From assembly GCF_900129325.1 (NCBI RefSeq), contig NZ_FQUP01000006.1, forward strand, positions 62,001 through 126,000: a DNA stretch of 64,000 bases, in the 5' to 3' direction. Of this stretch, positions 1 through 64,000 are shown one piece after another. The DNA comes from Kaistia soli DSM 19436. Its GTDB lineage: Bacteria > Pseudomonadota > Alphaproteobacteria > Rhizobiales > Kaistiaceae. The notes under the pieces are model-generated. The model was not told where the DNA came from. It searched no databases and saw only the letters and a program-made list of their open reading frames with translations. Each line of letters opens with the position of its first letter. The stretch's first letter is position 1. The translations under genes were made by a program, and so were the position numbers.

Positions 1-722
1 AGGGGAGCGATCGCGTGCATGTCCTCGCCAGCCACCACTGGAATCGACAGCTCGGCCGATGCCGCCCAGACATCGGTGAAGGTGAGGTCGTCCATGAGCG
101 AGAGCGTCAGCTCATTGACGGCCGGCTGGTCCTGCTTGCCGGCGCTAAGCTGCGGGAAGTAGCGGCGGATGATCGTCGGTCGGTTGAACACCGTTCGGGG
201 ATCATCGACTTTCGCCTCCAGTTGGATGCGGGCCGTCGCCAGCCTTTCGCCATGCGCCGAAATGCTTGCACCAAACCTGCTGCCGGCCGCGACTGGGGCA
301 GCAGCGGCGCTCGGCGCGGCGAAGCTGCGCGTCTGAAAAACGCTGCCAAGCTTCTTCGGGTAGCCCTGGACCCAGCCCCGAGCGAGCGCGGCATCATTGT
401 CGACAAAGATGTAGGGGCAGAAATTGACCGGCTTGCCATCCAGTCGCGCCTCGACGAGCACAAAGGCCTCGCGGTACTGATAGCGGGCCGGATCCGTGAG
501 TTCGTCGTTCTCGCCCGTAAACTGCCAGTCGAGAAACCAGAAGAACGCTCTTCCCTGATCCGCCTCGTCAGGGACCAACCCCGGCGGCAGGAGCGCAGTG
601 ACGGCGGCGGGGTCCGCCCAATATTCGATCGCAATGCAATCGCTCGAATAGTGCCACGGCGGTGGCGGCGTTAGTTGTGACGCACCTTCCGGGGTCAGAG
701 GTACGGTGTAGCCCTTGAGCAT
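1..722 (-). CDS. Acetoacetate decarboxylase family protein (3' end beyond window)
   Basis: About 240 residues are present; the C-terminus runs off the left edge. The translation starts MLKGYTVPLTPEG and contains GWVQGYPKKLGSV near residue 130. In acetoacetate decarboxylases the Lys-Lys of this motif supplies the Schiff-base lysine that decarboxylates acetoacetate to acetone. The surrounding text (ALLPPGLVPD, FCPYIFVDND) also fits the family. Many homologues act on other beta-keto or cyclic substrates, so the substrate is open. The gene lies downstream of and in the same direction as the AraC regulator at 814-1821, which may control it. The start ATG at 720-722 is the first in frame. Confidence 0.85.
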   Translation of the reverse strand, partial: MLKGYTVPLTPEGASQLTPPPPWHYSSDCIAIEYWADPAAVTALLPPGLVPDEADQGRAFFWFLDWQFTGENDELTDPARYQYREAFVLVEARLDGKPVNFCPYIFVDNDAALARGWVQGYPKKLGSVFQTRSFAAPSAAAAPVAAGSRFGASISAHGERLATARIQLEAKVDDPRTVFNRPTIIRRYFPQLSAGKQDQPAVNELTLSLMDDLTFTDVWAASAELSIPVVAGEDMHAIAP

Positions 723-813
723 TGTGCGGCCTCTCTTCCAGGGGAACGATCCTTGGTGCGCCAGAAAATGCCGGATGACGCGGGAGGCGTCTTTCAACCT
801 TCCGGCGCGAATT

Positions 814-1821
814 TTACAAAGTCGGCACGGCGCCCGACGATCGGCCGAGATAATCGATCCGCGAGTCGAGCAGCAGTGGTCCAACGGGTGCTTCGCCCGA
901 CAGATGCTCCCGGCGCCACCGCCCCGGGCTCACCCTGTTCCGTGCTTTGAATGCGATACTGAAATGGCTCTGATTGCCGAAACCGCAGGCGAGCGCGATT
1001 TCGGCGAGTGATATCTCAGGATCGAGCAAAAGCTGTTCAGCTCGGTTGATCCGGCACGATATCAGCCACTGATGTGGGCTGACGCCGGTCGTGTTCCGGA
1101 AGGCACGGCCGAAATGTGCGCTCGATATCCGACATTCTCGAGCGAGTTCGGCCAGCGAAACATCGAGATTAGCATTCATCATCTCTTTCGCGCGCCGCTC
1201 CTGCCAGGGCGCAAGGCGTGTTGGGGAGGCTGATGTCTGCACCGTGCGTTCACTGTAGCGGCCAATGATATGGGCGCAGGCGCCGCTGAGAAGGCCGTCA
1301 AGCAGGAGGCCGCTGAGCGGGTGCCGGCCGGACAGGGCAGCGCGCGCGCCCTCTGCCAGGCCCCTCATGACCGGATCGTTCCAGCCACGCGGCAGATCAC
1401 TTCGGAGTTCGGAGATCGATGCCTTGTCGATCTCGGACGCCGCACGGTTCAATGCGGTGAGGGGTAGCGAAAAGTGAATGAAGTGGGAGGGACCGTGGAC
1501 AAGCGCGCGCGGATCCTGCCGCTGATCGATGATATAGGTCTCGCCGGACAGTCCGGGCTCGACCGGGACAGAACGCCCGTTCAGCCATAGCTCGTGGTCG
1601 ACGCCCCGTAGGAGAACGGCGACGTGGAAGCTCTCCTGATAACCCAGCGACTGGTTCGGTCCGGTCCTGCGGGGCTCCAGGAGAATCTCCGACAGCGTCA
1701 GTTCGCCGGGTCTCTGGATGTGTTGGAGGTGCGGGGGTGGCTCCGGCGCCTCAAAGCTCTCGGCTATGAGCGAAGCGGGGCTGCGGCGCGATAAGACCTT
1801 AGGGGGATATTGCGTGCTCAT
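814..1821 (-). CDS. AraC family transcriptional regulator
   Basis: This is a 335-residue protein from the ATG at 1821 (MSTQYPPKVL); in-frame starts at 1842 and 1896 are possible. The N-terminal half resembles an AraC-binding-like sensing domain (FHVAVLLRGVDHELWLNG). The C-terminal ~100 residues carry two helix-turn-helix motifs, AELARECRISSAHFGRAFR and ISLAEIALACGFGNQSHFS, followed by the usual arginine-rich end (SPGRWRRE). It is predicted to be a cytoplasmic DNA-binding regulator of nearby genes, possibly the decarboxylase-like gene that follows it on the same strand. The ligand is not recognisable. Confidence 0.9.
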   Translation of the reverse strand: MSTQYPPKVLSRRSPASLIAESFEAPEPPPHLQHIQRPGELTLSEILLEPRRTGPNQSLGYQESFHVAVLLRGVDHELWLNGRSVPVEPGLSGETYIIDQRQDPRALVHGPSHFIHFSLPLTALNRAASEIDKASISELRSDLPRGWNDPVMRGLAEGARAALSGRHPLSGLLLDGLLSGACAHIIGRYSERTVQTSASPTRLAPWQERRAKEMMNANLDVSLAELARECRISSAHFGRAFRNTTGVSPHQWLISCRINRAEQLLLDPEISLAEIALACGFGNQSHFSIAFKARNRVSPGRWRREHLSGEAPVGPLLLDSRIDYLGRSSGAVPTL

Positions 1822-1904
1822 GCGAAAAGCTTCGCTGCGCATCGCGTCGCCGGCGAGTTTTGGTTTGTAAATTCCGGTAAAACATCGGCACCGCAATAGA
1901 GGCG

Positions 1905-4772
1905 TCAGCGGGTACCGAGCCGGACTATCAGGCGGCGCGACGCAAGGAGATCGGGCGTATCCCAGCCTTCCTTGAACTGCTCATAGACAGAAGCGAGAAG
2001 CGAGCGTGCCCGCGCTTTGTCCTCTTCGGCGACGAGGCGCGCCAAAGGCAGTGCGGCGCGCAGTTCCCATCCCGGGGAGGAACGTAGCTTCGCTTCCGCG
2101 AGGGCGGACTCAAGCATCTCCTTGGCGGAGCCGATGTCAGGGTTGGGCTGCTGGAGCAGGATCTCGCCACGAGCGCGCTGGATGTCGGACAACCACATCG
2201 TGCCGCCAGCACGTCTCGCACGGGCCATTGCGTCGTCGATGACGGCAAGGGCTTCGATCGGCCGGCCGCACCCGGCCAGCGCCTCGGCCTGCGCCCGCAT
2301 CGTCCCGAAAATGGCCGTGTAGTACTGGTTCACCTCTGCGGCATGCACGGCCTCGCCCAGCATTCCGGCTGCTGCCTGGGCGTCGCCTTCGAGCAAAAGC
2401 CACTCGCCCTTCATGGCGAGGCCGACGGCATGATAGGGCGCCAGAGCGTGGGTCCGCGCTCGCGACAGCAACTCGTCCGCCATCGCCCCTGCCCTCGCCA
2501 GATCGCCGAGCCAGAAGAATACCGGGGTCAGGTAGGAGAGCGCGATGCAATGCGTCACCGGATGATCATACAACCTCGCCTTCTGGAGTCCCTGTTCGGC
2601 AATCGCGAGCGCTCGATCGGGCATACCGCTGAGCCAAAGTGCGCGTGAATAGGTCGTGTAACCGGACACATGAAGGCTATGACCGAAAATATTGAGCCGC
2701 TCCGCACTGAGGCCCGCCGCATTGCTAAATGCAATCTCACAATGGCGGCGCGCTGCAGACTGCCGTCCAATTAGGTGCAGTGAAACTGCAAGAAGCCACT
2801 CGGTCAGCGCCTTCTGTGCTAGATCGTCCATCCCCCGCGTGATCCTTCGGCGCCTGCGCGCTGCGGCCAGCGAGCCATGAAAATCGGCACGCCTGGAGTG
2901 AAAAGTGTAATAGCCCGTCAGCAGTTGCAGATGCCGTCCCGTATCCGCGTGTGCTGTCGCGATCTCCAGTGCCCGCTCGTAGGTCCGCCTGACTTCTTCG
3001 CCATTGCCGCTGCCATACATCAGCGCCGTCGCAAGCGTTTCCTGCAACGAAAGCTCGAGCATTGATCCGCGGCAGTCATCGTCGAGCGCGTTGAGGCCGA
3101 GCCGGCACCAATGACGACAATCGTCAAGCAGCGAGAGCCCCAAGAACAGAGGCCCCGCCGACGACGCCAGATCGGTTCCGGTTCGGCGATCTCCTGAAAC
3201 CGAAAAGCTCCAAGAAAGCGCCTTGCGGATATTGCCCAGGTGCGGAACGAGCTGGGATACCGCTCCCGTCACAATGTCGGGTCCGGAACCATTTCCAGTT
3301 CTGAGCAGATCAGCGAAATAGACAGCATGGCGCTGTGCGAGCTTGCTTGCCTCGCTTGCTTCAGCAAGACGCAATTCCGCATAGGCGCGTGTCGTGTCAA
3401 GGAGTCGGAAGCAGGCTGGTCCTGATTTCGGCGCAACGGCCACGAGCGACTTGTCGATGAGGCCGGCAACAGCTGCGCCCACGGAAGCGGTACCTAGCCC
3501 TGTTTCACCCGTGACAGCGCTGGCGGCAGCCATCGAGAATGGACCTGCGAACACAGAAAGCTTGCGAAAGACATCTTGTTCGAAAGGCGAGAGGCGCGCG
3601 TAGCTCCAGTCGAGTGTCGCCTGAAGGGTCTGATGACGCATCTGGCCAATTCGATCGCCCTGAAGGAACAGCTCACCGCCCCCGTCGAGCATTTCGGCGA
3701 GCGTATCGAACCCATAGGTCCCAGCCCGACTCGCAGCGATCTCGATCGCAAGTGCTATGCCGTCAAGCCGTCGGCAGATTGCCGCCACCACGGGAGCTTC
3801 GGAATCCCGGAGGGGCCCCGAGTGGCCGCTGGAAATCGCTCGATCCATGAACAGTTGAACTGCCGGCGCGGCGAGTGCCTGGGATGCGGTTGGCGTTCCA
3901 AACGCGGGACATCCGAGGGGCAGCAGACTGTGAACAGTCTCCTCCTGGATGCGGAGGGCCTCACGGCTGGTTGCAACGATGTGGACATTGGGCGCTCCCT
4001 TGAGCAATGTCGCCACGAGGGGCGCCATGGCCTCGATCACGTGCTCGCAGCTATCCAGTATCAGGAGCATGTGCCGGTCAGCGAGATGCTGGGCCAAAGT
4101 GGCCAGCGGATCCGGACCACGAACCGCGCAGCCCGCGGCCGCCAGAACGACGCCGACCGCGAGGGTTGGTTCACCCACTGCCCCGAGATCAGCAAATGCG
4201 ATCGACGGCGCAGCAAAATCTGAAGCGAGCGCTTGAGCTGTTGCGACAGCGACAGTTGTCTTGCCGACCCCGCCGGGTCCTACAATGGTCACAAAGCGCC
4301 GCGAGAGTACCTGAAGGCAGAGGGCATCGACGGTTTCATGCCGTCCGAATACAGTTGCTGGCAGCTGAGGGAGTTTTGCAAGGTCGGCGGGTGGTGCAAA
4401 TCGCGTCTGCCGATCGAGCCGCTGGATGGGAGCAACGAAAACATATCCACGCCCCGAAACGGCGGCAATGAACTTGGCGCCTTCAGCGCTGTCGCCCAAG
4501 AATTTGCGCAGAGACGCGATCTGGACGCGAAGATTCGCATCCTCGACGGTGGCATGCGGCCAGGCGCGCTGCATCAATTCGCGCGCTCCAACAACCTCTC
4601 CGGCACGCTCGGTAAGTGCGGTCAGGATCTCGAAAGCCCGACTTCCCAGCGGTACCCTATCCCCGTTCCTGAGCAGCAGCCGTTTACCTGGAACGAGCGT
4701 AAACGGCCCAAAGACAAGAATGTCGATGCTAGCGCTCAAGAATCCTCGCTGCTCTAGGTCATTTAGGGCCAC
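1905..4772 (-). CDS. Winged-helix / NB-ARC ATPase / TPR transcriptional regulator
   Basis: This is a 955-residue regulator with a GTG start at 4772. Residues ~18-115 form an OmpR/PhoB-type winged-helix domain (PLGSRAFEILTALTERAGEV, RVQIASLRKFLG, SGRGYVFVAPI). Residues ~140-420 form an NB-ARC-like ATPase with Walker A GPGGVGKT at 165-172 and Walker B MLLILDSCEHV. The rest is alpha-helical and TPR-like. Proteins of this build (sometimes annotated with CadC or MalT-like regulators) switch transcription in an ATP-dependent way. Its winged-helix domain closely resembles that of the protein at 8153-9301. The C-terminal ligand-sensing part gives no substrate clue. Confidence 0.9.
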   Translation of the reverse strand: MALNDLEQRGFLSASIDILVFGPFTLVPGKRLLLRNGDRVPLGSRAFEILTALTERAGEVVGARELMQRAWPHATVEDANLRVQIASLRKFLGDSAEGAKFIAAVSGRGYVFVAPIQRLDRQTRFAPPADLAKLPQLPATVFGRHETVDALCLQVLSRRFVTIVGPGGVGKTTVAVATAQALASDFAAPSIAFADLGAVGEPTLAVGVVLAAAGCAVRGPDPLATLAQHLADRHMLLILDSCEHVIEAMAPLVATLLKGAPNVHIVATSREALRIQEETVHSLLPLGCPAFGTPTASQALAAPAVQLFMDRAISSGHSGPLRDSEAPVVAAICRRLDGIALAIEIAASRAGTYGFDTLAEMLDGGGELFLQGDRIGQMRHQTLQATLDWSYARLSPFEQDVFRKLSVFAGPFSMAAASAVTGETGLGTASVGAAVAGLIDKSLVAVAPKSGPACFRLLDTTRAYAELRLAEASEASKLAQRHAVYFADLLRTGNGSGPDIVTGAVSQLVPHLGNIRKALSWSFSVSGDRRTGTDLASSAGPLFLGLSLLDDCRHWCRLGLNALDDDCRGSMLELSLQETLATALMYGSGNGEEVRRTYERALEIATAHADTGRHLQLLTGYYTFHSRRADFHGSLAAARRRRRITRGMDDLAQKALTEWLLAVSLHLIGRQSAARRHCEIAFSNAAGLSAERLNIFGHSLHVSGYTTYSRALWLSGMPDRALAIAEQGLQKARLYDHPVTHCIALSYLTPVFFWLGDLARAGAMADELLSRARTHALAPYHAVGLAMKGEWLLLEGDAQAAAGMLGEAVHAAEVNQYYTAIFGTMRAQAEALAGCGRPIEALAVIDDAMARARRAGGTMWLSDIQRARGEILLQQPNPDIGSAKEMLESALAEAKLRSSPGWELRAALPLARLVAEEDKARARSLLASVYEQFKEGWDTPDLLASRRLIVRLGTR

Positions 4773-5154
4773 CGTGCTGCCGCGCCCATCAGCGGACTAA
4801 GATAATATGCAATGGCGGCAGACGTATCGCCATCCTCGGCAACACCAGTGTCGAGGATGGCGAGAACGAGGTATTTGAAGGCCCGGTTAGGCCGAAATAA
4901 CCAGCAAGCATCGGTACAGAACGGTTGTTGACGATAGAGCTCAACCGAGCACATGCCCTTAACGCCTTGGAAAGACAGCACATATAGCGAGCTCGTTGCT
5001 GTGCCAGTCGGCCCATGAGATAAACCTGCTGTGGTGACCCGAAGGCGGGGGCAATAACCTCGTCTAGCACCGGGCGTGCTGCAACGAGGCGGAATTGTCC
5101 GTTCACGGTCGGCAGCTTGCAATACACTGAAATGGATTGAAGGGGGGGCGCAAG
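4773..5154. other. Divergent intergenic region
   Basis: These 380 bases separate two divergently oriented regulator genes. Open frames on the minus strand are not convincing as proteins. An AAGGGGGGG ribosome-binding run at 5139-5147 serves the kinase start at 5155. Nothing else is recognised. Confidence 0.5.
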
Positions 5155-6831
5155 ATGGACGACCTCAAGAGCGCCAAGCCCGTGATTTTCGCGGTTGCGC
5201 TTCTAGTCACCCTTTTCATTTCCGCCTGTGCATTCTTGTTGTTTGAAGGCGGCATCCTCTCTCTGTTCTTTCTAGCCATCACAAGCGCGCTTCTTGGTGG
5301 GTCGATCCATTCTTACTATCGGGAACGCCTTCTCCGCAAAACCGAACGTGGTTTCGTCGAGAACATTCCGGGCCTGGGGTGGACTTCCGACGGCGGCGGA
5401 CGAATACGTAGCATGAACTCTCGAATGAGGGAGTTCCTTCAGGTGCCGCGGGGCTCCCTCGTAGTTTCTCCAGAGTCCATTCACCCGGAAGATAAGTACA
5501 AGACGCTGGATCTATGGGGGCAGCAGCACAGATCGGAAAAGCGTGGCACGCACCGTCTTCTCGGTCCTGATGGACGCTATCACTGGTTTCGATCGGCAGT
5601 GCATCCCATCCTTGATCAAAGCGGTGTGGTCGTTTCGTCGTGGGGAACGTTCATTGACATCAGTGATCTGAAAGCAGCCGAAGACGCTCTGCGCAGCAGC
5701 GAGGAGAACCTCAGAACAATCCTAGATCACATTCCAGAAAATATCGTGATTGCGGACAGCAATGGAGAGAATGAATACTCCAATCAACATAGCATGATCT
5801 TCTACGGCAGCATGTTTCACGAGGTGAACGGATCAGGATATCACAAGTTCATTCATCCGGATGACGTGGACGAATACGTTGCCGATACCCTATTTTGCAT
5901 CGAGAACGCTGTGCCGATGAATCGGCTGGTCCGCCAGCGTAGATATGATGGCGTATATCGCTGGTTCAGGATGCGCGTGAATCCGGCATTCGACGAGAAT
6001 GGCAAGGTCGTTCGTTGGTACGGTCTCCACATCGATATCGATGACGAAGTGAAGGCCATGGCGGCTTTGCAGGATGCGAAAGACAAGCTGGCACAGGCGT
6101 CGGAATATGCAAGCTTGGCGGAGCTTGCGGCCTCGATCGCTCACGAGGTCAACCAGCCATTGGCTGCCGTGGTTACTAATAGTGAAGCCTGTCAACTCTG
6201 GCTGTCAGCCGAATCGCTGAACCTCGACAGAGCTCGAACGAATGTCAGCCGAATAGTCCGCGATGCGAAGGGCGCGGCCGACATTGTAAGCCGGATACGC
6301 GAGCTATTTGCAAAAAAGGCGCCTCACAAGGAAGCGGCCGATATCAATAACCTCTTGAATGAGATGATCGGCTTAATCTTAAAGAAATACTCCGACAAAC
6401 GACTATCAATTTCCATGGACCTGGATGAACATATTCCTCTCATAGAACTCGATAGAGTACAGATTCAGCAGCTTATGTTTAACATTCTGCGAAATGGCGT
6501 TGAGGCGATGCGAGAAAACGGAGAAGTGCCGATGAGACTGGATATCAGCTCTCGTGTGGCTGGCGACGCCGCGATTGTGAGGGTTGCCGATAACGGGATC
6601 GGGCTGGCGGACTCACGTAAGGTCTTCGAGCCCTTTTTTACCACGAAGAGCGATGGGATGGGCATGGGGCTGTCCATCTGTCGAACCATTGTTGATGCGC
6701 ATTCAGGTCGGCTCTGGGCGGAGGCTAACCCATCGCGAGGTGCAGTGTTCGCGTTCGAACTCCCGATCCACGATGCTATCTCTCTCGGGGACATCGGTCG
6801 CCGCGGGAGCCGCGACCAGCCCGACGTGTAG
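5155..6831 (+). CDS. PAS-domain sensor histidine kinase
   Basis: This is a 558-residue membrane-anchored kinase. The start is the ATG at 5155, preceded by a strong purine run; a TTG at 5137 is less likely. Two hydrophobic segments lie at about residues 9-50. Two PAS_3-like domains follow (~75-180 and ~185-305), each ending in a PAC-like stretch (WGTFIDISD, WYGLHIDID). The H-box SIAHEVNQPLAA has its phospho-acceptor His near 330, of the FixL/DctB-like class. The ATP-binding domain has ADNGIGL and DGMGMGLSI. It is followed by two response regulators on the same strand, so a phosphorelay is likely. The signal is unknown. Confidence 0.93.
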   Translation: MDDLKSAKPVIFAVALLVTLFISACAFLLFEGGILSLFFLAITSALLGGSIHSYYRERLLRKTERGFVENIPGLGWTSDGGGRIRSMNSRMREFLQVPRGSLVVSPESIHPEDKYKTLDLWGQQHRSEKRGTHRLLGPDGRYHWFRSAVHPILDQSGVVVSSWGTFIDISDLKAAEDALRSSEENLRTILDHIPENIVIADSNGENEYSNQHSMIFYGSMFHEVNGSGYHKFIHPDDVDEYVADTLFCIENAVPMNRLVRQRRYDGVYRWFRMRVNPAFDENGKVVRWYGLHIDIDDEVKAMAALQDAKDKLAQASEYASLAELAASIAHEVNQPLAAVVTNSEACQLWLSAESLNLDRARTNVSRIVRDAKGAADIVSRIRELFAKKAPHKEAADINNLLNEMIGLILKKYSDKRLSISMDLDEHIPLIELDRVQIQQLMFNILRNGVEAMRENGEVPMRLDISSRVAGDAAIVRVADNGIGLADSRKVFEPFFTTKSDGMGMGLSICRTIVDAHSGRLWAEANPSRGAVFAFELPIHDAISLGDIGRRGSRDQPDV

Positions 6832-7126
6832 TGGCCGTCGGGAGCGGCTAGGCACGCGTGATCGTGTCTGCATAGCCGTTACCGCAAGAGACAGAAGCCG
6901 CACGGACTCTATCCTGAACACCGCCTGTCCCGAGGCGACTCTCCTGCCCCCGCCTGTCAAGAAGATCAGATTCATGCCGGGCGCACTCGGCTCGCGGGCA
7001 ATGGGCGCCTGCACTTGTCCAGCCGGAAGCTCTAACGTGCTTCTGTTATGGATCAGCTGACCTCGTCGCTGGTAAAGTCCGTGGAGTGCATTCGCAAGTT
7101 TGGCTTCTCCGGGCGGGTGGTCGGAT

Positions 7127-7771
7127 ATGTCAGAGGACACGGGAATTGCCTTCGTCGTCGACGATGATCAGCGCGTCTGTGAGGCCGTGAGTGATCTCCT
7201 CGCGGCGCACGGAATTGATACATGGACCTTTGGTTCGGCTGCCAACTATACCGCCTTCGAAAGACCCGACCGGGCAGCATGCCTGCTTCTCGATATCGAA
7301 CTCCCAGACATCAACGGGCTTGAACTTCAGACGAAATTCAACCGCGAGGATCATCCACCCATCGTCTTCATCACCGGCCATGGCGACATTCAGTCTTCTG
7401 TGCGGGCGATGAAAGGCGGCGCCGTGGACTTCCTTACGAAGCCGTTTCTGCAGAACGAACTCGTGGCTTCCGTCCGAGCGGCGATCGAGCTCGATCATAG
7501 CAATCGCCGGCAGAAGTCTGAACTGGCAATCCTGCGAGACCGTCTCGCCCTCTTGACACCAAGAGAGAGAGAAGTCCTACCGCTGGTCACTAGCGGCCTG
7601 ATGAACAAGCAAGCCGCGGCGAAACTCGGCGTAAGTGAGGTGACGCTGCAGATTCATCGAAGCAACATTACCAGGAAGATGCAGTCTACTTCGTTTGCCG
7701 ATCTCGTGCGCATGGCCGAGAAATTGAACTTCTTGGCGAACCGCCTCATCGGCGAGCGTGTCGAAAAATGA
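7127..7771 (+). CDS. FixJ/NarL-type response regulator
   Basis: This is a 214-residue, two-domain response regulator starting at the ATG at 7127. The receiver has the acidic pocket VDDD, phospho-acceptor Asp56 in LLLDIELPDINGLEL, and the conserved Lys in FLTKPF. The C-terminal LuxR-type HTH (LTPREREVLPLVTSGLMNKQ, then KLGVSEVTLQIHRSNI) is complete. It is the presumed output partner of the kinase at 5155-6831. Its stop overlaps the start of the next response regulator by 4 nt (ATGA), indicating translational coupling. Confidence 0.93.
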   Translation: MSEDTGIAFVVDDDQRVCEAVSDLLAAHGIDTWTFGSAANYTAFERPDRAACLLLDIELPDINGLELQTKFNREDHPPIVFITGHGDIQSSVRAMKGGAVDFLTKPFLQNELVASVRAAIELDHSNRRQKSELAILRDRLALLTPREREVLPLVTSGLMNKQAAAKLGVSEVTLQIHRSNITRKMQSTSFADLVRMAEKLNFLANRLIGERVEK

Positions 7772-8163
7772 CAGGTGGGAAGAAATCTATTGCAGTCGTC
7801 GACGATGATCAGCGGATTCTGGAATCCATCGAGGACTTGCTGGAAGCCGTCGGCCATTCAGTCCAGCTGTTCGCATCTGCAGAGGCACTCATAGAAGCAG
7901 ACGCAGTGGACGGCCTTGACTGCCTGATTACGGATATTGGACTTCCCGCCATCGACGGTATCGAGCTCTGTCGGATCGTACGCACATCGTGTCCGGACTT
8001 GCCTGTCATCTTCATCACCGGACGCTACGAGACTGCTGATCAAACGCGCGCGTCAAGGAGTAACCACCAGGGCTATTTCCGCAAGCCCTTCGACGCCACC
8101 GCTCTGCTCGCGGCCGTTTCGCAGGCGCTCTCGACCCCCGGAGGCCATCATCATGACGGTTGA
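7768..8163 (+). CDS. Single-domain CheY-like response regulator
   Basis: This is a 131-residue receiver with no output domain. It has VDDD, Asp56 in CLITDIGLPAIDGIEL, and Lys in YFRKPFDA. It overlaps the upstream FixJ-like gene by 4 nt and the downstream winged-helix gene by 11 nt, so all three are probably co-translated. A stand-alone receiver in this position could act as a phosphate sink or as an intermediate in a branched relay. Confidence 0.9.
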   Translation: MTGGKKSIAVVDDDQRILESIEDLLEAVGHSVQLFASAEALIEADAVDGLDCLITDIGLPAIDGIELCRIVRTSCPDLPVIFITGRYETADQTRASRSNHQGYFRKPFDATALLAAVSQALSTPGGHHHDG

Positions 8164-9301
8164 ACCATCGATGAGAACGTTCGGAAAGCAGACTCGGGCG
8201 GCCCTCGTCCCCGACCGCAGCTGGGCGTCAGGTCAGGCAACCCCGACGGTTCCGGCCAGTCTCGAATTTGGCCCTTTCAGTCTGAGGGCAAGCGAGCGTC
8301 TGCTGACGCGGAACGGGGTTCCGGTCTCGATAGGCGGCCGCGCTTTCGACCTGCTGCTCGCCTTGGTTGATCGGGCCGGCCAGGTTGTTGGAGCAAGACA
8401 ACTCCACAACCTCGTGTGGCCCGACGTCGTTGTCGAGGAAGCCAATCTTCGCGTGTGCATAGCTACCCTTCGCCGGACACTCGGCGAGCAAAATGGCGAG
8501 GCCCGCTATATCGTCAATGTGGCCGGTCGGGGCTACGCTTTTGTGGCACCAGTCAATCGGATTGCGCCGACAGAGGCTCAGACTCATCCTGGCGCCGGCA
8601 GTTTCTGCGCGGCTTCGACGTTGGGACAGCCACCGCAACTTCTGATCAGTCCCAACGAAACGATCGATGTCCTGTCTCGCCTTCTGGCATCAGACACCTT
8701 TGCGAGACTGACCGAGACCAGCAATGTCGTCCCCACAGCAGTTGCACGGGCCCTCCTGGCCTTGCTTCACGAGGCGTGCGGCCTCGACGCAGCGTGCTTT
8801 ATTCTGATTTCACAGCGACAGGCCCGTCTAGACGGCGGCCGGGAGACATCTGCGTTGGCGGAACATCCGCCGCACCAGCCAACCGGCAATGCCACTATCG
8901 GCGCGCATCCTGCCGATATGCGACTGCTGATCGTTCCCGGTCGCTGCCAGCTGGTGACCATGAATATGACACCGCTCTTTGATAATCTGTTGCCAGTTGC
9001 CTCTGTTCATTTCCTGGCCACCAGCCGGGAGGCTAAACGAGCAGGCCTCGCAGGTATGAGCAGGCTCCTGCATCCGGCAGATTGCGGAGCCGATAGTGCG
9101 GCCATGATCGACGCCCTTAACCAGGTCGGCATCACCGCAATGTCCTTTCAGCAGTGGCGTGCAGAGTTAGGCCGACCGACCGGCCACGCGTCGCTCCGCA
9201 TCGAAGAACTGCAAAAGGAGAATGAACGTCTCCGCCAGGCCATCTCCGATTTGACCCTTGAGAAGGTCATCCTAAGGGAAGCTTCGATCGGCAATTTGTA
9301 G
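8153..9301 (+). CDS. Winged-helix protein with an IS3 OrfA-like C-terminal tail
   Basis: This is a 382-residue protein from the ATG at 8153 (MTVEPSMRTFG), which overlaps the preceding stop. Residues ~38-122 form an OmpR/CadC-type winged helix (SIGGRAFDLLLALVDRAG, NVAGRGYAFVAPV), nearly matching the large regulator at 1905-4772. The middle (~150-310) resembles the NB-ARC region of such regulators but lacks a Walker A motif. The last ~60 residues (GITAMSFQQWRAELG, IEELQKENERLRQAISDLTL, EKVILREAS) closely match the HTH plus leucine-zipper end of IS3-family OrfA. This may be a real domain fusion providing oligomerisation or a relic of insertion. No OrfB is recognisable downstream. Confidence 0.85.
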   Translation: MTVEPSMRTFGKQTRAALVPDRSWASGQATPTVPASLEFGPFSLRASERLLTRNGVPVSIGGRAFDLLLALVDRAGQVVGARQLHNLVWPDVVVEEANLRVCIATLRRTLGEQNGEARYIVNVAGRGYAFVAPVNRIAPTEAQTHPGAGSFCAASTLGQPPQLLISPNETIDVLSRLLASDTFARLTETSNVVPTAVARALLALLHEACGLDAACFILISQRQARLDGGRETSALAEHPPHQPTGNATIGAHPADMRLLIVPGRCQLVTMNMTPLFDNLLPVASVHFLATSREAKRAGLAGMSRLLHPADCGADSAAMIDALNQVGITAMSFQQWRAELGRPTGHASLRIEELQKENERLRQAISDLTLEKVILREASIGNL

Positions 9302-10402
9302 GCCGACGCGATTCTGGTGGCGACTCAGATCGACCAGGGATCGCAGTAAACGAGGGTAGCTCGTTACGAGTCCAGATTATCCCAGGTGACAGGGATTTTC
9401 AGTGGCTTAATGAGAACGGCGAGACAGTGGACGTCCCGTCACCGCTACGCATTGCACAACTCACGACAGTTTTTCGTCGCAACTGCCAAGGACGCAGCAC
9501 ACCGAGTCGCCTCAGTCCTCGCATCCAATGTCCCTGATCGAGTTCTCTGCCCCCCGGCCGATGAATCGCCGACTCCAGCTGCATTTGTACGACGGAGGGC
9601 TAGCTCTACGTTGCTGCGGCCAACTCCCTATTCTTTCCGGGAGAGTTCCCTGTTCTCGCGCGCTGGACCCGATAACGTAAACCATTGATTTGGCGTCGCT
9701 ATCGGCGTTGTCACGCTTGAAAGAGGCCGATATCGGCGAAATCTTCCCTGTATTTTCCCTGATAACAGAGAAATCAACAGAGGCGGGTTAGCGACCCACT
9801 GCGTCCACCGCCACTAACTTCTTGTTCTCAATTGTTTTTTGACCTTTGAGAGACTGCGGCCGACAGCGCCGTCGTTTTCGGGGCTTGTGAGCCGCCGCTC
9901 TTCACGAGGGTGCGGAGAGACGCATTTTGCGCCCCGTCAACCGTGCATTCTGAGCCCCCGTCTCCGTGGCGCCCTTCGGCAGTACCCAATTTGCCATTTC
10001 GGGTACCGGCGCTTCGGCGTGTCGAAGCGGTCTGCTCTTTGTCCTCGCCTGCGATCCCGGTCTTCTCGATGTCGTTGGCGATGTTCATGATCTTGCTCCG
10101 TTGGGCACCAGCCCTCTGCTGGCGCTTGCACGGAGACGAGCCCGGCAAAGATCAGGAGCCGGGCGGCGGCGGCGGCAGGTTTCCCGGCCGCCTTGACGCG
10201 GTCACAGCAATGCTCGCACCGCGGGCGAAGTCCAGTCGGAATTAGCAGAAACGCGAGAGGCCGGTGTTAACACCTACCGACTCCTCAAACGTCAAGCGCG
10301 ACGTCCGCTTTGCGCCCCCATAGCGGTCGTTCCCGGTGTATTGCGTCAATGTGGAAAGCTGCCGTTGCTCCACACCCAATCAACGACGCCTGTACCGAGA
10401 AC
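9302..10402. other. 1.1-kb region without a convincing gene
   Basis: Short open frames on both strands have no recognisable family. The best is a minus-strand frame at 9828-10088 (starting MNIANDIEKTGIAG, 86 residues), which is basic, low-complexity and unsupported by a ribosome-binding site. The stretch also contains TTCCCTG words at 9646, 9745 and 9756 and a GCCGATATCGGC palindrome at 9727-9738. It may be decayed mobile DNA downstream of the OrfA-like tail. Confidence 0.4.
9727..9762. repeat. Palindrome plus tandem TTCCCTG words
   Basis: A perfect 12-bp palindrome GCCGATATCGGC (9727-9738) is followed by two TTCCCTG copies at 9745-9751 and 9756-9762. A third copy lies at 9646-9652. Function unknown; similar CCCTG-rich tracts are common in alphaproteobacterial intergenic DNA, as far as I recall. 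Confidence 0.35.
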
Positions 10403-10996
10403 CTAGGCTTCGTCGGGGCTTAGGCATTCGCCCGAAGCATAGCGTTGGATCGTCGCGCCGACGGTGCGGATGATGAACTCGGGCGGCATCATCACGACCG
10501 GCGGCACCATCAGCACGTAACGCGTCAGCGCCAGTCCGAGCAGCTGGCTCGCGACCAGCCCGGCGCGCCTCGGCGCGGTCTCGGGCGGCCCGGCGCGGGC
10601 AACGGCCGGGAAAACCTGCGTCAGGAAAATCTTACGCAGCTGTTCGGCGGCTTCTTCATTCGATGCCGCAGAGCGCAGCAGTACCGGCATCCCGCCGCCG
10701 ACCCCGTCACCTTCCCATAGGTCGAGGAAATGGCGCACCAGAGTCTCGCCGATGACGCCCGAGTCGGTCGCGCTGAGATCGGGCAGGTGCAGATCAGGTG
10801 CCGCGATCTGCGCAAACAGCGCATCCTTGCTGCCGAAATAGCGGATGATCATCGACGGATCGATGCCCGCGCGGGCGCCGATGTCGCGCACAGTGGTGCG
10901 GTCGAAGCCATTGATTGCAAACAATTCCCGCGCGGCAATTTCGATAGCTTCGCGAGTACGGAGCGCTTTGGGCGTGCTGCCCTTTGGTTTGGTCAT
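10403..10996 (-). CDS. TetR family transcriptional regulator
   Basis: This is a 197-residue protein from the ATG at 10996 (MTKPKGSTPKALRTRE). The N-terminal HTH is typical (IEIAARELFAINGFDRTTVR, then DIGARAGIDPSMIIRYFGSK). The C-terminal ligand domain is of the TetR_C17/AefR-like kind. It is divergent from the FAD monooxygenase at 11078, with 81 bp between the starts. Two similar palindromes in that gap are the probable operators, so it most likely represses both itself and the monooxygenase until a substrate binds. Confidence 0.92.
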   Translation of the reverse strand: MTKPKGSTPKALRTREAIEIAARELFAINGFDRTTVRDIGARAGIDPSMIIRYFGSKDALFAQIAAPDLHLPDLSATDSGVIGETLVRHFLDLWEGDGVGGGMPVLLRSAASNEEAAEQLRKIFLTQVFPAVARAGPPETAPRRAGLVASQLLGLALTRYVLMVPPVVMMPPEFIIRTVGATIQRYASGECLSPDEA

Positions 10997-11003
10997 ATGC
11001 CTT

Positions 11004-11025
11004 TTTGCCAACGTGTGTTGACAAA
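11004..11025. promoter_or_regulatory. Operator-like palindrome 1 (TetR/monooxygenase gap)
   Basis: TTTGCCAAC (11004-11012) and GTTGACAAA (11017-11025) form an inverted repeat with a 4-bp spacer and one mismatch. It lies just upstream of the tetR start and matches a second copy at 11040-11061. It is the probable binding site of the divergent TetR protein. Confidence 0.6.
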
Positions 11026-11039
11026 TGCAATAGGCTATT

Positions 11040-11061
11040 TTAGTCAACAGTTGTTGGCAAA
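11040..11061. promoter_or_regulatory. Operator-like palindrome 2 (TetR/monooxygenase gap)
   Basis: The right half GTTGGCAAA (11053-11061) is the exact reverse complement of the left half of palindrome 1. The left half TTAGTCAAC (11040-11048) is imperfect. The spacer is again 4 bp. The centres of the two sites are 36 bp apart. The site ends a few bases before the AAGGAGA ribosome-binding site of the monooxygenase. Confidence 0.6.
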
Positions 11062-11077
11062 TTAAGGAGACACAATC

Positions 11078-12328
11078 ATGGTACCGCTTCAAACAGACGT
11101 TCTTATCGTTGGCGCCGGACCCACAGGGCTCGCGCTCGCCACCGCCCTGCAGCAGGAAGGGGTGGATCATCTGCTGGTCGATGCGCTGGAGACCGCGCAA
11201 AACACGTCACGCGCCGGGGTGGTGCATCCGCATACTCTGGAAATGCTCTCAAGGATCGGCGTCGCGGCGCCGCTGTCCGACGAGGGAATGACCGTTACCG
11301 ACTTCACCGTGCGCGACCGCGACCAGCCGTTGCTCGGTATCAGCTATGCGGCGCTGCCATCGGCGTTCCAGCACATGCTGCTGGTGCCGCAATCGACCAC
11401 CGAGGCCGTGCTGCAGGCGCGGCTGGTGGATCTTGGCGGCGACGTGCATCGCGGCATCGCGGCGCTGGGCGTCACGACCGATGCGAGTGGCGCGGCGGTG
11501 CAGGTAAAGACCGCCGAGGGCGAGCGCACGATCCATGCGCGCTACGTCGTCGGTGCGGATGGCATGAACAGCGTGATCCGCGAAGCCGCGGGGATCGCCT
11601 TCCAGGGAGCGGCATACGGCGAATCCTTCGTGCTCGCCGACGTCTTCATGGACTGGCCGATGGGCAACAGCGAAGTGTCGCTGTTCTTCTCGCCGGCCGG
11701 GCTCGTGGTGGTCGCGCCGCTGCCGAACGGGTCCTACCGCGTCGTCGCTACGGTCGATGACGCGCCGGCAGTGCCGGGGATCGACCTGATCCAGCACCTG
11801 CTTGACGTGCGCGGCCCGGAAGCGAGGCGCGCGCGCGTCACCGATATGGCCTGGTCGTCGCGCTTCCGCGTGCATCACCGGCTGGCTGATACCTATCGGA
11901 AGGGCCCGATCCTGCTGATGGGCGATGCCGCACACGTCCATAGCCCTGCTGGTGGTCAGGGCATGAACGCCGGGCTGGTCGATGCCATCGTGCTCGGCGA
12001 GGCGTTGACCCGCGTGGTGCGAGACGGTGCGCCGGACGGCGTGCTAGACGATTATGCGGCAACCCGCAGGCCTGCCGCCCAGTTGGTGCTAGGGCTAGCC
12101 TCCCGCCTGACGCGGATGGCGACGGTGCGGTCGGGCATTGCACGGCGGATCCGCAACATCGTGCTGCGCATCCTAAACCGCGTCCCGCCGTTCAAGCGCA
12201 ACCTCAGCCTCGCCCTGTCGGGAATCTCCCGACGCAAATACAGCGTGCTGCCAGATCGGCAGCCGCTGGCGATGCCCTGCACCCCGGCACCCTGCGCGGT
12301 CGTCACACGGCCTGTAGCGGCGCCGTGA
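11078..12328 (+). CDS. FAD-dependent aromatic-ring monooxygenase
   Basis: This is a 416-residue flavoprotein hydroxylase of the PheA/TfdB/UbiH type. It has the N-terminal dinucleotide fold IVGAGPTGLALATAL (residues ~8-22), a middle YVVGADGMNSVIREAAG, and the C-terminal GDAAHVHSPAGGQGMNAGL that contacts FAD. Such enzymes use NAD(P)H and O2 to hydroxylate phenolic or polyketide-like rings; the substrate cannot be read here. The start at 11078 has an AAGGAGA site at 11064-11070. It is controlled, by inference, by the divergent TetR. Its TGA overlaps the ATG of the decayed ORF at 12328. Confidence 0.93.
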   Translation: MVPLQTDVLIVGAGPTGLALATALQQEGVDHLLVDALETAQNTSRAGVVHPHTLEMLSRIGVAAPLSDEGMTVTDFTVRDRDQPLLGISYAALPSAFQHMLLVPQSTTEAVLQARLVDLGGDVHRGIAALGVTTDASGAAVQVKTAEGERTIHARYVVGADGMNSVIREAAGIAFQGAAYGESFVLADVFMDWPMGNSEVSLFFSPAGLVVVAPLPNGSYRVVATVDDAPAVPGIDLIQHLLDVRGPEARRARVTDMAWSSRFRVHHRLADTYRKGPILLMGDAAHVHSPAGGQGMNAGLVDAIVLGEALTRVVRDGAPDGVLDDYAATRRPAAQLVLGLASRLTRMATVRSGIARRIRNIVLRILNRVPPFKRNLSLALSGISRRKYSVLPDRQPLAMPCTPAPCAVVTRPVAAP

Positions 12329-12547
12329 TGTCGGTCCGCACGATCCAGTGTTGGCTGGCGGCGGTGTTCGTCGTGCTCGGGGGCCGGTGCCTGGTGTCGC
12401 CGGGTTTGGTCCTCGCGCTGACGATCACCCCGACGTATCGTTCCGACGCGCCGATCGTGCCTGATAGGCGCAGTCGGCAATGTCGTGATGCTGACTGCGT
12501 GTGTGGCGGGGTGGCGGGCCGCTCCAACGGAAGAACAGAGGCACTAG
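12328..12547 (+). pseudogene. Frameshifted small membrane protein remnant
   Basis: The frame starting at 12328 reads MSVRTIQCWLAAVFVVLGG and runs to SDAPIVPD, then hits noise. Shifting frame at ~12461-12464 continues IGAVGNVVMLTACVAGWRAA to a stop at 12545-12547. Joined, the pieces look like the first ~70 residues of a small multi-helix membrane protein that normally continues further, so the gene is both frameshifted and C-terminally truncated. It overlaps the monooxygenase stop (TGATG) and was probably once co-translated with it. Confidence 0.5.
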
Positions 12548-12838
12548 GAGTTATCTAAAGCGGTGGGCTTGCAACCTGGCATTTTTCAGCGTCCGGCCAT
12601 GCAAACTAAGTGTCCGGAATGAGTCCGGCGATTGGCCGTCGAGGGCCGGATCGGGATCGATAGCTGCCCGACGGCTACGCGCCCCATCTCGGTCATTGAT
12701 CTGGCAACGGCCGCGGCCCAAAAGCGGACATCAACGAGTTGGGGCACGTCGGCACCTTTGCGCCAGAAGCGGAAGTTGGCCTCGACACCGAATGCGGACC
12801 TTCAGTTTGTGCCGGCGGGCACTCCGATCGCTGAAACC

Positions 12839-15013
12839 CTAAGCTTGCATCTGCGCATCGTGCATCGTCCGTTTCAGGACGCGCTCGTCGGAGATCAGAA
12901 TCGCTTCTGGATTACCGATGTTGACGTAGCGGATGACATCTGACCCCGCGAGGATGCCTGTATAGGCCGCTGTCCATTGAGACTGGTTGAAGCCTCTCGT
13001 CTCGATACAACGCTCCTTCAAGCGTGGAAGCCAATCGGTTCGCTCGTTCGGCGGGTTGATGTCGTAATTTGCCGCGCGATGGATGTCGGCGACATGTTCC
13101 TTGGGGAGCAGCCCTTGTGCTCCGAGGCTGCGCACGATGTCACTCGCGAGCTGCATTCGTAGCGCGCCACCCACAATGTTGGTCCAGGCCACCGACCTGC
13201 CGTTTGCGTTCATGGCATTGCCGAACGAGATGGCGCGCAACATCAGCCGAACGAGGAAGATTGCCGCATCGCGCGAGCGGATTGGTAGGACCGTCCCTAG
13301 GACCGCAATTGCTCCGCATCGCAGGAAACCGTTCGCGACGGTGGCGTGGGAGCGATCGAACGGATGCGTATCGCAGGCGCTCAAAATCACAATAGGTGGC
13401 GGCCGCAAGTGCCCGGCCAGGCCCCACACGTCGACAAACTTCCCACCAATATTGAGCCCCCCAACGTCAGGATTGTCGGCGTGGGTACCGTGACTATCGA
13501 CGATCAGGATCGGACCACTGTAGCCATTCACGACAGAGACAAACTCGTCGGTCGACTTTGGTGCCGCCGAAATTCCGGTCAGCTTGGCTTCGGCAGCACC
13601 AGGAAGAACCTCAAGCGCCCGCCGCACATGATGCGCAATGCCGTCGCCTTCCTCGAACATTGATACGACGAGGTATTTCTTGAATTCGTCCGCAGGAATG
13701 TAGAGTGGAGGAACATGGCGCAGCTGTTCGATCAGCAGGTTGCCCGGGGTGGTCCCAATGCGTGAGACGTCGCGGGCGATGCCAAGCGGGAGATCGCCGA
13801 GCGGTAACCACTCGAGTGGGGCCTCTCCAATTATCTTGATGCCGGTGTTGGACTGCCGGAGCAGGTCCATATAATCAGGGGGCATTGTTTCGGAGAGCGC
13901 ATTTTGTACGGCGCGAAAGACTCGGGCAGTTTTGATAGGGGGAGGGTTTTCATGGTGACGAAGAAAACGCGCCAACTGGCCGACAACGCCAGCGGACCGA
14001 TTGATCAGAGCTGGAAGTCGGATGGTTGCAGCAGCGGTGGACGTGGCGCGAACCCCAACCGCGTAGGTCGTGATGCGAAGCTCTCCTCCGCGGAGCCCGA
14101 AAATGGGTCCGATCTCATTGATAGACTGTTCGTCCTGAACAGGGAGTTGGATCGTGTATCCGCGTTGGCGTTTGAGCGCTCTGAATGCGCGCATGCTCAA
14201 CTTTGGTAGCTGCGCCCTTCCGATAAGCTCGGCCGCTTGGACATGCATCGAGGGCGCTAGAAGAATGAGGTCTGGTCGCGGCGGGTTTAGCAGGTAGATC
14301 GGGCGGTCATTCGCTTGCTCGTGCAAGCTGAATACTGCGCTCGCCGACTCCGTGATGCCGTCGACATAGTCCTGCTCAGGCGACCCTTCTAGCCTGCCAT
14401 CTTCTCCTTCCGTGATGAACCCCGCCGATCGAAGGACCATCTCATTAGGCAGCGTCACGTTGTGGGAGTGATGGTGCAGCCCGGATGGCTTCATCTCCCA
14501 AGGACGCCAAGCGTCGATCATCGACAGCCTTTCGGTGATGTCGAGCCATCGGTTTGCTTCCTTCGCTTGGCGCAGCGCAGTGCGACAGTGTTGCTGCAAA
14601 CGCTCCACGGTCAGTTCATGCGGACGAATTGCACCGCCGATTCTATGGGCGCTAAGGTGCAAGGGACGAACACGCAGACCTCTCCGCCAGGTCGCCACAC
14701 GGCGCGCCATTTCAGGCTCGCTCGTTATGACGACCATGAACGGCCGACTTGGCGTAGGTTGTCCATGATCGAGTAAATTTTCGATGGTCACAGGCGACCA
14801 ATGCCACGCGCCCTGGCCCGCCCGCCGTCTCGCAAGTCGGTCGGCCGGATCCATGGCGAGTTCGGAAATGTCGCTAGGGAAGGCTGGCACGCTCACGAGA
14901 TATGGCGCGATGTGAAAAAGCCCTGGAGCGAAGCCTTGGAATGGCGACACCCTTATCGGTTCCCAAGACGGGATCGCCAGTATGTAAAAAATCTCCTCGA
15001 TCATATCCGCCAT
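12839..15013 (-). CDS. Stand-alone CHAT-domain (caspase-like) protein
   Basis: This is a 724-residue protein. Residues ~390-640 form a CHAT domain: an N-terminal APLEWLPLGDLPLGIARDVS strand, the catalytic His near 508 in ILIVDSHGTHADN, and the catalytic Cys near 547 in IVILSACDTHPFDRSH. CHAT peptidases (separase/caspase clan CD) are used in bacterial defence, for example the TPR-CHAT partner of type III-E CRISPR effectors and proteases activating gasdermins. The N-terminal ~380 residues match no family I recognise and may be the sensor. No TPR array or gasdermin-like partner is next to it. It transcribes away from the RES/Xre and Ubl operons. A start at 15004 (second Met) is also possible. 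Confidence 0.85.
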   Translation of the reverse strand: MADMIEEIFYILAIPSWEPIRVSPFQGFAPGLFHIAPYLVSVPAFPSDISELAMDPADRLARRRAGQGAWHWSPVTIENLLDHGQPTPSRPFMVVITSEPEMARRVATWRRGLRVRPLHLSAHRIGGAIRPHELTVERLQQHCRTALRQAKEANRWLDITERLSMIDAWRPWEMKPSGLHHHSHNVTLPNEMVLRSAGFITEGEDGRLEGSPEQDYVDGITESASAVFSLHEQANDRPIYLLNPPRPDLILLAPSMHVQAAELIGRAQLPKLSMRAFRALKRQRGYTIQLPVQDEQSINEIGPIFGLRGGELRITTYAVGVRATSTAAATIRLPALINRSAGVVGQLARFLRHHENPPPIKTARVFRAVQNALSETMPPDYMDLLRQSNTGIKIIGEAPLEWLPLGDLPLGIARDVSRIGTTPGNLLIEQLRHVPPLYIPADEFKKYLVVSMFEEGDGIAHHVRRALEVLPGAAEAKLTGISAAPKSTDEFVSVVNGYSGPILIVDSHGTHADNPDVGGLNIGGKFVDVWGLAGHLRPPPIVILSACDTHPFDRSHATVANGFLRCGAIAVLGTVLPIRSRDAAIFLVRLMLRAISFGNAMNANGRSVAWTNIVGGALRMQLASDIVRSLGAQGLLPKEHVADIHRAANYDINPPNERTDWLPRLKERCIETRGFNQSQWTAAYTGILAGSDVIRYVNIGNPEAILISDERVLKRTMHDAQMQA

Positions 15014-15358
15014 GCGTAGCCTGAGTTGCTCAAATGTGGAACTTGAAGGGCTACTTCTTGATCCCTTGGGTTGGCCCCATCACTAAAAACGCGACCGACC
15101 TTGACTGTGAGGTGGCCCCTCTTCTTTCGGCAATTCGGTCAGCATCGCGCCCGCATTTCAGCCATTGGCGAGTCCAACTTTCGGTCCTGAAAGTCGCCGT
15201 TTTCTCAGTCCCTATCGAGATCCCGATAGGGTTCAGCGACATACTAGGTTCTGGACATGAAGCCCGTAAACCGATCCGTAGCAGCGAAGACGCCGACGAT
15301 CTCTATAGTCAGACCGCTGCATATGGACATTTGTGGCCGCGCCTGCGTGGAGAAGTCG
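15014..15358. other. Intergenic region between the CHAT gene and a small ORF
   Basis: No coding frame of quality is seen in 15014-15358. The region must hold the CHAT gene promoter on the minus strand and any promoter for the small plus-strand ORF at 15359. Confidence 0.4.
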
Positions 15359-15733
15359 ATGCCAAAGTGGTTGAAGGCGGTACTGCGCTTCTTCGTCGGC
15401 GAGCCGATCGCCCAGCGGCCAGCTTCCAGAACGTCCCGGCCGACAGGCGCTGCTTCGCGCCAGCGATCTTATCCGCTCATCGGCCTCAAGGAGCATGCCG
15501 GAGAAGGTAGGCCGGAAAGGCTTCACTGGAAGGCGAGCCATCCCTCCACGATACGTCGCTTCAAGGCGGAGGTGACGTGCTCCCAAGGGCACGGCATCGC
15601 GCTTCGCGACCACACGATCGAAGCCGACGGCCGCGTCGTTCCCAGCATCGTGTGTAGGACTCCGGGCTGCGACTTCCACGAGATCGTCCGCCTCGAAGGC
15701 TGGCGGGCAGGCAGGATTCCCGCCGCGATCTAG
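15359..15733 (+). CDS. Small protein with possible zinc-ribbon motif
   Basis: This is a 124-residue reading from the ATG at 15359 (MPKWLKAVLRFFVGEP); the frame is open from further upstream. The C-terminal third is well formed: VTCSQGHGIALRDHTIEADG, then VPSIVCRTPGCDFHEIVRLE. The Cys/His spacing (C-x3-H and C-x4-C-x2-H) suggests a metal-binding ribbon. I do not recognise the family. Its stop overlaps the tail end of the convergent RES toxin gene by 4 nt. The arginine-rich middle (~residues 18-55) looks less constrained, so the gene may be partly decayed. Confidence 0.42.
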   Translation: MPKWLKAVLRFFVGEPIAQRPASRTSRPTGAASRQRSYPLIGLKEHAGEGRPERLHWKASHPSTIRRFKAEVTCSQGHGIALRDHTIEADGRVVPSIVCRTPGCDFHEIVRLEGWRAGRIPAAI

Positions 15734-16452
15734 GCAGCGAGGCAGTCCGCTTCGCTGCGCAGATGGTCCGGCTCGATCCGGGTACCTTTGTCGTCGAACG
15801 CGTAGAGAAGCGATATCCGCTCACCGTTCCACTGGTAGCGGTAGTGGACCGCCTGGAGGGTCTTCTCGAGAATCGACCCGTTCAGCACGGAGATCGCCAT
15901 CGCGCTGGGGCGTTCGATCGGGTGGAATAGCACCCCGTCCACATCGTTCACGATGGACTTGCCCAGGTCACGCCCGCGGTCCCGCACCTCCTCCGCGCTG
16001 AGGTGGCGCAGATCGACAAACCGGCCCGACAGCGGCGTCTTGAACATCCGCATGTCCAGGCCGATCGGGCCCTCCGAAGTGCAGGCAAGAAAGCGCTGAC
16101 GCTTCGCCACGGAGATCGCCAGCGCGGTCTGCCGGTCGGCGGCGACCTCGAGGCACGGACGGTCGGCGTCGAAGAAGGTGCTGCCGTCCGGATGGCCGTA
16201 GGCGAAGGGGGCGAGGTTCCAGTTCTGAAGGCGCGCCGACGTCTTCGGGTCCTTGTTCTCTATGTTGGCTATGCGAGCCTGCGATTGGAGGCGGGGGTTG
16301 GTCAGGTTCTCGATGTCGACCAGGGCGTCCATGCGGTCGTTGGCGACCAGGCCCTCGTACACCGAGACCGGAGGGAAACGGGACGGGATGAGCCGGAAGG
16401 TCTCGCCCTTCCATGGCACGATGGGTCCGATCTCAACCGCCACGCTGGGCAT
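15730..16452 (-). CDS. RES-domain toxin
   Basis: This is a 240-residue RES-family protein. It begins MPSVAVEIGPIVPWKGETFRLIP, has a conserved Arg in the opening strand, and ends with DGVLFHPIERPSAMAISVLN, the position of the RES Ser/Glu region. RES toxins degrade or ADP-ribosylate with NAD+; characterised members deplete NAD+. Its start lies inside the end of the antitoxin gene (20-nt overlap), the usual Xre-RES arrangement. It is longer than minimal RES toxins, with about 60 extra residues at the N-terminus and in the middle. Confidence 0.85.
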   Translation of the reverse strand: MPSVAVEIGPIVPWKGETFRLIPSRFPPVSVYEGLVANDRMDALVDIENLTNPRLQSQARIANIENKDPKTSARLQNWNLAPFAYGHPDGSTFFDADRPCLEVAADRQTALAISVAKRQRFLACTSEGPIGLDMRMFKTPLSGRFVDLRHLSAEEVRDRGRDLGKSIVNDVDGVLFHPIERPSAMAISVLNGSILEKTLQAVHYRYQWNGERISLLYAFDDKGTRIEPDHLRSEADCLAA

Positions 16453-16822
16453 CCAGGAAGCGCTTCACCTTGTAGAGGCTAGTGACCTTGCCCTCTAGCA
16501 TCACGTCGAGCGCGCTGGCACCGTCGAAATACGTGTTCTTCTTGCGCACCCACTCCTCGCCGCGCTCGTCGACGGTGAAGAGGATCCGCAGCGATTTCCA
16601 GATGCCGAAGATATAGGAGAGCCGCTCCTGCGTGTCGGCGGGCAGGTTGCCGCCCTCTTTCTTCCACTTGAAGAAGGTCGAACGACCGGGGGACCCTAGC
16701 AGCAGGATCTGCTCGTCGGTGGACAGGCCCCACCGCTCGGCCATTGCGAAGAAGGCCTCCAGCTCGGCTGGAATCCCTGATCGCCCGACGACCGCATGGG
16801 CGTCGGGGGCGCTTATCGCCAT
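16433..16822 (-). CDS. Xre/MbcA/ParS-family antitoxin
   Basis: This is a 129-residue protein. The ATG at 16822 is chosen because AAGGAG sits 9 nt upstream; a start at 16843 would begin MDKEYFKM. The N-terminal half is an HTH-like domain (LSTDEQILLLGSPGRSTFFK). The C-terminal half is the MbcA/ParS toxin-binding domain, with the typical NTYFDGASALDVMLEGKVTS and end KVKRFLDAQRGG. It should neutralise the RES toxin and repress its own promoter. A palindrome at 16838-16851 directly upstream of its ribosome-binding site is a candidate operator. Confidence 0.88.
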   Translation of the reverse strand: MAISAPDAHAVVGRSGIPAELEAFFAMAERWGLSTDEQILLLGSPGRSTFFKWKKEGGNLPADTQERLSYIFGIWKSLRILFTVDERGEEWVRKKNTYFDGASALDVMLEGKVTSLYKVKRFLDAQRGG

Positions 16823-16837
16823 CTTAAAGTACTCCTT

Positions 16838-16851
16838 GTCCATATGTGGAC
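16838..16851. promoter_or_regulatory. Palindrome upstream of the antitoxin gene
   Basis: GTCCATATGTGGAC is an inverted repeat with a single mismatched pair. It sits 16 bp upstream of the chosen antitoxin start. Two direct copies of GTCCAGATC follow at 16884-16892 and 16913-16921, between the antitoxin and the Ubl operon. An autoregulatory operator for the Xre protein is the simplest reading; the repeats might also affect the divergent operon. Confidence 0.42.
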
Positions 16852-16979
16852 TTGACGCGGTAATTAGTCCCGATGCATACATCGTCCAGATCGAGACTGT
16901 TTCGACACTTTAGTCCAGATCATTCGGTCGTCAAGAGTCCCGGCGACGTGGCCGGCATCGTACTGGAGCAAAAGACACA

Positions 16980-17696
16980 ATGACCATCTTCGACCCCGGG
17001 CGCGATCGCGCCGCCAACGAGTTCCCCGTCAACGGCGAGCTCATCAAGTTCGACGACGCCATCATCAGGGTGCGCGAGGCGCTTAATGCCGCCGGGCTGA
17101 CCCCGGCCAGCGAGTATCAGGCCGTCATGATCGAGAAGGGACGCACCACTCATATGACCACGGACGCTAGGATCGTCCTCGCCGATCATCCTACTGGTCA
17201 GTTGCGCGCCATCCTGTCCGACGAGGCGTCCGCCTTCACCGTGAACGAGATCGGGCAGATCTGGCCCACGGATCAGATCGAGACGGACGAGTTCTACCGG
17301 ATCTGGCCGGCCCCCGAGGGGCAGGACTGGGTTCTGGAGCGGAAGGACGAACCGGACGTGGTTCTCCGGCCGGGCAACACCATCGCGTTCGGCCCGAAGG
17401 GCGTCGAGCACATCGTCTCGCGCAAGCATCACGGTGCCGACAAGCTGCTGGTGACGGTCATGACGCTCAGCGGCGTGTTCCCGGGCGAAGGCGGGCTGCG
17501 CGTCAAGAGCGACGAGACGATCTCGTCTGTGCTGGAGAAGGCGGCGCGGAAGCTCGACCTCGCCGACACGTCGGGCTGGGTCGTCAGCGTGGCAGGCAAC
17601 GACATCAACGCCTCGCTGACCTTCGGGCAGGCGGGCCTGACCGGTACCGTCGAACTCGACTGGATGCCGCGCGAAGGTGGCGGCGGCAATGCTTGA
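16980..17696 (+). CDS. bilA: Multi-domain ubiquitin-like protein (BilA-like)
   Basis: This is a 238-residue protein that reads as three consecutive beta-grasp units. Residues ~13-75 (FPVNGELIKFDDAIIRVREA) and ~86-150 (FTVNEIGQIWPTDQI, then FGPKGVEHIV) resemble Multiubiquitin domains. Residues ~155-236 (KLLVTVMTLSGVFPGEGG) lead to a terminal MPREGGGGNA. A Gly-Gly followed by two residues would need trimming before conjugation, which the JAB peptidase two genes downstream could do. GGAG lies 11 nt upstream of the ATG. It is the first gene of a four-gene operon in Bil order. The symbol is assigned by content and order only. Confidence 0.85.
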   Translation: MTIFDPGRDRAANEFPVNGELIKFDDAIIRVREALNAAGLTPASEYQAVMIEKGRTTHMTTDARIVLADHPTGQLRAILSDEASAFTVNEIGQIWPTDQIETDEFYRIWPAPEGQDWVLERKDEPDVVLRPGNTIAFGPKGVEHIVSRKHHGADKLLVTVMTLSGVFPGEGGLRVKSDETISSVLEKAARKLDLADTSGWVVSVAGNDINASLTFGQAGLTGTVELDWMPREGGGGNA

Positions 17697-18126
17697 GCTG
17701 ATCTCGCGGGCGGCGTTCGAGGCGGACGTAAGCCGCCTCGACGTCGCCGCCGTGCGTCGCTGGGGGTGGGAGATCGTGTCGGCGGAATACCCCGTCCTCG
17801 ACGTCATCTTCCACCACCCGACCGCGGCGGCGCTGCGCCTGCGGCTGGAATGCGAGCAGTGGAACGAGCTGCCCCCCAGCATCCAGCTCCTGCGTGCCGA
17901 CGGCACGCCGGTGGATGCGGCGCCGCCTTCCACGAGCAGCATCTTCCATCCGTGCCCCCATCCGGTGACGGGGCGTCTGTTCGTGTGCATGCGCGGGGTC
18001 CGGGAATACCATACCCATGAAAGCCACCTCACCGAGGCATGGTCGAACTATCGCGGCACGTCGGGCAACGACCTCATCGGCATCGTCACCCAGATCTACC
18101 GCTCATGGAAGAAGACAGTAGGATGA
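17689..18126 (+). CDS. bilB: E2-like ubiquitin-conjugating enzyme (BilB-like)
   Basis: This is a 145-residue protein from the ATG at 17689, overlapping the Ubl stop by 8 nt. The C-terminal part HPCPHPVTGRLFVCMRGVRE is followed by YHTHESHLTEAW. It fits prokaryotic E2 folds: a HPN-like turn, then the presumed catalytic Cys in FVCMRG. The acidic/aromatic N-terminus (YPVLDVIFHHP) resembles the E2 beta-sheet. It should accept the activated Ubl from the E1 as a thioester and pass it to a target; in studied Bil systems the target is a phage tail protein. No E3 is present, as expected for Bil. Confidence 0.82.
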   Translation: MLELISRAAFEADVSRLDVAAVRRWGWEIVSAEYPVLDVIFHHPTAAALRLRLECEQWNELPPSIQLLRADGTPVDAAPPSTSSIFHPCPHPVTGRLFVCMRGVREYHTHESHLTEAWSNYRGTSGNDLIGIVTQIYRSWKKTVG

Positions 18127-18596
18127 CCGCGCTAAGCTGCACCACCGACACGCTCGCACGAACGATCGACATCCTGCGTGCGGGCGGCGCACGTTCCGAG
18201 GAACGCGTCGTCCTCTGGTTGGGGCCCGCCTCCGCTATCCGAGAACCGATGCCGGTGACGGAGGTCTACGAGCCGGATCAGATCACCGACATCGACTATT
18301 TCAAGCTGCCGCCGACGAGCCTGCGCGCTCTGATGACCCATCTGCGCGGCGCGCGCCTGAAGATACTGGCGCAGGTCCATAGCCACCCCGGCAGGGCCTT
18401 CCACTCGGAGGCCGACGACGAATGGGCGATCGTCCGCCATGTCGGCGCCCTGTCGCTCGTGCTGCCGGAATTCGCCCGTAACACCACGCCGGCGAACTTC
18501 GCGGAGCAGGCCGCCAGCTATCGCCTTTCCGGCGAAAACGAATGGGTTCGCGTGCCGACGGGCGGGCCGGACGGATGCATTGGAGTCGTGGGATGA
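18123..18596 (+). CDS. bilC: JAB/MPN-type deubiquitinase-like metalloprotease (BilC-like)
   Basis: This is a 157-residue protein from the ATG at 18123, overlapping the E2 stop by 4 nt (ATGA). The JAMM zinc signature is intact: VHSHPGRAFHSEADDEW supplies the two His and the Asp, with an upstream Glu in the early strand. JAB peptidases of this kind cleave after the Ubl C-terminal glycine, either to mature the precursor or to remove conjugates. The GGGGNA end of the upstream Ubl gives it an obvious processing substrate. Confidence 0.85.
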   Translation: MTALSCTTDTLARTIDILRAGGARSEERVVLWLGPASAIREPMPVTEVYEPDQITDIDYFKLPPTSLRALMTHLRGARLKILAQVHSHPGRAFHSEADDEWAIVRHVGALSLVLPEFARNTTPANFAEQAASYRLSGENEWVRVPTGGPDGCIGVVG

Positions 18597-19960
18597 TCAA
18601 CGCCAGGCAGGAGAATGCTCGGATGCTCGCATCGGCGCTCGGCGTCGACGAGGATGCCGCATCAGCCCGTCTCGAAGGACGGATCCTAGTTACGGCGGGC
18701 GAGCGCGCTTCCTGCGCCGATTGGGCCAGGGAGATCTGCGATCTTCTCGATCGCACGATGTCGGTGACGCGGGATCCGGCAGACGACGTGAAGGTCGAAC
18801 TTGTCGTCGGCGATGCCGTGCCGCGTTCGGACGCAAAGAGGTTGTATGCCAGGATCGATGCGTCGAAGGCGGTGATCGGCCTGGAACCGCCGAAGGTGGC
18901 GTCTACGGAGCCGCATCCCCTCTTCGCGGCGATCGCAGCATGTTCGGCGGCGGCGGCGACGCTGTCCCTGGCGATCGATGCCGAGGAACTTCCGAAGGTC
19001 GGCCTTCCGATCACGGTGCCGTTCGATCAGCTCGGCATCTCGCGCGAGGCTCTTGATGCGTCGATCGACCTAGACGGCGCCGCGCTCATCGGCGCTGGCG
19101 CCGTCGGCAACGCCTTCCTGCGGGCGTTGCGCCATGTCGACGCGCGGGGTACGCTGCCGATCGTCGATCCCAAGGCCGTCGGCGGCGGCAATCCGAACCG
19201 GTGCCTCTATTTCACCGAGGCCGACGTCGAGCACCCCAAGGCTGAAACTTTGGCGCGGAACGCCAGCCCCGATTTCCCGCATGTCGCGCTAATCCCCTTC
19301 AATGGGAATTTTCACGATTACGTGGCGAAGAACGGCCCTCACCGCACCGCGATCGTCACCGTCGACAGTCGTCGCGTCCGTCGCGCTATTCAGGCCGAAG
19401 TTCCCGGACGCGTGTTCGACGCGTCGACCACCGACATCCGGGCGGTGGTCGTTCATTCGCACCGCCAGCCGACTGCCAATGCGTGCCTGTCGTGCATCTA
19501 CCGCCACGTTCCCGACGAGCAGGCGCGGGAACGGGCCATCGCCGGCGGGCTCGGGATCAGCCTGGACATGGTCAGGGAAAGTCTCATCTCCGCCGATGCG
19601 GCGGCGCTAATCGCTGGCGCCCACGCGGGAATTCAGGCGGCGGCAATCGAGGGCATGGCCTATGACAGCCTGTTCAAGCAGCTGTGCGCTGAGCAGGCGT
19701 TGAAATCCGCTGAGGGCAAGCAGGTTCTCGCCCCCTTCGCGTTCGTCAGTGCTCTGGCCGGCAATCTGCTGGTGGTCGAGATGCTGCGCGTTCAGACCGG
19801 TCAGGCAGACACCAACTACTGGCAGGTCGATCCATGGGGGTCACCCATCGGGAAGCTCCGCAGCTGTCGCCCCCGCATCGTCGACTGCGAATTCTGTTCG
19901 ATCCCGCACTTCGTGGCCATTGCCGACCAGCTGTGGAGGGAGAAATCGGAGGCTGCGTGA
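18593..19960 (+). CDS. bilD: E1-like Ubl-activating enzyme, ThiF fold (BilD-like)
   Basis: This is a 455-residue protein from the ATG at 18593, overlapping the JAB stop by 4 nt. The N-terminal ~150 residues are a less conserved domain. The adenylation domain has ALIGAGAVGNAFLRAL, the acidic nucleotide contact IVDPKAVGGG, and NPNRCLYF, the E1 Asn/Arg motif. A Cys pair ACLSCIYRH near residue 300 and CEFCSIPHF near the C-terminus may hold zinc or the thioester Cys. It would adenylate the Ubl C-terminus with ATP and hand it to the E2. It is the last gene of the overlapped operon. Confidence 0.87.
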   Translation: MINARQENARMLASALGVDEDAASARLEGRILVTAGERASCADWAREICDLLDRTMSVTRDPADDVKVELVVGDAVPRSDAKRLYARIDASKAVIGLEPPKVASTEPHPLFAAIAACSAAAATLSLAIDAEELPKVGLPITVPFDQLGISREALDASIDLDGAALIGAGAVGNAFLRALRHVDARGTLPIVDPKAVGGGNPNRCLYFTEADVEHPKAETLARNASPDFPHVALIPFNGNFHDYVAKNGPHRTAIVTVDSRRVRRAIQAEVPGRVFDASTTDIRAVVVHSHRQPTANACLSCIYRHVPDEQARERAIAGGLGISLDMVRESLISADAAALIAGAHAGIQAAAIEGMAYDSLFKQLCAEQALKSAEGKQVLAPFAFVSALAGNLLVVEMLRVQTGQADTNYWQVDPWGSPIGKLRSCRPRIVDCEFCSIPHFVAIADQLWREKSEAA

Positions 19961-20148
19961 GGAGTCGAGTCGCTGGTCGCAGCAATCGAAAGACCGTTTT
20001 TCACTGCGAGCCTCTCTAAAGTGGCCTGTCGGCAATCGGCCCCGGAGCCGTCTGTCAGGGACGCGCCGCCATCCCAGTCGTTCGTCACCCTTATAGCTGT
20101 GCCCGAAAGCGGCCTGTGCAACTAACGTTGCCCCGCGCGCCAAAGGCT

Positions 20149-20418
20149 TTATCTCTGCGGCATTGCGACACCGGGTATGAGCAATTGCCGCGATAGCCTT
20201 ATGAAATTGCCGGGCTCTGGTTTGGCGCCCGGCCTCCGCTGCGAACCTGCAGCGCTCACCAAATCGATCTGACGTTCCCGACAGAGCAGCATGATGCTGG
20301 CCTCCATCTGGTCTCGGGTAGCGGCTGTGTCGTTTGCGATTCCCTCGATGAGGTGACCCACGGTTGGAACACCTTGCCGTTCAAGGGCTTCGATCCGGTA
20401 TGGCAACTGGTCTATCAT
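20149..20418 (-). CDS. Uncharacterised 89-aa protein
   Basis: The sequence MIDQLPYRIEALERQGVPTV continues into IEGIANDTAATRDQMEASIM and has natural composition with a charged, mostly helical profile. I recognise no family. Its start overlaps the stop of the next upstream minus-strand frame by 4 nt (ATGA), which supports it being a real gene in a small operon. It ends 188 bp from the Ubl operon, reading towards it. Confidence 0.45.
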   Translation of the reverse strand: MIDQLPYRIEALERQGVPTVGHLIEGIANDTAATRDQMEASIMLLCRERQIDLVSAAGSQRRPGAKPEPGNFIRLSRQLLIPGVAMPQR

Positions 20419-20627
20419 CGCCGTTTGATGTCGGCTTGGGCCTGAACGTCGAACCCGAAGTCGAAGGCGACGCCGTCCGCCCAGTGCGGGTCAAAGCCAA
20501 GCATTTTGAGGCCTGCGGCGCTGCCGGTCAGCGTTGCGCCCCCTCTTCGGCCATTCGACGTGAGCTTGATAACGACTGGAAGCTGACATCGAGATTGGTG
20601 GTGCGGCCCGTCGCTACAGGATCGCAA
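20415..20627 (-). CDS. Uncharacterised short protein, possibly a truncated gene
   Basis: This is a 70-residue frame ending AGLKMLGFDPHWADGVAFDF, then GFDVQAQADIKRR. The last ~45 residues look constrained; the first ~20 (MRSCSDGPHHQSRCQLP) do not, so this may be the surviving 3' part of a longer gene. It is coupled to the 89-aa gene by ATGA overlap and lies 19 bp after the frameshifted gene upstream. Function unknown. Confidence 0.35.
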   Translation of the reverse strand: MRSCSDGPHHQSRCQLPVVIKLTSNGRRGGATLTGSAAGLKMLGFDPHWADGVAFDFGFDVQAQADIKRR

Positions 20628-20646
20628 ACCACCTTGCGGGGGAGGG

Positions 20647-21352
20647 CTAAAACTTTATCGCCGCCAACCGAGCGGCTTGCACCTCACCAAGCTTCGCCTG
20701 TCGCTCATGCTTGTAGTCAAAGCCCTCATCCATCGCGGCAAAGAAGCGTGACTTCATGAAGTGACCCCCGACGCTCGCGCCGTCGCCATCGACGAGCCAG
20801 TCACCCGCAACCCAATAGGGAACACCGTGAAAAAGAAGGACGAGCGAGGCCGCTAATGCCCGCTCGGCAGTGCGATTGAATTCCCGAACGTCGGCTGGGC
20901 GCTCTTTCCCAGCGGTCGCGCCCGACTTGAAAGCTTCGAGCGACTGAGTAATTTGTGCCGGAGACAGATGGACGTATTGCGACGTGAGGCCGTAAAGTCG
21001 GCCAACCTCCTCAAGAAAGGGGGCTCGATATGCTTCGGGTAGAAGCGACAGGCCGATGTCCTTTTTGATCGAGATACTGGACGATGAAAATTCGCCCTTG
21101 AAGGCTTCGACCTTCGCCTCAATCTTGGTCATGTAGCTACGCTGCTGGATAGCGGCAATTTTAACGGACGCTTCGATGAGAAATCGCAACTCGCGTCGTG
21201 CCACGTTTAGAACTTCCTCCCTTACAAGAATGGAGCGACATGGCGGACTGAAGAAGGTCTTGGGACAAACACGACGGCAGGTGATTTGAAAAATAATCGG
21301 GGTCGCGTTTGGTATCCATGACCACGAACGAAATCACGGCGAGATATGCCAT
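20647..21352 (-). pseudogene. Frameshifted uncharacterised helical protein (HEPN-like?)
   Basis: The frame ending at 20647 contains RRELRFLIEASVKIAAIQQ and LYGLTSQYVHLSPAQITQSL. Its upstream continuation lies in a different frame (MAYLAVISFVVMDTKRDPDY, starting at 21352, ending SAMSLHS). The two join at ~21225-21235 as SAMSLHS|LVREEVLNVARREL, one base out of phase. The upstream part has coding-like sequence even before its Met but no start. The R-x7-H in the LYGLTSQYVH region hints at a HEPN-like fold, but weakly. The product from 21204 alone (185 aa) could still be made. Confidence 0.45.
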
Positions 21353-21727
21353 GGAGACGAATTCGGTTTCGGCGATTTCCTTGGCAAGTTCGGGCGGCAG
21401 AGTGGCAAGGTCAGTCTGTTAAAGCATTGTATCTCATAGCTGGGTTCGCGGATGTATGGGACACTCCTATCACCGGACCTGTGGCAGGGTGAAGAAATTC
21501 GCTTATGCTAACCGCAACTCGTGCGCGGTAGTACCACGCAGCCTTCGCATGTGAGACGCTGCGCTCTCCCGTTGCATCCCTCTATCAGTGCCCCTCCGGA
21601 CATCCTCGCGTGCATGGCAACGCGCCGAACAACTCACGCTCCCTATCGTGGCGATAGAAACGATCGGCCCAATCGGCGCTAGAGCAGAGATCGAAGCGGC
21701 ACTACGATAGCTTGACGGAGGGGGTTC
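21353..21727. other. Intergenic region upstream of the Gabija-like pair
   Basis: No gene is seen in this stretch. CTATCG/CGATAG (21643-21657, 3-bp loop) is a small perfect inverted repeat about 70 bp before the nuclease start. CGGAGGGGG just before 21728 is the ribosome-binding site. The promoter must lie here. Confidence 0.45.
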
Positions 21728-23812
21728 ATGGTCAAGCTATCAAACGTGCGCGTCGAAGGGTTTCGCCTGCTTGAAAGCGTGGATATCGCTATCGAGCAGG
21801 GGGCGACAGTTATTGTCGGCCGCAACAATAGCGGCAAAACCTCGCTCACCGAGGTGTTCGACAAGTTTCTCGGCGAGCGCTTCGGCTCGTTCCGTCTGGA
21901 GGACTTCTCGGCCGCCGTCCGCGCGCATTTCGTGACGGCGAAGGCGGCGCGGGATGTGGTGGACAGTCAGCCGGAAGCGGTCCTTGCCGCTCTCCCGCGT
22001 ATCGCGCTGACCCTCACCTTCACCTATGATGGCGCGCAGGCTGACCTCGGTCCCCTGTCTCCCTTCATCATCGACCTCGACCCGGCCTGCACCAGCGCCA
22101 TCGCTCTGATCGAATACTCTTGCTCGCTCAACAAACTCGCGCCGCTGCTCGATCTTCCCGACTACGAAGCCGGAGCGCAGAATGCCAACGAGGTGCTGTT
22201 CAGACACCTCCGTGATGCGATCCCCGCCGCATATTCGATCAAGTGTTTCGCGATCGACCCGACCGACGCAAACAATCGCCGGGCGTTCGACGGCACCGCC
22301 GAACTCAAGGCGCTTTTGCAAACCGGCTTCGTCAAGGCGCAGCGCACCTTGGATATGGGCAAGCGGGGCGACACCGACGTGATCGGCAAGCTTCTCAACA
22401 AGCTCTTCCGCACGGCGAGCAATCTCAACGCATCGCCGGGCGATCAGGAAATCGCCACTCAGCTCAAGGCCGCCGTCGCGGGTATCGAACAGACGATGCA
22501 GGGCGATTTTGACGATCAGCTCAAGGGGCTGTTGCCGGCGCTGAACTCATTTGGATTTCCGAGCCTCAACGACACTGAGCTGCGCCCGCAGACGCAGATC
22601 GACGTTGAGAGCCTTCTGACCGACAACACCCGTATTCTCTACACGGGGACGGATGGAGTCCATCTGCCCGAGGGCTACAACGGCCTTGGAACGCGCAACC
22701 TGATCTATATCCTGCTTCAGCTCGAAGCCCTGCACAAAACCTATCGCAGCACCGCCACCCGACCGGGGACGCATCTCGTCTTCATCGAGGAGCCGGAAGC
22801 GCACCTGCATCCCCAGATGCAGGAAGTTTTCATCACGCAGCTCAACGAAGCCATAGCCACGCTTTCGGAAAAATATCCCGGAGAGCCTGTCTGGCAGGTG
22901 CAGTTCATCGTCTCCACGCACTCCTCGCATCTAGCGAACGCGGCCCAGTTCGACGCCATCCGGTATTTCCTCAACGAGCCGACCGCCGCGCAAGGCGTCA
23001 GGCGGACGAAGGTGAAGGATTTCCGCAAGGGCGCGGCTGCGATTCAGTCGGACGATCGTAGCTTCCTCCAGCAGTATATGACGCTGACGAAGTGCGACCT
23101 CTATTTCGCAGACAAGGTGATCCTCGTCGAAGGCGCGACCGAAAAAATCCTGATGCCCCGCATCCTGAAACTGGTGGATGACACGCTTCCCCCGGAAGCG
23201 AAGCTCTGCCGGCAATATATCACGACGATGGAGGTTGGCGGCGCGCACGCGCAGGTTTTCTACCCGCTGCTGGACTTGCTCGAGCTGAAGACGCTCATCG
23301 TCACCGACATCGACGCTGTGCGCTTGCATCCCGATGGCAAGCTACGGAAATGCCCATGCGCGGAAGCGGAGCGGACTTCGAACAACGCCCTGAAAAGGTG
23401 GTTTGATGACGCCATGATCTCGGTCGCCGCGCTCACCGCGAAGACGCCGGCCGACAAAACGCGCCGATTCTGCCGCATCGCCTACCAAATGCCCGAGGAC
23501 GGTTCAGCTCACACCGCGCGGAGTTACGAAGACGCGCTGATCCTTGCCAATCTCGATCGCTTCGGGATCGCCGACGATGCGGCTGCCGCGCAGAACGCCT
23601 TCGATGCCGCGCAGGATTTCAAGAAGTCCGAGGAGGCTATCCGTTTCGCGATCATCGAGGCCGACTGGAACGTCCCCAAATACATCAAGGAAGGCCTCGT
23701 TTGGCTATCGGAGCCGCCGCCGCCGCCGGACGCGCCGCCGCCGATCGTTCCCGAAGACGTCCCGCCAGCGCCGGGTGGGGCTGACGCGCCAGCGGCCGAG
23801 GGGGCAGCGTGA
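21728..23812 (+). CDS. gajA: OLD-family ATPase/TOPRIM nuclease (GajA-like)
   Basis: This is a 694-residue class 2 OLD-type nuclease. It has Walker A VGRNNSGKTSL (residues ~31-41), Walker B HLVFIEEPEAHLHPQ, switch His FIVSTHSSHL, and a TOPRIM domain with the catalytic Glu in VILVEGATEKILMPRIL and Asp-x-Asp in LIVTDIDAVRL. It is immediately followed, with 4-nt overlap, by a UvrD-like helicase, which is the Gabija layout. Gabija GajA nicks DNA when nucleotide pools fall during phage infection. It is about 100 residues longer than the studied B. cereus protein, partly from a proline-rich tail (PPPPPDAPPPIVPEDVPPAP). Confidence 0.88.
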   Translation: MVKLSNVRVEGFRLLESVDIAIEQGATVIVGRNNSGKTSLTEVFDKFLGERFGSFRLEDFSAAVRAHFVTAKAARDVVDSQPEAVLAALPRIALTLTFTYDGAQADLGPLSPFIIDLDPACTSAIALIEYSCSLNKLAPLLDLPDYEAGAQNANEVLFRHLRDAIPAAYSIKCFAIDPTDANNRRAFDGTAELKALLQTGFVKAQRTLDMGKRGDTDVIGKLLNKLFRTASNLNASPGDQEIATQLKAAVAGIEQTMQGDFDDQLKGLLPALNSFGFPSLNDTELRPQTQIDVESLLTDNTRILYTGTDGVHLPEGYNGLGTRNLIYILLQLEALHKTYRSTATRPGTHLVFIEEPEAHLHPQMQEVFITQLNEAIATLSEKYPGEPVWQVQFIVSTHSSHLANAAQFDAIRYFLNEPTAAQGVRRTKVKDFRKGAAAIQSDDRSFLQQYMTLTKCDLYFADKVILVEGATEKILMPRILKLVDDTLPPEAKLCRQYITTMEVGGAHAQVFYPLLDLLELKTLIVTDIDAVRLHPDGKLRKCPCAEAERTSNNALKRWFDDAMISVAALTAKTPADKTRRFCRIAYQMPEDGSAHTARSYEDALILANLDRFGIADDAAAAQNAFDAAQDFKKSEEAIRFAIIEADWNVPKYIKEGLVWLSEPPPPPDAPPPIVPEDVPPAPGGADAPAAEGAA

Positions 23813-25539
23813 CCGGGCAACCATCGCCGGCCGTTGTAGCAGCTCAACAGGCACAGGCCCGCCTCGACGAATGCCTCGGCAACAGCCAGAATTTCCGGCT
23901 CGAAGCAGGCGCAGGAGCTGGCAAGACATATTCGCTGGTTGCGGCACTCAAGAAGATCATTGCCGAGAGCGGCCCGGCACTCATACACGCCGGGCAGCAG
24001 GTCGCGTGCATCACCTACACGGAGGTTGCCCGGCAGGAGATCGCTAACGAGATCGAGGAACACCCGGCCATCCTCGTCAACACCATCCACGGGTTCGGCT
24101 GGGCTTTCATCTCCCGGTTTCAAAAGACCCTGCGCGAGCTCGTCGCCGCGCATGAGCCGTACAGCGAGGCGATCGAGGCGGCGGGCGGGATTCAGGATCA
24201 GCAGGTGGACTACAATCTCGGGTTCTTCGGGATCGACGAGAAACGGATCACCCTCAACCATGACGACGTTCCGCGCTTCCTCGCGGCGATGCTCGCCAAC
24301 GCGAAATTCAAACGAATTTTCAGGAGCCTGTACCCCGTCCTTTTCATCGACGAGTATCAGGACACCGACCCGCTCGTGATGTCGGCGCTGGCCGATCATT
24401 TCTTCGCGCCGGGCGATGGTCCGATCACCGGGCTGTTCGGCGATCACTGGCAAACGATCTACCGCAAGGATCATGCGCTCCTCGATCTCCCCAACGTCGA
24501 GGGCATCGACAAGGGATCGAACTTTCGCTCGGTCCCGGTCATCGTGGATGTGCTCAACCGCCTGCGCCCGGAGCTTGTGCAGGAAGTCAACGACGTGGAC
24601 GGGCAAGGCGAAGCCCGCTTTTTCCACACTAACTTGTTTGCCGGCGCGCGTGTCGATTCCCGCAACGGCAAACAGGAATTGCCCGAAGACTCGCACGCGG
24701 CTTCGATCGAGCGCGTCCGTCAGACGTTACAGGACGAGGGCTGGGATTTCGATCCCGCGCGGACGAAGATCCTGATGCTCACCCACAACGCTATCGCGGC
24801 CGAGCGCGGTTATCCCAACATCGCCCGGATTTTCGATCGCAACGAGGCTTTCGCCAAGAAGGAAGACGCTGCGATTGCCTTCCTGGCCGATACCGTCGAG
24901 CCCATCTGCGCCGCCTACAAGGCGGGCAATTACGGGGAAATGTTCCGACTAATGGGCGGCATCCCGACCATCCGGAAGACGGCCGACAAGGCGCAATGGC
25001 AGGCCGACATGGACGCGGTAATCGCGCTTCGGGACACTGGGACCATCGGCGAACTGATCGACCATCTGAAAGGTACGCGACGGCCGCGATTGAGCGATCG
25101 TGTCGTCCACCGAGAAGATGAGATCGCAAAGCTGGGGCCCGAGCCGACCGAGGATGAGCCGAAATCGCTCAAGCGCTACCGTGAGCTGCGAAACGTCCCC
25201 TATCGCGAGTTGATCGCCGTCACCGACTTCATCAATGGCTTCACGCCCTTCGCCACCCAGCACAGCGTGAAGGGGGCCGAGTTCGAAAACGTGCTCGTCA
25301 TCCTAAGCGGCGGCTGGAATCACTACAACTGGCCGCAGTTTTTCGAACTGCTCACTACCGCCAAGATCACCGATAAAAACACGGGCGGTTTTCACCGCTG
25401 CCGCAATCTCTTCTACGTCGCCGTGTCCCGGCCGAAAAAGCGTCTTGCCGTGCTCGCAACGCAGGCGCTCGGCAATGCGGCGATGGAAGCCGTGACGCAT
25501 CTCTTCGAGACTGAAAACGTCGTTGCGCTGCCAATGTGA
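23809..25539 (+). CDS. gajB: UvrD/PcrA-like helicase (GajB-like)
   Basis: This is a 576-residue superfamily 1 helicase with a GTG start overlapping the nuclease stop (GTGA). Motifs in order: Walker A EAGAGAGKTYSLV, motif Ia CITYTEVARQEIA, motif II VLFIDEYQDTDP, motif III LFGDHWQTIY, motif V HSVKGAEFENVLVI, motif VI LFYVAVSRPKKRL. All are intact. In Gabija the helicase partner senses DNA ends or supports the nuclease complex. It is somewhat longer than the reference GajB, and the 2A/2B region appears compact. Confidence 0.88.
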   Translation: MTGQPSPAVVAAQQAQARLDECLGNSQNFRLEAGAGAGKTYSLVAALKKIIAESGPALIHAGQQVACITYTEVARQEIANEIEEHPAILVNTIHGFGWAFISRFQKTLRELVAAHEPYSEAIEAAGGIQDQQVDYNLGFFGIDEKRITLNHDDVPRFLAAMLANAKFKRIFRSLYPVLFIDEYQDTDPLVMSALADHFFAPGDGPITGLFGDHWQTIYRKDHALLDLPNVEGIDKGSNFRSVPVIVDVLNRLRPELVQEVNDVDGQGEARFFHTNLFAGARVDSRNGKQELPEDSHAASIERVRQTLQDEGWDFDPARTKILMLTHNAIAAERGYPNIARIFDRNEAFAKKEDAAIAFLADTVEPICAAYKAGNYGEMFRLMGGIPTIRKTADKAQWQADMDAVIALRDTGTIGELIDHLKGTRRPRLSDRVVHREDEIAKLGPEPTEDEPKSLKRYRELRNVPYRELIAVTDFINGFTPFATQHSVKGAEFENVLVILSGGWNHYNWPQFFELLTTAKITDKNTGGFHRCRNLFYVAVSRPKKRLAVLATQALGNAAMEAVTHLFETENVVALPM

Positions 25540-25830
25540 CCCGCGCAACGTCCGGCGCCTAATTAGGCACGATCCCAAGCTCAGAAACCAGATCAGCTAT
25601 CGCCTGTCTCTCTCGACAGAGGTTCTGCCGGAAACGCTTTGAGCGACGGTCTGCGCGTTCCAAGAGGCAAGAACGACCTCAGTGCGACGGATCGGAAAGG
25701 TTACGGCTGATCAGCCGATGTCGGCTTTAGGTAATAGCGAACTTAAAACCCGCCCATCCGCAATCGGCCCCTGTGCGGTAGGGTCCCTCGACGTTTCTCC
25801 CGTGGCCAATCAAGGCCGAGGAGAACTCAC

Positions 25831-26463
25831 ATGGGCCATTCTAAATTTGATGATGCCAGCCGCGAGCGTGCTGCTTGGAATGCCGGAAAGCATGTCGGCA
25901 CCAAGCGTCCGCTCACCCAGAAACAGATATGGGCCATTCGATTCTTCCTCGATCGCGAAAGACGCATTCGTGACCGTGCGCTGTTCGATCTGGCCATCGA
26001 CAGCAAGCTTCGCGGCTGCGACCTGGTCAAGATCAGGATCCGTGATGTGGTCGCCGGTCCGGAGATCAGGGCTCGCGCGATCGTCGTGCAACAGAAGACG
26101 GGGCGGCCGGTCCAGTTCGAGATCACAAGCGACGTACGAGCCAGCATGCTGGCTTGGCTGGAACGGCGCGGCGGCACCGTTGAGGACTATGCCTTCCCGA
26201 GCCGCATCGATCATGCGCACCACATGAGCACAAGGCAGTATGCTCGCCTAGTCGACGAGTGGGTCACCGCGATCGGCCTACGCCAAGAGGAATATGGCAC
26301 TCACTCGCTCCGTCGCACGAAAGCCTCCATGATCTACAAGGCGACGGGCAACATCCGCGCCATCCAGATCTTGCTCGGTCACTCCAAGATTGAGAACACG
26401 GTCCGATATCTTGGTGTCGACGTGGAGGACGCTCTGCTGCTGGCAGAGCAGACGGAAATCTGA
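25831..26463 (+). CDS. Short tyrosine recombinase
   Basis: This is a 210-residue, mostly catalytic-domain integrase. The active-site residues can be followed: Arg in SKLRGCDLVKIRIRD, Lys in VVQQKTGRPVQ, His-x-x-Arg in GTHSLRRTKASM, His in LLGHSKIENT, and the nucleophile Tyr in TVRYLGVD. The N-terminal arm-binding domain is almost absent, so it probably uses short core sites. It follows the Gabija-like pair after 291 bp and is closed by a hairpin terminator. Small recombinases of this type are common next to alphaproteobacterial cargo genes and may have brought in this island. Confidence 0.9.
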   Translation: MGHSKFDDASRERAAWNAGKHVGTKRPLTQKQIWAIRFFLDRERRIRDRALFDLAIDSKLRGCDLVKIRIRDVVAGPEIRARAIVVQQKTGRPVQFEITSDVRASMLAWLERRGGTVEDYAFPSRIDHAHHMSTRQYARLVDEWVTAIGLRQEEYGTHSLRRTKASMIYKATGNIRAIQILLGHSKIENTVRYLGVDVEDALLLAEQTEI

Positions 26464-26469
26464 AGTTGG

Positions 26470-26502
26470 GCGGCCATCCGCGCCCCCTCGGATGGCCGCT
26501 TT
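26470..26502 (+). terminator. Rho-independent terminator of the recombinase gene
   Basis: An 11-bp perfect stem, GCGGCCATCCG (26470-26480) with CGGATGGCCGC (26489-26499), has an 8-base loop and TTT after it. It lies 7 bp after the recombinase stop. The T-run is short, so termination may be partial. Confidence 0.65.
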
Positions 26503-26630
26503 GACGCGCAGGATATGTTGCCTGCCTGTCAGTCTTGGGTGGGAAGGAGACTGTCAGCTGTTGGGGAGGACTGGCAAACCAACGGACACCAAACTCTATA
26601 TGAGAAAATTCACAGTGTCGCCCGCAACCC

Positions 26631-27797
26631 CTAAGTGCAATTGCTCCTGATGCAGGCGTCTACGATCACATCCAGCACTTTTTCGATCTTGTCGAAGGGA
26701 TAGTCGTCGCTGGCGGTCGTTCTGACAAACTCATCCCGTTGCCTACTTTTCTCTGACCCACGCTGATCAATGGCGCCCTGGTACTCTCCGGCCTTGTCAT
26801 CGAAATTGGTCCATCTAATACGGCAGCCATTCGCAAGCTTCAGATAGCACTCAATCGCAGCGGCTCTGCCGTTGATATCTGCACGGTGCTCCCCGGTGGG
26901 CCCAATGGTCGGGAAGCTTCTGAACTCCTCGAGATCAGGCAGTTTTACAGCATTTACGTCACGCAGCTTGGACAGTGCCGCCAATGACCCAACGCCCGCG
27001 GCATCATTGTCAAAGATTGCCAGAACGCCGTCCGTTTTTTGGATGCTGCTCAGGCCTCTCATAAAATTCTGCAGATTGCCGTGACCACCGAAAGGATAGT
27101 TGCTTTCCATATCGACGTATCGGAAAAAGTCCTTGATATCTGGACGCAAGATATCGAAGGCGTGCCGAATAATTTCCGTGTCGCTGGTGCCCTCTGTAAC
27201 CAGAAGGAAGCTCTGGTTACCACATCCAACAGAGAAGTCTTTCCGCTCGAAGTATCCACTTTCGACGATGTCCATGAAGTCCCAGACAACCATCAGATCA
27301 AGGTTCTCAGGACGTTCGGCGAGCACTCGCAGCATGTCTTCTGCACTGAGGCGCTCCAGCAGTGCCGTCAAATCCCAAGCTGGAGAGGCCAGAAAGTGGA
27401 CACCGACCTTCTCGATGAGGTGCCCGTAGTAATGTTGTGGCAAGATGCCGAAATTGTCATCGTCCCCTTCCCAGTCGGGGATCAAACTCAGATCAGCATT
27501 GCGCACCAGGTCCAGCGTTTCGCCAAAGCTGATATCGTGGGGCTCATCGTAAGTCACCCACGGATTGGAGAACCGACGCTCGATCGCCGGCAGTGTCGAA
27601 CCCATCAGCTCAAGCCGGGTCACCAGATCGCGCAGCGGAGCTTGGAAAATCTCCACGGGGTCTTCGTCTTCTCTGCCCTCGCGCCGCACAAACGTGCTGT
27701 GCTTAGGTAGGAAAATAGACTGGTGGGTGCTGGTTGAGAAATTGCCGCTTTGTTCGACGACGAATTTTCCAAGCTTGAGATCAGAATAAGTGCCCAT
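26631..27797 (-). CDS. HEPN/Toprim-associated domain protein
   Basis: This is a 388-residue protein from the ATG at 27797. It opens MGTYSDLKLGKFVVEQSGNF, typical of the HEPN_Toprim N-terminal domain. The second half is a TOPRIM-like domain: Glu in FLLVTEGTSDTEIIRHAFD, and Asp-x-Asp in VLAIFDNDAAGV. Such proteins occur in defence neighbourhoods and are suspected nucleases. It faces the recombinase tail-to-tail and ends the defence island. Position and family suggest antiphage activity, but no mechanism is established. Confidence 0.82.
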   Translation of the reverse strand: MGTYSDLKLGKFVVEQSGNFSTSTHQSIFLPKHSTFVRREGREDEDPVEIFQAPLRDLVTRLELMGSTLPAIERRFSNPWVTYDEPHDISFGETLDLVRNADLSLIPDWEGDDDNFGILPQHYYGHLIEKVGVHFLASPAWDLTALLERLSAEDMLRVLAERPENLDLMVVWDFMDIVESGYFERKDFSVGCGNQSFLLVTEGTSDTEIIRHAFDILRPDIKDFFRYVDMESNYPFGGHGNLQNFMRGLSSIQKTDGVLAIFDNDAAGVGSLAALSKLRDVNAVKLPDLEEFRSFPTIGPTGEHRADINGRAAAIECYLKLANGCRIRWTNFDDKAGEYQGAIDQRGSEKSRQRDEFVRTTASDDYPFDKIEKVLDVIVDACIRSNCT

Positions 27798-28366
27798 GAA
27801 GGCAACTGTAGCACCTAGACTTATGAGCTTCAGGTGCCAGACAAATGTATTCACATATTCGACGTCGCCCGCGAAAAGCTGACATGGGGCTGCGGGCCGT
27901 CCGCATCTTGAGCGGCAAATGGCAGATTTCAGCAGTTCACATCGAGGGCGCCAATGACGGCAATGGGGTCGGGTCCAGAAGGGCAACTACACGGCACTGG
28001 CTACCGGATAGCTGACAGTCCGGATACGGCCCCGTACCGGACGTTGAGATACGTGGGGTCCCGGGTGTCGAGGCGCTTGCTGCAAAGGCAAAGGCGGCCC
28101 CTTCTCCTCGACCCTCGCATCGCCGGCGAGAGCAACCAGGCCTGCCGAAGCGCCGATGGTCGCCGCCGACGCCAGCGGGAAGCCGCAGCGATCCAGGTAT
28201 TTCTCCGATCCGTTCGACATCATGATGGCACTCCCCCTCGTCGTCCACGGCGCACGATAGCAACCGCTCCGCTCTTTCTCATCAAGGGGAGCGTGATACG
28301 GCGAACCTGCCTCGATCATGCCACCCTCGCACAATGATGAGGAAGAATGCAGCGGCCGCGTTCGCC
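27798..28366. other. Region without a convincing gene
   Basis: Several overlapping open frames exist on both strands, but all are rich in Arg/Pro/Gly as expected for non-coding GC-rich DNA. One minus-strand frame contains CGFPLASAATIGASAGLVAL, which might be a gene scrap, but no family is evident. The region marks the transition from the defence island to metabolic genes. Confidence 0.35.
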
Positions 28367-29104
28367 TCAAGCGGTCCAGCCGCCATCGATGGTGAGGCTT
28401 GCACCGGTCATATAGCCAGCGCCAGGACCGGCCAGCCAGGCGGCGAGATCGGCGACCTCGTCGGCCTTGCCGATCCGTCCGAGCGGCAGCTTGGGCACAA
28501 TGTAGTCCATCAGACTCGCCGTCATGTCCGTCTCGATCGGGCCGGGCTGAATATTGTTGACGGTGATATGGCGCGGAGCGAAGTCGAGAGCGGCCCCTCG
28601 CACGAGTTGCGCCACTGCGGCCTTGGTCATTGCATAGACGCTCGAACCCGCCGAGCCGATCTTGTCCGCAGTATTGCTGCCGATCGTCACGATGCGACCG
28701 CCATCGAGCAGGTGCGGCGCCGCATAATGGATCGCAGCGAACACGCCGCGAATATTGACGGCGACCATGCGATCGAAGTCACCGACAGGGAAGCGGTCGA
28801 TGGTGCCGCCCATCAGCAAGCCGGCGCTGACCACCAGAACACCGAGGTTGCCGAAGCGCTCGACGGCAGCTTCGATCGCGAGACGGATCGCCTCCGGATC
28901 GGCGCTATCGGCATGGATGGCGAGGACGGCTCCGCCCTCCCCTTTGATCTCCTCTGTGAGCGCCGCTGCCTTGTCGGGCGAACTGACATAAGTGAACGCA
29001 ACCGGACGACCATCGGCCACCAGGCGGCGGACGATGGCAGCACCCATGCCGCGCGACCCGCCAAAGACAAGGGCAGGAGACATAGCGGAGAAAGCGGAAG
29101 ACAT
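28367..29104 (-). CDS. Short-chain dehydrogenase/reductase
   Basis: This is a 245-residue SDR. It has the cofactor motif LVFGGSRGMGAAIVRRL at the N-terminus, VLVVSAGLLMGG (the NAG-like strand), catalytic Ser in IGSNTADKIGS, and catalytic Tyr-x-x-x-Lys in SSVYAMTKAAV. It ends with the usual GYMTGASLTIDGGW. The start at 29104 is chosen for a GGA at the right spacing; 29083 and 29116 are alternatives. It is divergent from the TetR gene at 29209, which probably represses it. Substrate unknown. Confidence 0.93.
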   Translation of the reverse strand: MSSAFSAMSPALVFGGSRGMGAAIVRRLVADGRPVAFTYVSSPDKAAALTEEIKGEGGAVLAIHADSADPEAIRLAIEAAVERFGNLGVLVVSAGLLMGGTIDRFPVGDFDRMVAVNIRGVFAAIHYAAPHLLDGGRIVTIGSNTADKIGSAGSSVYAMTKAAVAQLVRGAALDFAPRHITVNNIQPGPIETDMTASLMDYIVPKLPLGRIGKADEVADLAAWLAGPGAGYMTGASLTIDGGWTA

Positions 29105-29181
29105 TCTGGATTCCATTATTGATTGATCAGTCCACAATCTCTCTCCGTTATGGATCAATGAGTCAAGAACATTCTGGACTC
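29101..29181. promoter_or_regulatory. Direct repeats in the SDR/TetR divergent gap
   Basis: ACATTCTGGATTC at 29101-29113 recurs as ACATTCTGGACTC at 29169-29181, 68 bp apart, one base different. They flank the promoter region of both genes. They are plausible TetR contact sites, although neither copy is a clear palindrome on its own. Confidence 0.35.
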
Positions 29182-29208
29182 ATCTTTCAAGAATGCTAGA
29201 GTGCCGCC

Positions 29209-29796
29209 ATGGCCAGACCTTCGGAATTCGATCGAAACGAGGCGATAGACCGCTCGATCAAGGTGTTCGCCCGGCACGGCTTCGAGGCCGCCTCGACGAG
29301 TGACCTCATCGAGAGCATGGGCATCGGCCGGCAAAGCCTCTATGGCGCCTTTGGCGACAAGCGTGGGCTCTTTCTGGAGGCGCTCCACCGCTATTCGGAC
29401 GGCTCGCTGCAGCAAATGGGAGAGGCGCTGGCGACGGGAACGGCCGTCGACGCCATCGAGGCGGCCTTGTTGGTGGGGCTCGGCTCAAGTCGGGATATCG
29501 AGACCGGCTGTCTCGGCGTCGGCTCGATCATCGAGTTCAGTCGTCAGGATGAGGACATCAACGCCCTGAACGATCAGGCCGGCGAAGCCGTCATTGCAGC
29601 TTTCGCGGAGCGGGTTCGCGCCGGCATCAACGCCGGGGAGTTCGATCCGGATCTTGATCCCGACGCTGTCGGCCGGATGCTCCTGGCGTTGCGATCAGGA
29701 TTGAAGGTCACGGCGCGGGGAGGCGCAAAGGAGGCCGAGCTACGAACTACGGCTCGCCTCGCAATGCGTGGGCTGGCGCGTGTCGGCGCCTCCTGA
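29209..29796 (+). CDS. TetR family transcriptional regulator
   Basis: This is a 195-residue regulator. The N-terminal HTH is IDRSIKVFARHGFEAASTSD, then LIESMGIGRQSLYGAFGDKR. The C-terminal domain matches the TetR_C type seen in NemR/AcuR-like regulators, with a Cys in ETGCLGVG. It is divergent from the SDR gene, with about 100 bp between starts. A likely role is repression of that SDR, relieved by an electrophile or aldehyde; the inducer is inferred only from the family type. Confidence 0.92.
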   Translation: MARPSEFDRNEAIDRSIKVFARHGFEAASTSDLIESMGIGRQSLYGAFGDKRGLFLEALHRYSDGSLQQMGEALATGTAVDAIEAALLVGLGSSRDIETGCLGVGSIIEFSRQDEDINALNDQAGEAVIAAFAERVRAGINAGEFDPDLDPDAVGRMLLALRSGLKVTARGGAKEAELRTTARLAMRGLARVGAS

Positions 29797-30009
29797 ATTG
29801 GCTTCAACTCAGGATAGCCGAGCCGGCCACAGCGCTGTGTTATGGGCAGAGCAAAGCGGCTGCCTCCACTCGCCCGCGGTCGTCTCCTCCAAGAACTAGA
29901 TCGACACGGCCGAATGCCGAAATCGTGCAGTCTTGTCCCGAACTATCCGCTAGCAGGTTCGAAGAGTCCGGATAGGAGACCTACCCAGCGAGTGTGGCGT
30001 TTCCCGGCC

Positions 30010-30420
30010 TCAGAGCTTCACTTTGACACGGCGAAACTCCTCGGAGGTTTCGTCCAGGAAAACGTAGAGGGCAACGATCTTTCCGTTCCGGACGATCATG
30101 ACATCCCAGCCGGAATAGGCGGGCGCTTGGTCGCGCGGCCCTGATCCCCAAGCTAAGCGGCCTGCATTGTGGAGCACCTGCGGCTTGCCATTCGGCGTGT
30201 AGACATAGTTGGGATGCGCAGCCCTTAGCTGGCCAGCGACTTTGTTGATCGCCTCATAGCCAATAACGGGACCCGGCGGCACGTAGAGGACGCCATCCTC
30301 TGCCCAAAGCTCTTCGATCGCGGCGCGGCGGCGTTTTTCGTCGGCTTCCCCGAAGATCTCCTTGAGATTGCGGGTGAGCAGTTCCTCGATGCGCTCGGTG
30401 GATTCGCGTTCTTCAATCAT
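30010..30420 (-). CDS. SnoaL-like / NTF2-fold protein
   Basis: This is a 136-residue protein from the ATG at 30420, with GAGGAG upstream. The pattern RRAAIEELWAEDGVLYVPPG, GYEAINKVAGQL, GWDVMIVRNGKIVALYVFLD is typical of the SnoaL-like polyketide-cyclase fold, a cone-shaped alpha+beta domain. It lies 88 bp downstream of, and in the same direction as, the SDR at 30509-31264, so the two probably form an operon. Enzymatic activity cannot be assigned. Confidence 0.85.
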   Translation of the reverse strand: MIEERESTERIEELLTRNLKEIFGEADEKRRRAAIEELWAEDGVLYVPPGPVIGYEAINKVAGQLRAAHPNYVYTPNGKPQVLHNAGRLAWGSGPRDQAPAYSGWDVMIVRNGKIVALYVFLDETSEEFRRVKVKL

Positions 30421-30508
30421 TACATTCTGCTCCTCGAAAATCGGGCGTTCGTCGAGGCAGGACGCGAACTCTGCATTCGCAAACCCGCCTCGAATGTGTT
30501 GGCGAGGC

Positions 30509-31264
30509 TCAGATCTGCGCCTGGCCGCCATCAACGAAGAGTTCCACGCCGTTCACGAAGCTGGCCTCGTTTGACGCCAGGAACAGGACGGCTTGGGCAA
30601 TCTCATCCGGCTGACCGACGCGCCCGGCCGGGATGAGGGTCGCGAGAAAGTCCTTGGTGCCTTGGGCCTGCGCGCCGCCACCAAACAGCTCGTCGAGGCC
30701 TGCCGTCTCGGTGACGCCCGGGCTGATCGCATTCACCCGGATATGACGATCCTTCAGGTCCAATATCCAGTTGCGTGCGAAATTGCGCACCGCGGCCTTG
30801 GTAGCGGAATAGACGCTGAACGCCGGCGTTCCGGAAATGCTGGTCGTCGAGGCGGTGAGGATCACGGAAGCGCCGTCCTTAAGCAGCGGCAACGCCTTTT
30901 GAACGGTGAAGAGCACGCCCTTCACATTGGTGTCGAACGTCTTCGCATAGTGTTCTTCGGTGATCGCGCCGAGGGGCGCCATCTCGCCGCCGCCCGCATT
31001 GGCGAAGACGACGTCGATCTCAGCATGCTTCTGCTGAACGGCATCGTAGAGGCAGTCGATATCGGTGAGCTTGGCCATATCGCCGCGAACCCCGGTGACT
31101 CGGCCGCCGATCTGCTTCAGCGCGGCGTCGAGCGCGTCCTGTCGGCGCCCTGTGATGAACACGGATGCCCCCTCGGCAGCGAACGCCTTGGCCGTGGCCA
31201 GACCGATGCCGCTCGTGCCGCCGGTCACCACCACCACCTTATCGTCGAACCTGTTCTTCATCAT
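30509..31264 (-). CDS. Short-chain dehydrogenase/reductase
   Basis: This is a 251-residue SDR from the ATG at 31264 (MMKNRFDDKVV). It has VVVTGGTSGIGLATAKAF, VVFANAGGGEMAP, catalytic Ser in ILTASTTSISG, and Tyr-x-x-x-Lys in FSVYSATKAAV, ending SFVNGVELFVDGGQ. It is divergent from a LysR regulator at 31377, a frequent pairing in which LysR controls the SDR. Substrate unknown. Confidence 0.93.
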   Translation of the reverse strand: MMKNRFDDKVVVVTGGTSGIGLATAKAFAAEGASVFITGRRQDALDAALKQIGGRVTGVRGDMAKLTDIDCLYDAVQQKHAEIDVVFANAGGGEMAPLGAITEEHYAKTFDTNVKGVLFTVQKALPLLKDGASVILTASTTSISGTPAFSVYSATKAAVRNFARNWILDLKDRHIRVNAISPGVTETAGLDELFGGGAQAQGTKDFLATLIPAGRVGQPDEIAQAVLFLASNEASFVNGVELFVDGGQAQI

Positions 31265-31376
31265 CTGTCTCCAGCTCGGATCGGCGCCAGGCGCCTTGCC
31301 CAACGTAAATGCTGTGAGAACGATGATGCGTGTAGCTGTCATTTATGGCACTTAGCGTTCTGCAGGAGGAACGCTG

Positions 31377-32291
31377 ATGAAGACCGACCTGAACGACTTC
31401 GCCTATTTCGCCGAGGTGGTTGCCCATGGAGGGTTTGCCGCCGCTGGCCGTGCATTGCGTGAACCAAAGTCCAAGCTCAGCCGGCGCATCGCAGCTTTGG
31501 AGGATCGGCTGGGCCTGCGCCTGATCGAGCGGTCGAGCCGCCGCTTCCGTGTCACCGAGACCGGGCAGGCCTTCTACCAGCGGTGCCGCGCCATGCTTGC
31601 CGAAGCCGAACAGGCCGAGGCGCTCGTCAAGCAGGCGCAGACGGAGCCTTACGGCCGCATCCGGTTCAGTTGCCCAACCGGCATGATGCAGCCCATATCC
31701 GGCCTGATCTCCTCATTTCTGAGCCGCTATCCGAAAGTGCGGCTGCAACTCCTGGCAACAGATCGGGCGGTCGATCTGATCGAGGAGCGAATTGATCTGG
31801 CGTTGCGTATTCGCAGCAGTCTCACCAGCGACGCCTCACTGACGATGCGGTCGCTCGGGCTGTCGACCCGTATTCTCGTTGCGAGCCCGCAGTTTGCCAG
31901 TCGGGTGGGGGATATCGAGCAACTGGCTTCCCTGCCCGCCTTGGCGACCAACGACGCAGCCGACGATCTCGAATGGTATCTGGAAGCCGAGGATGGTCAA
32001 AAGCGTGTCATTCGCATCGAACCGCGCTTGGGATGCGAAGACATGGCGACGGTTCGGGACGCCGCGATCAGCGGCCTTGGCGTGGCGATCCTGCCCGATC
32101 ATGTCTGTCGAGAGGCGCTCGAAGCAGGAAAGCTCGTGCGAATCCTGCCGGAGTGGCGTGGTGTTCAGGGCAACGTCCATCTGGTCTTCACGACGCGGCG
32201 CGGCCTGCCACCGGCCGTCCGCGCACTGATCGACCATCTGGCCGCTGGCTTTCCTCGCGGTGCCCCTGCAACCAGTGATCGGCGCCAATAG
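31377..32291 (+). CDS. LysR family transcriptional regulator
   Basis: This is a 304-residue protein. The N-terminal HTH (FAEVVAHGGFAAAGRALREP, KLSRRIAALEDRLGLRLIER) is followed by the periplasmic-binding-like LysR_substrate domain, ending VFTTRRGLPPAVRALIDHL. AGGAGGA lies 8-10 nt before the ATG. It is divergent from the SDR/SnoaL operon and presumably controls it. Confidence 0.94.
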   Translation: MKTDLNDFAYFAEVVAHGGFAAAGRALREPKSKLSRRIAALEDRLGLRLIERSSRRFRVTETGQAFYQRCRAMLAEAEQAEALVKQAQTEPYGRIRFSCPTGMMQPISGLISSFLSRYPKVRLQLLATDRAVDLIEERIDLALRIRSSLTSDASLTMRSLGLSTRILVASPQFASRVGDIEQLASLPALATNDAADDLEWYLEAEDGQKRVIRIEPRLGCEDMATVRDAAISGLGVAILPDHVCREALEAGKLVRILPEWRGVQGNVHLVFTTRRGLPPAVRALIDHLAAGFPRGAPATSDRRQ

Positions 32292-32431
32292 GCCGTCGAA
32301 CTCCGAAATCAACGCGCCTATGGTCCGTTTGCGACCAACTGGACCGAAATCGTCGACACCCGGCTTCAGGCAGCGGCCCGTTCGGGCGTGCGCGGGAAAC
32401 GACGCGGCCGGCGCTAGCCGGAGTTGCTGGT

Positions 32432-33394
32432 CTATAACCGTCCCGGCGGGGCACGATCGGCGCTGACCCGGATCGGTATGAAGATGTCGTCTCGTCCGTC
32501 CAAAGTCTTCACCAGTCCGTCTTGCACGACGAGGTAAGGCTCGTAGAGCATCGCGCCCATTAGGCGCCCCGCGCCAAGCACGGCGGTCTCATGTCCTAGG
32601 CCGAGGCTCCACCCGCCATCGAGGAAACGCGGATCTTCGACAAGGACGGTCTCGACCATCCCGTCGGGCGCGATCTCGACCGCATTGGCCGGCCCGAGGC
32701 GGAGCGGCGTCCCGCTACGAAGACGGATCCGCCCATCTGCCCTGTCTGCCGGCAACATCACGTCGAGCGCGACCTCGGCAGCGAGCTGAGCAAGCGGGCG
32801 GACCGGATGGATCGAATTGTGGAGCACCGCGACCACGGCATCGCCACCCGCCGCGCGAAGCAAAGCGCGGCCCCGATCGCCGCGACGCTCGACATGGGCG
32901 CTGTCGGCGGCGCAGACTTCGCCGTGGATGGAGAGCGCGATCACGCCGGCATCCGAGCCGGGATTGGCCGCCAGCACCCGTTGTACGGCCTCGTCGACGC
33001 CGATGCCGCGCCGCAAAAGGTCCAGCACTTCGTCGTTGAGGTTGAGTCCGCCGGCGCCCATCGTGTTGGGCATCCGGTGTCCGGTGACCAGCCCGACATC
33101 GGCGAGGGCGGGGGTGAACTGCGAAAGCGGCTCGGGCCGGTCGGGGCCGCTCGACATCAATCCGGCGATCCCCGCCTCCAATAAGGCGCCGGGCGCGGAG
33201 GCGAGACCTCCCTCGAACAACCGGGCGCTTCCTCCGCGCTGGGTCTCAGCGCGCACGAGCACTCCGGCGCTGGAAATAGCGACCATGCTCACGAACCCGC
33301 CGATGGCGCCACGGCCGACGGCTTCGACCGCGGCGAGGGCGCGGAGGACCGCAAGCCCGGCGTCCCGGCCGTAGGCTGCAATGCCAATCGTCAT
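32432..33394 (-). CDS. DUF6963-like protein of the peptide-transporter operon
   Basis: This is a 320-residue protein from the ATG at 33394, overlapping the ABC ATPase stop by 4 nt. It starts MTIGIAAYGRDAGLAVLRAL and contains AIGGFVSMVAIS, VTGHRMPNTMGAGGLNLNDE and DAVVAVLHNSIHPVRP. I recall this pattern as DUF6963; the function is not established. Its organisation (Gly-rich, an internal Met-Pro-Asn segment) recalls isoaspartyl-peptidase or amidohydrolase-like enzymes, but that is weak. Translational coupling to a dipeptide-type transporter suggests it processes the imported compound. Confidence 0.75.
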   Translation of the reverse strand: MTIGIAAYGRDAGLAVLRALAAVEAVGRGAIGGFVSMVAISSAGVLVRAETQRGGSARLFEGGLASAPGALLEAGIAGLMSSGPDRPEPLSQFTPALADVGLVTGHRMPNTMGAGGLNLNDEVLDLLRRGIGVDEAVQRVLAANPGSDAGVIALSIHGEVCAADSAHVERRGDRGRALLRAAGGDAVVAVLHNSIHPVRPLAQLAAEVALDVMLPADRADGRIRLRSGTPLRLGPANAVEIAPDGMVETVLVEDPRFLDGGWSLGLGHETAVLGAGRLMGAMLYEPYLVVQDGLVKTLDGRDDIFIPIRVSADRAPPGRL

Positions 33395-35100
33395 GACGCG
33401 ACCCAATGATTGGGCGCGCGCTCCACGAGCCGACCCGCCGGATAGCTTCCGGCGGCGATGTGAATGCGCGGTCGGCCGCGCAGGTCAGGGTCCGGCGCGG
33501 GTACCGCGGAGAGAAGCGCGCGGGTATAGACATGGGCCGGCTCGCGAAAAACCACGCCCGTCGGACCTAGCTCGAGCACCCGCCCGGCCCGCATGACCGC
33601 AACGCGGTCGGCAATGCGGCGAACGACAGCGAGATCATGCGAGATGAAGACGAAGGATAGCTCCTCGTTTCTGCGCAGTTCCTCAATCAGATCGAGAATC
33701 TGTGCCTGCACGGAAACATCGAGAGCCGAGGTCGGCTCGTCGGCTATGATGATGCGTGGGCGCGCGGCGAGTGCCCGCGCGATGGCGACGCGCTGACGCT
33801 GTCCACCGGAGAATTCATGCGGGTAGCGGCTGGCCATGCCGGGGTCGAGCTGGACACGACTGAGCAGTGCGGCAATCCGTTCGCCCGCCTCCGCCCGTGT
33901 GGCAAGGCCATGAACGAGCATCGGCTCCGCGATGGTGCGTCCGATCGTAAAGCGCGGATCGAGTGAGGCATAGGGATCCTGGAACACCATCTGGATGCCG
34001 GATCGCCTGCGGCGCAGCTTCTTTCCGGAGAGCGCCGTCAGACTCTCGCCTTCAAAGAGGATCTCGCCGGCGTCGACATCTGTAAGCCGAGCCAGCGCAC
34101 GGCCAAGCGTCGACTTTCCTGAGCCGCTCTCCCCCACCACAGCGACGATCTCGCCCTTCGCGAGCGTTAGGCTTACGTTATCAAGGGCGCGCGTGGCTGA
34201 GCGTTGCCTGAAGAATCTGCGTCCGCCGAAGGTCCGCGAGATGCCGCGAGCCACAAGGATCGGAGTCCCACCGGAGCGTCCACCCGGGGGTCCACCACTT
34301 TCAAAACCATCGTCGAGTCTCGGGACGGCGGCAAGAAGTGCCCTCGTATAGGTCGCCTCGGGATGGGCGAAAAGCGGCCGCACGGCTGCATCCTCGACCG
34401 CTTCGCCTCGGCGCATCACCAGGACACGATCCGCCATTTCAGCGACCACGCCCATATCATGCGTGACCAGCACCAGCGCGGTCCCCTCATCCCGCACCAG
34501 CGCGCGCAACAGGTCGAGGATCTGCGCCTGCACGGTCACATCGAGCGCCGTTGTCGGCTCGTCTGCGATCAGAAGCGCGGGTCGCATCATCATGGCCGCT
34601 GCGATCATGACCCGCTGACGCATGCCGCCCGAAAGCTCGTGGGGATATTGCGCAAGGCAGCGCAGCGGGTCCGTGATGCCAACACGCTCCAGCATCGCCG
34701 CCGCCTCGCGGGTCTCTGTACGCGCGGTGGCCCTACCATGGGCAATCGGTCCCTCGATCATCTGTTTCGCAATCGAGAGAACGGGATTGAGCGATGTCAT
34801 CGGCTCCTGGAAGATCATCGACATCTGCGCGCCGCGCAGCCTGGCGATCGCAGCCGGCGGCGCGCCGACGAGGTCGCGACCGCCAAGGCGGATCGCGCCG
34901 GAGTCGATCCGGCCGCCTCGCGGGAGAAGGCCCATAATCGCAAGGGCCGTGACGGACTTACCGGAACCGGACTCCCCGACGATGGCCAGCGTCTCGGCGC
35001 GGCCGATACTGAACGATAGGCCGCGCAACGCCTCACGCCTCTGTTCGCCAGCCCTGAAGGAGACGGAGAGATTCTCGACATCGAGCAGCTGGGTGGTCAT
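33391..35100 (-). CDS. Fused double ATPase of a dipeptide/oligopeptide ABC transporter
   Basis: This is a 569-residue protein from the ATG at 35100. It is a head-to-tail fusion of DppD- and DppF-like ATPases. Copy 1 has Walker A GESGSGKSVT, signature LSGGMRQRV and Walker B LLIADEPTTALDVT. Copy 2 has GESGSGKSTLGRAL, FSGGQRQRVAIARAL and IIIADEPTSALDVS. Both sites are intact, as in GsiA. It powers the two permeases encoded upstream; starts and stops overlap on both sides (4 nt), making a tight operon. Confidence 0.94.
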   Translation of the reverse strand: MTTQLLDVENLSVSFRAGEQRREALRGLSFSIGRAETLAIVGESGSGKSVTALAIMGLLPRGGRIDSGAIRLGGRDLVGAPPAAIARLRGAQMSMIFQEPMTSLNPVLSIAKQMIEGPIAHGRATARTETREAAAMLERVGITDPLRCLAQYPHELSGGMRQRVMIAAAMMMRPALLIADEPTTALDVTVQAQILDLLRALVRDEGTALVLVTHDMGVVAEMADRVLVMRRGEAVEDAAVRPLFAHPEATYTRALLAAVPRLDDGFESGGPPGGRSGGTPILVARGISRTFGGRRFFRQRSATRALDNVSLTLAKGEIVAVVGESGSGKSTLGRALARLTDVDAGEILFEGESLTALSGKKLRRRRSGIQMVFQDPYASLDPRFTIGRTIAEPMLVHGLATRAEAGERIAALLSRVQLDPGMASRYPHEFSGGQRQRVAIARALAARPRIIIADEPTSALDVSVQAQILDLIEELRRNEELSFVFISHDLAVVRRIADRVAVMRAGRVLELGPTGVVFREPAHVYTRALLSAVPAPDPDLRGRPRIHIAAGSYPAGRLVERAPNHWVAS

Positions 35101-35984
35101 TCGCCTGCCTCGCGGGGATCGAGAGCGGTGCGGACGGCATCGCCGAGAAGGTTGAATCCAAGGACGGTGACGGCGATGGCGAGGCCCGGCACGGCCATAA
35201 GCCAGGGTCCTCGGTTGAGATAGTCCCGTGCGCCAGAGAGCATCGCGCCCCATTCGGGCTGCGGTGGCTGTGCGCCGAGGCCGAGGAAGCTCAGCGCTGC
35301 CGCGGCAAGGATGGCGGAGGAGATACCAAGTGTCGCGACCACGATCATTGTCGGCAGGATGTTGGGCAGGAGATGAAGGACGATGAGCCGGCAGTGGCCC
35401 GCCCCGGCGGCCACGCTTGCCTCGAAATAGGGTTTCGACCGCTCGACGAGCGCGGCTGAATGGCAGGTGCGGGCATAGAGCGGAATGCCGGCGATCCCGA
35501 CCGCGATCATCGCATTGGCGAGGCTCGGGCCAAGCACGGCAACGCAGGCGAGCGCAATCAGCGTTTCGGTAAAGGAGAGCAGCATATCCGTCGTGCGCAT
35601 GAGGACCTTCTCGATCCAGCCGCCGCGATAGGCCGCGACGAGGCCAATCACGAGGCCAGCCGACATCGAGATGCCCACGGCGATCGCACCGATCATCAGC
35701 GTCAGGCGGCTGCCGAACAGGATGCGTGAGAACACGTCCCGCCCGAACTCATCGGTGCCCATTGGAAAAGCGAGGCTCGGCGGCAGGAAGCGTTTCCCGA
35801 CGCCCATCTTGATTGGAGAATAGGGCGCAACGAGATCGGCGAACAACGCGCTGCCGACCAGTAGGAGGAGCACGGCGAGGCCCGCGCTTCCCCCAGGCGT
35901 CGCAACGACGCGGCGCAGGAACACCCATCGGCGACCGGAGACGCGAGTCGGAGGGACGCTGATTTCGTGAAGGAGCTCAGTCAT
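35097..35984 (-). CDS. ABC transporter permease, DppC type
   Basis: This is a 295-residue inner-membrane permease with about six transmembrane helices, starting at the ATG at 35984. The N-terminal helix (GSAGLAVLLLLVGSALFADL) and the DEFGRDVFSRILFGSRLTLM motif are typical of DppC. The EAA loop is EASVAAGAGHCRLIVLHLLPN. It pairs with the DppB-type permease directly upstream (4 bp gap). Confidence 0.93.
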   Translation of the reverse strand: MTELLHEISVPPTRVSGRRWVFLRRVVATPGGSAGLAVLLLLVGSALFADLVAPYSPIKMGVGKRFLPPSLAFPMGTDEFGRDVFSRILFGSRLTLMIGAIAVGISMSAGLVIGLVAAYRGGWIEKVLMRTTDMLLSFTETLIALACVAVLGPSLANAMIAVGIAGIPLYARTCHSAALVERSKPYFEASVAAGAGHCRLIVLHLLPNILPTMIVVATLGISSAILAAAALSFLGLGAQPPQPEWGAMLSGARDYLNRGPWLMAVPGLAIAVTVLGFNLLGDAVRTALDPREAGE

Positions 35985-35988
35985 TGCG

Positions 35989-36912
35989 TCAGCTCCTGCG
36001 GATGCGCGGGTCGACCAGCGCATAGATCACATCGACGATGAGAGAAACGGCGACCACGACGGTTGCGAAGGCAAGAATGAAGCCCTGTATGACGGGATAA
36101 TCACGCTGGAAGATCGCCTCGATCGCCATGCGCCCGACCCCGTTCCATGAGAAGATGTTCTCGACCACGATCGCCCCGCCCATCATGAAGGCGAACTGGA
36201 GGCCGATCATCGTGACGATCGGGACCAGGCCGGCGCGCAGCACATGGCGGCGCAGAATGGTTGCCTTGGGCAACCCTTTCGCCTCAGCCGTACGCACGAA
36301 GTCCTGCCTCATCGTGTCGATCATCGAGGAGCGCGTCATGCGAGCGATCACCGCGGCGTTGGAAAGGCCCAGCGTCACCGCCGGAAGAACCAGGTTGGCA
36401 GGGCCAGTGCCGCTGACGGGGAACCAACCGAGGTCGACCGCGAAGACAAGGAGCAGCAAAAGACCGAGCCAGAAGCCGGGGATCGATATGCCGGCGATGG
36501 CGCCGGCCATCAGCGCTGTGTCGAGCCAGCTGCCGCGCCGCCAGGCCGCCATGAAGCCCACCGGAAGCCCGATCGCGATCGCCACGACCATCGCCGCGGC
36601 CGCGAGCGCCAGAGTGTTGGGCAGCCTCTGCAGGATCACGTCCAGCACAGGCTGATGGCCGCGGATAGTATAGCCGAGGTCGCCGTGGGCGAGGCGCCAC
36701 AGATAGCTCGCATACTGAACATAGATCGGCTGGTCGAGGCCAAGCCCGTGCCGTATCGCCTCGATCTGCTCCGGCGTCGTTCCCTGGCTCTGCGCGTACA
36801 TGATCTGCACGGGATCGCCTGGGACGAGGTGAATTAGCAGCGTGACCGCAACCGTGGTCGCGAGGATAGTGAGGAAGGCCATCGCGAGACGGCCGAGGAT
36901 GAAGAACCACAT
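35989..36912 (-). CDS. ABC transporter permease, DppB type
   Basis: This is a 307-residue inner-membrane permease from the ATG at 36912. The N-terminal FLTILATTVAVTLLIHLVPG with GDPVQIMYAQ is the DppB signature. The EAA loop is DFVRTAEAKGLPKATILRRH. It forms the membrane channel with the DppC-type subunit. It is separated from the binding-protein gene by 77 bp containing a stem-loop. Confidence 0.93.
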   Translation of the reverse strand: MWFFILGRLAMAFLTILATTVAVTLLIHLVPGDPVQIMYAQSQGTTPEQIEAIRHGLGLDQPIYVQYASYLWRLAHGDLGYTIRGHQPVLDVILQRLPNTLALAAAAMVVAIAIGLPVGFMAAWRRGSWLDTALMAGAIAGISIPGFWLGLLLLLVFAVDLGWFPVSGTGPANLVLPAVTLGLSNAAVIARMTRSSMIDTMRQDFVRTAEAKGLPKATILRRHVLRAGLVPIVTMIGLQFAFMMGGAIVVENIFSWNGVGRMAIEAIFQRDYPVIQGFILAFATVVVAVSLIVDVIYALVDPRIRRS

Positions 36913-36933
36913 GGCAGGGTCTCTCCGCAAGAA

Positions 36934-36957
36934 GAGGGTCCGGCGAACCGGGCCCTC
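36934..36957 (-). promoter_or_regulatory. Intercistronic stem-loop between binding protein and permease
   Basis: On the minus strand GAGGGCCCGG-TTCG-CCGGACCCTC forms a 10-bp stem with one mismatch and a UUCG tetraloop, followed by TTCTT. Such structures often stabilise the upstream binding-protein message or partly terminate it, giving more binding protein than permease. Confidence 0.5.
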
Positions 36958-36989
36958 CGACCTTGGTGATCGTGGTCAGACTTCTTGGG

Positions 36990-38552
36990 TCACGACTTCT
37001 TGTCGGTGATCTTCACGTCGTTGAAGACGGGATAGACGAACGGCGCCACATGGAAGCCCTCGACCGTCGGACGCTCGGCAAAGACCCATTCCCAGCCCGG
37101 CGTGTAGAGCGGGATGTGGATGCCGTTCTCCAGGAGATACTTGAACACCTCCTGCACCTTGGCCTTGCGCGCTTCCGGCTCGGTCAGCACACGGGTCTCG
37201 TCCAGCATCTTGTCGAGTTCGGGCGAGGTGAAGCCGCGATAGGCACCCGGCGAATGCCAGAGCGCGTAGAGGATGTCCGGGTCGTACCAGGACCAGGTCA
37301 TCATATCCATCGAGCCCTTGCCCGTCGGCGTCTCGTTCTCCTGGCGGACGCGGGCGTTCATGGTGCCGATATCCATCATCTCGATATCGGCCTTGATGCC
37401 GACCTCGGCCAGTTGCGCCTGGAAGACCTCGGCAAGCTTTTGGCGATTGCCGCCGGTCCAGACCAGCATCGAAGTCTCGAGCGGTTTGTCGGGCCCGTAG
37501 CCGAGTTCCTTCAGCAGGGCCTTCGCCTTCTCCGGATCGTAATTCGTGCGGTACTTCAGGCAGAACTCCTGGTCGTTGCCGAAGACGCCACGCGAGACGG
37601 GGCAGGCTTCAGGCAGCGAGAGATCGCCATAGACGAGGTTGATCGCATCCGCCGCGTCAGTCGCATAGCCCACGGCCTGCCGCGCCCGGGCATCGTCGAA
37701 AGGCGGCCGGTGCACGGCGAATTCCCAGAAGACATTCTGCCCGGTGTTCTCGGCGACCGTGATCTTGAGATCGCCCGAGGATTTTAAGGCCTCGACATCG
37801 TCGAGCGGCGGTTCGGCAATGTCGACCTCACCGGTCTTGAGAGCGGCAAGGCGGGCCTGCGGCTCTGGGACGACCGAGATCACCAGCCCGTCCATATAGG
37901 GGGCGCCCTTGTTGTCCGCGAGCTTGCCGAAATTCTGGTAATCGGGATTCCGGGCGAGGACGATCTTGTCCCCCTTCGTCCACGAGACGAGCTTCCATGG
38001 TCCGGAGCCGACGGCAGACGTCGTGCCGAAGCCCTCGACGCCCTTATTCGACTTGCAGATGATCGATGAGAAACTGTCGGCGAGGAAGGGAACGAGCGCC
38101 ACGAACGGCTTGTCGAGCGTGAACTTCACCGTTGTTGGATCGATGACGTCGACCTTGCTGATCGGTCCCCAGCTTGCCTTGGTCACGCTGGGATTCGCCG
38201 CGTCCAAGGCACGGTCTACCGTGTATTTGACGTCGTTCGCATCGAGGGACGAACCGTCCGCGCATTTGACGCCGCTGTGCAGTTTGAACGTGTATTCCGT
38301 GCCTGCTGGATTGGAGGTCCAGGATTCGGCAAGGTTCGGCACTGGCTTGCCGTCCTTATCGGTCGCGAGCAGCGTGTCGTAGATGAGACTCCAGACCTGC
38401 AGCGACAGCGTGCTGGTGGCCCGGTGCGGATCGAGCGTATCGATATCGCCATAGCGCGCCCAGACGATACCCTTCGCTTCTGCGCCGGCAACGGAAAGGC
38501 TGATCGCGCCAGCGACGGCGACAGCCCGTATCAGACCCTTGAATGCAATCAT
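36990..38552 (-). CDS. Periplasmic substrate-binding protein (SBP_bac_5, DppA/OppA type)
   Basis: This is a 520-residue protein from the ATG at 38552. A Sec signal peptide covers ~residues 1-26 (LIRAVAVAGAISLSVAGAEA). The mature protein opens KGIVWARYGDIDTLDPHRAT, the SBP_bac_5 start. Motifs GTEYTFKLHSGVKCADGSSL and ARQAVGYATDAADAINLVYG are typical. It captures a peptide or similar ligand for the permeases that follow. The ligand is unknown; the accompanying DUF6963-like gene and RpiR regulator may mean it is not a plain dipeptide. Confidence 0.94.
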   Translation of the reverse strand: MIAFKGLIRAVAVAGAISLSVAGAEAKGIVWARYGDIDTLDPHRATSTLSLQVWSLIYDTLLATDKDGKPVPNLAESWTSNPAGTEYTFKLHSGVKCADGSSLDANDVKYTVDRALDAANPSVTKASWGPISKVDVIDPTTVKFTLDKPFVALVPFLADSFSSIICKSNKGVEGFGTTSAVGSGPWKLVSWTKGDKIVLARNPDYQNFGKLADNKGAPYMDGLVISVVPEPQARLAALKTGEVDIAEPPLDDVEALKSSGDLKITVAENTGQNVFWEFAVHRPPFDDARARQAVGYATDAADAINLVYGDLSLPEACPVSRGVFGNDQEFCLKYRTNYDPEKAKALLKELGYGPDKPLETSMLVWTGGNRQKLAEVFQAQLAEVGIKADIEMMDIGTMNARVRQENETPTGKGSMDMMTWSWYDPDILYALWHSPGAYRGFTSPELDKMLDETRVLTEPEARKAKVQEVFKYLLENGIHIPLYTPGWEWVFAERPTVEGFHVAPFVYPVFNDVKITDKKS

Positions 38553-38768
38553 GCTTTCGTTCCCCTGGCTCCTTTTTCGCAAACGCAAGGACGCGGCCAT
38601 GAGGGGGCTGCCCGCGGCGCACAGGCCGCAGGAGTCGCGCTGTTGGCGATACCCTGATCAATCCCGTCGACTGCGAGGACCTGTTTGCCCTCGCCCGCGC
38701 CGCCCTACTGCCGCGCGCCCTTCCGCTCGACGAGCAAGCTGGGCGAACGGCCCGGCTTAGTCAAACCA

Positions 38769-38793
38769 ATTTCAGAAATGACGATTATATTTC
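38769..38793. promoter_or_regulatory. Possible RpiR operator upstream of the transporter operon
   Basis: ATTTCAGAAAT (38769-38779) is a perfect inverted repeat around one base. GAAAT (38775-38779) also pairs with ATTTC (38789-38793) across 9 bp. It lies upstream of the binding-protein gene and just beyond the 3' end of the convergently placed regulator gene. A related palindrome TTTTCGAAAA (39713-39722) lies upstream of the rpiR start. Confidence 0.4.
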
Positions 38794-38850
38794 CTGAAGT
38801 GAAACAAACAGGCCGAAGTGTGGACTGAAACGCGTCAGAAAAGGCGCGCG

Positions 38851-39708
38851 TCAGAGGTCTCCGGGCACCAGATCGCCCCACTCTTCGTGAATGTTCTCGA
38901 TAAAATGCATCCGTTCGATCGCCGACTGGCCGATCCTCAGCGCCAAAGCCGAGCAGAGATAGGTGATGACGGAAACTGGAGCGACGACCGACTCGTAGAC
39001 AGACACGCCACGCGTCCGGCAGCGAAGCGTGACGGTCGCGACCTCCGTCGAGCCACGGCCAGCTTGGTCGGTCAGGTAGATCACCTGCGCCCCGGCATGG
39101 ATCGCCGAGCGCATCAGCGAACGAAGGCTGCGCGTCTTGCGGCCAACGCCGAGGGCGATCATCGCGTCGGTGGGCTGGATCGAAGCAAATTCCTCGGGCA
39201 CTGAAAAACCGCCAATTGGGATCATGCGGATGTCCGCCTTGATGCGGATCAGCAGCGCGCGCGCGAAATGCGCCAACGGATAATTGTCGCCGAAGCCAAC
39301 CACCCAGAGCTTCTCGGCCCGCGAAAGCGACTGGATTGCGAGATCGAGCTCGTCGCTGCGTAGGGCCTCGATGGACCTGACTAGATTCTGTACGTCGCCC
39401 GCCAGATGGTCGGCCAGTTGACCCCGTCCAACCCGGCGCTCAAGCCCCTTCGGCAACGGGGCCGCAGTCGAGGGTGCGGTACCATCCCGCGCCTTTTTTT
39501 GTGCAGTCTTGAAGCTCGCATAACCGAGCCGGCGAAAGAACCTTGCCGTGGTCGCCTTGGAGACCACGGCCTTGGCCGATATTTCAGTCGCGGAGTTGAG
39601 GCCGAGCAGATCGGGATTTTCAAGCAGCAAGTCTGCAAGCCGCCGCTCCTGCCGCGTGAAGTCATCGTAATTTTCGAGCATGCGCTGCGAGAGAGTGGCT
39701 TCGGCCAT
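38851..39708 (-). CDS. RpiR/MurR family transcriptional regulator
   Basis: This is a 285-residue protein from the ATG at 39708. The N-terminal HTH_6 domain (FTRQERRLADLLLENPDLLG, ISAKAVVSKATTARFFRRLG) is followed by a SIS domain (LWVVGFGDNYPLAHFARALL, VIYLTDQAGRGS). SIS domains normally bind phosphosugars or amino sugars. It reads in the same direction as, and upstream of, the transporter operon and is its likely regulator. TTTTCGAAAA just upstream of its start may be an autoregulatory site. Confidence 0.93.
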   Translation of the reverse strand: MAEATLSQRMLENYDDFTRQERRLADLLLENPDLLGLNSATEISAKAVVSKATTARFFRRLGYASFKTAQKKARDGTAPSTAAPLPKGLERRVGRGQLADHLAGDVQNLVRSIEALRSDELDLAIQSLSRAEKLWVVGFGDNYPLAHFARALLIRIKADIRMIPIGGFSVPEEFASIQPTDAMIALGVGRKTRSLRSLMRSAIHAGAQVIYLTDQAGRGSTEVATVTLRCRTRGVSVYESVVAPVSVITYLCSALALRIGQSAIERMHFIENIHEEWGDLVPGDL

Positions 39709-40492
39709 GTGATTTTCGAAAAAGAAACAGATGCGGGACCGATATAATGAAATGCGTCGATCGCGCAACGTTTGGCTACTGGAGGGACGGGCGCCCTTTG
39801 CGACTACAAGAACATCACCAAGAGCGCAGTCGTGGGCATGTCAGCGCCTCTTCAGAGTATCCCGATTGATGATCTCCATCACCTGAGGTGTCTACTATGC
39901 CGTGCCGCGAGCCGCACCCAGGCATCAGCGAAGGTCGCTGTTGAGGTGCGCGCGGTTTCCGCCGTCGTACCAGCAGCGATCGCCGAAGTCGTCCGGCTCA
40001 CAGGGCGTCAGGCAAGCTCACAGCCGAGATCTGCGCAGCGCCGGCCGAGGCGCGTGGCCAAGCTCTCCTGGACCTGGTGAGGCGCTGGAACTTGCCCGAC
40101 TGCGTCCGCAGGCCAAGCAGATCGCCATCGGTCGATCGCTGCCCACGAGGCGCTTGCTGTATTTCGGATCGGTTCGCTCGGGCTCAAGCTGCCGCAAGTC
40201 GAACCAGTGCCGGTCAAGCTGAAGCTAATCGTGCGAGAAAGCTGGCGCGGTAGGCAGCGGCGCGGCGTAGATTGCGATCCGCTCGAACAAACTCGCAGTG
40301 CTCCCCAATGGCCTTGATCAGCGAGGTACCCCACCCGCCTACTCAAGAAGGCGCTGGATGGTGTCGATGCCGGCTACCGCCCACGGATAACCAGCCACAG
40401 CGCATAGCTGATGCTGGCGAGCCACGCCATTTCCACAAGTGGGGCCGCGCCTGCCACCAACAACAAACTTGCCAGCCCTCTCAATCGCTTCA
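39709..40492. other. 780-bp region of degenerate sequence
   Basis: No intact gene is seen. A minus-strand stretch near 40210-40310 reads EHCEFVRADRNLRRAAAYRA before stopping, which looks like a gene fragment of unknown family. This is the left part of the decayed zone that reaches to about 52.95 kb. Confidence 0.4.
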
Positions 40493-40806
40493 CTACGCCG
40501 CTCCGAATACCGTGGCAGTTATAGGGTGAGTGCGTGGTCTGCTGAGGTCATAGGCGCCGATAATCGCCCGCGTTGCAGTAAACGCGGTTCGAACCCTGTT
40601 ACGGTCGGCCGGATGGATGCGAGACGAGAGGTCCTCAAAGGTCACAGTTTTTCTCTCCGGCAAACCCCAAACACCGAACCCCTGCTCATCAAACGCAAAA
40701 GCTCGGTTTCGACAGTCCAGCACCAGAGAGCGACGCCGGCTGCATGCAGTGCGCACTTCAGGTTTCCTGGTTCCCAGAGCGGGTGATTGGGGTCACTGAA
40801 GGGCAT
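40493..40806 (-). pseudogene. PAS-domain sensor kinase fragment, frameshifted
   Basis: The frame from 40806 reads MPFSDPNHPLWEPGNLKCAL, then AAGVALWCWTVETE. A one-base shift near 40710 continues AFAFDEQGFGVWGLPERKTV, TFEDLSSRIHPADRNRVRTA, FTATRAIIGAYDL, and then the sequence breaks off. Together this is a clear PAS fold of the kind that opens HWE-type histidine kinases in rhizobia and sphingomonads. The kinase part is missing. Confidence 0.7.
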
Positions 40807-40971
40807 TGTGCCGGTCTCCTGGTTTCGAGCCGGCCGAAATTGCTGCACTCGCTTTAGGATACGATTTCAGAATCTGCGCGCAGCGGCAAGCCGAACGTTC
40901 CCGATGGAGCGCAACAAACCAAGGCAGCCTCACCTCGCTTCTGCCGCCATTCCTTCTGATCAACCAAACGC

Positions 40972-41004
40972 AAAAAAGGCTCCGGGTTGGATGGACCCGG
41001 AGCC
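40972..41004 (-). terminator. Rho-independent terminator of the Cys-repeat protein gene
   Basis: GGCTCCGGGT (40978-40987) and ACCCGGAGCC (40995-41004) form a perfect 10-bp stem with a 7-base loop. On the minus strand it is followed by six T residues (40977-40972). It lies 22 bp after the stop of the minus-strand gene ending at 41026. Confidence 0.88.
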
Positions 41005-41025
41005 CCGCGCGTGAAGTCATTCCCA

Positions 41026-42816
41026 CTAGGGCTGTCTGATCATCCGGCAAAGCTTGATGAGTTCCTCGTCGTACATCGCAGGATTGATCAGGATCGTCGA
41101 ACAGCGTTTGCGCGCCAAGCGGCCATCCTTATCGCTCATGCTGCTGTCGGCGAGGGCAATGCCACGGTTCGGGAGATTGCCACCCATCGTGCCGGGCCGG
41201 GTCGGGGCAAGCCCATTGCCTTTGCCATTCCCATTGTTGTTGTTGGCTACTCCAATCCCGGAATTGTTGCCGTTTCCGGCCGGGACGGTGCTGTCACCGC
41301 CGTTGTTGACCGTTGTACCCGGGATTGTGCCTCCAGGCGTCGTTGTGCCACCGCCGGGATTGGTCCCGCCGCCATTGCCCCCTGCGCCAGAGCCGCATGA
41401 ACCGCCAACCGACAGGCAGAGATCAACCAGACTGCTGGGCGACAGGACGGCGAGACGGGTGTCGAGAAGCTGCATCGTCTGGCTGCGCGACCCGCTTCCG
41501 CAGCCGGAGCCGCCGCCGGCGGTCAGGCAGAGCTTGGCAACATCGCCTTTGGCCAGCACATTCGCCTTGGCGCGAATGCCGCCGACCAGGTTTGACCGAG
41601 CTTTGGCGCTGAGCACACCGTTCCGGTCGAGCACGCTGGCAAGAACGCGCGTTCCCTGCCGCGTATGAGGAATCCCAGGGTGAGCACTATTGCCGTTGCC
41701 GGGATGCATGCCAGTCGCGGGCTGCGGCCCCGTTCCGATGACCGTTCCGCTGGTACCGCACGAGCCGCCAACCTTCAGGCAGAGGTCAAGCAGTCGGCGC
41801 GGTGATAGAGCAGCAAGGCGCGTGTCGAGAAGACGGACTGCTTGGTTCCGCGACCCGGTGCTGCAGCCGGCACCGCCGCCTGCTGTCGCGCACAGTTTGA
41901 CGACGTCGCCCTTCGAGAGAACGTTCGCTTTGGCTCGAATGCCGTTGATCAGATTGGAACGGGCATCCGCGCTGAGAACACCTTCGCGATTGACCGCCGC
42001 CGCATTGACGCGCGCACCGCCGACCGAGCCGCAGCTTGCGCCAATGTTGACACACACGGTTGCGAGCTGCTGCTTGGAGAGAAGCTTCACGCGGGCGTCC
42101 ACAAGCTCAGAAAGCCTCTGGCGCGAACCGCCGCAACCTGAGCCACCGCCGACATCCACGCAGAGGCGCACCAACTCACGTCGTGAGAGCACATCGAGCC
42201 GTGCATCGATGCCGCCGAGCAGGGTTGATTTGGGCGTAAGCAGAACGGCGAGCGGATTGGAGCCGCCTGACCGAGCGCCGCCTGGCCCATGGGGCATGGG
42301 CGCACTGGTGGCCGTCGACGAATTGGAACCCGACAGATTGCGATTGCCGGCCAGCCCGCCAGTAACAGATGTGACGCCGCTGAGCGTGTTGCCCAAGGAC
42401 CCGGCCGCCGAGGCAACAGGATTGCTGGAACTCGAGCTTCCCGATGGAGTGGTCGAGCCAGAAGACACCGCACCCCCTACGGAGGTCGTCGCGGTACCGA
42501 CGGTCGATCCGACCGTTCGGGCCGTGCTCCCGACTGCGTCTCCAACGGCGCTGACCGTTCCGCCCACAGGGCCGCCGACTGCCGAACCAACATTGCTGAC
42601 CGCCGATCCGGCGCTCGAGCCCACGGTGCCTACAGTCGAGCCCACCGCTGATCCGACGCTACTGGTAACGGACCCGACTGATTTGACCGTGTTGTTGACG
42701 GTCGGCGTAACGCTGGTAACGACGCCGCCGATGAGTCCTTGGGCACCTCCCGAGTTTGGCACCAATGCTGTGCTTATACAGAGAGCCGAGCCGAGAACAC
42801 CTAAGATCCGGTTCAT
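41026..42816 (-). CDS. Secreted protein with six Cys-pair repeats
   Basis: This is a 596-residue protein from the ATG at 42816; a Met three codons earlier is possible. A signal peptide (ILGVLGSALCISTALVPNSG) precedes AQG. Residues ~30-115 are a Val/Gly/Ser pseudo-repeat (SVGSAVGSTVGTVGSSAGSA). Six repeats follow at about 208-232, 244-266, 297-322, 335-357, 418-443 and 456-478, each of the form L-S-x3-L-x2-L-C-x5-9-C with GGG or GGS before the second Cys. They alternate between two subtypes. A Gly/Asn-rich linker leads to a basic C-terminus. It is probably exported, with one disulfide per repeat. Family not recognised. Confidence 0.8.
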   Translation of the reverse strand: MNRILGVLGSALCISTALVPNSGGAQGLIGGVVTSVTPTVNNTVKSVGSVTSSVGSAVGSTVGTVGSSAGSAVSNVGSAVGGPVGGTVSAVGDAVGSTARTVGSTVGTATTSVGGAVSSGSTTPSGSSSSSNPVASAAGSLGNTLSGVTSVTGGLAGNRNLSGSNSSTATSAPMPHGPGGARSGGSNPLAVLLTPKSTLLGGIDARLDVLSRRELVRLCVDVGGGSGCGGSRQRLSELVDARVKLLSKQQLATVCVNIGASCGSVGGARVNAAAVNREGVLSADARSNLINGIRAKANVLSKGDVVKLCATAGGGAGCSTGSRNQAVRLLDTRLAALSPRRLLDLCLKVGGSCGTSGTVIGTGPQPATGMHPGNGNSAHPGIPHTRQGTRVLASVLDRNGVLSAKARSNLVGGIRAKANVLAKGDVAKLCLTAGGGSGCGSGSRSQTMQLLDTRLAVLSPSSLVDLCLSVGGSCGSGAGGNGGGTNPGGGTTTPGGTIPGTTVNNGGDSTVPAGNGNNSGIGVANNNNGNGKGNGLAPTRPGTMGGNLPNRGIALADSSMSDKDGRLARKRCSTILINPAMYDEELIKLCRMIRQP

Positions 42817-43289
42817 TGCTTCCATCCCTGGTAAAGTTCACTCCCGGCGGCCTATGCACTTGTTTGTATGCGTTCCGCCGAACGAACAATGCTCTTGAAA
42901 TGGATTCGGTTGCTTCGGCTACTACTTTGGGGGTAATAATTCGCATGTTGAAAATTTGAGTATTTTTAGATTTCAAACAGCCAAAAGAAGTAGTCGTCCC
43001 CCGCGACGTCGACGTTTCGAAATCGACTGAGAAAGGGGGATGGCGGTAGCAGTTCCAGAACTGATCCTCGGGGAAGGTTGAGTGTTAAGCCATAGTCGCC
43101 GCTGAGATCGTCGCCGGCCTGGTTTTGTTGCCCCGATAGTAAAGAACCTCGGGCTTGATGTTGGCCCAGATCCCGCTAACGTTGACGAGGGTTGGTGCCA
43201 AGAGTAGTCGAAGCCGTATTCGCCGACCATACCCGAGCGAGCCCACCTATTCGGGATGGCGCCATGCCGATGATCGCACCCGCCTTGGC
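42817..43289. other. Region with possible gene scraps
   Basis: It contains the promoter of the Cys-repeat gene. On the minus strand two frames read EYGFDYSWHQPSS and VNVSGIWANIKPEVLYYRGN, joined by a shift near 43185. They may be pieces of one decayed gene, but no family could be named. Confidence 0.35.
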
Positions 43290-43832
43290 CAGGTTACCGA
43301 AAGCACGCTTGTGGATCAACTGATCGACGTGTGCGCGCTCACCTCGATCATGTCGAGCACGGGCAATCCAAGCCTGCCATCGGTCGCGCCCGACGCGATG
43401 GCGATGATGACGCATCCCACGCCCGATCTGGCGCTGGACGAAGCAGGCTTCATCGCACACTGCGTCGCCTTTGCGCGGCGGATCGCCGGCAGCTCCTATC
43501 CGCTGGACGAAGAGGAATATCGCGTTCTCATCGGCGCGGAACTGTGCCGTGGCTACGTCCAGGGCGGCTTCGGACGGCAAGGCGCGGCGATGGCCCTTGC
43601 GGGCGACAGGAGGGTGAGGCTATCGACGATCCGCGCGCCGACCCTCGTCATACATGGAACGGAGGATGCCCTGATCCCGCTCGCGTGCGGTTGCGATACC
43701 ACCGCCTCTATTCCCGGCGCGGAATGGCTGCCGATCCCAGGAATGGGGCACGATCCGCCGCCATCCTTATACCGGACCGTTGGCGACGCGATCGGGCAAA
43801 CCGCCCGCCGCTCAGCCATGACGGTATCGTGA
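43290..43832 (+). pseudogene. C-terminal part of an alpha/beta hydrolase
   Basis: From about 43310 the frame reads LTSIMSSTGNPSLPSVAPDA, GFIAHCVAFARRIAGSSYPL and STIRAPTLVIHGTEDALIPL, ending IPGMGHDPP. These are the lid and C-terminal strands of an alpha/beta hydrolase, including the acid Asp (GTEDALIP) and the catalytic His (GMGHDPP). The nucleophile-elbow half is absent and the upstream frame (from 43155) is unrelated, so the gene is truncated. A fused product may be translated but should be inactive. Confidence 0.65.
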
Positions 43833-44197
43833 GAGCAACATCCTCTCGAGGGTTTCAGTCAACCGCCTTCGAAAACGAAGCCGAGCCTTTTTGATGACTT
43901 AACTGGATCATCAAGCACAAGATCGCCTTGGAGGCTGATGTGCCCAAAAGCCAATGGGCGGCTTTCGGCTCAACCTAGGGCATTCAACGCGGCGCAATCG
44001 ACATGCCGGAAGCGGACCTTCCCGAGGCCTGAAATGGGTCAACAGCGGAATTATGCCAAGTACGAACCCATGGCAGATTGCCAAAAATGCCATGAGCCGC
44101 TCTTGATCGCTCAAGGGCACTGTGCTTTCACAAAAGGTGTGGCTAAGTCAGTGGTGCAGGTTGAATTTCAAGCGCCTCATATTCGTACAGGACACGC
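43833..44197. other. Region without a recognisable gene
   Basis: Short open frames on both strands show no family resemblance. No strong hairpin was noticed. Confidence 0.35.
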
Positions 44198-44440
44198 ATG
44201 AACTGGGCTTGGAATAGCAGCCTAAAGCGCTATGGCATCGCATGCTTCATAAGCTCGATTCCGGCTGACCCTGATGGCGATGGCGATTCGCAGCAGTTCT
44301 TTGACGAGCTGAATCAGGCAAGAGATTGGGCCAAAAGAGCTATTGAGGGCGGCCGCTTCAAATACCTGGCGCTCTGGGACGGAGTGTCAGGAACGCACTG
44401 GGAATGGATTGAGGATTTTTGCGAGGAGCCTAGCACTTGA
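44198..44440 (+). CDS. Small uncharacterised protein
   Basis: This is an 80-residue acidic protein (MNWAWNSSLKRYGIACFISS, then QQFFDELNQARDWAKRAIEG, then YLALWDGVSGTHWEWIEDF). The composition is protein-like and unlike the shadow frames around it. It resembles small house-keeping proteins of unknown role that have the FxxxxxARxWA...YLALW pattern. The start is the only ATG. Confidence 0.45.
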   Translation: MNWAWNSSLKRYGIACFISSIPADPDGDGDSQQFFDELNQARDWAKRAIEGGRFKYLALWDGVSGTHWEWIEDFCEEPST

Positions 44441-44477
44441 ACTGCTCGCTCTCGCCGGGCAGCGAGGTCCCTTTGAC

Positions 44478-44796
44478 AGCCACCGCTGCTGAGCGTTCGC
44501 CGCCGACATGCCGTTCGCCAGCTTGGCCTCGGCATGGATGAACAGGCCATTGTCGTCATCACCATCAATTTCAGCATCAGCGAATGGGCTAACTGATCAT
44601 TGCGACATCGTCGAGACCGGCAACGAGAGCTGGCGCTTCAAGAACCGCCTCTGAACTCACCACCGCCGGCCTCAAAAAGCCGTGTCGATCTCCACGCCGC
44701 CTACGGCGGCGCTCGGATCGCCACGGCCTTCTCAATTCTTACGACCGGTCAATATTGGACGCCCATCGGGGATCGGCATTGAACGCTGTTTGACAG
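44478..44796 (+). mobile_element. IS21-family remnant (IstB end and terminus)
   Basis: One frame reads DEQAIVVITINFSISEWAN, matching the IstB stretch normally written as ...VTTNLxFxEWxx. A second frame then gives DHCDIVETGNESWRFKNRL and a stop at ~44654, the usual IstB C-terminus. About 18 codons between them are deleted. After it, GGTCAATATTGGACGCCCAT (44748-44767) and CATTGAACGCTGTTTGACA resemble the non-coding right end of IS21-like elements. istA and the left end are missing. Confidence 0.7.
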
Positions 44797-44921
44797 ATGT
44801 CGCCAGCGTGGTTGGCGGACTCTCGATTGACCGAGTAGCTAAATTCGACGGGAGCAGCCCCGACAAGAGTCATTCTCAGGGCACCTATTCAACCCCAGCG
44901 AGGCCGTCGCTGAGGCTCACG

Positions 44922-45305
44922 TCACAGGTGATAGCACGAAGCCAGCTCTGGGAAATCGGTCGAAAGGACATCGACCACCCCGCCTAAGGTAACGATTGAA
45001 AAGTGACGCATCATCTCGCGATCGTGAAGCACGATCTCCTCGCTGAAGCTCCGGGAAAAGGGCGAATCTTCGACCAGGAATAACCCCGTCTCAATGCCGA
45101 TTACCTGTCCGTTCATGGGCGACTCCACTTGAGACATGGGCGTAACCCTCCAGCACCGCGGCATTTGGAACCTTACCCGAATATCGCATCTATCCCCAGC
45201 GCGCACGTACATCCGAATGGCCCAGTCCTCCTTCATGAATTTTATTCCGGTCAAAGTCTCACCCGCATACAGGCCGGCGTAAGGCTCAGTATAGCTCGCT
45301 GTCAT
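44922..45305 (-). CDS. Uncharacterised 127-aa protein
   Basis: The protein starts MTASYTEPYAGLYAGETLTG, with GGAGAG 7 nt upstream of the ATG. It has a mixed alpha/beta profile and no signal peptide or membrane segment. The end (MMRHFSIVTLGGVVDVLSTD, then FPELASCYHL) looks constrained. Family not recognised. It stands alone within decayed DNA. Confidence 0.6.
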   Translation of the reverse strand: MTASYTEPYAGLYAGETLTGIKFMKEDWAIRMYVRAGDRCDIRVRFQMPRCWRVTPMSQVESPMNGQVIGIETGLFLVEDSPFSRSFSEEIVLHDREMMRHFSIVTLGGVVDVLSTDFPELASCYHL

Positions 45306-45783
45306 TTATCTCTCCTTGGCCATTTGGAGAACCGCACGGTTCGCCTTTGTGTGCCGCTTACAACGCGTGACCAGGTAGCGGCCCGCGACCAGATGTTTGG
45401 CTGACGGCAAATCGGTCGAAAATCGCTCTCGATTCATTTTGGCGATCGATTCGATTTGGCGGCCTGAATGCGTGCGCGCTGCCGCGTTGGTTACGCTTCA
45501 TGAGTCGGCAAATCGTATGAGGTAAGCCGTTTGGATGATCGTGAGAGTTGAGGCCCTCGCGGGACTAGAAGATCACTGTGATTAGTACAACTACGTCCTC
45601 GGCCTCGTCGAACGGATTTATCTCTCCGAAATCGAGCGCTGAAAATCACGCTGTGAAGATATTCGGCAGTGCTATTCGCGAGATTTGTGTCCGACCAGAC
45701 TGTTGAAGCGAGCAAAGCGCTCGCGACTTAGGCAAGGCCGTCGACGGCGGCAGCCAGACAACAACTGGAAAGAACACCGCACG
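45306..45783. other. Region without a recognisable gene
   Basis: No convincing frame is seen. It holds the promoter of the small gene at 45784 on the right and that of the 127-aa gene on the left. Confidence 0.35.
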
Positions 45784-46014
45784 ATGAAAAATCAAAGGAA
45801 CGCATCTGTGACAACTAAAGGCTCTGACAAGAAGTATCCCAGCCATACCGTCTACTGGATCGCCACCGATGGACCAAAGAGGACGTGGCAGCCCATCGGC
45901 GTGATGTGGAAAAATGCTGAGGGAAAGGGCTTCAACGTCGTACTGAGTAAAACTCCGCCGACTCTTGAACTAACAGCGCTCCCGTATCTCAGTCGACGGA
46001 AAGAGGAGAACTGA
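45784..46014 (+). CDS. Small conserved protein of unknown function
   Basis: This is a 76-residue protein from the ATG at 45784 (MKNQRNASVTTKGSDKKYPS). The stretch WQPIGVMWKNAEGKGFNVVL matches small proteins frequently carried on alphaproteobacterial conjugative and integrative elements, whose typical form is W-x-x-I-G-x-x-W...GKGF. Their function is unknown. A perfect 32-bp palindrome follows 26 bp after the stop. Confidence 0.65.
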   Translation: MKNQRNASVTTKGSDKKYPSHTVYWIATDGPKRTWQPIGVMWKNAEGKGFNVVLSKTPPTLELTALPYLSRRKEEN

Positions 46015-46040
46015 GAGGTCCCTAGTCCCCATACCGTTCT

Positions 46041-46072
46041 TGATCGGCGGACCCCGCGGGGTCCGCCGATCA
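46041..46072. repeat. Perfect 32-bp palindrome
   Basis: The left arm TGATCGGCGGACCCCG (46041-46056) is the exact reverse complement of the right arm CGGGGTCCGCCGATCA (46057-46072), with no spacer. It has no T-run, so a classical terminator is not obvious, though it may still end transcription of the gene at 45784. Recombination, replication or transfer sites are other options. Confidence 0.85.
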
Positions 46073-46363
46073 TGTGGAGGGATGCGCATAGTCTGACACA
46101 AAGCAGTGCCATGCCGCTGCATTCTCTTCCACGAGGAGTTGGAGCCCGGCCTCTGAAGGATGGATAGATCGACGCGAGCACGGACCACGGATCATATAAG
46201 TGAAGAATGCAGGGCCCTCTTCGACGCGACGGCGGGCCGGCCGGGGTCGGTCGGATGTATCGGCTCGATCGAGGGTAGAGTCTGGCTGACCGCAAGCTGC
46301 GGTCAAAACGCCACGCCATCAAAGCTCAGGTGTCGCTCCTCGTCGGCGGATGAAGGCCAATTC

Positions 46364-46398
46364 GCGTCTGTCGCTGGACTCCGTCCAGCGACAGACGC
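46364..46398. repeat. Perfect 16-bp stem with 3-base loop
   Basis: GCGTCTGTCGCTGGAC (46364-46379) pairs exactly with GTCCAGCGACAGACGC (46383-46398) around TCC. It lies 292 bp from the 32-bp palindrome but differs in sequence. The surrounding 46073-46499 has no convincing gene; a minus-strand frame at 46070-46306 (78 aa) is weak. Confidence 0.85.
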
Positions 46399-46499
46399 CT
46401 GCGGCCATGCTTCCGCACGCTAGAAATCGTCGCTAATGGCGCACGGGATTGCCTACCGCCATCTCCGTCACCTCGATCCGGGCTGGCGCGGCGAACGAA

Positions 46500-46754
46500 C
46501 TAACCGCACTGTTCCAACGCGAAGCCCGGCGTGATCGACTCCAATCGCCGCGCCGAGTTAAGCTCGAACGCTATGCTCGCCCAGGCACAGAAGCGCCGAC
46601 GCTCGGCAGTCCATCGGGGTCCGTCCAGCCGATTCAGCCCGGCTTCCACGAGCGCTTCGATGGCCTCATACCAACGAATTGCTGGGTGGGTACGTGTCCC
46701 CCAGGCTCGACCGTGCTGAAGCCAAAATCGCCGCATGGTTGACGACTGCAACAT
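46500..46754 (-). CDS. Possible small protein or gene fragment
   Basis: This 84-residue frame reads RRFWLQHGRAWGTRTHPAIR, WYEAIEALVEAGLNRLDGPR and WTAERRRFCAWASIAFELNS. The composition is protein-like, with amphipathic helices, but there is no recognised family and no clear ribosome-binding site. It may be a remnant. Confidence 0.3.
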   Translation of the reverse strand: MLQSSTMRRFWLQHGRAWGTRTHPAIRWYEAIEALVEAGLNRLDGPRWTAERRRFCAWASIAFELNSARRLESITPGFALEQCG

Positions 46755-47009
46755 CTATTTCTTCATTCGGCGCTCGGAACATCCCCGTCGCGGCTTACGC
46801 CAAACCTCCTCATCTAGGCGCAATTCCACGCTAACGCGTCGGGCCCCGCCGCTGCTGGCTAACAAATCAATGGCGGGTCATCAGCGATCGACAACATCTG
46901 CACTGATGCCGGTACCAAAATTCGATGTAGCCATTCCCATCACTGGAACTCTCGGGTCGCTTTGCCATAAGATTCCTCAGCATCAGCAACTCGAATCAAG
47001 GAACTTGTC

Positions 47010-47954
47010 TTGCCGATACATCACTACATTGATTCTGGTCCGATCGGACAGTCATCGGATTCGGATGTTAAAACCACTCAGGTTGATAATTTCGCCGCAC
47101 AGGGCGACGACGGTACTCTTACTGTCGAAATAGCGCCAAAAAAGCATCGTCGCTTAGTCTACAAGCACCTGGCCGGCGTGACGGCGCCGTCCAAACACCT
47201 AACAGTCCCGCAAGCGCTCGATCAAATAGGACGAAACGATTTCGAAACATGGGGAACGCAAAAGGCATTTAGGTACATGCCGATCATCTTGACGAAAACA
47301 CAGAGAGTTTTGAAATACTCCATTACAACCACCGTAATGGGGACTTTATATAAGATCACTTCTGAAGAGATCCCGGCGGGACCATCCACAACCGAGGCTG
47401 TGAAGCAGTTTCGCGCTGCGCGTAGGGCCCTCAAAGAGGCCATTGAATCTGAGCAAGTTATCGCAATCTATCATAAGACGCCTTCGGAATTTTCTCCCTA
47501 TCCGAGGGCTCTACTGTCCGGAACGAGGGCCAAGACGGTTCAATTTGCTCTGGGGGTTATGCGCAGCAATCGTCTGTGGTGTCCAATTTTCATAGAGCAA
47601 GCCAGCTTCGAACGTTGGCTACAATCCAGGCGGCAAGGCACCGGCCAGCCGGAACCGCAACGAGCACGATACTTAGGCTCCGGTAAGGAACGAGCAATTG
47701 CCGAGGCAATCGAACAGTCTAGTTCGGCTACTTCGTGTTATCCGCGGAAAGACGAGCTAACTAATTTGATTGCCGATGCAGTCGCATTAAGCGGCCGTCC
47801 GCCAATAGCTGACGCTGAGATCAAACGAATCCGGCATGATCTAACGTCACACAAATTTCACGACGCAGGTAGACCAAAGAAAAATTTGGCAAAGCTGTCG
47901 GAGGACCAGAGAGCGACGTTCCTGAAGGCTATCCTCTTAGCGGTCAAGAAGTAG
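47010..47954 (+). CDS. Uncharacterised 314-aa protein of the integrative element
   Basis: The TTG at 47010 is chosen because AAGGAA sits 7 nt before it. The protein has lower-GC codon use than the chromosomal blocks. It has no signal peptide. A helical, basic C-terminal third (IADAEIKRIRHDLTSHKFHD, AGRPKKNLAKLSEDQRATFL) suggests nucleic-acid binding. No family is recognised. It is the first of a same-strand series with the AlpA, 220-aa and Rep-like genes, and shares their composition. Confidence 0.6.
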   Translation: MPIHHYIDSGPIGQSSDSDVKTTQVDNFAAQGDDGTLTVEIAPKKHRRLVYKHLAGVTAPSKHLTVPQALDQIGRNDFETWGTQKAFRYMPIILTKTQRVLKYSITTTVMGTLYKITSEEIPAGPSTTEAVKQFRAARRALKEAIESEQVIAIYHKTPSEFSPYPRALLSGTRAKTVQFALGVMRSNRLWCPIFIEQASFERWLQSRRQGTGQPEPQRARYLGSGKERAIAEAIEQSSSATSCYPRKDELTNLIADAVALSGRPPIADAEIKRIRHDLTSHKFHDAGRPKKNLAKLSEDQRATFLKAILLAVKK

Positions 47955-48297
47955 CCGATATGTGGGCCTCCCGAAGCCGCTATCCCGCACCTTCCGTGTA
48001 AACCTACGTCTTTCGAAATCGCCCTCCATTGAAGCGCCCCATCAGCGGCGCGGAAACCGACTCGTACGCCGGCTTTCTATTAGATCGCATTGTGGGTAAA
48101 TTGCGCTTCCGCGAGCTGATTCAAAATACGATCGAACCGACCTCGGAAATTTATAACCGCAGAACGCTCACTTTCATTGCCGGTGCGCTTAAGTCCGAGC
48201 GCGTGTAAATTGAATCGAAGCGTCGCTTAAATCGTCACCACTATTCGATCGATTCTGACACCCGCATCTTCCGTCCCGTCAACAAACGGAGGGTGCG
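47955..48297. other. Intergenic region upstream of alpA
   Basis: No gene is seen. Composition is AT-richer than neighbours, with several short TTTAAAT-like tracts. GGAGG at 48288-48292 is the ribosome-binding site of the AlpA gene. Confidence 0.4.
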
Positions 48298-48504
48298 ATG
48301 CACACCGACACAAGGAGATCGCCGATCGCGAACGAGCGACTGCTTCGACTGAGCGATATTGTGAAACCGAATGGGATACTTCCCATTGCAAGGAGCACCT
48401 GGCTCGCCGGCATCAAAGACGGTCGATATCCGAAGCCTATCAAACTAGGGCCGAGGATCGCCGTATGGCGCCTGGGTGATATAGAGCGGCTTCTCGGCAG
48501 CTAG
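48298..48504 (+). CDS. alpA: AlpA-family phage/element regulator
   Basis: This is a 68-residue protein with a MerR-like winged HTH: LLRLSDIVKPNGILPIARST, then WLAGIKDGRYPKPIKLGPRI, ending AVWRLGDIERLL. AlpA proteins act as excisionase or activator of integrase genes in P4-like prophages and integrative elements. A tyrosine integrase of the matching class is encoded at 51575-52789. GGAGG lies 5 nt upstream of the ATG. Confidence 0.9.
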   Translation: MHTDTRRSPIANERLLRLSDIVKPNGILPIARSTWLAGIKDGRYPKPIKLGPRIAVWRLGDIERLLGS

Positions 48505-48764
48505 GCCCAAAGAGTCGGCCCGATGCGAAACCGAGACTGAAGCCGATTCGCGCGAACTCGCGGCCGACGCCAGGGAATGCAACGGGAGCGTCGGCGGCAC
48601 CACTAAACGGTGCCGGCGGTGCGGTAGGCGTCTGCCTGCCCTCCGCGAATATACCGATGCACCCGGAGTGCTTCCGTTCCGAACGCCCTACCAGCAAAGC
48701 TGGTGGCGCAGAGCACAATCAATGTCAACCATCGAAAGTCGCGTAACGCGACTTGGGAGAATGC

Positions 48765-49427
48765 ATGTCTTCAAAAAGCAAAACCCCACGTCACATCGAC
48801 GTCAAGCTCCTGAAAAAGCAAATCGACAACGATCCGTTGGCCGCAGCGGAAGCGTGCCAGGGTGAGTTCGCCGATCTGCGCGACACGTCACGCGCAACCA
48901 GGAGCCGCCTTGTGCTCAAGTCCTTTTTTATCGCGCAAGCCTATATCGCCGACACCGTTCTGTGGGAGGACTTCTTAAGCAACCCCTACTGGGTGCATTC
49001 GAAGACCAAGATGAAATCCACGAAGCCAACCGTCGAGAACATCTCTCGAGCGGTAATGATCTTTGTGAAACGCGCGAAAACCGTGAGCGAACGGAAGCGC
49101 GCTTACAAGTACGCCAGCGCCGTCACACCGTTCTTAGAAGAGGACTCCTCACCGGCGGAAGTGCAGAAAGCTCTCAAAGGCGGGATCGAACGGCTCATTC
49201 GTAAGGCGGCTAAGGCGCGGCAGAGCAGCCAAGCCGCTGATGCGCAGGACGACGCATCAGCGGCTGCCACCAGCCACGTACTTGGCATCACAGTACCTCT
49301 GGAGCTCTATCAGAAGGTCATCAAATCGCGCGATGGAGAGCTCGTAAAGCTTTTTGTTCGACGTAATGGCACGAAGAACAAGCGCGTGATTTTCGATGCC
49401 GAGAAGGTCGCCCGCGTAAGAGAATAG
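48765..49427 (+). CDS. Uncharacterised 220-aa element protein
   Basis: The ATG at 48765 follows GGGAG; an in-frame start 12 nt earlier is possible. The protein is strongly basic and helical (KTPRHIDVKLLKKQIDNDPL, FVKRAKTVSERKRAYKYASA). It lies between alpA and the Rep-like gene on the same strand, where satellite elements often carry replication accessory genes. Function unknown. Confidence 0.62.
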   Translation: MSSKSKTPRHIDVKLLKKQIDNDPLAAAEACQGEFADLRDTSRATRSRLVLKSFFIAQAYIADTVLWEDFLSNPYWVHSKTKMKSTKPTVENISRAVMIFVKRAKTVSERKRAYKYASAVTPFLEEDSSPAEVQKALKGGIERLIRKAAKARQSSQAADAQDDASAAATSHVLGITVPLELYQKVIKSRDGELVKLFVRRNGTKNKRVIFDAEKVARVRE

Positions 49428-49617
49428 CTGGCGGAGCGGGCATATCCCTCGCATATATTGGAGTCGATATGCCCGCTACACGATCTCATCGCTCATTCGT
49501 ATGTAACCAACACTTGACGACAATACTGTAAACTACATTTGCGCTGTTCATATGTGCTTTTTATCGATGACTCGTACTATAGATCGACGACTGTAAATTA
49601 TTGGAGCCACATATATA

Positions 49618-50418
49618 ATGCCTGGACCCTTCGTAATACCGAATAGATATACCCAGTACACGCGAATTGGCAAGGCCGCATCAAGACTGAACAATCGTGG
49701 CATCGGCCGTCGCCGATTCGCTGTCGCCGAGTTCTCGAAGTTGAGAGCGCACGAAATGCGCGCGTTGAACCCTTGGGCGGGTGGTTTGTGGCGCCGCGCA
49801 TTGATGAAGGCCTTCGAGCAAGAGCGCTCTTCATTGCCCACGATCGCCATAACCCTTTACTCGGAACAGTGGTCCTTCGCTCTCGAAGGGGCATCTCGGC
49901 CACCAGTACTTGAGGACATGCTCGTTGCGATGGAGAGCGATGTCAGTGCAGCCTTAGAGGGCCTCTCGTACCTCCTCCTTGTCGATGTCGCGATCCATCG
50001 AACGTCCCGAGGAAGACAGCAAACGCTTTGCTATCACCTCCATGGAGTCGCGTGGGGCACAAAGGCTGAGATCAAGGCGCGGCTCAAGGGATGGGGCAGT
50101 GGCTTTATGGGGGCGCCTGGGCACAAGCTCGTGGATATCTTTGATCTGAAGGGTTGGATCGATTACAGCGCCAAAGACACTCGCTGCCGATACGTCACCA
50201 ACCCCGTGCGAGCGCCGCTCGGTCGCGAGACTCATCACCATCACCGGGAGCGGCTCTGGGGACCCCAGCTCGGAACCTTGCTCGGTGTCTATGGCGATCT
50301 CAGAAAGCCTCAGTTGGCACTTGCGGGAGGAATCGGGGCCAAAATCCTCAAATCGGCTCGGGCCGTTGCCACGCAACGCGCTCGCGAGATTGATCCGGAC
50401 TGTCAAATAGAGTTCTAA
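49618..50418 (+). CDS. Possible HUH-type replication initiator
   Basis: This is a 266-residue protein. His-Leu-His at residues 140-142 (CYHLHGVAWG) has the form of the HUH metal motif, set on a beta-strand as in Rep proteins. Tyr183-x-x-Lys186 (WIDYSAKDTRCRYVTN) fits the catalytic Tyr/Lys of motif 3. An upstream strand TLYSEQWSFALE might be motif 1. Rolling-circle Rep proteins are found in inoviruses and small integrative elements. The alternative is an unrelated protein with chance motifs; fold prediction would decide. It lies within the alpA-integrase element. Confidence 0.6.
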   Translation: MPGPFVIPNRYTQYTRIGKAASRLNNRGIGRRRFAVAEFSKLRAHEMRALNPWAGGLWRRALMKAFEQERSSLPTIAITLYSEQWSFALEGASRPPVLEDMLVAMESDVSAALEGLSYLLLVDVAIHRTSRGRQQTLCYHLHGVAWGTKAEIKARLKGWGSGFMGAPGHKLVDIFDLKGWIDYSAKDTRCRYVTNPVRAPLGRETHHHHRERLWGPQLGTLLGVYGDLRKPQLALAGGIGAKILKSARAVATQRAREIDPDCQIEF

Positions 50419-50517
50419 GACGACCCTGCGAGCCAGCCGTCGGTTTGGATTGTACTTGAATCAGAAAAGCAGAGTTGGCGTTTGTCGACCGGCTAGCCAG
50501 TCGGAGCCGGCCCGGCT

Positions 50518-50662
50518 TCATCGGAGGCGTTTTTGTTTGGGCCACGCCGCGATGGCAGGCTCGCCCAGCATTGCATAGTAGTATTCCTCGGCTTCGGCCG
50601 GCGGAATATTGACGAAGGGCTCTAGCAGTCGGTGACGCTGAACCAGTCGACCCAGGTCAGAG
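50518..50662 (-). mobile_element. IS3-family OrfB 3' remnant
   Basis: Minus-strand translation gives TLTWVDWF and, after a one-base shift, RHRLLEPFVNIPPAEAEEYY, YAMLGEPAIAAW and a stop at 50518-50520. This is the conserved end of IS3/IS407-type OrfB (WVDWFNxxRLLEPIGNIPPAEAE...). Only ~145 bp survive; the integrase core and orfA are absent. Confidence 0.75.
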
Positions 50663-50689
50663 TCCGCGGAGACACGGGACTGGTCACGC

Positions 50690-50789
50690 ACGCGCCGACG
50701 TTGCGGCGGCGGTGTTCGAAGCCGCCACCAATCCGTCAGCTCCGCTCAAGAACCCCGTCGGCGAGGTCGCGATCGCTTGGATGTCGTAG
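50690..50789 (+). pseudogene. Short-chain dehydrogenase C-terminal scrap
   Basis: The frame reads RADVAAAVFEAATNPSAPLK and NPVGEVAIAW before the stop at 50787-50789. This matches the C-terminal helix and loop of many SDRs (VAxAVFEAATxPSAPLRxPVG). The rest of the gene is missing. Confidence 0.45.
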
Positions 50790-50849
50790 GCAGGCCCAGC
50801 ATAGGCTGTACCGGGTCGCGCAGAGTCAGATACTGCCATCCCGAACTGT

Positions 50850-51251
50850 TTAGATTGTTCGCTCTATGACCCGCTCGGCTGCTCTTAGGCCGCTTTCCCA
50901 GGCGCCATGCGCCGTCGAGAAGTCGGACCGGTGCGTCGCTTCACCTGCAAAGAATAGTCTGTCATCAATGGGTTATGCCAGTATCTGGCGGGCGTCGGCG
51001 TGGCCTGGCAGCGCGTGGCTGTAGGAGCTGCCGATCCACTCGGTGCCACACCAGGACGAGGCTACGAACGGACTTAGGTGGCGACGGATATTGCTGCCCA
51101 GAAGGGCTGACAACTCGTCCACGGCAAACGCAAACCCCTCCACAGGGCCGGCGCGTTCGATGAGGACCGCACCCGTGCCGCCGCAGAAGGCCTCAATCAC
51201 CGGCCGTCCCAAAGGGCGGATGTAGTAGCTGAGGCAGACATTGGGATCCAT
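50850..51251 (-). pseudogene. Flavin amine oxidase C-terminal fragment with in-frame stop
   Basis: Translation reads YIRPLGRPVIEAFCGGTGAV, SSWCGTEWIGSSYSHALPGH, then ILA-stop (TAA at 50973-50975). It continues in the same frame as PIDDRLFFAGEATHRSDFST, AHGAWESGLRAAERVI, and stops at 50850. FFAGEATxxxxFSTAHGAxxSG is the C-terminal FAD-contact motif of flavin monoamine oxidases. A single substitution broke the gene, and its 5' two-thirds are absent. Confidence 0.72.
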
Positions 51252-51352
51252 TCTGAAGCGACGCTCTGACTATCGTGTCGCAAGCAGAAAGAAGAAACAG
51301 CGCTTTCTGTCTGCGCCGAATATCAGCGGCGCTCATCGAGGAAGCTTATAGC

Positions 51353-51574
51353 TCAACCTCTCAGGCTCCCGACTAGCCCCACCATCCTATCAACGACTGC
51401 TGATGGAAGTGCCCGAAGATGGTGCGGCGCACCGCAACCACAGACAGCCCTGAACGACCGCTTTCCGGGCTCGGTTTGAATTTCGCCAGTTGGCGCCACC
51501 ACGACCGCCGGCGGTCGGTCTGCGATATCCGTTTCCGGGAATGTCAGCGTCGGCTGTATCGACTGACTTGCCAA
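51353..51574 (-). CDS. Small ORF in frame behind the integrase stop
   Basis: A TTG directly follows the integrase TGA in the same frame, and 73 residues follow (ending AVCGCGAPHHLRALPSAVVD, RMVGLVGSLRG). The composition is protein-like. It could be a separate small gene, a readthrough extension, or the relic of a longer integrase. Family not recognised. Confidence 0.27.
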   Translation of the reverse strand: MASQSIQPTLTFPETDIADRPPAVVVAPTGEIQTEPGKRSFRAVCGCGAPHHLRALPSAVVDRMVGLVGSLRG

Positions 51575-52789
51575 TCATGACGCTCTAATTATCTCTCTGA
51601 GCTTGGAATTCCATATATCCAAAGCGTCTCTCTTTATTTTAATACTCTGTGTATGAATGTAATGCTTCAAAAGCGTATGCGTGGCAGCATTTCCAGCCGA
51701 GTGCCCCACTATAGTTGCAATAGTTTCAAGAGAAATACCGAGTTCCGCCATTGAGGTCGCCGCAGTTCTCCGAAGATCGTGAGTAGCAAAACTTTCAATA
51801 GGACAATCCTTTCGGCGCTTGATAATTGCTCCGCCAATCTGCGAGGCGGTGGCGGCAGCGCCCCGCTCGCTTTCAAAAAGAAGCTCTGAGGTGGAGTAGT
51901 TGAGCCGCTCCATCACAATATCTTTGGCAAGACCATCAAGTGGAGTAGCTCTGGGAGAGCCATTCTTCGATCGCTCGGCAGGCAGGTGCCAAACCCAATT
52001 TGAGTCGATTTCGGAACGAGCCATGCCTCCGATCTCGCCAATTCGAGCACCAATGCACAGCTGCAACCTAAGTGCGGCCACATGGCTAGGGAGCATGTTA
52101 GAGGAGGCGAACCAATGCCAGGCTGTCCTAACTTCGTCCGCACTGAGCACCCGGCTACGAGCCTGGCCGGCATCGTAGGTGGGAAGCCCCCAGATCGGAT
52201 TGGTCTCGATGAGGTCAACGGAAATAGCCCAGCGAAACATTGTGCTGATAGACTGTCGTCGGGCCTCGGCCTCTCTAGTCATACCGGCGTCTGCGACAGC
52301 ATCCAGCAATTCACGAAGATCCCGGCGACGGAGATCATCCGCGTACCTAGTAAGGACAGGCAGGAGAGCCCTCTTCAGCCGACGTTCGATTTCGACGGCA
52401 GTGCGAAGTCTCCCTCTGACACGCCTGTGACAATAGCGTTCGATCAGTTCTGCGATCGTGGGCCGTGCGGCCATCAGAACTTGGGCCGCATCCTCCTCGC
52501 CGACTAGATCGCGACCGCCCCTGGCCGCTGCGGCGAGATCGTTGGCGCGCTCGCGAGCCTCGGCTAAACCAACTTCGGGGAATCGGCCCAAAGAACGCCG
52601 TCTGACCTGACCGCCTTTGATACGGTAGCTCATATCCCACGTTTTTACGCCGGAAGTCGCGACACGGATGGCCAAACCAGGGCATCGGATATCGGGCACA
52701 CGATATGGGGCTTTCTCCGGATGGAGCGCCTCAACTGATCGCGCGGTCAATGCTATTCCCGATTTAGTAGCGCCTGATCCACTTACCAC
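51575..52789 (-). CDS. Tyrosine integrase of an integrative element
   Basis: This is a 404-residue integrase with a GTG start at 52789, preceded by GGGAGG. The N-terminal Arm-DNA-binding domain of the P4/DUF4102 type is present (LTARSVEALHPEKAPYRVPD, GLAIRVATSGVKTWDMSYRI). The core-binding domain follows. The catalytic domain has Arg in LQLCIGARIGEIGGMA, His-x-x-Arg in FATHDLRRTAATSM, and His in IVGHSAGNAATHTLLKHYIH, with the nucleophile Tyr in KHYIHT. It probably integrates the element that includes alpA and the Rep-like gene. Its 5' side faces the truncated glycosyltransferase. Confidence 0.93.
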   Translation of the reverse strand: MVSGSGATKSGIALTARSVEALHPEKAPYRVPDIRCPGLAIRVATSGVKTWDMSYRIKGGQVRRRSLGRFPEVGLAEARERANDLAAAARGGRDLVGEEDAAQVLMAARPTIAELIERYCHRRVRGRLRTAVEIERRLKRALLPVLTRYADDLRRRDLRELLDAVADAGMTREAEARRQSISTMFRWAISVDLIETNPIWGLPTYDAGQARSRVLSADEVRTAWHWFASSNMLPSHVAALRLQLCIGARIGEIGGMARSEIDSNWVWHLPAERSKNGSPRATPLDGLAKDIVMERLNYSTSELLFESERGAAATASQIGGAIIKRRKDCPIESFATHDLRRTAATSMAELGISLETIATIVGHSAGNAATHTLLKHYIHTQSIKIKRDALDIWNSKLREIIRAS

Positions 52790-52948
52790 GGAGTCGTCCT
52801 CCCGTTTTCCGTCGCAACCGTGTCGCAACAAATTTATCGGATCTTACCAAACTGTGCCACACCTCTCCGACCGTTGGTGCGCAATTATCGGCGGTTTTCT
52901 GCCATTAATTGTGCACTTTCGAGTTTGGCTGGATGCAAGCTGAAGTGT

Positions 52949-53398
52949 TGGATGCAGACGGTTTTGGTCCATCTGCGTGAGCCACGCCGGCTGTGGCGCG
53001 AGATCGGGACGAAGCGCTTCATCGGCTTCATGCTGACGTCGATCGGCTCGCTGATCGCGGCGGCGGTGCACCCGCTCTATATCGCCACGGCGCTGGCGAT
53101 GCTGTTTGATCCTGCGCGGCTTTGGCGGGCCGACAGCCCGCTGCTGTCGGTGGTCACGGGCCTCAACGTCACCAATTTCGTCGCCGCCTATCTGGTCTTC
53201 GTGGTGTTGTCGCGGCAGACCTATCGCCTGCGCAGGCAGAAGCGGCCGTCCAGCGCCCTCCTCTATCTGCCGGCCTATTGGCTGTTGCTTGCCATCGCCT
53301 GCTACCGCGCCGTTTTCCAGCTGTTGCTGGCGCCGCATCACTGGGCGAAGACGCGGCATGTCGGCCGCGAAAAGCGGCGTACCCGCGCGGCGGCTTGA
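52949..53398 (+). pseudogene. C-terminal part of a family 2 glycosyltransferase
   Basis: From 52949 the frame reads WMQTVLVHLREPRRLWREIG, then three hydrophobic segments (GFMLTSIGSLIAAAVHPLYI, VVTGLNVTNFVAAYLVFVVL, YWLLLAIACYRAVFQLLLAP). This is the end of a membrane glycosyltransferase: the acceptor W-M-Q-T motif and the terminal helices. The catalytic GT2 domain is missing, and the ~130 bases upstream in frame are unrelated. Truncation probably came from integration of the element on its left. Confidence 0.7.
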
Positions 53399-53483
53399 GC
53401 GGTCGCGCAAAAGCGCATCGCCTTTGTCGGAATATCCGCGTGTCGTCCGTCCTTGGAGGAGACCGAAGAACCAGGAGGATCAA

Positions 53484-53837
53484 ATGACCTATGTCGACGG
53501 CTTTGTTATCGCTGTGCCGAAGGCACATCTCGAAGCGTACAAGAAGATGGCATCAACCGCCAATGAGGTCTGGAGGGAGCACGGCGCCCTCAGCTACGTC
53601 GAATGCCTCGGCGACGACGTGCCCATGGGGGAACTGACATCGTTTCCCCGTGCCGTGCAGGCGAAGGAAGATGAAATCGTCGTCTTCTCATGGATTACTT
53701 ATCGCGACCGCGCTCATCGCGACGCCGTCAATGCCAAAGTCATGGCTGACGAACGCGTCAAGGCACTCATGGAGAACATGCCCTTCGACGGCAAGCGGAT
53801 GATCTATGGCGGGTTCAACGTCATGATCGAGAGCTGA
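53484..53837 (+). CDS. DUF1428 family protein
   Basis: This is a 117-residue protein from the ATG at 53484, with CAGGAGG upstream. It has MTYVDGFVIAVPKAHLEAYK, HGALSYVECLGDDVPMGELT, FSWITYRDRAHRDAVNAKVM and MPFDGKRMIYGGFNVMIES, the full DUF1428 pattern. The fold is a ferredoxin-like (dimeric alpha+beta barrel) domain of unknown function. It is probably a single-gene unit. Confidence 0.93.
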   Translation: MTYVDGFVIAVPKAHLEAYKKMASTANEVWREHGALSYVECLGDDVPMGELTSFPRAVQAKEDEIVVFSWITYRDRAHRDAVNAKVMADERVKALMENMPFDGKRMIYGGFNVMIES

Positions 53838-53862
53838 TCAGGCGCGGCGTCCCCGAGCCGCT

Positions 53863-54627
53863 CTAGGCCGTCCGTTCCTCGCCGACCAGCCTCTGGCCGG
53901 CGACGGGATGCACGTCGACACCCAGCATGAAGGCGTGAAAGGCGCGGCCCTCGAAAAGCGGATGGAAGGCCCTGTCGAGCACGTTGAGCCCGCCGGCCAA
54001 CGCGCCGAAGGCCGGCATGATCAACCGCTCGCCATTGGCCGCAAAGCAGCGCCGCCGCACGGAGCGCCCACGCCCGACGACCCGGGCGGAGGGGTGCAGA
54101 TGGCCGGCGACCTCTCCGACCGCGCGGCCCGGGCGGGGCTCATGGCGAAAGGTCAGCGAACCGATCGAAAGCTCGCTCGTCGCCCAGCCGCCGAGGCCGT
54201 TTGGCGGCTCCGGATCGTGATTGCCGGCGATCCAGATCCATTCCGTCAGCGCGGTGAGCGCCGTCAGCGTGGCGCGGTCGCCCTCTGCGAGGCGCGCGCC
54301 CGCGCCGCGATCGTGAAAGCTGTCGCCGAGCGCGATGACCCGCGCCGGCCTCAGGCGGTGGATGAGCGCAGCGAGCCGCTTCAGCGTCGCGGCCGTGTCA
54401 TAGGGCGGCAGCATCTGCCCGCGCGCCGCAAAGGCCGACGCCTTTTCGAGATGGAGATCCGCCACCACCAGCGTCGACGCTTCGGCCAGATGCAATCCGC
54501 CCTCGACCGTCAGCGTCAGGCGCGTGCCGGCAATCGTCCACTCGGCCGGCCGGGGCTCGGCCGCGGGCACTTTCAGGGCGTGCTGGTTGAAGATCATGCG
54601 CCGATTCGTGTTTCGTTCTCGTCCCAT
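53863..54627 (-). CDS. pdeM: Ligase-associated DNA damage response endonuclease PdeM
   Basis: This is a 254-residue calcineurin-like metallophosphoesterase. Metal ligands appear in order: VVADLHLEKASAF (Asp-x-His), ALGDSFHDRGA (Gly-Asp), IAGNHDPEPP (Gly-Asn-His-Asp), and GEVAGHLHPSARV (Gly-His-x-His). PdeM accompanies the Lhr-type helicase, MBL exonuclease and ATP-dependent ligase in many bacteria. The ATG at 54627 lies one base after the lhr stop; a later ATG at 54597 is equally possible. Confidence 0.92.
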   Translation of the reverse strand: MGRERNTNRRMIFNQHALKVPAAEPRPAEWTIAGTRLTLTVEGGLHLAEASTLVVADLHLEKASAFAARGQMLPPYDTAATLKRLAALIHRLRPARVIALGDSFHDRGAGARLAEGDRATLTALTALTEWIWIAGNHDPEPPNGLGGWATSELSIGSLTFRHEPRPGRAVGEVAGHLHPSARVVGRGRSVRRRCFAANGERLIMPAFGALAGGLNVLDRAFHPLFEGRAFHAFMLGVDVHPVAGQRLVGEERTA

Positions 54628-54628
54628 C

Positions 54629-57178
54629 CTAGGGGCGCGGGATTCCCGTCGGCAAGCCCCCCATGCCGCTGGCATCGGCAAATGCGTCGCCCATCGCCTC
54701 GCGAACGAGGTCATCTACGTTCTCGCGGATGATCTCCTCGGCGGCAGACCCGGCGACGCTTTCCTTGCCGATGTCGAGCATGACGGGCACCGCGAGTGGC
54801 GAAATGTGCTCCAGGCGCTGGTGCAGGATGGAGCCCTCGACGCGCATGAGCATGTCGGAGAGCCGGGCGACGTCCAGAAGCCCGGTCGCAGCGTCTGCCC
54901 AGGTTGCACGCAGCAGGATGTGATCTGGCTCGTGGCTGCGCAGGACGTCGTAGATGAGATCGGTCGAAATCGTGACCTGACGTCCGGACTTCTCCTTGCC
55001 GGGATGCCGCCGCTCGATCAGGCCCGAGATCAGTGCGCAGGCGCGGAAGCTGCGCTTCAGGAGGTAGCTCTCGGCCAGCCACGCATCGAGATCGTCGCCC
55101 AGCATGTCCGGCGCGAAAAGATCGCCGAGCGCCGGCTTCTTTCTGGCGAACGCCGCGCCCATGTCGCCGAGGCTCCAGATGGCGAGCGCATAGTCGGAGG
55201 CGACGAAGCCGAGCGGCCTCAGCTTCGCGCGCTCCAGCCTCCGCGTCAGCAGCATGCCAAGCGTCTGATGCGCCAGCCGCCCTTCGAAGGGATAGGCGAC
55301 CATGTAGAAGCGATTGCCCCGCGGAAACGTCTCGACCAGCAATTGATTGGCGCCCGGCAGGACCGAAGCTTCCTTCTGGATCCGCAGCCAGTCGGATACC
55401 TGATCCGGCAAGCGCGTCCAACTGCTTTCATCGGCCAGCAGGCGGCGGACGCCATCGGCAAGATAGGTCGAGAGCGGAAACTTGCCGCCGTTATAGGAGG
55501 GAACTTTCGGCGCCTCATCATGCGTGCGCGAGACGACGACGACATTGTCGCGAATGCCTTCGAGCTTCACCACGAGGCCGGCGAACAGGAAGGTGTCGCC
55601 CGGCGCGAGTTGCTCGGCAAAATATTCCTCGACCTCGCCGAGAACGCGGCCGCCCATGCCGACGGGGCCGCCGTTTTTGCGTGAGGCAAGGCGAACCTTC
55701 ATCAAGGGCGCCTCGACGATGGTGCCGACATTCAGGCGATATTGCTGCGCGATGGCGGGATGGGTGATCCGCCAGAGCCCGTCCTTGCCCGCCCGGATTT
55801 TCGCAAAACGCTCATAGCTCTTGAGCGCATAGCCCCCTGTCGCCACGAAATCGACGACGCGGTCGAAGCTTTCGCGATCGAGGCCCGCATAGGGCGCAGC
55901 GGAGGTCACTTCAGCGAACAGCGCCTCGGCCGAGAAGGGCGCCGAGCAGGCCATGCCAAGCACATGCTGCGCCAGCACGTCGAGCGCGCCGGTCCGGAGC
56001 CGCGGCGTGTCCTGCGCGCCCGTCAGGCTCGCCTCCAACGCCACGGTGCATTCCATGACCTCGAAACGATTGGCAGGCACGAGGACGGCGCGGGAGGGCT
56101 CGTCCATCCGGTGATTGGCGCGGCCGATGCGCTGGGCGAGCCGGCTTGCGCCCTTGGGCGCGCCGACATTCACGACGAGATCGACATCGCCCCAGTCGAT
56201 CCCGAGATCGAGCGTCGAGGTGCAGACGACGCAGCGCAGGCTCGACGCCGCCATCGCCGCCTCGACGCGCCGGCGCTGGCCGACATCGAGGGAGCCGTGA
56301 TGCAGCGCGATCGGCAGCGCATCTTCGTTGATCCGCCAGAGTTCCTGGAAGATGCGCTCGGCTTGGCTGCGTGTATTGACGAAGACCAGCACCATGCGGC
56401 TCGCCTTGATGGCTTCGTAGATGGCGTCCATCGAATGAACGGCGGAATGGCCGGCCCAGGGGATGCGGTTCTCGGTCGGCAGGATGGTGACGTCGGGCTT
56501 GGCGCCGCCCTTGACGATAACGAGATCGGCAAGGTTCGGCGGCGCGCCCACCGATTGCGGCATCAGCCAGCGCCTGAGATCGTCGGGTTCGGCCACGGTT
56601 GCCGAAAGCCCGACGACACGCAGGCCCGGGCGCAATTGCCTGAGCCGGGCGAGGCCGAGCGATAGCAGATCCCCGCGCTTGGCCGTCACCAGCGAATGCA
56701 ATTCGTCCAGAACGACGGTCTCAAGCGTATCGAAGAAGCGGCCGGCATCGGGATTGGAGAGCAGCAGCGCGAGTTGCTCTGGCGTTGTCAGCAGGATGTC
56801 GGGTGGGGCCAGCTTCTGACGCTGGCGTTTGTGGGCCGGCGTGTCACCGGTGCGCGTTTCGACTGAAATATCGAGCCGCAGCCCGGCTACTGGCGTCTCG
56901 AGATTGCGGGCGATGTCGACGGCCAGAGCCTTCAGTGGCGAGATATAGAGGGTGTTGATGCCGGGGCGGCGCGTCGTCTTCGGACGTCGGGCGAGATCGA
57001 CGAGGCTCGGCAGGAACCCCGCCAGGGTCTTGCCGGCGCCGGTCGGCGCGATCAGCAGAGCCGAACGCCCCTGTTCCGCCTTTTCGAGCAGCGCGATCTG
57101 ATGCGGCCGCGGGGACCAGCCGCGCTGCGCAAACCACTCCATGAACGGCTTCGGGAGAAGATCGGCGGCTGTGCTCAC
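54629..57178 (-). CDS. lhr: Ligase-associated DNA damage response DEXH-box helicase (Lhr type)
   Basis: This is an 849-residue helicase with a GTG start at 57178; an ATG at 57142 is the alternative. It has Walker A APTGAGKTLAGFLPSLV, DEXH box VVLDELHSLVT, motif III LSATVAEPDDL, STLDLGIDWGDVDLV (IV/V) and motif VI RLAQRIGRANHR. The C-terminal half contains the winged-helix and Lhr-core beta domains. It is a 3'-5' DNA translocase acting in repair. It is transcribed with pdeM downstream. Upstream on the same strand lies a diguanylate cyclase rather than another repair gene. Confidence 0.93.
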   Translation of the reverse strand: MSTAADLLPKPFMEWFAQRGWSPRPHQIALLEKAEQGRSALLIAPTGAGKTLAGFLPSLVDLARRPKTTRRPGINTLYISPLKALAVDIARNLETPVAGLRLDISVETRTGDTPAHKRQRQKLAPPDILLTTPEQLALLLSNPDAGRFFDTLETVVLDELHSLVTAKRGDLLSLGLARLRQLRPGLRVVGLSATVAEPDDLRRWLMPQSVGAPPNLADLVIVKGGAKPDVTILPTENRIPWAGHSAVHSMDAIYEAIKASRMVLVFVNTRSQAERIFQELWRINEDALPIALHHGSLDVGQRRRVEAAMAASSLRCVVCTSTLDLGIDWGDVDLVVNVGAPKGASRLAQRIGRANHRMDEPSRAVLVPANRFEVMECTVALEASLTGAQDTPRLRTGALDVLAQHVLGMACSAPFSAEALFAEVTSAAPYAGLDRESFDRVVDFVATGGYALKSYERFAKIRAGKDGLWRITHPAIAQQYRLNVGTIVEAPLMKVRLASRKNGGPVGMGGRVLGEVEEYFAEQLAPGDTFLFAGLVVKLEGIRDNVVVVSRTHDEAPKVPSYNGGKFPLSTYLADGVRRLLADESSWTRLPDQVSDWLRIQKEASVLPGANQLLVETFPRGNRFYMVAYPFEGRLAHQTLGMLLTRRLERAKLRPLGFVASDYALAIWSLGDMGAAFARKKPALGDLFAPDMLGDDLDAWLAESYLLKRSFRACALISGLIERRHPGKEKSGRQVTISTDLIYDVLRSHEPDHILLRATWADAATGLLDVARLSDMLMRVEGSILHQRLEHISPLAVPVMLDIGKESVAGSAAEEIIRENVDDLVREAMGDAFADASGMGGLPTGIPRP

Positions 57179-57236
57179 CGGCAAGAGGTAGGGCCGATCC
57201 CCCACGAAGTCGAGCCGCGGCGAGTGAAAGCTCCAG

Positions 57237-58589
57237 TCAGCGCGCCGCGAGCTTCTGGCAGAAGCGATAGGTACGCCGTCCCGCCGACTTTGCCTGATAA
57301 AGCGCCTTGTCAGCAGCCGCGAGAAGCTCGTCGGGATCGAGCCCGCAATCCGGTGCACAAGCGATGCCGATGCTTAGCCCGACCTCGATCGTGTGGTCAC
57401 CCGCGGCGACTGGCACCCGCATAGCCTCGATCAGTTGCTCTGCGAGTGCTGCCGCTTCGGCATCGTCCGGCCCGACCGCGCCGATCAGGGCGAATTCGTC
57501 TCCTCCGAGACGCGCCACGATATCGCCAGGCCGCGCCACGGCCTCGAAGCGCAAGGCGGCCTCCCGCAGGACCGCATCGCCCGCCTGATGGCCGAGACTG
57601 TCGTTAATGTCCTTGAAGCGGTCGATATCGATCCACCAGAGCGCGAAGCGTCGCTCTCCAGAACCCACCTTTGAGAGGCCGGCAAGCAGTCTTTCGCGAA
57701 AGAGTTTGCGGTTGGGCAGACCGGTCAGCTCATCACGGTTCGCGAGCAGCTCAAGGCGCGCCTCGATCGCCTTCCGCTCGTCGATCCCACGAACAGACAC
57801 GACATAGCCGTCAGGCTCACCGGTTCGCTTGTCCTGCGTCAACCGGATATGAGCCTCGATCCAGCACCATGAACCATCCTTATGCAGCATGCGCTGTTCG
57901 ACCCGGCCGACGTCGAGATCGCCGGCGCGCACCTTTCCCATCAATCGGCCAAAGGTCGGGACATCGTCGGCATGGGTGATATCGATCGCGCGCCGGCCGA
58001 CCAGTTCCTCCGGCTCATAACCCAGCAATTCCCGGATCGCCGGCGACACATAGAGCCGAATGCCATCGAGATTGCCGCGGATGATGGTATCGGTCGATGT
58101 GTCGGCCAGGAGGCGGAAGTGCTCCCCTTGGAGCGCAGCCTCGCGTGCTCGCCTCTCAAGGCGCCACAGCCCCTCGGCGAGGCGGGCGAGATCCTGCAAA
58201 TGCTGACGTTCCTCGATGTCGAGGCGCCCGCGTGCGGCATCGAACAGCGCCAGACGCCCGTCGTCACCGAAGGTGCTGCTCGCGATCAGCGAGAGGCTGC
58301 CGGCTTCTCTGGAGTTCGATGGCTCTACCGCCTCGTCCGCCGCTGACAGAAGGGCCATCGCCGACCGGATTGCAGGCGCCGCCGCAGCCGCATCAATGTG
58401 CTCAGCAAGGCCAACCCGGCAGCTGTCTTCCACCCCGGGCCGCACAGCGACGGCGCCTACGCCGAACAGTCGCCGCGCCATATGGCAGAGCGTGTCATAG
58501 AAGCAGTCGATCTCGGAGGACGCCTTCTCCGCCTCGCCTTCGGCCTTTAGGGCGCCGGCCTGCCGCGTTGCCCACTCCGCTGTGTTCAT
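57237..58589 (-). CDS. GAF-PAS-GGDEF diguanylate cyclase
   Basis: This is a 450-residue protein from the ATG at 58589. Residues ~15-155 resemble a GAF-like sensor. Residues ~165-285 are a PAS_3 domain (FRLLADTSTDTIIRGNLDGI, GSWCWIEAHIRLTQDKRT). Residues ~290-450 are a GGDEF domain with an intact active site (RLGGDEFALIG) and DELTGLPNRKLF at its start. It synthesises c-di-GMP from two GTP. No I-site RxxD is evident. It has no membrane segment. It sits 58 bp upstream of lhr in the same direction. Confidence 0.93.
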   Translation of the reverse strand: MNTAEWATRQAGALKAEGEAEKASSEIDCFYDTLCHMARRLFGVGAVAVRPGVEDSCRVGLAEHIDAAAAAPAIRSAMALLSAADEAVEPSNSREAGSLSLIASSTFGDDGRLALFDAARGRLDIEERQHLQDLARLAEGLWRLERRAREAALQGEHFRLLADTSTDTIIRGNLDGIRLYVSPAIRELLGYEPEELVGRRAIDITHADDVPTFGRLMGKVRAGDLDVGRVEQRMLHKDGSWCWIEAHIRLTQDKRTGEPDGYVVSVRGIDERKAIEARLELLANRDELTGLPNRKLFRERLLAGLSKVGSGERRFALWWIDIDRFKDINDSLGHQAGDAVLREAALRFEAVARPGDIVARLGGDEFALIGAVGPDDAEAAALAEQLIEAMRVPVAAGDHTIEVGLSIGIACAPDCGLDPDELLAAADKALYQAKSAGRRTYRFCQKLAAR

Positions 58590-58801
58590 CGGCTGCGGCT
58601 GGCTCCTTGGGCATGGGTTGCAAAGTGCAGCAGGCAACGGCACGCGCCGTTTTGATTGGGCCCACTTCTACAACGTGTCCGCTTTTCAGCAAGTATCGAG
58701 AGCCGAAGATCTTTATGCAATTTCACGGCCATGGAATGAATCCGCCGCGACGCCCGCAGCTGCCTCCTTTCCACAACCCGTCGAGACCCTATCTATCCCG
58801 C

Positions 58802-59824
58802 ATGATCCGCCCCGAAGACCTTCTCGCGCCCGGACCGGACGGGCTGTGGTGTCCGCTCGGCGGATTTCATGTCGATCCGATCCGGCCGGTGGCGCGGGCG
58901 CTGATCACGCATGGTCATGCCGACCATGCTCGTTCCGGCCATGGCGCCGTGCTCGCGACCCGCGAGACGCTTGCGATCATGGCCGTGCGCTATGGCGAGG
59001 ACTTCGCTGGCCAGCAGCAGGTGGCGGTCCCCGGTGAGCGGATGAAAATCGGCGACGTCACAGTCTCGTTTCATCCGGCCGGCCATGTGCTCGGGTCAGC
59101 GCAGATCGCCGTCGAGGCGCAAGGCTGCCGCATTGTGGTGTCGGGTGATTACAAGCGGCGGCGCGACCCGACCTGCGCGCCGTTCGAACCCGTCGCGTGC
59201 GACGTCTTCATCACCGAGGCGACGTTCGGACTTCCGGTGTTCCGCCATCCTGACGACGGCGAAGAAATCGGCAAGCTGCTCGCCTCGCTGGCAGCGTTTC
59301 CGGAGCGTGCCCATCTTGTCGGCGCCTATGCGCTCGGGAAGGCGCAGCGGGTCATCAAGCGCCTGCGCGAGGAAGGCTATGGCGAGACGATCTATATCCA
59401 TGGCGCATTGGAGCGGCTTTGCACGCTCTACGAGTCCGAAGGGATCGATCTCGGCCCGCTGGCCCCGGCAACGCTCGAAAGCGCGCGGCGCGGCGAAAGC
59501 GCGGCTTTTGCCGGCGCGGTCGTCGTCGGCCCGCCCTCGGCCTTCGCCGACCGCTGGGCGCGGCGGTTCCCGGATCCGGTTCCCTGCTTCGCCTCGGGAT
59601 GGATGATGATCCGACAGCGCGCCAAGCAGCGCGGGGTCGAGCTGCCGTTGATCATTTCCGATCACTGCGACTGGGACGAACTGACGGCAACCATCGCCGA
59701 GATCGAACCCGGCGAGGTCTGGGTGACGCATGGCCGTGAAGAGGCGCTGGTGCGCTGGTGCGAGCTGGCGGGCATCCGCGCCCGCCCGCTGCACCTTGTC
59801 GGCTACGAGGACGAAGGCGACTGA
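58802..59824 (+). CDS. Ligase-associated DNA damage response exonuclease (MBL fold)
   Basis: This is a 340-residue metallo-beta-lactamase-fold nuclease from the ATG at 58802 (MIRPEDLLAPGPDGLWCP). The HxHxDH metal motif is ITHGHADHARSGH. Other ligands lie in FHPAGHVLGSAQI, VVSGDYKRRRDPTC, and the C-terminal ISDHCDWDEL. The beta-CASP-like insert is typical of SNM1-type exonucleases that accompany bacterial ATP-dependent ligases. It normally sits directly before the ligase, but here a riboflavin transporter lies between, and the two genes overlap tail-to-tail by 22 nt. Confidence 0.92.
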   Translation: MIRPEDLLAPGPDGLWCPLGGFHVDPIRPVARALITHGHADHARSGHGAVLATRETLAIMAVRYGEDFAGQQQVAVPGERMKIGDVTVSFHPAGHVLGSAQIAVEAQGCRIVVSGDYKRRRDPTCAPFEPVACDVFITEATFGLPVFRHPDDGEEIGKLLASLAAFPERAHLVGAYALGKAQRVIKRLREEGYGETIYIHGALERLCTLYESEGIDLGPLAPATLESARRGESAAFAGAVVVGPPSAFADRWARRFPDPVPCFASGWMMIRQRAKQRGVELPLIISDHCDWDELTATIAEIEPGEVWVTHGREEALVRWCELAGIRARPLHLVGYEDEGD

Positions 59825-60738
59825 CCCGTTGCGCGGCCGGCTTCCGGCGCCCGGCTCTCGCGCCAGAGCAGGAACAGTGACGCCCCGATGATCAGCGCGG
59901 CGCCGATCCAGAGCTGCGCGGTCGGCAGCCAGCCGAACACCAGCCAGCCGGCGATGATGTTGAGCGGCAGCTTCACGTGATCGAAAGGCTGGACATAGGC
60001 GGCGTCGGCCCTTGAATAAGCGAGGGCAAGAAACGCCTGCGCCGCTGCCGTCAGCACACCGACGGCGATGATCGCAATCCAGCCATCGGCGGTCGGCAGC
60101 ACGAGGCCGGACGGCAGTGCTAGCACCAGGTTGACCGGCGCCAGCAGCAGCAACAACCACGCTGCGACAGCTTCCGGGCTGTCTTCGACGAGCAGCCGCT
60201 TCTGCACCAGCGAGACGCCGGCCCAGAGCACGGATGCGGCGAGCGGATAGAGGCTCGCCGCCGTGAAGGTTTCCGCGAACGGATCGAGGATGATGAGCCC
60301 GCCGGCGAAGCCGATCGTGACCGCCAGCCAGCGCTCGATCGAGACACGCTCGCCGAGCAGCAATGCCGCACCGAGCGTCACGACGAAGGGCGATGTCATG
60401 ACGAGCGCGACGGCCTGTCCGATTGGCACGCCATGGGCAAGGCCGGCCACCCAGGCCTGGACGCCGAGCGCCGCGAGCAGGACGCGCAACGCCTGCAGCC
60501 AGGGCCGGCGCGTCGAGAGCGATGGCAGGCCACGCCGCACGGCCCAAGGCAAGACGGCGAGAAGCGCCACGGCATATTGCAGGAAGGCGGCGGTCGGCGC
60601 CGGAATGCCGAGCCGTGTCGTCGCAATCTGCTCCAGCGTGTTGACGCCGGCGAAGGCGACGCCGGCGGCGACCATGAAAGCCGCACCCGCGACAGGCGCG
60701 GGAAGAGCGGGAGAAGCTGTGAGTGTGGTCTGACTCAT
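59803..60738 (-). CDS. ribN: EamA-family riboflavin transporter under FMN riboswitch control
   Basis: This is a 311-residue drug/metabolite-transporter family protein from the ATG at 60738, with ten predicted helices as two EamA repeats. A complete FMN riboswitch lies in its leader (60829-60971). EamA proteins downstream of FMN riboswitches in alphaproteobacteria are RibN riboflavin importers, so that role is assigned mainly from the regulation. The protein alone would only support a generic DMT exporter or importer. Confidence 0.9.
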   Translation of the reverse strand: MSQTTLTASPALPAPVAGAAFMVAAGVAFAGVNTLEQIATTRLGIPAPTAAFLQYAVALLAVLPWAVRRGLPSLSTRRPWLQALRVLLAALGVQAWVAGLAHGVPIGQAVALVMTSPFVVTLGAALLLGERVSIERWLAVTIGFAGGLIILDPFAETFTAASLYPLAASVLWAGVSLVQKRLLVEDSPEAVAAWLLLLLAPVNLVLALPSGLVLPTADGWIAIIAVGVLTAAAQAFLALAYSRADAAYVQPFDHVKLPLNIIAGWLVFGWLPTAQLWIGAALIIGASLFLLWRESRAPEAGRATGQSPSSS

Positions 60739-60828
60739 GTTGATCCTCGAAATGTTGGACAACACGAAATCAGGGCAAAAGCGAACGCGCACGCCCCGGC
60801 CGCAAGGCAGGATCGCATGCATGGCGCT

Positions 60829-60971
60829 TGTTCTCTTCCATCCGGACTATACCGTCGGCTTCGGAATTGGACCGAATCTGCTGACCCCTCCCCTGACGGG
60901 AGGGCGCTCGCGGGCTTGCAGACGATGCCTGCCTACCGCCGGTGGGGAATTTCACCCCGCCCTGAGAACGA
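60829..60971 (-). promoter_or_regulatory. FMN riboswitch (RFN element)
   Basis: The minus strand reads GTTCTCAGGGCGGGGTGAAA, ATTCCCCACCGGCGGTA, AGCCCGCGAGCG, GGTCAGCAGATTCGGT, CCGAAGCCGACGGTATAGTC and CGGATGGAAGAGAAC. These are the conserved strands of the RFN aptamer in the correct order. The variable stem (CCCTCCCGTCAGGGGAGGG) is intact. It ends about 90 bp before the transporter start. FMN binding should shut off the downstream gene, by terminating transcription or hiding its ribosome-binding site. Confidence 0.97.
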
Positions 60972-61079
60972 GGTCCGATCATCGATCGGACAGCCAAGAC
61001 TTAGTTTCTGCGGACGCTGACCGCAAGAACGTCGATGCTCCGCCTTTTCAGCGGCGCGCAAAACCATACCTAATGCAGC

Positions 61080-62705
61080 ATGGAAGACTTCGCCGCCCTG
61101 CTTGATCGCTTGATCCTGACGCCTTCGCGCAATGCGAAGCTCAAGCTCCTGACCGACTATTTCCGCGCGACGCCGGATCCCGATCGCGGCTTCGCGCTCG
61201 CGGCGCTGACGGGCGAGCTTGACCTTCCGGCGGTGAAGCCGGCCATGCTGCGCGCGCTGGTCGCTGAGCGGATCGACCCGGTGCTCTTCGCCTATTCCTA
61301 TGACTATGTCGGCGATCTCGCCGAGACGATCGCGCTGGTCTGGGGCGTGACGGCATCGCCGGCAACCGGCCCCAGGCCAGCGCCGCCCTCGTTGTCAGCG
61401 ATCGTCGAAACGATCGCTGCATCCTCGCGCAGCGAAGGTCCCCGGCGGGTGGCCGGCTTTCTCGACATGCTCGATGCCACGGGACGCTGGGCCTTGCTGA
61501 AGTTGGTCACCGGGGGCTTGCGGATCGGCGTCTCGGCGCGGCTCACCAAGCAGTCCCTCGCCGATCTTGGCGGCCATGAGGTCAACGAGATCGAGGAACT
61601 CTGGCACGGGTTGCGCCCACCTTATCTGGAACTGTTCGCCTGGCTCGACGGAAAAGCGGAGAAGCCGATCTCCTCGGCGCGGGCGCCTTTCCGCCCGGTG
61701 ATGCTGGCGCAGCCACTCGACGAGGGCGACCTTCCACGGATCACGCCGGATGCCTATGCGGCGGAATGGAAATGGGACGGTATCCGGGTGCAGGCCGTCT
61801 CGGATCACGGCGTCAAGCGCCTCTACACGCGAACGGGCGAGGATATCGGGGACGCGTTTCCCGATGTCCTCGACGGGCTCGATATCGAGGGGGCTATCGA
61901 TGGCGAGCTGCTGGTCGGCCGGCTCGACGGCGAGATCATCAATGCCGGGAGCTTCTCGGAGCTGCAGCAGCGGCTGAACCGCAAGAGTGTCTCCGGCAAG
62001 CTCGTCATCAGCCATCCCGCCTTCATCCGCGCCTATGACTGCCTCGTCGACCAGGGCGAAGATATCCGTGCCCTTCCCTTCCGGACGCGGCGTGAGCGGC
62101 TCGAACGTCTCGTGGCGACGTCGCTTGCCAAGCGCATCGATCTCTCGCCGCTCATTCCCTATGACGACGCCGAGGCGCTGATGGAGAAGCGGAGCGCGCC
62201 GCCGGCCGCGATCATCGAGGGGCTGATGCTGAAGCGCTGGGATTCGGTCTATGAGCCCGGCCGTCCGAAGGGGCCGTGGTTCAAATGGAAGCGCGATCCC
62301 TACACAGTGGACGCCGTGCTGATGTATGCGCAGCGCGGCCATGGCAAGCGCTCGTCCTTTTATTCCGACTATACGTTCGGGGTCTGGAAATCGGGTGCCG
62401 AAGGGACGGAGCTGGTCCCGGTCGGCAAGGCCTATTTCGGCTTCACCGACGACGAATTGGCCGAGATTGACCGCTTCGTGCGCCGCAACACCACCAACCG
62501 GTTCGGCCCGGTGCGCGAAGTCGTCCACGAAGCCGATCGCGGGCTGGTGCTGGAAGTCGCCTTCGAGGGTCTCAACCGCTCGACGCGGCACAAGTCCGGG
62601 GTCGCGATGCGCTTTCCCCGCGTCGCGCGGCTCCGCTGGGACAAGCCGCCACGCGAGGCGGACCGCATCGAGACGCTGGAGGCGCTGCTTTCTGCTGCCG
62701 ATTGA
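61080..62705 (+). CDS. ATP-dependent DNA ligase (ligase-associated repair cluster)
   Basis: This is a 541-residue ligase. The N-terminal ~200 residues are the LigN-like DNA-binding domain (MEDFAALLDRLILTPSRNAK). The nucleotidyl-transfer motif is AAEWKWDGIRVQ, with the adenylated Lys in K-W-D-G. Motif IIIa/IV-like GAIDGELLVG and motif V MLKRWDSVYEPG, PWFKWKRDP follow, then the OB-fold. It belongs to the cisplatin-damage-response ATP-dependent ligases linked to pdeM/lhr/exonuclease. The start is the ATG at 61080, on the opposite strand from the riboswitch leader. Confidence 0.94.
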   Translation: MEDFAALLDRLILTPSRNAKLKLLTDYFRATPDPDRGFALAALTGELDLPAVKPAMLRALVAERIDPVLFAYSYDYVGDLAETIALVWGVTASPATGPRPAPPSLSAIVETIAASSRSEGPRRVAGFLDMLDATGRWALLKLVTGGLRIGVSARLTKQSLADLGGHEVNEIEELWHGLRPPYLELFAWLDGKAEKPISSARAPFRPVMLAQPLDEGDLPRITPDAYAAEWKWDGIRVQAVSDHGVKRLYTRTGEDIGDAFPDVLDGLDIEGAIDGELLVGRLDGEIINAGSFSELQQRLNRKSVSGKLVISHPAFIRAYDCLVDQGEDIRALPFRTRRERLERLVATSLAKRIDLSPLIPYDDAEALMEKRSAPPAAIIEGLMLKRWDSVYEPGRPKGPWFKWKRDPYTVDAVLMYAQRGHGKRSSFYSDYTFGVWKSGAEGTELVPVGKAYFGFTDDELAEIDRFVRRNTTNRFGPVREVVHEADRGLVLEVAFEGLNRSTRHKSGVAMRFPRVARLRWDKPPREADRIETLEALLSAAD

Positions 62706-62737
62706 CAAGGTATGGAGCCGGGCGCACCAAGACCGCG

Positions 62738-63235
62738 ATGATCTCCACCGCCGACAGCCCTCCCGCCATCCGCCCCTTCGCGCCCGGCGACACCGACGGT
62801 GTCGCCCGCCTCATCGTGCCGATCCAGCAGGAGGAATTCGGCATAGCGATCACCTATGAGGAACAGGGCGACCTGCGCGACATTCCAGCCTTCTATCAGC
62901 GCGGCACCGGCGGCTTCTGGGTCGCGATCGCGCCAGGCGGTGTCGTCGGCACGATCGGCCTCTACGATATCGGCGAGGGCGATGCGGCCCTCCGCAAGAT
63001 GTTCGTCTCGCCCGCTCATCGCGGCGACGGCACGGCGCGTCGGTTGCTCGGCCATTTGGTCGCGCATGCTCAGGAGCACCGCCTTCGCCGGATCATTCTC
63101 GGCACAACGGATCGCTTCCTCGCGGCGCATCGCTTCTATGAGAAGAACGGCTTTGCCGAGATCGTTCCCAAGGACCTGCCCGGCTCGTTCCCGCGCCTCG
63201 CCGTCGACAGCAAGTTCTACCAGCTCACGCTATGA
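62738..63235 (+). CDS. GNAT family N-acetyltransferase
   Basis: This is a 165-residue protein from the ATG at 62738; a TTG at 62702 overlapping the ligase stop would add 12 residues. It has VIGTIGLYDIG-like strand GVVGTIGLYDIG, KMFVSPAHRGDGTARRLLGH (the acetyl-CoA loop, R-G-D-G-T-A), and AAHRFYEKNGFAEI. Substrate unknown. It follows the ligase closely and may be co-transcribed. Confidence 0.92.
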   Translation: MISTADSPPAIRPFAPGDTDGVARLIVPIQQEEFGIAITYEEQGDLRDIPAFYQRGTGGFWVAIAPGGVVGTIGLYDIGEGDAALRKMFVSPAHRGDGTARRLLGHLVAHAQEHRLRRIILGTTDRFLAAHRFYEKNGFAEIVPKDLPGSFPRLAVDSKFYQLTL

Positions 63236-63266
63236 TCGGGAGCGATTCGGGCCAGCGGAGAAAGTG

Positions 63267-63539
63267 ATGAACGGGCTGCAACGCTTCATGGGTGGTTCGC
63301 CGGCACAGGTGCTGCTCCGCCTCATTGTCCTGTCGCTCGTCGTCGGCATCGTCCTGTCGGCGCTCGGCATCTCGCCCTATGACATCCTCGCCCGGCTCGA
63401 AGCCTTCGTGCGGCGGATCTGGAACATGGGGTTCGGCGCCATCGGCTGGATCTGGAATTACTTCCTGCTGGGCGCCGTGATCGTCATACCCGTCTGGATC
63501 GTCATCCGCCTGCTCAACCTCGGCCGCGGCAAAAGCTGA
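63267..63539 (+). CDS. DUF6460 small membrane protein
   Basis: This is a 90-residue protein from the ATG at 63267. It opens MNGLQRFMGGSPAQVLLRLI, has a first helix (VLSLVVGIVLSALGISPYDI) and a second (GAIGWIWNYFLLGAVIVIPV, WIVIRLLNL). The pattern matches DUF6460. It lies 31 bp after the acetyltransferase on the same strand. Function unknown. Confidence 0.85.
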   Translation: MNGLQRFMGGSPAQVLLRLIVLSLVVGIVLSALGISPYDILARLEAFVRRIWNMGFGAIGWIWNYFLLGAVIVIPVWIVIRLLNLGRGKS

Positions 63540-63623
63540 GGCCGGGTCGGAGCGGCGATCCGCGCTTGTCGAGGAAGGCCGCCGACAGATCGATTTCGCC
63601 TGACGTCCCTCCTCCGAACATCG

Positions 63624-63974
63624 TCAGTGGACGGAATAGGTGTTGTTGAGCCGGCCGCTCTTCGCATCGATGAACCGGACCACGGTAGGCCCGGCGATCT
63701 CGACTTTGTTACATTCGGTGAAATTCATCGTCTTGAACACCGAGCAGAGCGTGTCGCCCTTGAACGTCCACTTGAACGCGGCCGCCTTGTTGCTGCCGAG
63801 AGTGAAGATGCCCGAGCCACCTGCCTCATAGACGGCGTTGAAGGGCTTGCCCGATTTGGTCGTCGTCGTCAGCGACTTGCCGGCCACTGCGCCGAGGAAT
63901 TCCGCCTTGGTCGCAAATTTGCCCGTGGCAGCCGCGACTGCCACGAGGGCCAGCGTCAGCGCCATCGTCGTCAT
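63624..63974 (-). CDS. Small secreted protein
   Basis: This is a 116-residue protein from the ATG at 63974; upstream in-frame sequence reaches the window edge, so a longer protein is possible. The N-terminus MTTMALTLALVAVAAATGKF is a signal peptide. The mature part (SLTTTTKSGKPFNAVYEAGG, FKWTFKGDTLCSVFKTMNFT, ECNKVEIAGPTVVRF) has two Cys that may pair, and a beta-rich profile. It resembles small periplasmic proteins of unknown role in rhizobia. Confidence 0.75.
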   Translation of the reverse strand: MTTMALTLALVAVAAATGKFATKAEFLGAVAGKSLTTTTKSGKPFNAVYEAGGSGIFTLGSNKAAAFKWTFKGDTLCSVFKTMNFTECNKVEIAGPTVVRFIDAKSGRLNNTYSVH

Positions 63975-64000
63975 GAGTGTTTCGACCCGTTTCCACATCG

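What the first reader, a model, noticed from the sequence alone, without database searches (positions are those of the whole stretch)
16980..19960. Complete ubiquitin-like conjugation operon (Bil-type: Ubl, E2, JAB, E1)
Four genes overlap by 4-8 nt in the exact order Ubl-E2-JAB-E1. Catalytic motifs are readable in all: GGGGNA tail, FVCMRG, VHSHPG...DD, GAGAVGN...NPNR. Content and order match the Bil antiphage systems, in which an ISG15-like tag is attached to phage tail protein. The sequence shows the motifs; the defence role is from established knowledge of the family; the assignment is inference.
Basis: partly seen in the sequence, partly recalled or inferred. Interest (0 to 1): 0.85.

Follow-up and report, generated by a model that had tools for sequence, protein, structure and literature searches.

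The report
Ubiquitin-like defence operon with dead-toxin switch
A bacterium carries a complete ubiquitin-like tagging operon of a known antiviral type, and beside it a disarmed toxin-antitoxin pair that seems to act as a plug-in on/off switch, because relatives of the same pair and the same switch DNA sit in front of several different bacterial immune operons.

Summary
In detail: Ubl, E2, JAB and E1 genes overlap at 16980-19960 with intact catalytic motifs. They are closest to type II Bil (PDB 8tyz/8tz0), not the ISG15-like type I that PADLOC models; the Ubl is predicted to have three beta-grasp domains. The larger finding lies upstream. A divergent xre-res pair (15730-16822) sits where other loci of this family have CapH+CapP or WYL regulators. 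Its RES belongs to a clade that has lost the catalytic Glu (0 of 19 distinct proteins, against 20 of 20 canonical RES examined) and mostly the Ser; its Xre ends at RGG, which none of 26 canonical Xre does. Members of this clade, with a rigidly phased operator/promoter element, lie divergent to type I Bil, type II Bil, Bub-like, CBASS and E1-E2(-JAB) operons; no such operon was seen at 17 control RES loci. I read this as an undescribed controller cassette made from an inactivated RES-Xre toxin-antitoxin module, with the window operon a type II Bil system under its control. Repression and trigger are inferred. A small overlooked zinc-ribbon-like gene travels with many of these Bil operons.

The parts
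16980..17696 (+). Ubl (BilA-like), 238 aa, three predicted beta-grasp domains, tail REGGGG-NA
   Evidence: pLDDT 81.9; best matches multi-ubiquitin proteins 9d5a, 9cd2
17689..18126 (+). E2 (BilB-like), 145 aa, Cys100/Glu106/His108/His113 = CEHH motif
   Evidence: pLDDT 91.3; 8tz0_C TM 0.74
18123..18596 (+). JAB/JAMM peptidase (BilC-like); alternative ATG at 18105
   Evidence: (8tyx BilC 1.2e-17)
18593..19960 (+). E1 (BilD-like), 455 aa; GAGAVGN, NPNR, Cys365 aligned with BilD Cys417, two CxxC pairs
15730..16452 (-). res: RES-domain protein, 240 aa, predicted catalytically dead
   Evidence: (Pfam RES 2e-4, below cut-off)
16433..16822 (-). xre: Xre/MbcA/ParS-type DNA-binding partner, 129 aa (start at 16822 by comparison with relatives; the ORF runs to 16882), C-terminus ...LDAQRGG
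16823..16979 (.). divergent control region between xre and the Ubl gene
16838..16851 (.). operator-like palindrome O1 GTCCATATGTGGAC
16852..16857 (+). -35-like TTGACG facing the Ubl operon, directly after O1
   Evidence: similar place in relatives; no + strand promoter passed the scan
16884..16897 (.). operator-like palindrome O2 GTCCAGATCGAGAC (one mismatch)
16907..16934 (-). promoter-like site TTGACG-16-TAAAGT facing xre-res
   Evidence: 1 found; mean 0.0 in 50 shuffles
15257..15733 (+). small conserved gene, 158-aa ORF, TCxxGH...CxxxGCxFH zinc-ribbon-like, no Pfam match; candidate extra Bil gene

Best explanation
16980-19960 is a type II Bil (bacterial ubiquitin-like conjugation) operon, held off and switched on by a divergent controller cassette: xre-res plus the 157-bp region between xre and the Ubl gene. 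Proposed working: an Xre-RES complex, with the RES subunit serving as scaffold or sensor instead of NAD-degrading toxin, sits on phased GTCC...GGAC operators and represses both divergent promoters. A stress or infection signal breaks the complex and the operon is expressed. The JAB trims the Ubl after GGGG, the E1 adenylates it and takes it on Cys365, and it passes to E2 Cys100 and then to lysines of target proteins. Shown here by sequence or model: gene content, intact catalytic residues of E1/E2/JAB, E2 fold, three-domain Ubl, loss of the RES active-site residues, conserved operator layout, reuse of the cassette by other immune operons. Inferred: repression, the trigger, the conjugation reaction (from the solved relatives), the targets and phage defence.
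For: Operon identity: BilD, BilB and BilC are the best PDB sequence matches for E1, E2 and JAB; the E2 model is closest to 8tz0_C; a fragment of 8tyz_A finds the E1 of 37 of 37 family loci searched (32 of genome contigs, 5 plasmids, some of them duplicates) and none in 7 PADLOC-BilD loci. Controller position: in the 30 distinct family loci of the E1 tree, 10 have RES-Xre divergent to the Ubl, 12 have CapH+CapP-like genes and 1 a WYL gene; 5 unassigned, 2 cut by contig ends; the RES-linked loci are one E1 clade (100/98). RES residues, distinct proteins: Glu 0/19 vs 20/20 canonical, His 0/19 vs 20/20, Tyr 0/19 vs 19/20, Ser 2/19 vs 20/20. Xre ends exactly at RGG in 21 of 22 immune-linked rows (one RGA) and in 0 of 26 canonical rows. 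Cassette reuse: of the 60 listed plasmid records, the 12 with RES at >=38% identity all have it divergent to a Ub-like or CBASS operon; CBASS-linked L179 and Bub-linked L181 share only the cassette stretch, 74% over 1.46 kb; the RES tree splits 20 immune-linked from 18 canonical rows at 100/100. Control element: GTCC+GGAC mean 6.3 (10 Bil) and 5.1 (10 other) against 1.36 (14 canonical) and 1.0 (10 Cap- or WYL-regulated); [AG]GTC[CT] at +16 (17/20) or +17 (3/20) from ACTTG. Check on new loci: the one new RES above 180 bits in 398 genomes (L218) lacks the Glu, has the element and faces a type I Bil operon; seven lower-scoring RES fetched with it keep all six residues and show no Ubl/E2/JAB/E1 match to my profiles. 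Literature: an Xre-RES complex is the promoter-binding repressor in P. putida (passages of PMC12204516) and only the NatR-NatT hexamer binds DNA in P. aeruginosa (passages of PMC11535050).
Against: No expression, binding or phage data exist for this locus. RES-linked family loci form one E1 clade, so within type II Bil the association may be one event; reuse rests on the other operon types. The first Arg (R23-like) is still R in 14 of 19 and the R82-like Arg in 7 of 19, and two proteins (L179, L181) keep the Ser, so some ligand chemistry may remain. The RES assignment is below Pfam's cut-off (21.8 of 23.2 bits) and no solved RES was found by sequence; it rests on profile matches to canonical RES. 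The GTCC/GGAC excess is not significant for 1 of 20 regions under the Markov-1 model (P 0.085), and 1 of 14 canonical and 1 of 10 Cap/WYL regions pass 0.05. No + strand promoter passed the scan. 8tyz is on a long branch, so 'type II' is the nearest label, not a close match. The PADLOC BilD model gave no match in the window's own genome in the genome search. Controls are limited: 10 neighbours by Pfam (2 without any match; not all are the nearest gene) and 7 loci by my own profiles; the canonical RES counted are those my profile could find (9 of the 29 candidate loci L102 and L117-L144, plus others).
Confidence: 0.75

Rival explanations
1. The RES-Xre pair is a working NAD-degrading toxin-antitoxin module: either a suicide arm of the defence system or an addiction module that keeps the island in the genome.
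For: Record annotation calls relatives 'RES family NAD+ phosphorylase'; TA modules are common in defence islands (general knowledge); Xre keeps its DNA-binding and toxin-binding domains above Pfam cut-offs; first Arg kept in 14 of 19.
Against: Catalytic Glu absent in 19 of 19 distinct immune-linked RES, Ser in 17 of 19, Tyr and His in 19 of 19; the canonical ones counted keep Glu, His and Ser in 20 of 20. The Xre tail is shorter. Addiction alone does not explain the shared phased element or the exchange between immune operons.
Confidence: 0.12
2. The pair is a conditional effector: conjugation of Ubl to Xre or RES frees an altered RES activity, so the operon acts through it.
For: Tight linkage to conjugation operons; some members keep one or both Arg; 21 of 22 Xre rows end in RGG.
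Against: The cassette also stands before a CBASS cyclase-SLATT pair with no E1, E2 or Ubl gene annotated in the 12.7-kb stretch and no match to my profiles there (L179), and 12 of 30 family loci have CapH+CapP-like genes instead.
Confidence: 0.06
3. One reading: an ISG15-like type I Bil system that tags phage tail protein.
For: Same four activities and order; JAB and E1 have weak PADLOC BilC/BilD matches.
Against: No BilA match and far lower scores than a true type I operon; three-domain Ubl; E1 found by the type II structure sequence, which finds none of the PADLOC-BilD loci.
Confidence: 0.05
4. A sulfur-transfer or cofactor cluster (ThiF/MoeB-like E1 with a JAB).
For: ThiF domain in the E1.
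Against: NCBIfam ThiF and MoeB scores are far below cut-offs (26 of 275 and 12 of 377 bits); an E2 with CEHH motif is present; defence genes on both sides.
Confidence: 0.02

Closest known systems
Type II Bil (PDB 8tyz/8tz0/8tyx, named BilD/BilB/BilC by the depositors; Chambers et al. 2024, paper not held; species and 'type II' label recalled)
   Same: E1 with catalytic Cys, CEHH E2, JAB, Ubl; best sequence match of E1, E2 and JAB and best fold match of E2
   Different: distant (8tyz E1 on a long branch; E2 23% identity by structure); three-domain Ubl; RES-Xre where other loci of this family have CapH+CapP or WYL; extra small zinc-ribbon-like gene
Type I Bil (PADLOC BilABCD; Millman 2022, Hoer 2024, recalled)
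   Same: four activities and gene order; one type I operon (L218) carries the same RES-Xre cassette
   Different: no BilA profile match; low BilB/BilC/BilD scores; predicted three rather than two Ubl domains
Cap controllers CapW, CapH+CapP, CapK+CapS (PMC13373217, passages)
   Same: one- or two-gene cassettes beside CBASS, Bil and Bub operons, at the same place
   Different: built from a RES-Xre toxin-antitoxin pair; no kinase, protease or WYL domain; trigger unknown
RES-Xre toxin-antitoxin modules (P. putida Xre-RES, NatRT, MbcTA, ParST; passages of PMC12204516, PMC11535050, PMC12457610)
   Same: gene pair, domain families, palindromic promoter element, complex expected to repress
   Different: R-E-S signature lost, Xre tail shorter, control element extended and shared with an immune operon
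Multi-ubiquitin proteins of bacterial operons (PDB 9d5a, 9cd2, 9d5b, 8u38; titles only)
   Same: beta-grasp domains in tandem; among the best fold matches of the Ubl model
   Different: the window Ubl ends in GGGGNA and goes with a CEHH E2; filament formation not tested

Membership tests
Bil type II | E1 of the 8tyz_A kind with the catalytic Cys | tested here: met
   (E 2.4e-9); C365 aligns with the position of Cys417 and is invariant in 6 of 6; role of Cys417 from passages of PMC11354881
Bil type II | E2 with UBC-like fold and CEHH motif | tested here: met
   CEHH residues named in passages of PMC11354881
Bil type II | JAB peptidase in the operon with JAMM residues | tested here: met
   E33, HSHP, SxxD kept in 5 of 5
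Bil type II | conjugates Ubl to target lysines | not testable with these tools
   biochemistry needed
Bil type I (ISG15-like) | matches the PADLOC BilA-BilD models at the level of a type I operon | tested here: not met
Bil type I (ISG15-like) | Ubl of two beta-grasp domains (passages of PMC11354881) | tested here: not met
   three predicted domains
Bil type I (ISG15-like) | tag attached to phage tail protein | not testable with these tools
   recalled from the literature only
RES-Xre toxin-antitoxin module | R-E-S catalytic residues of the toxin (passages of PMC12457610) | tested here: not met
   Glu 0/19, Ser 2/19 in the immune-linked clade; window RES has I and P there
RES-Xre toxin-antitoxin module | adjacent xre and res genes, Xre with HTH and toxin-binding domain | tested here: met
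   (both Xre domains over cut-off; RES domain below it)
Cap-type immune operon controller | cassette in divergent position shared by unrelated immune operons | tested here: met
Cap-type immune operon controller | represses the adjacent operon and responds to DNA damage | not testable with these tools
   reporter assay needed

The most novel reading that the evidence does not exclude
The inactivated RES protein is a sensor: its remodelled pocket binds an NAD-derived or other nucleotide signal made or depleted during phage attack, and this breaks the Xre-RES repressor so that whichever immune operon stands behind the cassette (Bil I, Bil II, Bub-like, CBASS, E1-E2) is switched on. This would be a new family of immune-operon controllers, made from a dead toxin-antitoxin pair.
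Probability: 0.3. Interest if true: 0.88.

Novelty: new variant of a known kind. Interest (0 to 1): 0.74.

Why it matters
Few regulators of bacterial ubiquitin-like and CBASS immunity are known. PMC13373217 reports 219 of 544 Bub operons with CapW or CapH+CapP and 59 with CapK+CapS (a wider search gave 231 with CapK+CapS) (passages), so a good share of the 544 had none assigned there. A disarmed toxin-antitoxin pair that has become a plug-in switch for at least five kinds of immune operon would give some of them a testable controller and a clear case of a toxin turned regulator. Once the trigger is known it could also link immune expression to cell metabolism or damage.

Tried and rejected
Type I Bil label: rejected on PADLOC scores and Ubl domains. 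Working RES toxin: disfavoured on residues. The small zinc-ribbon-like gene as a relative of DUF6527 of Bub operons: no support by profile comparison (probability 2.6). E1 in phages: no match; in viral contigs: 3 pattern hits but no relative, a search that reaches close relatives only. RES against PDB sequences: single sequence no match; profile only a chance match to ribonuclease J at 0.55. Xre C-terminal RGG as an E1 substrate: not followed, because CBASS locus L179 has no annotated E1 yet the same end. Pfam E1-N over class genomes: 4 of 385 with a match, only the window's over the cut-off, so relatives were sought by protein instead.

Rows dropped or merged: L007 (operon cut by an IS element) left out of profiles and tree; L018-L021, L008/L026, L006/L022 and L034/L035 counted once (L022 and L026 are the same plasmid records as L006 and L008); L043 and L044 (E1 fragments) not used; L118, L124, L192 and L195 left out of the RES tree, L118 and L124 being kept in the counts; of the 29 loci L102 and L117-L144 used as canonical candidates only the 9 that my RES profile found entered the counts. 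L015, L016 and L023 are in alignment A5 but not in the counts. 61 of 121 plasmid records were not listed, and second RES places in H12 and H16 were not inspected. Of 39 places listed, 12 were fetched with neighbours; of those, skipping G304 (already held as L194) and G677 and G675 (a stop inside). The 398 genomes are a sample of the same size and kind as the one searched with Multi_ubiq, with at least some of the same genomes (G611).
Full report
What is there. The four genes reported are real and in the order given: Ubl 16980-17696, E2 17689-18126, JAB 18123-18596 (or from 18105), E1 18593-19960, overlapping by 8, 4 (or 22) and 4 nt. Pfam gives E1-N 3.4e-80 and ThiF 6.4e-14 for the E1, Metal_CEHH 3.5e-9 for the E2, and Prok-JAB and Multi_ubiq below cut-off for JAB and Ubl. 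Against solved structures the E1 matches BilD (8tyz_A, 2.4e-9), the E2 matches BilB (8tyz_C, 1.4e-5) and the JAB matches BilC (8tyx, 1.2e-17). E1 Cys365 aligns with BilD Cys417; the E2 has Cys100, Glu106, His108 and His113; the JAB has Glu33 and the HSHP...SxxD metal site (the roles of Cys417 and CEHH are from passages of PMC11354881). AlphaFold models: E2 at pLDDT 91.3, whose only matches at E<=0.001 are three chains of 8tz0/8tyz (best TM 0.74), followed by ordinary UBC enzymes at E 0.02 and above; Ubl at pLDDT 81.9 with three beta-grasp units, best matches multi-ubiquitin proteins 9d5a and 9cd2. Whole-chain TM scores of the Ubl are low (about 0.24-0.36 in the listed rows), so only the domain type, not the arrangement, is supported.

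Which Bil. PADLOC gives no BilA and weak BilB, BilC and BilD matches. A genuine type I operon met later (L218) scores 2.6e-39 to 4.5e-137 on the same four models. A fragment of the solved type II E1 finds the E1 of 37 of 37 family loci searched (L006-L042, duplicates included) at 7e-10 to 5e-23, and none in the seven loci fetched as PADLOC BilD hits (L065-L071, of which L065-L068 are strong near-full-length matches, L069-L070 weaker or partial and L071 weak); it also touched one other ORF, in L108, at 4e-5. The operon is therefore nearest to type II Bil, though distant from 8tyz. The primary papers on Bil and Bub are not held; that type I tags phage tails is recalled, and 'Bub-like' below is my label for operons with Multi_ubiq, DUF6791/DUF6527 or Prok-E2_E genes beside a ThiF gene.

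Relatives. The E1 occurs on 6 plasmids of rhizobia and in 34 loci of named genomes, two of them the same plasmid records and two fragments, in Sphingomonas, Methylobacterium/Methylorubrum, Rhizobiaceae, Bradyrhizobium, Dyella and metagenome-derived genomes of other groups. No match was found in phage records. Of 30 distinct loci used for the E1 tree, 10 carry a divergent RES-Xre pair directly before the Ubl gene, 12 carry CapH+CapP-like HTH and ImmA/IrrE genes, 1 a WYL gene, 5 are unassigned and 2 end too early. The RES-linked loci are one clade (100/98). Between the window and its nearest relative L011 the only blastn match is 15140-20042 (92.7%); Borvo and Gabija are not shared. The unit is thus zinc-ribbon-like gene, res, xre, control region, Ubl, E2, JAB, E1.

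The RES protein. It matches Pfam RES below the cut-off (21.8 of 23.2 bits); a profile of its family finds canonical RES proteins down to 5e-38, so homology is clear. Canonical proteins read SRF...YA...ETAIAE..H...YxSVR and immune-linked ones read xxFF...LEL...QTALA[IVM]S..[KR]...F[HR]PxER or similar. Counts over distinct proteins, 19 immune-linked and 20 canonical: catalytic Glu 0 and 20; Tyr 0 and 19; His 0 and 20; Ser 2 and 20; second Arg 7 and 20; first Arg 14 and 20. That R, E and S form the putative catalytic triad, and that R82 of NatT is required, is from passages of PMC12457610 and PMC11535050. The Xre partners end at ...DAQRGG in 21 of 22 immune-linked rows and at ...DAQRGA in one. 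None of 26 canonical rows ends there: they run on or differ, 12 of them reading RGGW(x) (rows include near-identical loci). In NatRT the antitoxin's last helix reaches into the toxin's pocket; losing the tail would fit a partner that no longer has to be silenced. This is inference.

Where this RES occurs. tblastn of the window RES against plasmids gave 121 records, 60 listed; the 12 at 38% identity or more stand apart from the rest of the list at 30% or less. All 12 lie divergent to an immune-type operon: this Bil operon in R. leguminosarum; E1/E2 ThiF genes in two Sinorhizobium; ThiF plus JAB in two Sphingobium; an SMODS cyclase with a SLATT effector (CBASS) in Roseovarius AK1035; and Bub-like operons in six others, one of them unannotated, in which I identified only a ThiF gene. 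In 337 class genomes two places scored above 180 bits, the window and G271, and both face a Ubl or ThiF operon. Control: upstream neighbours of 10 canonical RES-Xre pairs include none of these families (0 of 10; two had no Pfam match). The RES tree separates 20 immune-linked from 18 canonical rows at 100/100, with the CBASS-linked L179 and Bub-linked L181 as sisters at 100/100. These two loci share one stretch only, 74% over 1.46 kb, which holds the control region, a small leader ORF, xre and res. So the cassette has moved between operon types.

The control element. The region between xre and the immune operon aligns across 20 immune-linked loci although the operons differ. GTCC+GGAC words average 6.3 in 10 Bil and 5.1 in 10 other loci (first-order Markov expectation 1.62 and 1.19; 19 of 20 at P<=0.05, the other 0.085), against 1.36 in 14 canonical RES-Xre promoters and 1.0 in 10 Cap- or WYL-regulated loci of this family (one of each set at P<=0.05). 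After the conserved ACTTG the next [AG]GTC[CT] follows at +16 in 17 loci and +17 in 3. In the window O1 is 16838-16851, a TTGACG follows at 16852, O2 is 16884-16897, and an opposed promoter-like TTGACG-16-TAAAGT is at 16934-16907, the only one the scan found, with a mean of 0.0 in shuffles. The canonical RES-Xre of the same genome has one clean GTCCAGATATGGAC, so the operator type is probably inherited from the toxin-antitoxin ancestor. That an Xre-RES complex represses strongly and Xre alone weakly is known for P. putida (abstract and passages of PMC12204516), and for NatRT only the hexamer binds DNA.

Check on new loci. I ran the RES profile over 398 genomes of the phylum. Above 180 bits were the window, G611 (already known, L105) and one new place, G617. 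I fetched it with seven of the next ten places. It (L218) has E to I, Y to E, H to R and S to C, the element with ACTTG +17 and +62, and faces a complete type I Bil operon. The seven others keep all six residues and show no Ubl, E2, JAB or E1 match to my profiles within 10-12 kb. One positive is few, but it was picked by score alone, and it adds type I Bil to the list.

A further gene. A protein of about 110-160 aa (HPST..FKAxxTCxxGHxLTL..H....G.V.PSVVCxxxGCxFHExVxL) lies at 15257-15733 in the window, convergent to res; in five relatives (L014-L016, L022, L023) it is on the res strand. It is present in 10 of 10 distinct RES-linked loci and 8 of the 20 others of the E1 tree, near capP in 7 of these and after the E1 in one, and in none of the Bub-like, CBASS, E1-E2 or PADLOC-BilD loci then held (L218 was fetched later and not searched). 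Pfam gives no match. It belongs with the Bil genes, not with the controller. Its function is unknown; a metal-binding partner for target choice is a guess.

What is in print. Searches for RES/Xre with Bil, CBASS, Cap regulators, multiubiquitin, inactive RES and DUF6527 listed no paper whose title or abstract start names this pairing. PMC13373217, which surveys regulators of Bub operons, has no occurrence of 'Xre' or 'RES domain' in its main text. The library lacks most subscription papers and preprints, so the pairing may be described elsewhere.

Verdict. The reported operon is a sound find but of a known kind (nearest to type II Bil, with a three-domain Ubl). Its upstream cassette is the stronger result: a separate RES lineage without its catalytic residues, its Xre and a fixed control element, shared by type I Bil, type II Bil, Bub-like, CBASS and E1-E2(-JAB) operons. 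The untested steps are repression, the trigger, conjugation by this operon and defence.

Noticed in passing
12839-15013 (-): Borvo defence gene BovA (PADLOC 2.4e-204), a CHAT-domain protein, next to the cassette; not shared with the nearest relative L011.
   Followed up: partly
21728-25539 (+): Gabija pair GajA (2.4e-268) and GajB (3.7e-244) downstream of the E1; with Borvo and Bil a compact defence island.
   Followed up: partly
25831-26463 (+), 51575-52831 (-): Two phage-type integrase genes, the first short (210 aa), possibly marking island edges.
   Followed up: no
26631-27986 (-): HEPN_Toprim_N domain protein (2.5e-47), another possible defence gene.
   Followed up: no
15257-15733 (+): Small zinc-ribbon-like gene found with 18 of 30 loci of this Bil family whatever their controller; not in the gene list of the L008 record, for one.
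   Followed up: partly
xre, 16433-16822 (-), and 21 further rows: Xre C-termini end at RGG with nothing after (21 of 22), like the tail of ubiquitin (recalled), whereas none of 26 canonical Xre does. The cause, loss of a toxin plug or something else, is open.
   Followed up: partly
L017-L021: The Bil/RES locus gives the same match scores in four Methylorubrum/Methylobacterium genomes and nearly the same in a fifth (L021), which suggests recent transfer.
   Followed up: no
L179 and L181, between xre and the immune operon: A small leader ORF is shared by the CBASS- and Bub-linked cassettes of two Roseovarius plasmids.
   Followed up: no
L008:6676-7221: The annotated Ubl of Bradyrhizobium barranii pBb1S5b departs from the family near its end and lacks the GGGG tail.
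   Followed up: no
genome contig C4:1095119-1095712 (L102): The same genome has a canonical RES-Xre pair with all six compared residues, a natural comparison for the inactive one.
   Followed up: yes
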